Shown here piece after piece: positions 1-32,998 of a stretch of 32,998 nucleotides of DNA; position 1 is the stretch's first letter, and every line of letters starts with the position of its first letter. The stretch is from positions 1 to 32,998 of the forward strand of contig VGLH01000038.1 of assembly GCA_016866785.1 (NCBI GenBank). Direction: 5' to 3'. Made by a program: the position numbers and the translations under genes. This DNA comes from Candidatus Poribacteria bacterium (GTDB lineage: Bacteria; Poribacteria; WGA-4E; GCA-2687025). A model generated the notes under the pieces. The model was not told the origin of the DNA, searched no databases, and saw only the letters and a list, made by a program, of their open reading frames with translations.

Positions 1-251
1 CACACCGGATATCGGATGCTACGAGTAGTCAGCAGTTGGTGCGCTTTCTCCGTATGCACCCGTCCTGATGGCGGATACAGGATGTTCAAGACCATTAGCA
101 GCGCGTAGATGACAAGCGCGAGTCGGAGCGGCCTCGTCGCCCAGAAGAACCGTCTGAAGAACCGTCCAACGGCACCAAGCGCCACCGAAGGGGTCGTCAT
201 CCAATCCCAAACGCGTCTGAGGAACTGCCTGAATCGTCCAACGGCTCTCAT
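1..251 (-). CDS. Partial small membrane protein, runs off left edge
   Basis: An open frame of 83 codons reads leftwards from an ATG at 251 to the window edge without a stop. The start is supported by a strong Shine-Dalgarno, GGAAGGAGGG, five bases upstream. The visible protein is basic and aromatic at the N-terminus (MRAVGRFRQFLRRVWDWM), with two similar segments ending in RFFRRFFW and RFRQFLRRVW. One hydrophobic stretch follows at about residues 50-64 (LRLALVIYALLMVLNILYP), consistent with a single membrane helix with its basic flank inside. No family is recognised and the C-terminus is missing. A candidate promoter lies just upstream. The ribosome-binding site and the membrane segment argue that the frame is real, but its function is unknown. 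Confidence 0.6.
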   Translation of the reverse strand, partial: MRAVGRFRQFLRRVWDWMTTPSVALGAVGRFFRRFFWATRPLRLALVIYALLMVLNILYPPSGRVHTEKAHQLLTTRSIRYPV

Positions 252-282
252 CTCGCCCTCCTTCCAGGTCTCCGCAACTGCG

Positions 283-311
283 CTACTACCACGACAGCCA
301 GAGGGCGTCAA
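283..311 (-). promoter_or_regulatory. Candidate sigma70-type promoter for the left-edge gene
   Basis: On the minus strand TTGACG (306-311) and TAGTAG (283-288) are separated by 17 bases and lie about 30 bases upstream of the edge gene's ATG. The -35 matches consensus at five of six positions and the -10 at only three. Nothing else is evident between 252 and the tRNA at 475 apart from a 6-bp hairpin at 373-389 (CCCGTT-GCGAG-AACGGG). Confidence 0.35.
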
Positions 312-474
312 CGCGGTCCAAGACGGTGATGCGTGCGTGCCATTCCGACGGTCATCTGCGACGCGCTGCACCCCCGTTGCGAGAACGGGCGAACCGTGAC
401 ACTATCGCCGCCGCAACGCGGTTCTCAGGGAAACTTCAGGGAAGGTCGGCGCGAGCTAGCGGCAAGAATCAGTA

Positions 475-550
475 ACGGCGCGGGCTCAACTGGCAGAGCA
501 TCTGACTCTTAATCAGGCGGTTGGTGGTTCGACTCCACCACGGCGCACCA
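475..550 (+). tRNA. tRNA-Lys (anticodon CTT) with mismatched acceptor stem
   Basis: The D-arm (GCTC/GAGC), a 5-bp anticodon stem with loop CTCTTAA, a five-base variable loop, the T-arm (GGTGG-TTCGACT-CCACC), discriminator A and an encoded CCA are all present. The anticodon CTT specifies lysine. The oddity is the acceptor stem. The 3' strand ACGGCGC (540-546) needs GCGCCGT on the 5' side, but the bases that should pair (475-481) are again ACGGCGC. The two arms are therefore a direct repeat rather than an inverted one, and only four of seven pairs form. Positions 8-9 are GG instead of the usual TA or TG. The gene may be a tRNA pseudogene, a rearranged copy or an assembly error. The body of the tRNA is certain, its functionality is not. 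Confidence 0.75.
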
Positions 551-587
551 CTTTATCCTCCGATCCGTGCCGACGGTCGTCTGGGGC

Positions 588-3500
588 TCAGAAGAACGCC
601 AGTTGGCGACCGGCAGGCTCGTCGCCGTCGGCAAGCGCCGCGATCCCGTGGCGATCGAATACCGCTGTCGTCGCCTCTGCGTCGCCCATGACTTCTCGTG
701 CCACGCGCAAGAGGTCCCGTCGTCGAACCTCAGCGACCGGGTCCGGAGCAGCGCCTCCGAGCCGGGTCCACCGGAAGAGCACGTCAACCAGCGTCCAACG
801 CGAAGACTCCCGACGCACGAGCGCCAGCGCTTGGTCGTACCGACCGCCGTTGCTGAACGCAGGTAGCCAACGGACGTGCTCGAGAGGTCCGAATCGCTCG
901 ACGAACCACGAGCGGGCATGCGATACCGCTGACACGAGCCCATATACGGTGACGGCATCGAGGGACGCCTCGCTCCGCGTCAGCCAGTGCCTGGCATGTC
1001 TGGCAATAGCATCGGGCTCGATTCCCTCGCGCAAGCAAGCCGCGAGCAACTGCCTTCCAACATCCGCCAGAACCGCCTCGAGGGATTCAACGAGCTCAAG
1101 CCCTGTCCGCTCCTGCTGCCAGACGATTGGCGGAATACGGCTGAGATCGAGTCCGCTGCGCCGAACCGGTGTGGGTTTCGCCCTCGGAACCGGACGCTGA
1201 GCGATCTCGAGCCGTCGGAAGAAGGCGTGGGATCCTTGCGTCACTTCTGAGTCCGTGAGAACCTCGTCGATCATCGCCGCCCAACTGCCGCGTGCGGGAT
1301 TTCCATCGGGCGTGCAGAAGATCAGATGGGACTCGGCTCGGGTGAAGGCAACGTAGAGGAGCCGTTTGAGCTCCGCCGCGTTCCGCTGCCTCGCCTCGAG
1401 CTCGGCGACCTGCCACATGAACGGGATAGCATCCGCGCCGGACCGCGCCCGAGGCTTCACGACGATCTCGGTGGCGGGCCCGGTACGCCCGCTCACCGTC
1501 GCCATCCCGACGCGTGACATGCCGAGCCCGTCCGGGCCCCTCGATTCGATGCCGCGACTGGGGGCCCAGTTGGTATCCGGCACGATCACGATGGGCCACT
1601 GGAGCCCTTTGGCTCGATGCGCAGTCAGTAGCTGCACGGCTCCCGTGTCCGGAACGTCGGCGTCTGTCTCCTCGTCTCGCTCCGCCTTCTTGTCGACTTC
1701 CGAGATGAAGTCCGTCAGCGTGGTTCCATGCCGCGCATCGAAGGACTGCGCGAAGTCGACGAACTTCTCTACATTGGCGATGCGCTGCCGACCGTCGGTT
1801 CCCATCGCCAGCGGCGCATACGCGCCAGATTCCCTCAGAACCCGCGACAGAAGTCGCGCAGTGTTCTCGCTCTGTGCGCATTTCCGCCATCGCACCAACA
1901 GATGCTTCGCCTTGATGAGCGCCGCCGCATCGGTCGCAGACATCCCACATTCGATGAACCCGTCTACCGACTCCGACCCATCGAGCGCCATCGCGACCGA
2001 CATGTCGCGCATGCGCCTGGCTGCGAGGAGCAACAGGCCGGCGTCGCTGCACCCGATCAGAGGCGACCGCAGCAGACCCATCAGCGCGATGTCATCGTGA
2101 CCACGGGCGATCGCTCGCAGCGCGTTGCGTAGATCGAGGATCTCGCCGCGGCTGAAGAAGCCGCTCCCCTTCGCCGTGCTGAACGGCACGCCGTGCTCCC
2201 GAAGCGCCTGTTCATAGACGGCTTGATGACTCGCACGCCGGAAGAGCATCCCGACAGTGCGTTCGCCTGCCCGCATCCGGGAGGCGATTCCCGGGTACTC
2301 GTCCTCGTAGACCTCGTCCATGAGGTCTCGAAGGAACGCTGCCAGCGCATGCGCCTCCGTCGCCAGCGTGTCGGCGAGCCCATGGTCGCCGACAACGACA
2401 AGATGGCGCACGCTTCCGGCATCGGGGCGGCTGTCCTGGGGCGGTCCAGGTTCGTCGGCGAGGTGTAGGTCTTGGGCAGTGGCTTCGTACGGCGAACCGC
2501 CGACCAACAGACGCGAGAAGAACCGATTGGTGAAGAGAACGAGGTTCGCCTTCGACCTGAAGTTGCCCGTGAACACGAGAGAGCGACCGATCTCGTCGCG
2601 AGCCTGCTGGCAGACCTCCGCGTTGCCGCCTCGGAAGCTGTAGATCGCCTGCTTCTCGTCTCCGACGATGAACAGCTTACCAGGCACCAGGGAACCGTCG
2701 ACCCCCGACGCCAGCGATCGGAACAGCGCCCAATGACGCAGACTCGTGTCCTGAAACTCGTCGATCGAGATCGACCGGAATCGCTCCCGCAGCGCTGTCA
2801 TCACGTCGGTTCGATTCAGAAGAGCCTCCGCGCGGAGCTCCAGATCGGCGTAGTCGAGGACGTTGCGCGACGTCTTCTCCTCTTCATACGTGGCGAGACA
2901 CGCCAAGGCGAGCCGCGCGATCGAGCCACTCAGCGCAGCCGCGAGTTCCTCCGTATCCTCGTCCCAGACGAACCCGAGCTCCGGCGTCGCAGCCACGGCA
3001 GCCGCGATCTCGCCCAAGTCGCTGCGCAAAGCGGCGAGCGTGGCAGGCTCCCACGTCTTCTGGTTCCCCAGCGTCGTGGTGGATCGGGCCCCTTGCGTGG
3101 TTACCAGGCTGGCGTGGAGCTCGTGGAGAGACCGGGTGGTCATTGCCCGAACGACCAGTGCCTGCAGTTCCGTCAGCCTATCGACGGCGTTGGGGCTCCT
3201 GGGGGCGTATGAGGCGATTGCGCCCAACAGCGAGGCGATGTCAGGACGTGTCAAGAACGCCTCGCCTTGCGCGCGCGTCAGGTCGAGGGCGCGTTCTCGT
3301 ACTGCTCTGAGCCACATCTCCGGTTCCGCCGCAGCCGCCCGACGTAGCCACGGGAGCGTCATGGTCCGCTGCTCGATCAGTTCGCAGACCCCCACGGCGA
3401 CGCCTTCACGCGACGTGCCAGCGCGGATCCAGACCCGCAGGTCCTGCTTCGGAGGGCTGTCAGGGCCCGTTGCGATCTCGTCGAGGCGCGCAGCGACGAT

Positions 3501-3914
3501 TTCCCACAGGAGGATGGACTTCTCCGAGGCATCCAGGATGCCGTAGTCGGGTCGCGCCCCGTCTGAATCGTCTGTGAAGGCGCGGACGATCTGCGCGAAA
3601 AATGCGTGCATCGTAGACATCCGGTTCTTGGCAAACGTGTCGCGCATGCGCAGGAATCGAGCGCGCCGGTCACCAGATGTCTCAGCGATGCGGCGCAGAA
3701 TCGCGCGGTAGGCGCGCTCACGGATCTCAGCCGCCGCCTTCTCCGTGAACGTCACCACGAGCAGTTCGTCGATCCGCTCTGCATCTTCGAGGGCGTTAAT
3801 AATCCGCCGGATCATCACTTCGGTCTTGCCGGTGCCGGCTCCCGCCGTGATGGCGACGTTCTTTGCGCAGTGGATTGCCGCCTGTTGTTCGGGTGTGACC
3901 CGGAAGTCGTTCAT
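588..3914 (-). CDS. addA: UvrD/Rep-superfamily helicase, AddA-like subunit
   Basis: An SF1A helicase of 1108 residues, expected to unwind double-strand ends for recombinational repair together with the AddB-like protein encoded upstream. Visible motifs are a Q-motif region (VTPEQQAAI), Walker A AGAGTGKT at residues 24-31, DEFQDT (motif II, about 383), GDEKQAIYSFRG (III, about 415), NFRS (IV), LLTAHRAKGLQW (V, about 765) and LLYVAFTRAESHL (VI, about 853). The roughly 250-residue C-terminal part has no readable DYKT-type PD-(D/E)XK nuclease, which B. subtilis AddA carries; only a WTLVDVLFRW segment faintly recalls it. The ATG at 3914 was chosen over an in-frame upstream start because it overlaps the AddB-like stop as ATGA and begins the conserved helicase. 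The name is by family resemblance, and RecB- or AdnA-like assignments remain possible. Confidence 0.85.
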   Translation of the reverse strand: MNDFRVTPEQQAAIHCAKNVAITAGAGTGKTEVMIRRIINALEDAERIDELLVVTFTEKAAAEIRERAYRAILRRIAETSGDRRARFLRMRDTFAKNRMSTMHAFFAQIVRAFTDDSDGARPDYGILDASEKSILLWEIVAARLDEIATGPDSPPKQDLRVWIRAGTSREGVAVGVCELIEQRTMTLPWLRRAAAAEPEMWLRAVRERALDLTRAQGEAFLTRPDIASLLGAIASYAPRSPNAVDRLTELQALVVRAMTTRSLHELHASLVTTQGARSTTTLGNQKTWEPATLAALRSDLGEIAAAVAATPELGFVWDEDTEELAAALSGSIARLALACLATYEEEKTSRNVLDYADLELRAEALLNRTDVMTALRERFRSISIDEFQDTSLRHWALFRSLASGVDGSLVPGKLFIVGDEKQAIYSFRGGNAEVCQQARDEIGRSLVFTGNFRSKANLVLFTNRFFSRLLVGGSPYEATAQDLHLADEPGPPQDSRPDAGSVRHLVVVGDHGLADTLATEAHALAAFLRDLMDEVYEDEYPGIASRMRAGERTVGMLFRRASHQAVYEQALREHGVPFSTAKGSGFFSRGEILDLRNALRAIARGHDDIALMGLLRSPLIGCSDAGLLLLAARRMRDMSVAMALDGSESVDGFIECGMSATDAAALIKAKHLLVRWRKCAQSENTARLLSRVLRESGAYAPLAMGTDGRQRIANVEKFVDFAQSFDARHGTTLTDFISEVDKKAERDEETDADVPDTGAVQLLTAHRAKGLQWPIVIVPDTNWAPSRGIESRGPDGLGMSRVGMATVSGRTGPATEIVVKPRARSGADAIPFMWQVAELEARQRNAAELKRLLYVAFTRAESHLIFCTPDGNPARGSWAAMIDEVLTDSEVTQGSHAFFRRLEIAQRPVPRAKPTPVRRSGLDLSRIPPIVWQQERTGLELVESLEAVLADVGRQLLAACLREGIEPDAIARHARHWLTRSEASLDAVTVYGLVSAVSHARSWFVERFGPLEHVRWLPAFSNGGRYDQALALVRRESSRWTLVDVLFRWTRLGGAAPDPVAEVRRRDLLRVAREVMGDAEATTAVFDRHGIAALADGDEPAGRQLAFF

Positions 3915-6900
3915 GCGTCGGTGTTCCTGCTGCCGGCGTTGAGCGGAACCGGGACGAAGTGCGGCTGAGTCGTGTAAGCGATCCGAGGAGTCGATCCGAT
4001 CCGGCAGATATCTTGGAAGGGGCAATGGCGGCAGCCCGCTTCGACTTCGGATCGAGTCGTCAGGTGGAACCGACCGTTGCGCACATGGTCATCGATCTCG
4101 CAGACACGGTCCTCGATCTCGGCGCGCAGTCCATTCAGCCACGTTCCGTCGCGCCGTGTGGCGACCGGCAAGTCGATTGTCCTGCACTGTGTTCGGCTGA
4201 CTTCGTAGAGCGCCGCTCCGATCGGCTTGACGCAATCCCTGTATCCCTCGAGAGCGAGAAGGTAAACGGGGAGTTGAAACGACCAGCCTTTCAGCAGCTC
4301 CGCCGAGCTCGGCGGCGCGCCGGTCTTGTAGTCGTAGACGGCGAACGCACCGGTCGCAGGATCCACGTCGACTCGATCGATCCTGCCGATGACCAGGATC
4401 GGCTCATCGCCCTCGCGAGGGACTCGCAGCGGCGGCGCGGATCCGGCATCATCGCGACTCGCCCCGAAACCTAGCTCGATATGCCGCGCCCGGACCGTCT
4501 GATCCGTCCGTAGCAGGCGTTCGTTGGATGCCTCGAACTCGATGAACCGCGCCAATCGCCCAGCGCCTTCGCTTTCGTCTTGCAGACCGCGCAATAGCTC
4601 CCGCTTCGCTTCTTCCCAATACACCCCCGGATACGCACCGTCGTAGCGCTGGAACACTCGCCCGGCGATCTCTCGCATCCGGTTCCGGGCGGCGACCCGG
4701 AAACCATCATCGCGGAAGTCCAAGGGAACCCCTCGATAGAACTCCGACAAGACCGCGTGGATCGCCGCGCCGAGGGTCAACGCGTCCACTCCGTCGCCGC
4801 GCTCCTCCGGCGCGCGCAGCCTGAGCACGCGGTCGAAGAACGTCCGCATGGGGCAGTTCACGTACGACTCGATCCGCGACACGCTGTACGGTCGGCGCGA
4901 GTGTTCGCGGAGCAGTTGGCGAACCGTTGGGGTCGCTTCGAGGTACCCGTCGTACGGACCCCACCGGGACATGTCCAACCGCGAGCGTTCCATATCGAGC
5001 ATCGCCGCGACGTTCTCCCACGGCAGGCACAGGTCTTCGGCGCCCGATGCGTCGTCGTCTGCACCCATGTGCGCCAGCGCCTCACGGACGCACAGCGGCG
5101 GAGCGTTCTCGCCCTCGCTGGGTACGACGCCCACAGGCGCACCGGTTTCTACACCCAGAACCGACCGTACATCCTCGATGAAGGGATGCCCCGCGAGATG
5201 ATGCTCTCCGTCGCGTTCTGGATAGAGCAAGCAGACGCGGTCGGCGTTCGCGATCGCTTCGCGGAAGTGGAAGCGCTCCGAGCCGTCCGAGCTCGCCGTC
5301 ACGGGCGGTTCCATACAGGCATCGAGTTCCGCAGTCTCAGCGAGTCCCAGGACGAACAGGTGCCTGGACCGTTGTCGTCCCGCCTGGGCGACGTGGATGA
5401 CCGGCACGCCCGCGTGGTGCGCGGTCCACTCGACCGACGGTTCCTCACCGATGGCTTGGATGAGCCCCTCCGCCCACAGGCTCGCGGGAACCGGTTCCGT
5501 CCCAGCGCTTGCCGCGAAGCCCTCTAGCGTCTGTCGGCATACGCGGTCGACTCGGCTCCACGCATCGTGCTCCTCGGGGTCCGCGTCGGCGGCGTGGCTC
5601 CAGTCCGCTGGTCCAAGGTGGTAGTCCGCAAGCCAGCCGACGAATCTCGCTAAGAACGCATCGGGGGAACCCGCACTCGCGACCGAAATCCCTCGCTGAA
5701 TGAAGTCCCCGATCTGGCAGACCGCGTATGCCAGGTCTTCCAGTTCCTGACGCCTGTTCAGCTCGCGGTCCCTCTCGCTTGGCATCGGACCCTCGGCGCG
5801 AGAGGCGGCGTCGAGATCTATCCAGGCTTCCAGCCGGGCGTACCATTCCCCTTCCGAGAACGGCTCGTCAAACCCGTATCTCCGCGCCACGGCGATGAGC
5901 CTCGGCAGCGCATCACGCCGAGGGTCCGACGGCTCCCAGCCGCACAGACGCGCCACTCGCTCGCGCATGTCCGGCGGTTCGGGCAGGCGCGCGGCTCCGC
6001 CGAGGAGCCCTTCGATCTCACGGACATTCCAGCCACGCGCGGGCCCGGCAACGTGCGCCAGGGCTCTTTGGACGCGCCGGACAAACGCGAACTCCCGAAG
6101 CGGCGTCCGCGATGGAAGAGACAATAGGATGCCGTATTCTTCGAACGCCTCGATCAGCAGTTCGCGGTAGTCGGCGATCGCGGGGACCGCAACGACGAAC
6201 TCCCCTGGATCAGGTTCCGACGCGGCGGCTGCGACTTGCGAGCGAATCCATCGGGCGACTGTCCTCGCCTCGCTCCGCCGGTTGAGCCGTCTTGCGATGG
6301 TGATGGATGGTTCGCCACCCTGGTTGGCGTCTACCGGCGCTGGCGAAACGTGAAACAAGGAAGCCGCCGCACGTCTTGGGCCCGACGCGGATTCGTCCGG
6401 CGCCGTCACCATCCGGTGCGGGAACGCCCGCAAGTAGCTCAGGAGGGGCGAGAGCGCCATGTAGCCCGGCTCGGATTCGATCGCATCCGGTCCGTCGGTA
6501 GGAGCCGCCAGAGTCACCGCCACTTCGCGGAACGAACCCACAAGGGCTCCGAACGCCGCGCGCATCAGTGGCGTCAGTTCCGAGAACCCGTCGAGCGTCA
6601 ACAGCGAGCCGGGCTCTCCATACCCGTGTTCGTGCCACCACGAGACGAGCTCCCACGCCGCGTCGGTCCCATCGATCCGACCGCTCCGAGCGAGAGCACG
6701 AGCATATCGATCTGCGAAGCGTTCGACACCTGCGCGGACACGCGCCCGTCCCAGAGCGAAGGCAACCAACTCGGGCTCGATGTCGGCGGACCGATCACGG
6801 CGCAATGCAGCGAACGCATCCAGCGCGTTGACGACCCGACGCGCCAAGCTGCGCGTCGGTCGCGTGCGACCCAGCCAAGGCTCCGAAGCGAGCAACCCCT

Positions 6901-7186
6901 GGACGTACGCCACGCGCTCGAGCTCGGTCAGGACCGTTCTCCCGCGCAAGACCCTATGCCGGTGTCTCCCGCACAGCGAGGCGAATGTCTCGACAGACGG
7001 AAGCCAGCATCGGGCTCCGAACCTCTCGGTGAGCGCCGCCTCGGCGCAGGCGCGGGCGCGAGAGTCGGGAACGAGGATCAGCGCGTCCAGGACGCGGGAT
7101 TCGGGTTCCACGGCACGCTCGAGGGCTGAGAAGAGCAGGGATTGCCGCGAGGCGGCGGTGCTTCCTGCCAGGAGCGATAGAGTCAC
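3911..7186 (-). CDS. addB: AddB-like helicase-nuclease subunit with 4Fe-4S site
   Basis: A 1091-residue partner of the helicase, translationally coupled to it by an ATGA overlap. The C-terminal third carries a PD-(D/E)XK nuclease of the RecB/AddB type, with GRIDRVDVD followed by VYDYKTG near residue 950 and then a Gln-containing helix (FQLPVYLLAL). The four cysteines expected for an AddB iron-sulfur cluster are visible: NCPMRTFF near 777 and CRHCPFQDIC near 1050-1060. The N-terminal segment where AddB proteins usually have a Walker A reads LLAGSTAASRQSLL, without GKT, so ATP binding by this subunit is doubtful. Start: GTG at 7186 with GGAG eight bases upstream. The complex would have one nuclease, here, and one motor, in the neighbour. 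The assignment as AddB-type rests on the FeS-nuclease architecture. Confidence 0.8.
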   Translation of the reverse strand: MTLSLLAGSTAASRQSLLFSALERAVEPESRVLDALILVPDSRARACAEAALTERFGARCWLPSVETFASLCGRHRHRVLRGRTVLTELERVAYVQGLLASEPWLGRTRPTRSLARRVVNALDAFAALRRDRSADIEPELVAFALGRARVRAGVERFADRYARALARSGRIDGTDAAWELVSWWHEHGYGEPGSLLTLDGFSELTPLMRAAFGALVGSFREVAVTLAAPTDGPDAIESEPGYMALSPLLSYLRAFPHRMVTAPDESASGPRRAAASLFHVSPAPVDANQGGEPSITIARRLNRRSEARTVARWIRSQVAAAASEPDPGEFVVAVPAIADYRELLIEAFEEYGILLSLPSRTPLREFAFVRRVQRALAHVAGPARGWNVREIEGLLGGAARLPEPPDMRERVARLCGWEPSDPRRDALPRLIAVARRYGFDEPFSEGEWYARLEAWIDLDAASRAEGPMPSERDRELNRRQELEDLAYAVCQIGDFIQRGISVASAGSPDAFLARFVGWLADYHLGPADWSHAADADPEEHDAWSRVDRVCRQTLEGFAASAGTEPVPASLWAEGLIQAIGEEPSVEWTAHHAGVPVIHVAQAGRQRSRHLFVLGLAETAELDACMEPPVTASSDGSERFHFREAIANADRVCLLYPERDGEHHLAGHPFIEDVRSVLGVETGAPVGVVPSEGENAPPLCVREALAHMGADDDASGAEDLCLPWENVAAMLDMERSRLDMSRWGPYDGYLEATPTVRQLLREHSRRPYSVSRIESYVNCPMRTFFDRVLRLRAPEERGDGVDALTLGAAIHAVLSEFYRGVPLDFRDDGFRVAARNRMREIAGRVFQRYDGAYPGVYWEEAKRELLRGLQDESEGAGRLARFIEFEASNERLLRTDQTVRARHIELGFGASRDDAGSAPPLRVPREGDEPILVIGRIDRVDVDPATGAFAVYDYKTGAPPSSAELLKGWSFQLPVYLLALEGYRDCVKPIGAALYEVSRTQCRTIDLPVATRRDGTWLNGLRAEIEDRVCEIDDHVRNGRFHLTTRSEVEAGCRHCPFQDICRIGSTPRIAYTTQPHFVPVPLNAGSRNTDA

Positions 7187-7236
7187 CGTCGGGCTCCGCT
7201 GGCGGTCATGGACGCGCGGCGCAGGCGGACTCCACG

Positions 7237-7265
7237 CTTGTGCGTCGTCGCCTCGCGCATGTCAA
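7237..7265 (-). promoter_or_regulatory. Candidate promoter for the AddB/AddA pair
   Basis: On the minus strand a perfect TTGACA (7260-7265) is followed after 17 bases by CACAAG (7237-7242), in the gap between the cyclic-nucleotide-binding gene and the AddB-like GTG. The -10 is poor (three of six), so this is tentative. Confidence 0.3.
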
Positions 7266-7303
7266 GGCGTGTGTGGGAAGGCGGCAGGGCTGCGAGGATC
7301 AGC

Positions 7304-7840
7304 CTACTGTGCCGAGGCGGAAAGCGCGAAGCTGAGAGCTGTAATGAGGTTCAGGATGTTCTCATTCGCCTTGCGGATGATCCCGACCTGCTTCTGCAAC
7401 ACGTTCTTGAGAACCAGGTATCCGAGGTCATGGTCCGCGTCAGCCAGCGCGATGAAATCGCGATTGTAGATGACGCCGCATTCCGAAGTCCCGACCGCCG
7501 CGACGGTCGCGGTACGAAGGCTGCGAGGATCGAACAGAGCCAGTTCGCCGAAGTAGGGATTCCACTCAGCGGGCAGGAGGATGATCTCTTTCTCGCCTTC
7601 GCCGACCTTGCGCGCGCTCTTGATGAACACCTTCTTGGTGACGCGCGCCTTCCCGGCGAGTAGGAGGAACATCGTGTCGCCTTCATCGCCGTCGCTGATA
7701 ATCACGTCGCCGTCACCGAAGCGCTGTCGATGCACGATCTCACCGATCGACGTCAACTGGTGATCTGCCAGACCGGCGAAAATGCCCACGGGCTGGCCCT
7801 GCTGGAACCGCTGAAGATCGGTAAGAGATACTTCCGCCAT
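7304..7840 (-). CDS. Stand-alone cyclic-nucleotide-binding domain protein
   Basis: A 178-residue protein consisting of one Crp-type cNMP-binding beta-roll (about residues 20-130) and a C-terminal helix, with no helix-turn-helix, so it is not a CRP/FNR transcription factor. The phosphate-binding cassette reads FGELALFDPRSLRTATV, with Glu99 and the phosphate-contacting Arg109 retained. A basic insertion between strands (KKVFIKSARKVGEGEKE, about 69-85) is longer than in CRP. The gene starts 27 bases after the stop of an RCK potassium channel on the same strand. It may therefore encode a soluble regulatory subunit for that channel, or for another cAMP/cGMP-controlled partner. The ribosome-binding site is weak (GAG). 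The domain call is firm, the partner is inferred from adjacency. Confidence 0.85.
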   Translation of the reverse strand: MAEVSLTDLQRFQQGQPVGIFAGLADHQLTSIGEIVHRQRFGDGDVIISDGDEGDTMFLLLAGKARVTKKVFIKSARKVGEGEKEIILLPAEWNPYFGELALFDPRSLRTATVAAVGTSECGVIYNRDFIALADADHDLGYLVLKNVLQKQVGIIRKANENILNLITALSFALSASAQ

Positions 7841-7867
7841 GTCACTCGCTCCGATGCCGCAGGCACA

Positions 7868-9322
7868 TCACGCGGTTGCGCTGGTCGACGCCTTCGAACG
7901 TACGATGAGAGCCATATCGCCTTCGCGAACGACGCGGTCGTACGGAGGGTTCACGGTCACGGTCGTCTTAGACCCCTGGGTCTGGGTCGTGATGCCGGCG
8001 TCGGCAATCGCTTCTTGGATGACCTCGATGATATACGGATCGCCGCCGCGCATTGCCGTATCGAGCCCAAAGCCCGCTTCCTCAGCCACGATCGCGAGCA
8101 AGACGCCCCGATGCTCCGTCCGGACGTGGGCGACCAAGTCCTCCGTAGTCCGCCCGACGATTTGGCTCGGGACGGCGATGACCACGAACTCCGCTGATCC
8201 GTCAAGCGCGATCAACGCCCGTAGGGCCTGAGGAACGCCGGGAGCCGTGACGTGGGCAGCAAGCAGCTCGGAGATGTATTCGTTGGTCACGACCACGTCA
8301 TCGACCATGGCGCGACGAAGGTTGGGAACCCGCTCGGCTTCCATCACGTGGGCGTAAACCTTCACTACGGGAGCCATATCCTTGATGATCACGGTCGCGT
8401 CGATGGTCTTGCTATCATCGGGTGGAGTGCCGTCGGACGCGTCGGGCACGATGATGACTTGGCGCGCGCGTCGGACGGCAGCACGGTTCAGGTCCTCCTC
8501 GCGGCCGATGTTGCCGCGAACGAACCTCAGCTCCAGGTTCCCGTAACCGCGGAGCTGTAGCTCCATCGACTCCTCGGTCTTCTCATTGATGATGACCACC
8601 TGTCGCCTCGTCTGGGAGCGGGAGTCGATGGCTCCCAGGATCCGCGGTGCCATCTCGTTCCATCCGCAGAAGACAATGTGGTCCTGCCACTCGAGCTCGC
8701 GCTCGCGCTGCTGTTCCTGGATCCGCCGCGCGACAAGCACGGATGATGCCGTCGCTGTGAAGGACGAGATCAGGACGATGCCGCTGAACATCAGGAGAAC
8801 AGCCACCGTACGGCCGCCTCGGGTGCGCGGATACTTGTCGCCGTATCCGACGGTCGTCATCGTCACGAAGCCCCACCACACGGCGTCGTTGACGTTCGCA
8901 TACATGCCGTGGTCGATGACACGGATCGACTCGTACCCGGCAACCTTGAGCCGCTCGAGCGCCGACTCATCGATGTCTTGACCCTTCTCGAGCACTACCT
9001 CTCCCGACGCGTCGGTGTAGCGCTTCGCAGAAGTCGTGCCGACGATGTTCCCGTCGTCCAATGCCATCGTGCGCCGTGACTCGAATATGTAGCAGCCGAT
9101 GGCGGCGATGACGACTGCCATCACGATGAGCCCCAGCAGTCGACCGAAGGGCCAGAGCGCCTCGATGATCGCGTCGACCACGATGGCTCGGTCCTGACCG
9201 AGCACGGGCGTCAGAGCTCGCGTGATCGGCGGGATCCGAGTCTCCGGTCCGCCGGGCGCGACGGCAGGTTTCGGCCGCTCGGGAGCCGCTGCAACGGGTG
9301 CCGAGGCATTCTCGTCGTTCAT
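7868..9322 (-). CDS. Two-TM potassium channel with RCK (TrkA-N/TrkA-C) domains
   Basis: A 484-residue MthK-like ion channel. After a Pro/Ala-rich cytoplasmic N-terminus come TM1 (about residues 61-80), a pore helix, the selectivity filter TVGYGD at 157-162 and TM2 (about 173-195). A charged linker follows, then an RCK domain starting at HIVFCGWNEMAPRIL (about 215) and a TrkA-C-like domain (SAEFVVIAVPSQIVGRTTEDL onward). The nucleotide-binding glycine motif is replaced by CGWNE, as in some ligand-gated or regulator-only RCKs. The TM1-pore loop is unusually long. Residues 85-143 include YTDASGEVVLEKGQDIDESALERL and KVAGYESIRVI, which look like a small folded extracytoplasmic domain rather than a turret. 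The start has a good GAGGA ribosome-binding site. The gene is followed closely by a cNMP-binding protein. Confidence 0.9.
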   Translation of the reverse strand: MNDENASAPVAAAPERPKPAVAPGGPETRIPPITRALTPVLGQDRAIVVDAIIEALWPFGRLLGLIVMAVVIAAIGCYIFESRRTMALDDGNIVGTTSAKRYTDASGEVVLEKGQDIDESALERLKVAGYESIRVIDHGMYANVNDAVWWGFVTMTTVGYGDKYPRTRGGRTVAVLLMFSGIVLISSFTATASSVLVARRIQEQQRERELEWQDHIVFCGWNEMAPRILGAIDSRSQTRRQVVIINEKTEESMELQLRGYGNLELRFVRGNIGREEDLNRAAVRRARQVIIVPDASDGTPPDDSKTIDATVIIKDMAPVVKVYAHVMEAERVPNLRRAMVDDVVVTNEYISELLAAHVTAPGVPQALRALIALDGSAEFVVIAVPSQIVGRTTEDLVAHVRTEHRGVLLAIVAEEAGFGLDTAMRGGDPYIIEVIQEAIADAGITTQTQGSKTTVTVNPPYDRVVREGDMALIVRSKASTSATA

Positions 9323-9361
9323 GGCTATCCTCAGGATCTGCAGTCGATACGGGGCTCGCGC

Positions 9362-10018
9362 CTACGCAAGCGCGCCAACCGCCCGAAGCCATGCAACCGC
9401 CATCAGCATATGTCCGGGCGGCAAGGGATGCACGCCATCTCCGGTCCACGCGAACCCGGGCCGGCCTGCGATCGCCGTACGGAATGCGTTCCGGATCGGC
9501 ACGATGATCGCGTCGAACTCCTCGGCGAATTCGTGGATCGCTTGATTGTACATTTCGAGATAGCGGTTGGTGTCGTTCTCGAGGTCTTCGCCGATGACCG
9601 ATGTCTCCATCAGAATCAGCTTCGCCTTCGTCCGGGCGCGAGTCCGCTCAAGCAGCCCGCGATAGAGCCGGCGATAGTCCTCAATGGCGACCGCGTGCTC
9701 GACCAGCCCGGCAAAGCGCCGCCACACGTCGTTGATCCCTATCGAGACCGAAATCCAGTCGGGATATAGCGCGATGACGTCCTCATCCCAGCGCTTGTCG
9801 AGCTCGATGGCGCGATCGCCGCTGTTCCCGTGGTTCACGATGCGTACCGAACGCTCCGGGTGGAGAACAGCGAGCAGGTCGGCGATCTGCGCCACGTATC
9901 CGCCGCCGAGGCTGCGCGCGCTGTCGCCGCGCCATCCTGCGTCGGTGATGCTGTCTCCCATGAAGACGACGGTCTCGCCATGCTGCAGGATCAAGCCTCG
10001 TGATGGATCGGGATTCAT
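9362..10018 (-). CDS. SGNH/GDSL-type hydrolase
   Basis: A 218-residue lipase/acylhydrolase of the SGNH fold. Block I is MGDSITD (nucleophile Ser23), block II VNHGNSGD, block III GIND (Asn96) and block V DGVHP (Asp194/His197), so the catalytic set is complete. There is no signal peptide, so it should act in the cytoplasm, probably as a deacylase on sugar or small esters; the substrate cannot be read. The ATG at 10018 was preferred to an in-frame start at 10090 because homology begins just after it and GAGGTGA lies immediately upstream. It lies 39 bases upstream of the channel gene on the same strand and probably leads that transcript from the promoter at 10126-10154. Confidence 0.88.
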   Translation of the reverse strand: MNPDPSRGLILQHGETVVFMGDSITDAGWRGDSARSLGGGYVAQIADLLAVLHPERSVRIVNHGNSGDRAIELDKRWDEDVIALYPDWISVSIGINDVWRRFAGLVEHAVAIEDYRRLYRGLLERTRARTKAKLILMETSVIGEDLENDTNRYLEMYNQAIHEFAEEFDAIIVPIRNAFRTAIAGRPGFAWTGDGVHPLPPGHMLMAVAWLRAVGALA

Positions 10019-10125
10019 GTCACCTCGTCCATTGCCGCTCGTGGCGCCCCGGCACCGTTGCCGTTGGAGCCAGACGATGACGCGCGACACAACGTCGCGC
10101 CTTCGCCGGTTTGCTGCCCGCGTGC

Positions 10126-10154
10126 ACGATACGACTAGTTGCTGGGGACGTCAA
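10126..10154 (-). promoter_or_regulatory. Candidate sigma70-type promoter for the SGNH-hydrolase/channel genes
   Basis: On the minus strand TTGACG (10149-10154) and TATCGT (10126-10131) are spaced by exactly 17 bases, about 108 bases upstream of the SGNH ATG. Matches are five of six and four of six. The site lies in the gap between the glutamyl-tRNA reductase stop and the next gene, so it separates the heme operon from the genes downstream. Confidence 0.45.
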
Positions 10155-10192
10155 GACGCGGTAGCGCCCGACGGGACGCGACGGAAAGCGGA

Positions 10193-11452
10193 CTAGGTGT
10201 GGCACGACAGGCCGAACACCGCCGCGAGAAGCTCGAGCTTCTCGCGGTCCTGGGGATCATTGGGGTCCATCGCCTTCAGGGCGAGCGTGGGCCGATGGAG
10301 CAGTTTCGCGACAATCCGGCGCGACGCTTCGTCGGCAGCATCCCATTCGAGATCGCTCAGTTTGGACCGGAGCCGCTTGAGCTCCTCTTGACGAATCTCC
10401 TCAAACTGCGCTCGGAAGTCCTTGACGGTCTGCATGAGCGGTCGAGATCGATGCCACGTCGCGAGTTGAGCCGTTTCCCGAGCGATGATCGCCTCTGCCT
10501 GCGGGAGCTCCGCGCGGCGGCGGTCCAGGTTCTGATCCACGACGATCCGCAGGTCGTCCATCGCATACAATCGCACATCGCTGAGCGAGCGAACGTCGGG
10601 ATCGACGTTCCGCGGATGGGCGAGGTCGATGAGGACGACAGGGTGGTTCCTCTGTGCCATGATCGGGGCGAGCATCGAAGCGTCGACTACGGGAGCCGAC
10701 GAGGACGTTGCGCAGACCACACCGTCGGCGCGAGCGAGCAAGGACTCGATCCCCGACATGGTCATGGGCGTTGCGCCGTGTTCCCCGGCAAGCCGTTCAG
10801 CACGGCTCTGCGAACGGCTGACGACCGTCAACTCGAGCGGCGACGCCTTGCCGAGGTAGGTGACGACTTGCTGAGCGATCTCGCCGGTCCCGATTAGCAC
10901 GAGGCGCTTTGACGAGAGCGGGCCCAGCTCGCGAGCTAGCATATCGGACGATGCCGACGCCAACGAGATGGAGCCGACGCCGATGGCAGTGTCCGTGCGA
11001 ACGCGCTTCACGACGTGCATGCAGCGGTGAAACACCTCGCTCATGAACACGCCGACGGCTCCGCACTGCCGAGCCACGTCGAACGACAGCTTCACCTGTC
11101 CGAGGATCTCGGGCTCGCCGAGCACCAGCGAATCCAGTCCGCTCGCAACGCGGAACAGGTGACCGATCGCATCCTCGTCTCGACGTTCGTACCAGTACGT
11201 CTCGTCGTTCACGATCTCCGGGTCCACGAAGCGCTGGAGCACCCTCGACATGACGGGCGAGTGGCTCAGCGAATCGCCTCCGGCGATGTAGAACTCCGTC
11301 CGGTTGCACGTCGTCAGAACGAGGGCTTCCGGCACGCCCCCTTCCGAGAAGGCGTCGAAGATCCGGGCGAGCTCGTCCACCTGGAACGCGAGCTGCTCCC
11401 GAACCTCGACGGGTGCCGTGTTGTGGTTCATCCCGCGCACATAACAATGCAC
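10193..11452 (-). CDS. hemA: Glutamyl-tRNA reductase
   Basis: A 419-residue GluTR that reduces glutamyl-tRNA to glutamate-1-semialdehyde with NADPH, the first committed step of C5 tetrapyrrole synthesis. The N-terminal catalytic domain shows GMNHNTAPVEVREQ and the nucleophilic Cys49 in VLTTCNRTE. GEPEILGQVK follows, then the NADPH domain (KRLVLIGTGEIAQQV, SRSQSRAERLAGEHG) and a C-terminal helical dimerisation region. Start: GTG at 11452, because the family begins one strand before the GxNHxTAP motif and a GGGAG ribosome-binding site lies seven bases upstream. The frame stays open further upstream, but that extension overlaps the preceding gene and is not homologous. It is the last gene of the heme operon and would feed both siroheme and heme branches. 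Confidence 0.96.
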   Translation of the reverse strand: MHCYVRGMNHNTAPVEVREQLAFQVDELARIFDAFSEGGVPEALVLTTCNRTEFYIAGGDSLSHSPVMSRVLQRFVDPEIVNDETYWYERRDEDAIGHLFRVASGLDSLVLGEPEILGQVKLSFDVARQCGAVGVFMSEVFHRCMHVVKRVRTDTAIGVGSISLASASSDMLARELGPLSSKRLVLIGTGEIAQQVVTYLGKASPLELTVVSRSQSRAERLAGEHGATPMTMSGIESLLARADGVVCATSSSAPVVDASMLAPIMAQRNHPVVLIDLAHPRNVDPDVRSLSDVRLYAMDDLRIVVDQNLDRRRAELPQAEAIIARETAQLATWHRSRPLMQTVKDFRAQFEEIRQEELKRLRSKLSDLEWDAADEASRRIVAKLLHRPTLALKAMDPNDPQDREKLELLAAVFGLSCHT

Positions 11453-11529
11453 GTCTTTGCTCCCGGTCCGGCGTATGGACCTCTCCGAGGAGCCACCCGC
11501 CCCAGTCGCGCCCAGCGCCTGGCGCGCGT

Positions 11530-12591
11530 TCAGTCGGCGGATGCCGCCTCCAACTGGGCATCCGATCGGTGCTGTCGCAGCCACGTCTCGTATGCGCCCG
11601 TGAAGTACTGGAGCCGTATCTTCTTGAACTCCCGGACGCTGTAAAGCATCGCGTAGTCCGTGATACCGGTCTTGTCGCTGATCGCCGCCGCAACTGCCTC
11701 GCAGTCCTCTCGCGACCGCGCATGGATCATCGAGAAGACGCTGTAGGGCCAATCCTCGTACGTGGGGCGGCGGTAGCAGTGACTGACATTCCGAAAGCCA
11801 GCCATAATCTCTCCGGCTGCTTCGCACTGCTCCGCAGGAACCACCCACACGCCCATCGCATTCACATTGTAGCCAGCCGCTTGGTGGCGCAAGATCGCGG
11901 CGAACCGCCGCATCACCTTGCGCGCGGCGAGATCGTCTGCCATCGCGAACAGCTCGGATGGGCTCATGCCGAGCTCGGATGCAGGCTGCGCAAACGGCGT
12001 CGTGCAGTATTCCATGTTGCGCTGCATGACGCGGACGAACGCGCATTCCTGCGCAGTGAGCTCACTCGCCTGGTGTTTCACGTCGCGTCGGAACCCCTTG
12101 TCGCTCGAGGTCGCCGTCGCCGCCATCGTTCCGGTCATGTCGAGCTTCACGCCGATCTTGTAGAGAACCAGGGTCGGCAGCATCCGGTACGTGCATCCCG
12201 ACTCCTCGGCGATGGTCTGGACGTCGTCCTCCGGTTCGTATCCCGGCGGCACGGCGATTGTGAACCACAGGTTGTACGGGTGATCCCGCTCGTAGTTGTG
12301 GCTCACGCCCGGATGCCGATTGATGATGCGAACCGCGTCCATGAGGCGCTCGGGCGGCGCTTTGAACGCCACGAGGCTGCTCTTGTATCCGAGCGACCGC
12401 GTGTCGAAGATCGCCCCGATCTGCCGGATAATCAGCTCACGACGGAGCTGAATCGTTCGGTCCAGCGCCTCTTCTTCGGTTATCCCGACCTGCGCCCCGA
12501 TCGCCGAGAACGGTCGTTCGACGAGCGGGAAGCTTTCCTGGAGGGCATTCAGAAGCAATCCATCGCGTTCGCTCAGCGAAGCCGTCGCCAT
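11530..12591 (-). CDS. Fused AhbA-AhbB / NirDL-type siroheme decarboxylase
   Basis: A 353-residue protein made of two tandem Lrp/AsnC-like halves. The N-terminal half (about 1-165) has a winged-helix region, then IGAIFDTRSLGYKSSLVA and HNYERDHPYNLWFTI. The C-terminal half has MRRFAAILRHQAAGYNVNAMG, HCYRRPTYEDWPYSVFSMIH and SVREFKKIRLQYF. These match the AhbA and AhbB (NirD/L/G/H) subfamilies, which decarboxylate siroheme to 12,18-didecarboxysiroheme on the alternative heme or heme d1 route. The two are usually separate subunits, and here they are joined. The ATG at 12591 overlaps the upstream HemQ-like stop as TGATG and has GGGAGG six bases upstream. A regulatory role for this fold is possible, but the heme-gene context favours the enzyme. 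Confidence 0.85.
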   Translation of the reverse strand: MATASLSERDGLLLNALQESFPLVERPFSAIGAQVGITEEEALDRTIQLRRELIIRQIGAIFDTRSLGYKSSLVAFKAPPERLMDAVRIINRHPGVSHNYERDHPYNLWFTIAVPPGYEPEDDVQTIAEESGCTYRMLPTLVLYKIGVKLDMTGTMAATATSSDKGFRRDVKHQASELTAQECAFVRVMQRNMEYCTTPFAQPASELGMSPSELFAMADDLAARKVMRRFAAILRHQAAGYNVNAMGVWVVPAEQCEAAGEIMAGFRNVSHCYRRPTYEDWPYSVFSMIHARSREDCEAVAAAISDKTGITDYAMLYSVREFKKIRLQYFTGAYETWLRQHRSDAQLEAASAD

Positions 12592-13334
12592 CAAGAGCCT
12601 CCCAGGCTGTCGAGCACCGAGTCTATCTCACCGGCGATGCATGTGAAGATGGGCGTATCGCGCTCCGTGTACCGGCTCCCTTCGGACCCGCGCAGCTCCT
12701 GAACCAGGTCGAGGAAGTCCTCCAAGTGGTCCGTCTCGAACGCGACGACGAACTCCTGGTCGTCCAAGCCGAACGAGTAGGTCGTGTTCAGCTTGACGCT
12801 CTGGTACTTGTGGCCGATCTCGATGTGCTCGTTCATCATCCCCTGGCGAGCGTGTGGCGTCAGCAGGTACCACGCGCGCGTCTTGACGAACGGGTAGACG
12901 ACGAGGTACTTGGCGTCGGTCACGTGGATCTCGAGCCGGTTCCCTTCCTGCCCAGCGTGGATGTGACGGTCGACGTAGACCGACCGCTTCGTCATCGACA
13001 GGTAGGAATGCCGCGTCGTTACATAGGCTCCCAAGGCGGTCTTCGCCAGGGCTGTGGACATCTCCGTGAAGTCCTCGAGCCGATAGCTGATCCGCCACAG
13101 CAGGAAGTCGCAGTCGGCGCGCAGACCGAACAGCGTGTAGGGGTAGACCAGGAAGCGCTGGGAGAACTCGTGGTAGACCGCCTGCCACTCCTCCAGCCCG
13201 CGTTGGCGTTCCTCCTTCGGGAGTCGGCGCCAGGCAGGATCGACTTGGTAGAAGGCGAAGTTCACGAACTGGCGAGGTTGAGACTCGGAAGCAGCGGCTT
13301 CTTGGCGACCGGGTCGTTCTGCCATGGGTCTCAT
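12591..13334 (-). CDS. hemQ: Chlorite-dismutase-family heme protein, HemQ/ChdC-like
   Basis: A 247-residue member of the Cld/HemQ family. HemQ oxidatively decarboxylates Fe-coproporphyrin III to heme b. Key positions are readable in the C-terminal half: VVYPFVK supplies the radical-site Tyr147 and Lys151, and MMNEHIEIGHKY supplies the proximal heme ligand His170. The position equivalent to the distal Gln of Firmicute HemQ is Leu182 (SVKLNTTYSFG) and it is not the Arg of true chlorite dismutases, so chlorite breakdown is unlikely. ATGA overlap with the upstream reductase and TGATG overlap with the Ahb-like gene show translational coupling. Start 13334 was kept because of the overlap, but Met4 is also possible. 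With the Ahb-like neighbour it may finish a siroheme-derived heme route. Confidence 0.82.
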   Translation of the reverse strand: MRPMAERPGRQEAAASESQPRQFVNFAFYQVDPAWRRLPKEERQRGLEEWQAVYHEFSQRFLVYPYTLFGLRADCDFLLWRISYRLEDFTEMSTALAKTALGAYVTTRHSYLSMTKRSVYVDRHIHAGQEGNRLEIHVTDAKYLVVYPFVKTRAWYLLTPHARQGMMNEHIEIGHKYQSVKLNTTYSFGLDDQEFVVAFETDHLEDFLDLVQELRGSEGSRYTERDTPIFTCIAGEIDSVLDSLGGS

Positions 13335-14392
13335 GTGCCAGCCCCCGACGCCTCGCCAAGCAACACCTGCGCTTCGGGCGAGTCTTCGCTCACGCCCTTG
13401 AAATCCATCACCGGCTCCTCTACGCCGAAGTTGTCGGCGTAGAGGGCGTCGAGACTACCCAGCTCCTCCGGGGTCAGATCGTCACACTCCGGCGCGGCGG
13501 CGAACTCGTCGAGCTGTTCGGGCGTGTAGATATTGGGAAGTGTCGTCATGACGATGGGCTGGGCAAGCAGGAACTTGAGAGCCATCTGCCCGATGGTCGC
13601 GGCGCGTCCTTCAGTGAGAAAGCCGACGGTCTCGAGCTTACGCAGGCCGTTCTCCAGCCAGTAGCGGGGCCGATGGCGTCGATGGTCGCCCTTGGGAAAG
13701 ACCGTGTCGCGTGTGTACCTGCCCTCGAGCAGACCCGACGAATGCGTCACGCGAACCAGAATGCCGGTCTGAGTCTCTGCCCCGGTCTCGGTGAGTTCAC
13801 GCCCCGGATACTGCTCGAACAGATTGTTGATGAGCTGCATCGAAGTCAGATTGCGGCGTCGCATCGCCGCCTTGCCCTCTACGAGCCACCCGTTGGAGGG
13901 GCCCAACGCGCCGCCGTAGGCTCGGATTTTCCCCTCGGCTACCAGGTCGTCCAACGTACTGTAGATGTCGTCGTTGAGGACGGAGTCCATCTTCAGGTTG
14001 TGGACCTGGTAGAGGTCGATCACATCGGTCTCCAGGCGCTTCAGACTATGTTCGCACGCGTAGCGCATGTAGTCTGGATGCCAGTTCTGCGGCAGTTCGC
14101 GCTGCCCTCGCGGCCCATCGCCGTATCCGTAGAAGTCGTAGCCGAACTTCGTCCCGATGACCACCTCGCCGCGGCAGTCGCGGAATGCGCCCGCGACGAG
14201 CGTCTCACCACGCCCGTTTCCATAGGTATCTGCCGTGTCGAAGTAGGTGATGCCCAAGTCGTGTGCGCGTCTCAGGAATGAGACCGCCTCGGCGTCGGTG
14301 TAATCGCCCCACCATCCCGCGCTGAGTGTCCATACGCCGAAACCAACCTCCGAGACGGTGATGTCCGTCTTCGGGAACGTGCGATACTTCAT
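13331..14392 (-). CDS. Aldo/keto reductase, first gene of heme operon
   Basis: A 353-residue NAD(P)H-dependent aldo/keto reductase with a TIM barrel. The catalytic tetrad is visible as Asp52 and Tyr57 (FDTADTYGNG), Lys82 (IGTKFG) and His131 (YQVHN). The NADP-binding C-terminal part includes PNIYTPEQLDEFAAAPE. The ATG at 14392 was chosen over an in-frame GTG twelve bases upstream because GGAGGTGA sits eight bases before the ATG. It is the promoter-proximal gene of a tightly packed operon with HemQ-like, Ahb-like and HemA genes. A role in tetrapyrrole metabolism is suggested only by that position, and the substrate is unknown. Confidence 0.92.
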   Translation of the reverse strand: MKYRTFPKTDITVSEVGFGVWTLSAGWWGDYTDAEAVSFLRRAHDLGITYFDTADTYGNGRGETLVAGAFRDCRGEVVIGTKFGYDFYGYGDGPRGQRELPQNWHPDYMRYACEHSLKRLETDVIDLYQVHNLKMDSVLNDDIYSTLDDLVAEGKIRAYGGALGPSNGWLVEGKAAMRRRNLTSMQLINNLFEQYPGRELTETGAETQTGILVRVTHSSGLLEGRYTRDTVFPKGDHRRHRPRYWLENGLRKLETVGFLTEGRAATIGQMALKFLLAQPIVMTTLPNIYTPEQLDEFAAAPECDDLTPEELGSLDALYADNFGVEEPVMDFKGVSEDSPEAQVLLGEASGAGT

Positions 14393-14485
14393 CCTCCCGG
14401 TCACCTCCGTGGACGCACCGACGGATGCCTCATGTCACCAGTCGTGTCGCGCTTCGAGCCGGTCACCACCGGCGATTTCGTTCAG

Positions 14486-14513
14486 ATTATAGCATAGCTC
14501 CCCAGCCCGGCAA
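14486..14513 (-). promoter_or_regulatory. Strong sigma70-type promoter of the heme operon
   Basis: A perfect TATAAT on the minus strand (14486-14491) is preceded by TTGCCG (14508-14513) with a 16-base spacer. The predicted start is near 14479, leaving a leader of about 90 bases. The first transcribed bases contain a perfect 6-bp hairpin with a 4-base loop (14458-14473, GCCGGT/ACCGGC) that could stabilise the mRNA or take part in regulation. The repeat element at 14532-14769 ends 18 bases upstream of the -35. Confidence 0.7.
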
Positions 14514-14531
14514 GGGAGCGCATTGCCTCAT

Positions 14532-14769
14532 CAGGGCTGTTTCATGAACGAGTCTCGCCGCTTGCTGCGCAGGTCCAACACTACCTGTCATTCTCGCGAG
14601 CCCCGCCTTCGCGGGGTCAGGAAGCGGGAATCCAGGTGCTGGGTTCCGCTTTCGCGGGAGTGACGGCGATAGAGGGTCAGCGCGTCGACGGATGCCGCAG
14701 CGCGTGGGCATCAGCCGGTTGCCTGGGGTGCAGAAGCGCGAGGCAAGGTGTGCTCATGAAACAGCCCTG
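14532..14769. mobile_element. MITE-like element with 16-bp perfect terminal inverted repeats
   Basis: CAGGGCTGTTTCATGA at 14532-14547 is repeated as its exact reverse complement at 14754-14769, bounding 238 bases with no coding frame of interest. A second, nested inverted pair of 15 bases (14585-14599 and 14652-14666, about 12 matches) encloses two small hairpins: CCCCG/CGGGG at 14601-14616 and CCGC/GCGG at 14646-14657. The inner part resembles the widespread TCATTCCCGCGAAAGCGGGAATCC-type palindromic repeats. No target-site duplication is obvious. It lies between the heme-operon promoter and the ThuA-like gene. Confidence 0.6.
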
Positions 14770-14859
14770 CTCCACAGTCGGCGGTGTTCCGCCGATCTGG
14801 GATAGGTGTCATACTGGCATCGAGTGCCGCGCATATCCGCCTACCGAAAGGAACCGACC

Positions 14860-15546
14860 ATGATCCGCACGCTGATCCTGTCCGGCGCGAACAACCACGA
14901 CTGGGCTCGATCGACTCCGTTCTGCAAGAACGTGCTGGAAGCCAGCGGGCGCTTCTCCGTGGATGTCACGACGAACCCGACGGAAGTGCTAGAGGACAAG
15001 GCGAAGCTCGCCACGTACCAGCTCCTGTTCCTCGACTACTTCGGGCCCGCCTGGTCAGAAGCCGCCCAGGCGAACTTCCTGGACGCCGTGCGCGGCGGAA
15101 CCGGCGTGACGATTCTGCACGCGGCGAACAACGGGTTCCCCGGGTGGGTCGAATTCGAAAAGCTGTGCGCGCTCTGCTGGCGCGAGGGGACGGGACACGG
15201 ACGGTTCCACTCGTTCGACGTGAAGGTCCTCGACAAGAACCATCCCGTCACGCGCGGGGTTTCCGACCTCAAGGCGCATCCCGACGAGCTCTACCACAAG
15301 CTGGTCCACATGCACGGCGCGCCGTACCACGTACTGGCGAGCGCCTACTCGGATCCGGCGACCGGCGGGACCGGGCAGAACGAGCCGATGCTCGTCGTCA
15401 AGACGTACGGCAAAGGGCGCGTGTTCCACGACATCCTGGGACACGTCTGGGCAGGCGGCGACATGACCGCGCTCGAGGACCCTCAGTTCCAGACAACGCT
15501 CCTGCGGGGATGCGAATGGGCAGCCACGGGCAACGTGGCGGATTAG
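14860..15546 (+). CDS. ThuA-like (trehalose-utilisation family) protein
   Basis: A 228-residue protein of the ThuA family, which has the class I glutamine-amidotransferase-like fold. It starts MIRTLILSGANNHDW and shows the family's HAANNGFPGW, HPVTRG, DELYH and GKGRVFHDILGH motifs. ThuA-type proteins act in sugar metabolism, on trehalose or keto-sugar intermediates, but the substrate here cannot be read. It has no signal peptide. The ATG at 14860 has GAAAGGAA eight bases upstream and begins the conserved strand, so the longer in-frame alternative from 14806 is rejected. The gene stands alone, divergent from the heme operon, and has no sugar-transport or dehydrogenase partner in the window. 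Confidence 0.88.
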   Translation: MIRTLILSGANNHDWARSTPFCKNVLEASGRFSVDVTTNPTEVLEDKAKLATYQLLFLDYFGPAWSEAAQANFLDAVRGGTGVTILHAANNGFPGWVEFEKLCALCWREGTGHGRFHSFDVKVLDKNHPVTRGVSDLKAHPDELYHKLVHMHGAPYHVLASAYSDPATGGTGQNEPMLVVKTYGKGRVFHDILGHVWAGGDMTALEDPQFQTTLLRGCEWAATGNVAD

Positions 15547-15610
15547 CCCGCCGCTATTGCCGCAGAATGCACAAGCCTTTCGCAGTCCTCATTTTTCGAC
15601 GCTACAACGC

Positions 15611-15640
15611 TTGCGGCGATTCCATTCCTGGCTGTACTAG
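15611..15640 (+). promoter_or_regulatory. Possible promoter before the cytochrome island
   Basis: TTGCGG (15611-15616) and TACTAG (15635-15640) are spaced by 18 bases in the 401-base gap ahead of the decaheme gene. Both boxes are weak. The site gains some weight from the near-perfect palindrome that begins about nine bases after the predicted start. I found no tRNA, riboswitch consensus or further gene in the rest of 15547-15947. Confidence 0.25.
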
Positions 15641-15655
15641 TGTCGTTAGGAACCC

Positions 15656-15675
15656 TACGGTGTCATGACGCCGTA
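15656..15675. promoter_or_regulatory. 20-bp near-perfect palindrome, possible operator
   Basis: TACGGTGTCATGACGCCGTA is a palindrome with one mismatched position out of ten pairs and no loop, which fits a homodimeric repressor or activator site better than a terminator. It lies 272 bases upstream of the decaheme cytochrome ATG and just downstream of a weak promoter candidate. No regulator gene for it is present in the window. Confidence 0.4.
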
Positions 15676-15947
15676 CGATGATGGGATTCGGCAACGGATT
15701 GGGACTGTGGAACCGGTTGGGCGTGCGTTGTCACGAGGGCATTCGGAGGATCGATGGGAGCGGAGTCCGGGGAGGACGTCGCATAGCCGCGCACGACGGC
15801 GACGTCGGTCGCTTGGTGGTTCACCCGGGACGCCTCGATGGAACCTGATACGCAGGCGACAGAGCTTCCCTGCGGCGAGCGCCGCGGGATCTGCTTCGCC
15901 TGAAAGCGTTGACGAGACCAACACTCCCGACGAAAGGGGACGCTAGC

Positions 15948-18923
15948 ATGAGACAGCGCGCATCGATCCTGAGCACAGCGCTGGCGATTGCTGCTGTCGC
16001 CGCCCTTGGCGGCGCGATCGCCTTTGGCTCGACGCATCTCACGAAACCTCGCTCAGACCGAGCGATCCAGTGGGCGGAATCGCCCCACAACTTCTACCCC
16101 GGCGCGCGGACTCAGACGACGCGAGCCACCTGCGTCAACTGCCACTCCACGGACGGCTTCATCGTCGCGAACTTGGGCGGGGGAACGCTGTCTGCGGAGC
16201 GGCTCGCCAAGCCTCCAGAGTATGGTGTCGGCTGCCCAGCGTGCCACAATGTCGACAGTCCCGAGAACATGCTCGCGCTGCGGGTCACCGGCGACGTCGC
16301 ACTCCCACACGGCGTCAAGGTCTCCGGCGGCGTGTCGGCGGCGTGTATGACCTGTCACAACGCCCGTCGCGGCGTGCCGGAGGAATACGTCAAGACGAGC
16401 GCCCGCGGGACGCACGAGGGCCCGCAGACCGAGATGCTCAACGGCACGGGCGCCATCACGTATGGCAAGCAGATCGGCTCATCCGTCCACACCCTCGTGA
16501 CCTTCGAGGGATGCGTGACCTGCCACAAGGACCTCGGACCCGACAAGGGCGAATATGGCGAAAACCGCATCGCTGGCCACTCCTTCCGGATGAAATGGAA
16601 CGGCGACACGCCCGAGGACCCGCGGGATGACATCGAACACCTCAAGGCGTGCCAGCGGTGCCATCCGGGTATTTCGACCTTCAACATCCCGGCGAAGGGC
16701 GACTACGACGGGAACGGCAAGGTTGAGGGCGTCCAGACCGAAGTCGGAGGGCTGCTGAACATCCTCGCCAAGCTCCTGCCGAACGATGGGGCTGAGCCCG
16801 CGCATCCCGCGATTCCGAGCGACCTGACCAAGACGACGGTCGAGCAGCGGATGGCGAACTACAACTGGACGCTCGTCAACTACGACGGCAGCAAGGGCGT
16901 ACACAACACGGCGTACGCCGTCAACGTCCTGCGGACGACGATCCAGCAGCTCACGGGCAAGAAGCCTGCGGGCGCGGATGCCGTCGGCGCCGCGTTCGTC
17001 GCCAACCGTCCGAACGATTCGACGAGGATCGCCGAGTACTCGGAAGCCTGGAAGGACTCGCCGCACGACTTCGACCCATCCAGTGGAGCGTTCGGCACCG
17101 CGCCGACGACCCCGGCGTGCGTTCAGTGCCACTCCGGCACTTGGTTTGCGAAGATCCAGGGACGCGGCGAGCCGCCTCCGCAGGATCCGCTGCCTCAGCC
17201 GGATAAGCTCGGAATCACATGCGCGGCGTGCCATGAGAGCGAAAACGGCACGGACATCCTCGCCCTCCGCAAGGAAGGTGATGTGACGCTCGCCAACGGG
17301 ACGGTCGTTCAGGCTGGAAGAGCGGGGCTGTGCATGAGCTGCCATAACGGCAGGCGTCCCGATCCCAGCCAATACATCAAGACGTCGTTCCGTGGCACGC
17401 ACGGCGCTCCGCAGGCGGAGATGTTCGCCGCGACGGGCGTCGTCACGTACGGCAAGACGTTCCGCAGCACGTCGCACCTGACGGCGGTGCCAGACACGTG
17501 CATCACGTGTCACCTGAGCCCGACGCTGCCGGCGAACCAGCGTGGCTACCGCAAGGTGGGCGGCCACACGCTCCACATGAGGTGGGACGGCGGAACGCCT
17601 GCCAACGCGAACGATGACATCCAGCATATCGGCGTGTGCCAGAAGTGCCACTCGGACGTCACCGCCGCGACCGGCTTCGACCGGAAGGCGCGCGAGGACT
17701 TCGACGCGGATGGCACCGTCGAGGGTATCCAGAGCGAGATCAAAGGCTTACTCGCCTTGGTCGCGAAGGAGCTCCCGAAGGATGCTAACGGCAACGTGGC
17801 GATTCCGTCGGACCTCAGTCTCACGACCGAGGCTCAGCGGGCGGCGAACTTCAACTACACCGTCGTCGTGAACGACGGTAGCTACGGCGTCCACAACCCG
17901 CTGTTCGCAGCGGACCTGCTCCGCACGACCTACACCGAGTTGACCGGCAAGGCGCTCGTGCCCAAGGGCAAGTCGGTGGCTTGGGATGTCAACGGCGACG
18001 GCGTCATCAACGTCGTCGATCTGGTCCTCGTGGCTCAGCACTTCGGAGAGACGGTCGCGCCAGCCGTGGCGGGCATCTATCCGAATGGCGTGTCGCCGGA
18101 CGTGGATCAGAACGGCAAGGTTGACGTCGAGGACATCATGCGCGTGTCCAACGCCATCGAAGCGGGCTCCGGCGTTGCCGGCGCTGCCGTTGGCGCGACG
18201 GCGTGGCTCGACCTGCAGCGTCTGCCGATGTCGGCTGACGGCGGGCTCGTGCGCGTTGCCGTCCGGGTCTCCGCGGCGGATCGGCTGGCGGGCTACACGT
18301 TGTCCCTCAACTACGACCCGTCCGTGCTGACCCTCGAGGCGATGGGCAACGGGCAATACCTCGCCCGCGATACGAACGCGGTCTACTGGGGTTCGCCCGT
18401 TGTCGACGAGTCAGCCGGGAAGCTGGAGCGGATGACTGCCGTTGCGCTCGGATCGACCGTGCCGGCTGGCAGCGGCGACGAGATCGCCTACGTCACGTTC
18501 CGCGTCCGCGAGTTGGGCGCGCCGGTCGAGAAGTCGATCGCCCTTCGGTCCATCGAGGCGGCGAACCCGAAGGCTCGGTCGCTCGGCGTGACGATCGGTG
18601 CGACCCGGTTCAACCCGGCGAGCGTCGCGTGGCGTCCGGTGCTGCTGCAGAACTATCCGAACCCGTTCAACCCGGAGACCTGGATCCCGTTCGACCTGAT
18701 CGAACGCTCCAACGTCTCGATCCAGATCCTGTCGATGACCGGCGAAGTCGTCCGGCGGATCGACATGGGCCAACTGGACAGCGGCGCGTATCGCACGCGT
18801 GATCGCGCTGCCTACTGGGATGGCAGAAACGACCTCGGCGAGCGAGTTGCCAGCGGCACCTACTTCTACCGCATCCAGGCGGGGACGTTCGGAGCCACAC
18901 GCAAGCTCGTCATCCTGAAGTAA
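15948..18923 (+). CDS. Secreted decaheme cytochrome with dockerin, cohesin and sorting-tail modules
   Basis: A 991-residue exported protein. After a signal sequence (about 1-27) come two tandem five-heme modules: CXXCH motifs at 62-239 and again at 391-568, ten in all. Each module ends in an EF-hand-like loop (DYDGNGKVEG at 252, DFDADGTVEG at 584) and a GVHN(T/P) helix typical of multiheme cytochromes. Then come two dockerin-like repeats (DVNGDGVINVVDLVLVAQHFG from 680, DVDQNGKVDVEDI from 718) and a cohesin-like beta-domain (about 753-888). The C-terminal NYPNPFNPETWIPFDL tail has a FlgD-like fold (902-991), common in Poribacteria-like and FCB secreted proteins. The likely role is extracellular electron transfer while held in a surface assembly. 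The ATG at 15948 has GAAAGGGGA upstream. Domain calls are by motif; heme content is predicted, not shown. Confidence 0.9.
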   Translation: MRQRASILSTALAIAAVAALGGAIAFGSTHLTKPRSDRAIQWAESPHNFYPGARTQTTRATCVNCHSTDGFIVANLGGGTLSAERLAKPPEYGVGCPACHNVDSPENMLALRVTGDVALPHGVKVSGGVSAACMTCHNARRGVPEEYVKTSARGTHEGPQTEMLNGTGAITYGKQIGSSVHTLVTFEGCVTCHKDLGPDKGEYGENRIAGHSFRMKWNGDTPEDPRDDIEHLKACQRCHPGISTFNIPAKGDYDGNGKVEGVQTEVGGLLNILAKLLPNDGAEPAHPAIPSDLTKTTVEQRMANYNWTLVNYDGSKGVHNTAYAVNVLRTTIQQLTGKKPAGADAVGAAFVANRPNDSTRIAEYSEAWKDSPHDFDPSSGAFGTAPTTPACVQCHSGTWFAKIQGRGEPPPQDPLPQPDKLGITCAACHESENGTDILALRKEGDVTLANGTVVQAGRAGLCMSCHNGRRPDPSQYIKTSFRGTHGAPQAEMFAATGVVTYGKTFRSTSHLTAVPDTCITCHLSPTLPANQRGYRKVGGHTLHMRWDGGTPANANDDIQHIGVCQKCHSDVTAATGFDRKAREDFDADGTVEGIQSEIKGLLALVAKELPKDANGNVAIPSDLSLTTEAQRAANFNYTVVVNDGSYGVHNPLFAADLLRTTYTELTGKALVPKGKSVAWDVNGDGVINVVDLVLVAQHFGETVAPAVAGIYPNGVSPDVDQNGKVDVEDIMRVSNAIEAGSGVAGAAVGATAWLDLQRLPMSADGGLVRVAVRVSAADRLAGYTLSLNYDPSVLTLEAMGNGQYLARDTNAVYWGSPVVDESAGKLERMTAVALGSTVPAGSGDEIAYVTFRVRELGAPVEKSIALRSIEAANPKARSLGVTIGATRFNPASVAWRPVLLQNYPNPFNPETWIPFDLIERSNVSIQILSMTGEVVRRIDMGQLDSGAYRTRDRAAYWDGRNDLGERVASGTYFYRIQAGTFGATRKLVILK

Positions 18924-18940
18924 CCGAATCCCTCAATCCA

Positions 18941-18977
18941 GCCGACACCCGCGAGAACGCCTCGCGGGTGTCGGCTG
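18941..18977 (+). terminator. 16-bp perfect hairpin between cytochrome genes
   Basis: AGCCGACACCCGCGAG (18941-18956) pairs perfectly with 18962-18977 around a five-base loop, 17 bases after the decaheme stop. There is no U-tract, so it may be a weak or Rho-assisted terminator or an mRNA-stabilising stem that sets a different dosage for the first gene. Confidence 0.6.
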
Positions 18978-19009
18978 CTTAGTGTCCGGTCCCCACCGAC
19001 AGGTTCGAC

Positions 19010-20083
19010 ATGACGACGAATGCCCCAGGCCGCTCGCGCAGGCGACAGTGGATCCGATGGTCCCGCCTCTTGGCGGCATTCGTAACCACCCTTCTCGGCG
19101 TATTCGGGTGTCAGGACGCGCTCGATCCTGTTGACCAGCAACCGCCGAAGACCGACTCGCCGCCGTTCGCCGTCGGTGCGCCACAGCTCGAGCTCACGAA
19201 CCATCCGCACGGCTGGCAGAAGCTCGACTGCACAACGTGTCACACGACGCGACTGGTCGCGGGACACGGCGGCTTGGGTGGCGATCAGTGCGTCTCGTGC
19301 CACGGATTCAATGGAACGCAGGCGGCACAGTGCAACTCTTGCCACGGTCGCCAGTCGTCAACGGGCGACCCGGACTCGGGGCTGCACGCGTTCCACGTCG
19401 GTACGTCGTCCTTCGGATGCGACACGTGTCACGCCAAGAACATCCACCGCAACGGGGGGCTGGAGCTCCAGATCGCGCAAGGGGCTCGCTTCGTGAAGGC
19501 AGCGTCCGAGCTCAACAGCTCCGATGCGGTTCCCGAAGTCTTCGCCACGCCGGGATGTACCGACGGCGGATGCCATGAGGCGCGCGCGTGGAAGGTTGAT
19601 GCCTGCACGTCCTGTCATGCGACGCCGCCTGACAGCCCCATGCACGCAAAGCATCTGGCGCGTGGTGCGCTCACGAAGGGAGGACCCCTATCCTGCCGCG
19701 ATTGCCACGCCGGGAACCAGCACGATGCCGACAAGCGTGCGGGCATCATCGAGGTCGGGGGAGGGGCGAAGTGGAAATCGTGGGATGGCTTCACCGGCGC
19801 GTGCGAGACCGCATGCCACGCGAAGTTGGAGCAGTGGGATTGCCAGTCCTGCCACGGCTACCCGCCGTCGACCGGCAAGCACACGACCCACGCGGAAGAT
19901 TACAGGGTCGAGTGCGTCGTGTGCCACGAGGGTCATACGCACTCCTATCAAGCGGCTGTGGCTCCCAAGGACGCGCGCGCTACCGTCGAGGTGAAGTTCC
20001 TCTTCCAACGCGGTACATGGGACTCCGCCGCTGGCACATGCGCGAACACCGGATGCCATCCGACGCGGTCCTGGAGAAACTGA
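19010..20083 (+). CDS. Multiheme c-type lipoprotein, CxxxxCH/CxxCH family, 11 sites
   Basis: A 357-residue lipoprotein: a basic N-terminus, a hydrophobic stretch and lipobox VFGC (Cys about 34). It has eight CXXCH motifs plus one CETACH and two CX4CH (CTDGGCH, CANTGCH). Their order is regular. Four CXXCH come first, then two modules of about 80 residues, each [long-spaced motif, CXXCH followed by a PP-x-H loop, CXXCH followed by an HxH-like segment], then a terminal CX4CH. This matches the Geobacter-type CxxxxCH/CxxCH domain. The protein is probably outer-membrane anchored, in the conduit or on its outer face. The larger lipoprotein at 22775 has the same plan with six modules. Whether the CX3CH and CX4CH sites bind heme depends on the maturation system. 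Confidence 0.88.
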   Translation: MTTNAPGRSRRRQWIRWSRLLAAFVTTLLGVFGCQDALDPVDQQPPKTDSPPFAVGAPQLELTNHPHGWQKLDCTTCHTTRLVAGHGGLGGDQCVSCHGFNGTQAAQCNSCHGRQSSTGDPDSGLHAFHVGTSSFGCDTCHAKNIHRNGGLELQIAQGARFVKAASELNSSDAVPEVFATPGCTDGGCHEARAWKVDACTSCHATPPDSPMHAKHLARGALTKGGPLSCRDCHAGNQHDADKRAGIIEVGGGAKWKSWDGFTGACETACHAKLEQWDCQSCHGYPPSTGKHTTHAEDYRVECVVCHEGHTHSYQAAVAPKDARATVEVKFLFQRGTWDSAAGTCANTGCHPTRSWRN

Positions 20084-20406
20084 CGTCGGTCGCTCGAGAT
20101 GCGCCCCACCTCACGTAGGAGTCCTTCACAGGCTCCGCTAGTCCGGCTGTTTTCAAGGTAGTAGCGTCGACGAACGAGTGTCCCGAGGGCGATCGTCGGT
20201 GCGAGCGCTGTGTCCGGGATTGCGCCCGGACAGCACTGGTTGCGGATGCGGCACAGAAGGCGGCGGAACCCGATTCCGGCGCGAGAGAACGGCAGACACC
20301 CGATGACAACCCGCCGGATGGTGTCCCAGAACCAGGACGATGATAGGCTAATGGTCCTGGTCCCGGACGACAGATGCGTGCGTTTCAACCCGGAAGCAGG
20401 TGGCTT
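20084..20406. other. Intergenic region with two hairpins before the conduit operon
   Basis: These 323 bases hold no convincing gene. Two structured elements are visible: TGTCCGGG/CCCGGACA (20211-20232, 8-bp stem, 6-base loop) and ACCAGGAC/GTCCTGGT (20331-20361, 8-bp stem, 15-base loop). The second lies about 45 bases before the barrel gene's start and could affect its translation. No promoter close to consensus was found, although transcription of the barrel-to-cNMP gene block may start here. Confidence 0.4.
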
Positions 20407-21720
20407 GTGAGTCGACTGTCCGTGTTGTGGGCGTTGGCAGTCACCGTGGCTGCCGGTGTCTCCTACCCCGCGACGGCGATGTGGCGCGCGGACAGCAGCC
20501 TGACATCGACTCTCTGGGCTCGCGAGCACTACTTACCGGCGATCTCAGACACCGCAGCGGACGACGATCCGAACACCACCGACTCGCAATTCCTCCAATA
20601 CGGTCGTCTGGGATTGTCTGTCTTCCCCGAAGAGCGCGACAGAACACGCGTTCAGTTCTACGCCTCCGGTCGTTGGCGTCAGGCGTTGACGGGCGACCTC
20701 GACGCGGTCGGTGGGGACGACGTGCGCGTGTTCGAAACGTATGCGGACGTCTCGAACGTGAAGCACGGCGTTCGACTGAGAGCCGGTCGCCAGTTCCTGC
20801 CGAACGCGGCAGGCTTCTGGCAGCTCGATGGGGCTCACCTGACGATCCGCACCGGGTCGGTTACGGGTTCCGCCTATGGCGGTGTCGGAGGGGAATCGTG
20901 GCGGCTGAATGAGGCGGACGCGATGCTCGTCGGCGGGCTGATCGAGGCGCAAGCTGCGAGCATCGGGCGTCTGCGCGCCGGGGCGCTCTACCGCCGCGAC
21001 ACTTCGGACACAGGCGATCTGAACACGCTCTACTTGACCGGCGGCTTCGACGCGGCGAGCGGCGGCTTCGCGCGCATCCATCCCGGCATCCAACGACGCT
21101 CCATCTCTGCCGACTTCGCGTATGATCCTTCCCTCGGCAGACTCGTCCGGGCGACGGCACTGGCAGACGCCGACATCTCCCTTGCCACAATCGTCGCGCA
21201 CGTCCGGTACGACACCCCACAGTTCGCGCCTGACTCGATCTTTCGCGTCTTTGCTCAAGAAGCGGAGCGTGAAGGGTCGCTGACGGCACGCGTCCATGTC
21301 ACAGACAGTCTCGACGGCTCGATCCGTCACACAGAGCAGCGGTTCGACGACGGTTCCGCCCGTCGCGACGCGGTTGAGGCGTCGGTGCGGATCGATGGGG
21401 AATCCATCGCTCAGGTCGGCATGGAATGGCTCCGCTGGGAGGAAACGCGTCGGCGGTACATGTTCTTCCGGGTTCAGAAGGAAATCGTGCCGCACGTGTC
21501 GGTGGGCTTCGGAAGCGCTGTCAATCTCTATCGTTTCGCCGACGAAGAGACGGACGCAGCGGCACGGTCGGCGCACGCCGAAGTGCGCGCTCGCGTGAGC
21601 GACAACCTGAGGTCCTACGTCCGAATCGAACGCGGGCGGAACCGGGACTATCGCCGCGTCACTCGCGCGTTGGCATCGATCCAGTTGGTGTTCTCGGCAA
21701 TGGGCGGAGTGCCGCGATGA
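20407..21720 (+). CDS. Candidate outer-membrane beta-barrel of a porin-cytochrome conduit
   Basis: A 437-residue protein with a signal peptide (SRLSVLWALAVTVAAGVSYPATA) and then alternating polar/hydrophobic strands rich in Arg, Tyr and Trp. LRAGRQFLPNAAGFWQLDGAHL resembles the GRQ...LDGA strand pairs of large Gram-negative barrels. No heme motif is present. The last strand (RALASIQLVFSAMGG) has the amphipathic form of barrel C-termini. Its stop overlaps the ATG of the 13-heme cytochrome (ATGA), so the two are translationally coupled. It is flanked by multiheme lipoproteins, the arrangement of MtrB/OmbB-type conduits. No direct sequence match to MtrB is claimed. Start: GTG at 20407 with AGGTGG upstream, though an in-frame ATG at 20374 is possible. 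Confidence 0.7.
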   Translation: MSRLSVLWALAVTVAAGVSYPATAMWRADSSLTSTLWAREHYLPAISDTAADDDPNTTDSQFLQYGRLGLSVFPEERDRTRVQFYASGRWRQALTGDLDAVGGDDVRVFETYADVSNVKHGVRLRAGRQFLPNAAGFWQLDGAHLTIRTGSVTGSAYGGVGGESWRLNEADAMLVGGLIEAQAASIGRLRAGALYRRDTSDTGDLNTLYLTGGFDAASGGFARIHPGIQRRSISADFAYDPSLGRLVRATALADADISLATIVAHVRYDTPQFAPDSIFRVFAQEAEREGSLTARVHVTDSLDGSIRHTEQRFDDGSARRDAVEASVRIDGESIAQVGMEWLRWEETRRRYMFFRVQKEIVPHVSVGFGSAVNLYRFADEETDAAARSAHAEVRARVSDNLRSYVRIERGRNRDYRRVTRALASIQLVFSAMGGVPR

Positions 21721-22778
21721 GGCGCGACATTGCAGCAGCCATCGGATTGCTCGCTCTCCTCATCGCCGGGGCGATGGGAGCAGCGGCGCTGCCGCTCGTC
21801 GGCGGTTCGCGGTCCGAGCTGGTGTTCAGCCATGAGCGCCACGTGAACATGGATATCGCATGCGCCGACTGCCACGCCGCCGACAAGAGCACGCAGGCGG
21901 CTGACGACCTGATTCCACGGGAAGAGTCGTGCATGCGCTGCCACGACCGGACGCAGGGCTGCGAGCTCTGCCACAAGGACGTGGACCATGTGACTCCGAT
22001 TCAACCTCGGAGCTACGGGTTCCGGTTCGTGCACACGACGCACTTGAAACCCGACGTGAACCCGAACGGGTGCGACACCTGCCATGCCGCGTTGCGCAAG
22101 AGCACCGACGCGAACGACTCGTTCCCCATCGGTCTGTCGCAGTGCCGATCGTGCCATCAGCACCAGGATGACATGTCCCGTGGAGATCGCTGCGGCACGT
22201 GCCACGATACGCTCAGTCCGCGCCGAGCCCTGCCTGCCTCACACACGACGGACTGGTTGACGCAACACGCGGGGGCGGCTGCGCGATCCGGATCGCTCTG
22301 CGACGTATGCCACCGTGGGACGGTGCGCGCGGATTTCGTGCAGGGCCCGCACGTATCCGAGTCGGTCGCGACGGCGAATCATGCGACGAGCGGACCCGTT
22401 GCTGACTGTGCCGACTGCCACCGAGCCGACGTCTGGTCCTCATCGGTGCACGATGCCGGCTACCTGCAAACGCACCCCACGGACGCGCTCCGAAGCGCCG
22501 TCACCTGCGAGAGTTGCCACGCGCGCGACGAATGTCAGTCATGCCACGCGCAGGCGGGATTGACCTATCTCGGTACACATCCGCCGACCTTCATGTTCGA
22601 CCACGCATCGGAGGCTCGTAGGAACCTCGGAGCCTGTGCAGCCTGCCATCAAGAGTCCCAGTGCATCACGTGCCACCAGACCATCAACCCACATGGCGAC
22701 GGGTGGGACGACGACCGTCTGGGACGCAACATGGCGCTGTGCGGCAAGTGTCACTCTAGCGGAGTGCCATTCGAATGA
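21717..22778 (+). CDS. Periplasmic 13-heme c-type cytochrome
   Basis: A 353-residue exported cytochrome with an N-terminal hydrophobic signal or anchor (AAAIGLLALLIAGAMGAAALPL) and thirteen canonical CXXCH motifs, about one per 25 residues, with no long-spaced variants. The first part looks like cytochrome c7/c3 modules (LVFSHERHVNMDIACADCH). Additional His residues (FSHERH, FVHTTH, MFDHAS) are available as distal ligands. The ATG lies in an ATGA overlap with the barrel gene, and the stop overlaps the next lipoprotein ATG in the same way. This three-gene coupling suggests fixed stoichiometry. It is a natural candidate for the MtrA-like electron carrier on the periplasmic side of, or inside, the barrel. 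Confidence 0.9.
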   Translation: MRRDIAAAIGLLALLIAGAMGAAALPLVGGSRSELVFSHERHVNMDIACADCHAADKSTQAADDLIPREESCMRCHDRTQGCELCHKDVDHVTPIQPRSYGFRFVHTTHLKPDVNPNGCDTCHAALRKSTDANDSFPIGLSQCRSCHQHQDDMSRGDRCGTCHDTLSPRRALPASHTTDWLTQHAGAAARSGSLCDVCHRGTVRADFVQGPHVSESVATANHATSGPVADCADCHRADVWSSSVHDAGYLQTHPTDALRSAVTCESCHARDECQSCHAQAGLTYLGTHPPTFMFDHASEARRNLGACAACHQESQCITCHQTINPHGDGWDDDRLGRNMALCGKCHSSGVPFE

Positions 22779-24862
22779 GATTCCGCCTGGGACTGCTCTT
22801 CGCGTGCCTTGCCGTCGTTGCAGCGACGGTCGGATGCAGGACCGTACCGACTGGCTCGCGTGAGTTGGCTCGCGTCAGCAAGAAGACGCTACCCGATTTC
22901 AAGGCTCCCCTGCTCAAGTGGCATCAGGCGAAGTTCCTGCGTACGCAGGCGCGATCCGCGCCCGCTCTGGACGAGAAGACGCATCCACACGGCTGGAAGA
23001 AGGGCGACTGCGCTCGCTGCCACCAGCTTTCGCCGACTGCCAACTTGAAGGACTGTTCGAGCTGTCACGGAGCCAACGGGCTTTCGGATGCGCCGGATAC
23101 ATGCCAGTCGTGCCACAACGTCGCCAGCCGCGACGGTCGACCGAACGACCGTATGCACAGCGCGCATATGACGACCACTTCGCGCGCGATGGAGTGTTGG
23201 CTCTGCCACCCTCGTCAGGAGACGGGCAAACACGCCAATGGTTCACGCGACGTGCTGCTCTTCGAAGGGGCGCTCGTCCCAGCGAGCACTCGCAACGAAC
23301 CCGCGTCCTGTGCCGACACGACCTGCCATGAGACCCGCGTCTGGAGTCCCGCCGCCTGCACGACATGCCACGGCTATCCGCCATCGACTGGGCTGCACCA
23401 AGCGCACCTGGTCAAGGACAGAGAGTTGCGAACCGACATCGCGTGCGAGTCCTGCCACGGAGGCTATCGGCACGAGTCGGGGGTTGTGGACATTTCGCCA
23501 GGCGTCGCGGGGTTTGAGTCGTACCGAGCGCCGACCGGGTCCTGCATGGCGACCTGTCACGAGAACACGGCTCTGATGGCGCGCGCGGCGCGTCCGACTC
23601 CGGCAACATCGTCGTGGGATTGCACGAGCTGCCACGAATATCCGCCGCCATCGGGGAACCATCCGGCGGCGGGTCACACGGTCGTGCCGTGCGCGTCCTG
23701 TCACTCGAATCACACGCACACCGATGCCGGAGTGAAGACGCCCAAGGTCTTCCGTGGTGTGCCCGTGCAGGTTTCGTTCGCCGCCGGTGGCACATTCCGG
23801 GACGGGCTGTGCGGCGCCGTGTGCCACGAATCGATGATCTGGGGCGAGAGTTGTGGCGACTGCCACGGGTATCCACCTCAGACGGGTCGTCACGTCGCCC
23901 ACGTCGAGAAGGGCAGAATGCTGTGCCGGGAGTGTCACACGGGCAACGACCACGATCTCGTCAAGGAGACGGGCGAGATCGACGTTCGCGGCGACTTCGT
24001 CTTCGACTCGATGACCGGCTCCTGCCAGACGACATGCCATGAACCGAAGGGCGAGTGGGGATGCGATTCGTGCCACGGCAATCCGCCGTCTGACCGCATC
24101 CACCCGGCACACAGGAACCCACGGGGTCGGTACTGGGACCTGGCGGCGATGTCCACTCAGTCCGGGATAGCCGACCTGGCAGCCTCTGGCATCGGCTGCG
24201 CGATCTGCCACGCGGATCACAAGCATTCGGCGACGGCAGCGACGAATCCGAAGGACTTCAGCGCGGCTCATGTCGATCTGTCCCTCGGAGACTTCATCCG
24301 CTCCAACGAGCGGTGCCAGGTGGCTTGCCACGAGCCCTTCTCGTGGCAAGAGCGGTGCAACGACTGCCATGAGACGCCGCCGAAGACCGGCGACCACCTC
24401 GATCATGTCGACAAGCCGAATGTGATGTGCGTGTCCTGCCACGGTACGATCTCGCACGACCGCCCGGTCACCGCGCCGCCGGGCTACTATGACCCGGACG
24501 GAGTCGTGACGATTGCCGCGTTCGACGAAATGACCGGAGACTGCCAGTCGAACTGCCACCTGAACAACGACGGTTCCCAGGAAATGCGTCGGTGGGATTG
24601 CCGATCTTGCCACGGAACGCCACCGACGACCGGCGCTCACGCCGACCACGACGCCTTCAACATGGGATGCCGAACGTGCCACGCAGGTCACGTGCACAAC
24701 TCGTCGGCGGTCATCCATCCGCTCCAGTTCTCGCGCGCGGCTGTGGAACTGTCACTGTCCGGCACGTATGATCGAGCGTCCCGTTCGTGTTCGGACGTCG
24801 GTTGTCACCGCAACGATCTCTGGCTGTCGGAGACGGAACGGACGTTGCTGCGATCACGCTAG
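22775..24862 (+). CDS. Giant CxxxCH/CxxCH multiheme lipoprotein, 23 candidate sites
   Basis: A 695-residue lipoprotein with lipobox ATVGC (Cys about 21). It carries sixteen CXXCH, five CX3CH (CMATCH, CGAVCH, CQTTCH, CQVACH, CQSNCH) and two CX4CH (CADTTCH, CSDVGCH). The plan is strictly modular. Four leading CXXCH are followed, from residue 179 to about 671, by six tandem three-site modules averaging 82 residues, then a terminal CX4CH. Each module starts GxC..xCH, continues W(D/G)C..CHGxPP.TG.H and ends C..CH.xHxH. Both lipoproteins begin HPHGWxKxDC..CH after the anchor. It is translationally coupled to the 13-heme gene and is probably the surface-side, wire-like partner of the conduit. A periplasmic-facing location on the outer membrane cannot be excluded. 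Confidence 0.9.
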   Translation: MRFRLGLLFACLAVVAATVGCRTVPTGSRELARVSKKTLPDFKAPLLKWHQAKFLRTQARSAPALDEKTHPHGWKKGDCARCHQLSPTANLKDCSSCHGANGLSDAPDTCQSCHNVASRDGRPNDRMHSAHMTTTSRAMECWLCHPRQETGKHANGSRDVLLFEGALVPASTRNEPASCADTTCHETRVWSPAACTTCHGYPPSTGLHQAHLVKDRELRTDIACESCHGGYRHESGVVDISPGVAGFESYRAPTGSCMATCHENTALMARAARPTPATSSWDCTSCHEYPPPSGNHPAAGHTVVPCASCHSNHTHTDAGVKTPKVFRGVPVQVSFAAGGTFRDGLCGAVCHESMIWGESCGDCHGYPPQTGRHVAHVEKGRMLCRECHTGNDHDLVKETGEIDVRGDFVFDSMTGSCQTTCHEPKGEWGCDSCHGNPPSDRIHPAHRNPRGRYWDLAAMSTQSGIADLAASGIGCAICHADHKHSATAATNPKDFSAAHVDLSLGDFIRSNERCQVACHEPFSWQERCNDCHETPPKTGDHLDHVDKPNVMCVSCHGTISHDRPVTAPPGYYDPDGVVTIAAFDEMTGDCQSNCHLNNDGSQEMRRWDCRSCHGTPPTTGAHADHDAFNMGCRTCHAGHVHNSSAVIHPLQFSRAAVELSLSGTYDRASRSCSDVGCHRNDLWLSETERTLLRSR

Positions 24863-24871
24863 GACGACGCG

Positions 24872-25984
24872 ATGTATGCGCCCATCTGTTGCGACCGAGC
24901 CCGCCTCGTGCTTCTGGCGATCGCGTGCGCAGTACCGCTGGTTCTCGTGGCGACGCCGAGTAGCGCCGCGATCAGCATGTCGACGAACCGCGGATGCATG
25001 CTCGCCAACTGCCACGGCACGCCGGGCGGAGATCGCACGCTGCCCGACGGAAGCCGCGGCTCTGCGCATGTCGACGAAGGGGAGCTCGAATCCTCGGCGC
25101 ATCGGGGTCTCGCATGTCTGGAGTGCCACACGGATATCGTCGCGATTCCGCATGAAGCGGCGCTCTCCTCGGTGAACTGCGAGGCGTGCCACTACGAGAG
25201 CAACCCTCGCGGCGCGCCGAATATCGACCAGTTCCGGCAGTACGAGGAGAGCATCCACGGCGAGCGCGCTCGCGAGGGCGATCCGAAGGCTCCCAGGTGC
25301 TCGACGTGCCACGGTCAGCACAACATCAAGGGGAAGAAGGCGAAGGACTCGCGGGTACATCGCCAGAACGAGCCGTCCACGTGTGGCGAGTGCCATGACG
25401 AGCAGGCATCGGAGTTCCAGGAGGGGGTTCACGGAACGGACCTGGCGACGGGGAACCTGGACGTGCCGTCATGCGTCACGTGTCACGGCATCCATCGGAT
25501 TCGACCTCACACGGACCCCGAATCGCCCGTCCACGAGAGCCATATCGCGGAGACGTGCTCGTCCTGCCATGGCGCCGTGACGATTGCCGACAAGTACGAC
25601 TTCAGCGTGAAGCGCGTCGAGACGTACGCCGGGAGCTTCCACGGGTTCGCGAGCAAGTTCGGAGTGACCAGCGTCGCGAACTGCGCTAGCTGCCACGGAA
25701 TCCATCGCATCCTTCCGCACACCGATGAGCGGTCGCAGGTGCATCCAAGCAACCTGGGTGCCACATGCGGTCAGAGGGACTGCCACCCCAAGGCTGTCGC
25801 CGGATTCGCTAGCGGACAGGTGCATCTGGGGGTGGCGGCTCCTGCCCCGTTGGGCGTGCGACTGATCCGCGTGCTCTATATCGTGCTGATCGCCGGGATC
25901 ATCGGAGGCATGCTGTTGCACAACGCGTTCGACCTCGCCGCGCAGGTGCGGCGACGCAAGAGCGCGGCTGGTCCGGAGGCTTAG
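24872..25984 (+). CDS. Membrane-anchored multiheme cytochrome c, 9 candidate sites
   Basis: A 370-residue exported cytochrome with a signal peptide and a C-terminal transmembrane helix (about 333-353, VLYIVLIAGIIGGMLLHNAF) followed by a basic tail (RRRK), so its heme domain faces the periplasm. It has seven CXXCH and two CX4CH (CMLANCH near the N-terminus, CGQRDCH near the end). Repeats of CHGIH-RI-PHTD and the SFHGFASKFG...NCASCHGIH segment match the multiheme subunit found beside b-type cytochromes in delta-proteobacterial Cbc-like quinol oxidoreductases, where the last motif is normally CGKCH. It lies four bases upstream of the cytochrome b gene. Role: accept electrons from that membrane subunit. 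Confidence 0.88.
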   Translation: MYAPICCDRARLVLLAIACAVPLVLVATPSSAAISMSTNRGCMLANCHGTPGGDRTLPDGSRGSAHVDEGELESSAHRGLACLECHTDIVAIPHEAALSSVNCEACHYESNPRGAPNIDQFRQYEESIHGERAREGDPKAPRCSTCHGQHNIKGKKAKDSRVHRQNEPSTCGECHDEQASEFQEGVHGTDLATGNLDVPSCVTCHGIHRIRPHTDPESPVHESHIAETCSSCHGAVTIADKYDFSVKRVETYAGSFHGFASKFGVTSVANCASCHGIHRILPHTDERSQVHPSNLGATCGQRDCHPKAVAGFASGQVHLGVAAPAPLGVRLIRVLYIVLIAGIIGGMLLHNAFDLAAQVRRRKSAAGPEA

Positions 25985-25988
25985 AGCG

Positions 25989-26660
25989 ATGGCGCACCAT
26001 CGTCACGTGTCGCAGGTCCCGGCTGGCATCGACGCGGCGGTTCGCCTGACGGGGAACGAACGGATCCAGCACGCGATCATGTTCATCGCGTTCACGCTCC
26101 TGGCGATCAGCGGGTTCATGACGCATTTGCCGAGGGCATGGGTCCGCGTTCTGGGGCTGGCATCCCCGGCGGTGTTCGAGTTTCGAGGCGATCTCCATCG
26201 AGTCTGCGGCATCGCCCTCTGCGTGGTCGGCATCTATCACGTGGCGTACTTGCTCGGCACTCGTCGCGGTCGTTGGCAACTCCGCGAACTGCTGCCTCGG
26301 AAGCGAGACTGGTTGGATTTCGTCGCGACGATGAGGTACTACCGGCGACCCAGCGAGCACCCGCAGCCCGAGTACGGTTGGTACAACTACGCCGAGAAAG
26401 CCGAATACTGGGCGCTGGTATGGGGCACGTTCATCATGGCGGTAACGGGCTTCATCCTATGGTTGGAGGAGTACAGCCCCAAGATCGTCATCGATGTGTC
26501 CGCCGTCGTGCATCGGTACGAGGCGCTCTTGGCGGTTCTGGCAGTCTTCGTGTGGCATTTCTATCACGTCCACCTATCGCCTGAGGTGTTCCCGATGAGC
26601 CCCGTTTGGCTGACGGGTCGCGAGGCGTCGGGGACCCACGAGCACGCGTCGAAAGGGTAG
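25989..26660 (+). CDS. Cytochrome b561-like membrane subunit (FdhI/thiosulfate reductase type)
   Basis: A 223-residue integral membrane protein with four predicted helices (about 29-46, 67-88, 141-160, 176-196). Histidines in or next to the helices (His28, His70, His84, His175, His190, His193) are suitable ligands for two b hemes, as in formate-dehydrogenase gamma and related DUF4405-type cytochromes. It would move electrons between the menaquinone pool and a periplasmic partner. It sits between the membrane-anchored 9-site cytochrome and the cNMP-binding cytochrome, with gaps of four and three bases. The three genes together encode a candidate inner-membrane quinol:multiheme-cytochrome complex. 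Confidence 0.9.
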   Translation: MAHHRHVSQVPAGIDAAVRLTGNERIQHAIMFIAFTLLAISGFMTHLPRAWVRVLGLASPAVFEFRGDLHRVCGIALCVVGIYHVAYLLGTRRGRWQLRELLPRKRDWLDFVATMRYYRRPSEHPQPEYGWYNYAEKAEYWALVWGTFIMAVTGFILWLEEYSPKIVIDVSAVVHRYEALLAVLAVFVWHFYHVHLSPEVFPMSPVWLTGREASGTHEHASKG

Positions 26661-26663
26661 TCG

Positions 26664-29474
26664 ATGCGAGGCACAGACGACACCAGTCCCACGTCGGAGC
26701 CCATCGCGCTGTCGCGCGATGAGATCGTTGCGCGGCTCAGGCGGATGGAACTGTTTCGGGGAGTCTCAGAGGAGGGGCTCAACGTCTTTGCCTCGCTCGT
26801 CGACATCCTGCACGTCGGGCCCGGCGAGCGCCTGTGCCACCAGGGCGATCCCGGCGAGTCGATGTGGTGCATCCTGTCGGGATCGGTTCGGATCACGGCG
26901 GATGGCGCGGCGATTGCCGACCTGACCGAGGGCTCGGTCGTCGGCGAGATGTCCATCCTCGACGGCTCTCCTCGCTCCGCCGACGTCGATACGACGGCGG
27001 ATACGATCATCGCCCAATTGACGCACGCCCACTATGCCGAAGCGTTCACGCTGAGCGCGGACGCCGCTCTGACGCTGGTTCGCAACATCAGCAAGGTGCA
27101 GCAGAACCGTCTGCGTACGACCAACGAGCGAGCCATCGCCACCGCGCTGGAGGCGGAGCGAGCCGAGCGGCTGGAGCGTCGCTACCGCCGGTTCTTCCTG
27201 ACCGGGCTTTTCGCCGTTGGCGGCGTGTTGCTGGCTCTGTTGGTCACCGCGGAAGTGACGTCGCAACCGAGCTTCTGCGGCTCGCACCACTACTTGCGAC
27301 CGTATTACGAATCATGGCAGCGGTCCTCGCACAGTGAGGTCGGATGCCCGGAATGCCACTTCGCGCCCGGCTTCAAGGGCTATGTCGTCCGTAAATACAA
27401 GGCGCTCGCGGAAGTCGCTATCTACATCACGAACACGTACAAGGGCGAGCCCCGCGCCGAAGTCGGCGACGAAGGCTGTTTGCGCTCCGGCTGCCATTCT
27501 GACGCGCGACCCCCGGGCGACATCGAATACAAGGGGCTCCTCTTTTCGCACCGGAAGCATCTGCCCTGCGGACAGCACCACCTGACCATGAACCGCGGCG
27601 CCCTCAGCGCGATGCCGTCGAACATGACGACGCGCACGGGAACGCCACCGGAGGGTCACGAGAAGTTCCTGGAGGCACTGCCGCGAGGGCGCATCCTGCG
27701 GTGCGTGAGCTGTCACTCGCAGATCGTTCAAGGCAGCCACATGGAGGTGACCCAGAGCACCTGCTTCCTGTGTCACTTCAAGGCGGCGGCGGATTCGGAG
27801 CCCGTCTCGGGATGTCCGTCGTGCCACCAGGCGCCCAAAGAGACGATCTACATCAACAACATCGCGTTCAAGCACGAGGAGTTCACGAGTCGCGGCGTGA
27901 CGTGCACGCAGTGCCATACGGATGTCGTGCGCGGAGATGGCGCGGTCAAGGAGGAGCGCTGCTTCCAGTGCCACGACCGACCCGAGAGGCTCCGCGAGTT
28001 CGAGAATCACAAGCTCATTCACGGCGTCCACGTGACCGAGCACAAGCTCGACTGCCTCATCTGCCACTCCGAGATCGAGCACAAGATCGAGTCCATCGCG
28101 ACGACGATCCGATCCGACTGCCAGCAATGCCACGAGAGCGTCGAGCGGATGTACATGGGCGTGGCGGACGGCGTCGAGGTGACTCCGGATCCCATGTTCC
28201 TGGCGCGTGTCGCCTGTGATAGCTGCCACTCGTCGCATGTGGGCGTCGAGATGACCAGCAGCACGCGGCTGCTCAAGCCAGGCGCATGCGCGAGCTGCCA
28301 CGGAGACGCTTACGAGGGCATGCAGGAACGCTGGCTGGAGGGCGGCAGGCGATTGATCGCCGAGATGGAGGCGCGGGAGAGCCGTGTCCGAGGGACCGTC
28401 TCAGCCGCCGCATCGTCGAGAAGCGAGGTGGACCCAGCCGTCCGATCCGCCAGGTCGCTGTTGGCGGCTGCGTCCACCAACGTGGACCTGTTGCGCAAGG
28501 GGAACCCCGTCCACAACGTGCGGTTCGCCGAACGCGTCGCTTCGGTCGCGAACGCGCAGCTCACGATGGCGACCAACGTGCTCAATGGGCGCTCCGCGCC
28601 GGTGGCTCCGCTCCAGCTAGCCGCGCTGTCCGCGCCCGAAGGTGGACGCTGCGGGACGTGCCATTTCGGAATCGAGAGCGTCTCGAAGCAGGTCTACGGA
28701 ACGCTGTTCAGCCACGCGCCGCACATCACCAAGGCAGGACTCAAGTGCGCCCAGTGCCATTCCTCGGAGCCGCAGGAGCTTCCGGGACATGGCAAGACGC
28801 TGGTTAGCGCAGACGACTGCAAGTCGTGTCACCACTCGCCGACCACCAAGTCGGGCTGCCTTTCGTGTCATAGCGGAATCCGCTCGATTCGGGTCGCGTC
28901 GAAGCCGACGTTCGACCACGATCGACACGTGTCGGGTCAGCGCCTCGCCTGCTCGCAGTGCCACGCCAGTGACACCTCGAAGCGCTTCACTGGCGATTGC
29001 GTGTCCTGCCATCACAGGCAGACCGTGGACGTGGCGAAGAAGTGTACGACGTGCCACGCGACGCAGTCGGCGTTCGCCGCCGGCACGAACCTCCCGAGCG
29101 GATCGGCGGGTCTGCATGTCAAGGCGCAGGTCGCGTGCGGCGAATGTCACCGTCGAGCCGGAGAGCGGATCGTAACGATGGCGTGCGGTACGTGCCACAC
29201 GACTGGCAACTATGACGCGATACGGAAGACGTGGCAAGACAAGACGCGCGCCCAGCTCGCAGAACTGGCGCGCGAGCGGACACGGTTCCAAGCAGCGGGC
29301 GGGGCCCGATCCGTCACGAGCGCGACGCTGCAAGCGATGCGGGCAGCAGATGCCGCCGCGAGCCGCATCGCTGCCGATGGCAGCTCCGGCGTTCACAACC
29401 CCGAGTACGTCGACACGATCCTGTCGCAGGGAATCGAAGCGTACCGGCGGGCGAACCCGTCTGCCGCGCGCTGA
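26664..29474 (+). CDS. Cyclic-nucleotide-binding domain fused through one TM helix to a multiheme cytochrome
   Basis: A 936-residue fusion. Residues about 25-140 form a Crp-type cNMP-binding domain whose phosphate-binding cassette GEMSILDGSPRSADV keeps Glu95, Arg104 and Ser105. There is no DNA-binding domain. A helical charged linker (about 141-176) leads to one TM helix (177-197). The periplasmic part begins like NapC/NrfH (SFCGSHHYLRPYYESWQRSSH, then CPECH), but its first heme motif has His for the second Cys (CGSHH, 205-209), and a second CGQHH occurs at 302. Nineteen CXXCH and one CX4CH (CLRSGCH) follow, then an ADGSSGVHNPEY helix. With no signal peptide and one TM, the sensor is cytoplasmic and the hemes periplasmic. 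It probably works with the cytochrome b encoded three bases upstream. Ligand-gated electron transfer is inference. Confidence 0.9.
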   Translation: MRGTDDTSPTSEPIALSRDEIVARLRRMELFRGVSEEGLNVFASLVDILHVGPGERLCHQGDPGESMWCILSGSVRITADGAAIADLTEGSVVGEMSILDGSPRSADVDTTADTIIAQLTHAHYAEAFTLSADAALTLVRNISKVQQNRLRTTNERAIATALEAERAERLERRYRRFFLTGLFAVGGVLLALLVTAEVTSQPSFCGSHHYLRPYYESWQRSSHSEVGCPECHFAPGFKGYVVRKYKALAEVAIYITNTYKGEPRAEVGDEGCLRSGCHSDARPPGDIEYKGLLFSHRKHLPCGQHHLTMNRGALSAMPSNMTTRTGTPPEGHEKFLEALPRGRILRCVSCHSQIVQGSHMEVTQSTCFLCHFKAAADSEPVSGCPSCHQAPKETIYINNIAFKHEEFTSRGVTCTQCHTDVVRGDGAVKEERCFQCHDRPERLREFENHKLIHGVHVTEHKLDCLICHSEIEHKIESIATTIRSDCQQCHESVERMYMGVADGVEVTPDPMFLARVACDSCHSSHVGVEMTSSTRLLKPGACASCHGDAYEGMQERWLEGGRRLIAEMEARESRVRGTVSAAASSRSEVDPAVRSARSLLAAASTNVDLLRKGNPVHNVRFAERVASVANAQLTMATNVLNGRSAPVAPLQLAALSAPEGGRCGTCHFGIESVSKQVYGTLFSHAPHITKAGLKCAQCHSSEPQELPGHGKTLVSADDCKSCHHSPTTKSGCLSCHSGIRSIRVASKPTFDHDRHVSGQRLACSQCHASDTSKRFTGDCVSCHHRQTVDVAKKCTTCHATQSAFAAGTNLPSGSAGLHVKAQVACGECHRRAGERIVTMACGTCHTTGNYDAIRKTWQDKTRAQLAELARERTRFQAAGGARSVTSATLQAMRAADAAASRIAADGSSGVHNPEYVDTILSQGIEAYRRANPSAAR

Positions 29475-29485
29475 CCGGGCATTGG

Positions 29486-29514
29486 TTGATCCAGGTCTCC
29501 CGACCGACTACACT
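29486..29514 (+). promoter_or_regulatory. Candidate sigma70-type promoter for the metallohydrolase pair
   Basis: TTGATC (29486-29491) and TACACT (29509-29514) are spaced by 17 bases, 50 bases before the next ATG. An overlapping 7-bp hairpin at 29513-29532 (CTGCCGG/CCGGCAG) sits at the start of the leader and could also end transcription of the cytochrome operon, although it lacks a U-tract. Confidence 0.4.
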
Positions 29515-29564
29515 GCCGGACGACACCGGCAGGCGCGACGCGTATCGTCGGAAGGGAGACCCGG

Positions 29565-32072
29565 ATGCCTGACTATGAGCCGCTCGACCTCTCCAGCCTC
29601 TGCAACGCCGATCAGTCCGTCCTAGGGCAGAACGCATCTCAGCTTCCGACCGGGCAGCAGACGCTCCAGGGGCTGCCGTTCCTTCTTGGACCCCCCGACG
29701 GTGCAGGTCCGTCAGTCATCGGTCTGGGTAGCGGACTCCGATCCGAGCCCGTCACGATCATGGTCGGCAAGACGGCACGGTACATCCTGTTCGCCCACCG
29801 CCTGCTCGAGTCGAAGATTCACGAAGGCGATCCCGTCGGCCGCGAGTGCGGTGAGTACGTGTTCACGTACGGCGATGGCAGTGCGGTCGTCGTGCCGATC
29901 CGAGAACGGCTCGAAATCGGAATCATCCCGTCTGGCTGGGGGCAGCTCGCCCTCCTGGCGCACCCCGACATGAAGGACGGGCTGATGCCGCGCCACGAGG
30001 GCAACTGGGGTGGCGCGGGGAACCGGCAAACCGAGGCGATTCAGGCATGGCCCCGCTGGTTCTACCTGTTCCCATGGGAGAACCCGCACCCGGAGTCGGC
30101 GGTCCAGTCGATCATCGTACGACCGTCGGGCCTGCGTTTCCTCATCGCGGCGATCACGCTGAGCCATCTGGAGGAGTATCCCTTCACGCGCAGCGCCAAG
30201 CGCGCCGTGAAGATCGTCCTGCCCCAAGAGGAGGACGCTGCGAAACGCTTCGGACTCGAAGTCGAGGTCGATCGCGGCGTTGCGACCTATCCCTTCTCGC
30301 TGCCGCAGGCGTCGAGCGACGAGTACCTCGCCGACTCGATGCACGGATGGGGGGAACGCCAGAACCAGGCGTCGAGCCCGGCATATGTCGAGATCGCCGC
30401 GACACCGTCTGCGACCGTGACGGTCAAACAGGACGGCGATGCGCTCGGTTCCGCCCAATGGGGAGAACTACAGGACAAGGGCTCCGTTGAGGCGAGCCCA
30501 CGGCTCAAGATGATCGTTGTCGACGAGGGACGGAACTGGGTCCGCACGCAGGTGCTGGACGACTACACCGGCAGGCCGGTTCCGTGCCGTATCCACTTCC
30601 GATCGCCGGACGGCGTTCCCTACCAGCCGCATGGTCACCACGCCCACGTCAACACGAACATGGGCACGTGGCACATCGACATCGGCGGCGATGTGCGCCT
30701 GGGACAGATCACGTACGCCTACATCGGCGGGAAGTGCGAAGGTTGGCTCCCGCGTGGCGACGTGATCGTCGATATCGCGCGCGGATACGAGTACGAGCCG
30801 ATTCGGCAGCGCGTCCGCATTGAGCCGGGGCAACAAGAGCTGACGTTCCGGCTCAAGCGCTTCGCCAACATGAACGACGAGCGCTACTTCAGCGGCGATA
30901 CTCACGTGCACTTCCTGTCGACGCAGGGAGCTCATACGGAGGCGGCAGGCGAAGGCGTGAACGTCATCAACCTGCTGCTCTCGCAGTGGGGGCATCTGTT
31001 CACGAACACGGAGGAGTTCACGGGCGCTCCCAGTGTCGCGCCGGACGGCAAGACCGTCGTCTACGCGACTCAGGAGAACCGACAGCACATCCTGGGGCAT
31101 CTGACGCTGCTGGGGCTCAAGGAGCCGGTGAACCCGTGGTGCTCCGATGGTCCCGGCGAGGCGGAACTGGGCGGGAACCTGGAGACCACGCTCTCGCGAT
31201 GGGCGGACGCGTGCCACGCGCAGGGCGGGACGGTCGTCATCCCACACATTCCCAATCCGAACTGCGAACCGGCGGCGCTCATCACGACGGGACGCGCCGA
31301 CGCAGCGGAATGGCTCGTTCACGACTCCTACATGCACTTGGAGTACTACCGCTACCTGAACTGCGGGTACAAGCTCCCCATTGTCGGTGGAACGGACAAG
31401 ATGACGTCGGACGTGCCGGTAGGCATCTACCGGACGTATGTCTACATCCCCAACGACGAACCGTTCACCTATGACACGTGGTGCAAGAACCTGCGCGCCG
31501 GACGGACGTTCCACAGCGGCGGACCCCTGCTGCGGTTCAAGGTAGAGGGCAAACCCATCGGCAGCACGATCAACCTGCCGGGCAACGGGGGAACCGTCAC
31601 CGTCGAGGCGTCGGCGGACAGCGTCCTGCCGTTCCACTCGCTGGAGATCGTCCTCAACGGATCGGTCGTCGCGCGGACGGAGGACGCGAAGGGCACGCGA
31701 CACCTGGCGCTGCGCGAGAGCATCCAGGTGGATCGCCACTCGTGGATCGCCGCTCGCTGCGCGGGCCCCAACTACTGGCAGAGCACGCGACATCACGACG
31801 GTTGGGGACGCGGGATCATGGCGCACACGTCGCCGGTCTACCTTGCTGTCGGCGGCGACTGGTGGATGTTCGACATCGGAGCAGCGAACTATCTGCTGAC
31901 GCTGCTGAACGGTGGGATCGACTACATCCGCAAGCGCAGCGTCCAGTGGGAACCGGGTACGGTGACCCACCACCACGGTCACGACGACCACCTCGCCTAT
32001 CTCGAAGAGCCCTTCCGCCAAGGGATCGAGGCGATCCACAAGCGCATGCACTCGCTGGGCATACCGCATTAG
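29565..32072 (+). CDS. CehA/McbA-type metallohydrolase (PHP-like), multidomain
   Basis: An 835-residue protein. The N-terminal part (about 1-300) is beta-rich and contains GLPFLLGPPDG and a GEYVFTYGDGS segment seen in large uncharacterised secreted or glycan-related proteins. A middle beta-sandwich region (about 310-430) includes a CRIHFRSPDG carboxypeptidase-regulatory-like strand set. A PHP-like CehA/McbA domain starts at SGDTHVHFL (about 443), with later IPHIPNPNCE and GGTDKM (about 608) as further likely metal-site segments. The C-terminus carries THHHGHDDHLAYL. CehA and McbA hydrolyse small carbamates or amides, but that substrate cannot be transferred here. No signal peptide is seen. 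The ATG has GAAGGGAG upstream. It is followed 22 bases later by a creatininase-family gene. Confidence 0.8.
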   Translation: MPDYEPLDLSSLCNADQSVLGQNASQLPTGQQTLQGLPFLLGPPDGAGPSVIGLGSGLRSEPVTIMVGKTARYILFAHRLLESKIHEGDPVGRECGEYVFTYGDGSAVVVPIRERLEIGIIPSGWGQLALLAHPDMKDGLMPRHEGNWGGAGNRQTEAIQAWPRWFYLFPWENPHPESAVQSIIVRPSGLRFLIAAITLSHLEEYPFTRSAKRAVKIVLPQEEDAAKRFGLEVEVDRGVATYPFSLPQASSDEYLADSMHGWGERQNQASSPAYVEIAATPSATVTVKQDGDALGSAQWGELQDKGSVEASPRLKMIVVDEGRNWVRTQVLDDYTGRPVPCRIHFRSPDGVPYQPHGHHAHVNTNMGTWHIDIGGDVRLGQITYAYIGGKCEGWLPRGDVIVDIARGYEYEPIRQRVRIEPGQQELTFRLKRFANMNDERYFSGDTHVHFLSTQGAHTEAAGEGVNVINLLLSQWGHLFTNTEEFTGAPSVAPDGKTVVYATQENRQHILGHLTLLGLKEPVNPWCSDGPGEAELGGNLETTLSRWADACHAQGGTVVIPHIPNPNCEPAALITTGRADAAEWLVHDSYMHLEYYRYLNCGYKLPIVGGTDKMTSDVPVGIYRTYVYIPNDEPFTYDTWCKNLRAGRTFHSGGPLLRFKVEGKPIGSTINLPGNGGTVTVEASADSVLPFHSLEIVLNGSVVARTEDAKGTRHLALRESIQVDRHSWIAARCAGPNYWQSTRHHDGWGRGIMAHTSPVYLAVGGDWWMFDIGAANYLLTLLNGGIDYIRKRSVQWEPGTVTHHHGHDDHLAYLEEPFRQGIEAIHKRMHSLGIPH

Positions 32073-32094
32073 GACAGTCTGAAGGGTGAAGCCG

Positions 32095-32823
32095 ATGGCG
32101 CTCGAACTCTCGCGCGACGTGCAGCTCCAGTTCCTGAGACCCGCGCAGCTCGAAGCGCGCGGGCGCGAGTTTCCCGTCGTCTACGTTCCGTTCGGGCCCA
32201 TCGAATGGCATGGGCCCCACCTGCCGTTGGGAACCGATGCGCTGAAGGCACATGCCGTTCTGTGCCTGACGGCGGCAGCCTACGGGGGCGTCGTTTACCC
32301 GCCGTTCTTCCTCCACGACGGTTGGGACCTTCCGCCTGTCACGGCGACGATCACGAACCTGTTCCAGCGACTCAAGGGAACCGGGTTCCGGGTCCTGATC
32401 GGCATCTCGGGTCACAACGTCACGGGCATGATCGACATGATCCGCTCGGCGCTGGAACCCGTCGTCGCCGATGGAACCGCGCGCGGGTTCGCCGGTTGGG
32501 AGGTGACGCTGAGCGCGGGAGAAGACTTGAACACCGACCATGCGGCGAAGTGGGAGACCTCCGACATGATGTTCGCGTACCCGGACCGAGTCGATATGGC
32601 GATGCTGGGCACCGGCACGCTGAACCTCGACATGAAGGCTCCATGGGGCATCGGCGGACTCGATCCCCGCGAGCACGCGTCGAGCGCTGTCGGGCAGCGG
32701 TGCATGGAACTCGCTGCCGACACCATCGGTCGGCGCGCGCAGGAGTTGCTCTCCTCGCTCCCGGAAGAACACCGCGCGTTCGGCAAGCCCGCCATCGCCG
32801 TGGGGCAGTGGTGGATGGTCTGA
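32095..32823 (+). CDS. Creatininase-family amidohydrolase
   Basis: A 242-residue metal-dependent hydrolase of the creatininase/FAPy-deformylase family. PFGPIEWHGPHLPLGTD supplies the metal ligands Glu37, His39 and Asp48. SGHN (His107) and DHAAKWETSDMM complete the family pattern of His and Glu ligands. The usual GHGGN loop is shortened to GHN. Substrates in this family range from creatinine to formamidopyrimidines and other cyclic or linear amides, and the exact one is unknown. The ATG at 32095 was preferred to a GTG nine bases upstream because AAGGGTGA is well placed before it. It probably forms an operon with the preceding metallohydrolase. Confidence 0.9.
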   Translation: MALELSRDVQLQFLRPAQLEARGREFPVVYVPFGPIEWHGPHLPLGTDALKAHAVLCLTAAAYGGVVYPPFFLHDGWDLPPVTATITNLFQRLKGTGFRVLIGISGHNVTGMIDMIRSALEPVVADGTARGFAGWEVTLSAGEDLNTDHAAKWETSDMMFAYPDRVDMAMLGTGTLNLDMKAPWGIGGLDPREHASSAVGQRCMELAADTIGRRAQELLSSLPEEHRAFGKPAIAVGQWWMV

Positions 32824-32907
32824 TCGTCCAACAACCTGCTTCGCTCGGCGTCGTCGCTGCATTCGGTTCGGCTCCCACGTCAGAACCTGAGCCCAAGGAC
32901 TCGCCAG

Positions 32908-32998
32908 ATGCGTACTTTCTATTGCGCAGGCTATTGCGCAGGACTGACACAAGCGCACCTGCGCTCGGTCGCGCGGTGGATCGCACGATCGGTTCTGC
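32908..32998 (+). CDS. Possible edge-truncated small open frame
   Basis: An ATG at 32908 preceded by AAGGA at eight bases opens a frame of 30 codons to the window edge without a stop (MRTFYCAGYCAGLTQAHLRS...). It contains the 12-base tandem duplication at 32919-32942, giving YCAG twice. No family is recognised. Chance is a reasonable alternative for such a short stretch. Confidence 0.2.
   Translation, partial: MRTFYCAGYCAGLTQAHLRSVARWIARSVL
32919..32942. repeat. 12-bp perfect tandem duplication
   Basis: CTATTGCGCAGG occurs twice head to tail. The unit length is a multiple of three, so it would keep the possible edge frame open. Confidence 0.8.

Follow-up and report, generated by a model that had tools for sequence, protein, structure and literature searches.

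A survey of 30 families of cyclic nucleotide-binding (CNB) domains lists oxidoreductase, channel, kinase, ATPase, and CBS partners and never mentions a cytochrome (PMC2246266). In the Bact_Pyrredox family, a CNB domain likewise sits on a redox protein, but the partner is a pyridine nucleotide-disulphide oxidoreductase, a flavoprotein rather than a membrane cytochrome (PMC2246266). Among cytochromes, the quinol dehydrogenases CymA, NapC, and NrfH have an N-terminal transmembrane (TM) anchor and a NapC-type start, with 4–5 hemes in CymA homologs (PMC6295460). ImcH of Geobacter is an inner-membrane cytochrome whose NapC-like part lies next to a third TM helix, its homologs carrying 6–10 hemes (PMC6295460), while CbcL unites a heme domain and six TM helices in one chain (PMC6295460), and both CbcL and CbcBA are quinol-linked complexes of Geobacter (PMC6295460; PMC10553843; PMC12307469). 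Known second-messenger control of multiheme respiration operates at the level of gene expression; a cGAMP and riboswitch regulon controls metal-reduction genes in Geobacter (PMC6456294). A full-text literature search found no work coupling a CNB domain with a multiheme or NapC cytochrome. The gene described here combines these known parts in what is apparently an undescribed and functionally suggestive arrangement, found in a single genome.

The gene lies in the window, i.e., the whole stretch of 32,998 nucleotides that was analysed, which comes from a metagenome-assembled genome (MAG) of Poribacteria. Its open reading frame (ORF) starts with an ATG at 26664 and stops at 29472–29474, these coordinates being exact, and contains the following features:

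26664..29474, + strand: cNMP-binding/TM/NapC-like 20-heme cytochrome fusion gene (single ORF, 936 aa)
26811..27038, + strand: cNMP-binding domain, residues 50–125 by Pfam (PF00027, AlphaFold2 beta-roll, Foldseek)
26943..26993, + strand: phosphate-binding cassette GEMSILDGSPRSADVDT with E95 and R104 (compare bacterial consensus GEMALLDGEPRSATVVA)
27057..27179, + strand: C-helix and signalling linker helix, residues 132–172 (AlphaFold2 helix; alignment to L007, L015, and L016)
27189..27260, + strand: single TM helix, residues 176–199 (hydropathy 175–200; AlphaFold2 helix 176–199)
27204..27446, + strand: NapC/NirT-type N-terminal cytochrome region, residues 181–261 (PF03264)
27276..27290, + strand: altered first heme motif CGSHH (codons TGC GGC TCG CAC CAC)
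27345..29198, + strand: heme-motif region with 19 CXXCH and 1 CX4CH, residues 228–845 (motif count, per-site conservation)
27567..27581, + strand: second CXXHH motif (CGQHH), in a 36-aa insert common only to L028, a cytochrome locus of Candidatus Poribacteria co234_bin45

The encoded protein thus runs from a CNB domain through a long helix and one TM helix, the only such segment by hydropathy (175–200), into a NapC/NirT-type start and a multiheme region. The preliminary description had proposed the order CNB domain, helical linker, one TM helix, and hemes, as well as 19 CXXCH motifs plus one CX4CH; Pfam, hydropathy, and AlphaFold2 confirmed the former, and a motif count on the translation confirmed the latter. 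Its placement of the sensor in the cytoplasm and of the heme output in the periplasm is supported as the predicted topology by the basic N-side of the TM helix (RLERRYRRFF) and by the position of the hemes on the opposite side. Pfam detected no HTH profile in the protein, the CNB domain being followed instead by the TM and heme domains. GC3 is even over the whole ORF, joint included. A two-gene arrangement with a separate internal cytochrome start was rejected: the ORF has no internal ATG near the CNB/cytochrome junction, and the lone GTG (residue 145) lacks ribosome-site context.

By profile, fold, and cassette, the protein is a member of the CNB superfamily. PF00027 scored 58.2 bits against a cut-off of 27.5 (E 8e-16), and the domain was recovered at 7.7e-17 in a search of its own genome. 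The AlphaFold2 beta-roll has a pLDDT of roughly 80–93 for the most part and 60–70 at the cassette (residues 91–110), and Foldseek matched the model to CNB domains of CNG/SthK channels, PKG/PKA, and CRP-type proteins. The intact Glu/Arg cassette that had been claimed was borne out: GEMSILDGSPRSADV is canonical, retains glutamate E95 and arginine R104, and is near the consensus GEMALLDGEPRSATVVA published for “Other_bacterial” CNB domains (PMC2246266). The predicted ligand is cAMP or cGMP, with other ligands possible (the PycTIR CNB domain is among the matches); a cyclic nucleotide is plausible because the same genome encodes four class III cyclase domains. The SthK and MloK1 channels, found among the structural and sequence matches, also have a CNB domain acting on a membrane protein, but there it is C-terminal to the pore, whereas here it is N-terminal to an electron carrier.

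The sensor had been called Crp-type; that it is a CNB domain stands, while its nearest kin are the sensors of CNB-SpoIIE phosphatases. In a tree, the window domain branches with the CNB-SpoIIE subfamily of the same Poribacteria family. These PP2C/RsbU-type phosphatases (L003, L007/L135, L015, and L016) share the CNB domain and the helical linker, the latter up to about residue 173, and are 45–48% identical in the window's own genome (two pieces gave 45% over residues 11–151 and 48% over residues 70–174). They end in a SpoIIE domain, confirmed after the linker in L135 and L015 (L003 is cut by a contig end), whereas the fusion ends in the TM helix and 20-heme cytochrome, and Pfam found no SpoIIE/PP2C catalytic domain in it. 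An amidohydrolase-like gene (L135, 1202–2437) adjoins the CNB-SpoIIE gene of the window's own genome.

From about residue 171 onward, the protein is 48% identical over its length to the co234_bin45 cytochrome (L028/L009). A GTDB-wide scan returned some 350 relatives of this half, from Gemmatimonadota, Zixibacteria, Neomarinimicrobiota, Aminicenantes, Calditrichota, and other phyla, with the same TM helix, NapC-like start, and heme series; unlike the window protein, none of those examined has a CNB domain. Homology to the sensors ends at residue 173, and that to the cytochromes begins at 171, placing the breakpoint directly before the TM helix. Judged from these alignments, the joint is an in-frame domain swap and not an obvious assembly join, and the meeting of the breakpoints at residues 171–173 suggests that the sensor moved together with its whole signalling helix and was set before the TM helix. 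By parsimony, with no other carrier among the genomes examined, the fusion would be a gain in one lineage.

In the cytochrome half, PF03264 scored 33.2 bits against a cut-off of 24.1, and Cytochrom_c3_2, Cytochrome_C7, and Cytochrom_CIII were all above their cut-offs; the NrfH model matched the NapC-type region at 9.5e-9, yet under its cut-off, and solved structures gave weak partial matches only. Composition-preserving shuffles of this half contained a mean of 0.15 and a maximum of 4 CXXCH motifs (5000 shuffles). The CX4CH is a genuine site, since all 43 aligned homologs carry a heme motif at that position, mostly CX4CH. Of the NapC/NirT features, PF03264 and the TM anchor are present, and the membrane-adjacent first CXXCH and the tetraheme (4–5) module are absent. 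The protein differs from CymA, NapC, and NrfH in its 20 hemes, its CXXHH first motif, and its cytoplasmic sensor, and from ImcH, to whose class it cannot be assigned, in having one TM helix, 20 hemes, and a CNB domain.

The change in the first heme motif and the CGQHH in the 36-aa insert had been overlooked in the preliminary description. At the membrane-proximal position, 42 of 43 homologs have a CXXCH-like motif, while the window protein and L028 have CGSHH. The pairing of CGSHH with CGQHH was seen in these two Poribacteria only, the two motifs lying at protein residues 46 and 143 of L028 (5965–8253); their recurrence there rules out a sequencing error. The pair could represent a single-thioether heme or a new metal site. 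As far as the alignment tells, heme 1 is altered or replaced in the lineage of the window protein and L028, independently of the sensor. Heme 1 of NapC-type proteins accepts electrons from quinol. With this motif altered, electron entry may be via the neighbouring cytochrome b, and the classic NapC quinol site may not be where gating would act.

The fusion gene belongs to an eight-gene electron-transfer cluster of six multiheme proteins (10, 8, 13, 16, 7, and 20 motifs), a b-type cytochrome, and a protein of unknown fold. The other seven genes are as follows, with identities to their counterparts in genome G005:

15909..18923, + strand: 10-heme cytochrome with dockerin/cohesin and FlgD/T9SS-like C-terminal tail (55%)
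19010..20083, + strand: 8-heme cytochrome, lipoprotein-like N-terminus (45%)
20374..21720, + strand: conserved protein of unknown fold, signal-like N-terminus (41%)
21714..22778, + strand: 13-heme cytochrome (45%); the ORF opens at 21426, and a signal-like segment suggests a start near 21714
22775..24862, + strand: 16-heme cytochrome, lipoprotein-like N-terminus (42%)
24872..25984, + strand: 7-heme cytochrome, C-terminal TM helix (51%)
25989..26660, + strand: cytochrome b (Ni_hydr_CYTB/FdnI-like; PF01292, 1.4e-15), directly upstream of the fusion gene, four TM segments (68%)

The gene order in G005 is the same (10-heme, 8-heme, unknown protein, 13-heme, 16-heme, 7-heme, cytochrome b, cytochrome), with each counterpart 41–68% identical and an additional gene separating the 10-heme and 8-heme cytochromes. 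In both clusters, cytochrome b touches or overlaps the start of the cytochrome; in G005, the cytochrome counterpart (48% identical) has no CNB domain and directly abuts cytochrome b, so that the difference at this junction is the CNB coding part. The cluster resembles an electron conduit, as the preliminary description had proposed for the protein, in its six multiheme genes, two of them lipoprotein-like and one with a surface-type tail; the lipoprotein-like cytochromes and this tail would fit a conduit to the cell exterior. The protein at 20374..21720 had no Pfam match and gave an uninformative AlphaFold2 model (pLDDT 30); it is possibly a candidate outer-membrane barrel. The combination of dockerin, cohesin, and FlgD/T9SS-type sorting tail on the 10-heme cytochrome is an unusual surface-display arrangement, and its relative in G005 is full-length.

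The operon neighbours resemble CbcL and CbcBA of Geobacter in pairing a multiheme cytochrome with a HydC/FdnI-type cytochrome b. In the CbcL/MtrH/MtoC type, however, an N-terminal heme domain is fused to a six-TM b-type cytochrome, whereas in the window cytochrome b has a gene of its own upstream; the fused protein itself matches neither CbcL nor CbcBA. In different phyla, the NapC-like cytochrome is repeatedly accompanied by a 7- or 9-heme protein and a b-type cytochrome, which are sometimes fused. In loci L028–L107, a 7/9-heme membrane cytochrome, a b-type cytochrome (often fused), and a NapC-like cytochrome with 16–24 hemes form a widespread module for which no name was found; several Gemmatimonadota have adjacent extra copies.

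The search for other fusions of cNMP_binding, TM, and cytochrome domains suggested in the preliminary description recovered the window genome but no second example. No fused CNB domain emerged when 80 GTDB loci of many phyla were screened with a CNB profile; the only two CNB genes in them (L070 and L091) were separate and on the opposite strand. The fusion is absent from 84 other Poribacteria genomes, leaving the window genome the sole carrier among 85. In samples of six further phyla (395, 395, 396, 294, 133, and 149 genomes, about 1,760 together), no fused CNB match was found at a cytochrome start with E <= 1e-16 and a limited number of candidates per genome, a setting under which a weak or strongly diverged CNB domain may escape detection. 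A further 40 N-termini, most of the exceptionally long frames among them, likewise contained none. Long CNB matches reaching residues 178–190 in other phyla (G729, G705, G656, and G108) were rejected as frames without heme motifs, one of which continues into a patatin-like protein. The same cytochrome family shows other N-terminal additions in the Planctomycetota (L151 and L152) and Acidobacteriota (L145 and L146) samples, namely additional hydrophobic segments preceding the NapC-like TM helix, in frames read from stop to stop with undefined starts.

The best interpretation that can be inferred is gated electron flow: an inner-membrane NapC-like 20-heme cytochrome would have gained a cytoplasmic sensor that gates respiratory electron flow, at a rough probability of 0.45. 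In such a protein, cAMP or cGMP from the cell's own class III cyclases would bind the CNB domain and move the C-helix and linker, the part expected to carry the signal onward to the phosphatase in CNB-SpoIIE relatives. This movement could shift or dimerise the TM helix and thereby alter either how electrons enter the periplasmic heme chain from cytochrome b or the quinol pool, or how the complex assembles, tuning respiratory electron flow post-translationally to the energy or carbon status of the cell. Several observations argue for gating: the canonical cassette and CNB fold; a linker homologous to that of CNB-SpoIIE phosphatases, where the C-terminal enzyme presumably takes its input from the CNB domain; homology breakpoints that precede the TM helix and leave the signalling helix whole; the four cyclase domains of the genome; a cluster syntenic with G005 apart from the added CNB domain; and family neighbours (7/9-heme and b-type cytochromes) that resemble the quinol-linked CbcBA and CbcL. 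Three points count against it. With a single carrier among the genomes examined, nothing points to purifying selection on the two halves as a unit; AlphaFold2 confidence is low at residues 165–179, the linker/TM boundary, just where the model would need to place the coupling; and the CXXHH at heme 1 may remove the usual NapC quinol site as the point of control. The stricter form of this reading, a cyclic-nucleotide-gated electron conduit in which a cytoplasmic cyclic nucleotide exerts direct transmembrane allosteric control on a multiheme cytochrome, is put forward only tentatively.

Among the alternatives, the one that survives best, though unlikely, is that the CNB domain serves as an assembly, oligomerisation, or localisation module with no nucleotide control of electron flow. 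Dimerisation through the C-helix, which is frequent among CNB domains and so favours this explanation, might hold the cytochrome complex together or bring the CNB-SpoIIE phosphatase or other CNB proteins near; such proteins are encoded in the genome as possible partners, and all examined family members manage without the domain and are presumably functional. The fully canonical ligand cassette, however, is something that a pure scaffold need not keep.

That cassette also bears on the improbable case in which one lineage carries a neutral or degenerate fusion with no regulatory effect. The restriction to one genome, with a CNB domain in no homolog examined, is what such an accident might leave, but the cassette is intact, the frame is open, and GC3 is the same as in the remainder; moreover, at 45–48% identity to its nearest relatives, the domain is not a fresh copy, yet the cassette has been kept.

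Reverse signalling, in which the redox state of the periplasmic hemes would act through the TM helix on CNB affinity or on contact with a cytoplasmic partner and let the cell sense terminal-acceptor availability, is likewise given little chance. A continuous helix-TM layout can transmit either way, the CNB half derives from a regulatory family, and the changed motif at heme 1 could reflect a shift to a sensor-like role. Set against this, CNB domains are ligand-sensing input modules in the surveyed families (PMC2246266), and the gene occupies the place of a respiratory cytochrome in its cluster.

A chimera of the MAG assembly joining a CNB gene to a cytochrome gene, the error that the preliminary description had named as grounds for dropping the proposal, is very improbable. 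The MAG does comprise 291 contigs with 3.4% contamination, and two further CNB-phosphatase pieces run to a contig edge. However, the reading frame passes unbroken through the join, which falls exactly between linker and TM helix; the cytochrome b before it and the cytochrome after it keep the order and contact that they have in G005; composition is even; and the CNB relatives in the same genome are not the source of a mis-assembly, being only 45–48% identical.

Gating, if true, would place a messenger-binding domain inside the electron carrier itself and allow control in seconds; the gated conduit would do for electrons what a cyclic-nucleotide-gated channel does for ions, and its transmembrane control of electron flow would be directly testable with one purified protein. 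Even without gating, the gene documents the movement of a sensor-linker cassette from a phosphatase to a cytochrome within one bacterial family.

Other genes of the window were also noted. Directly after the fusion gene lies a CehA/McbA-family metallohydrolase (29565–32072) that is not common to G005. Upstream of the cytochromes, an opposite-strand heme-synthesis cluster (10193–13334, minus strand) encodes a glutamyl-tRNA reductase, a NirDL/Ahb-like siroheme decarboxylase, and a chlorite-dismutase-like protein. At 7304–9322 on the minus strand, a small stand-alone CNB gene adjoins an Ion_trans_2/RCK potassium channel gene, a pair that may add another cyclic-nucleotide-linked membrane protein to the window.
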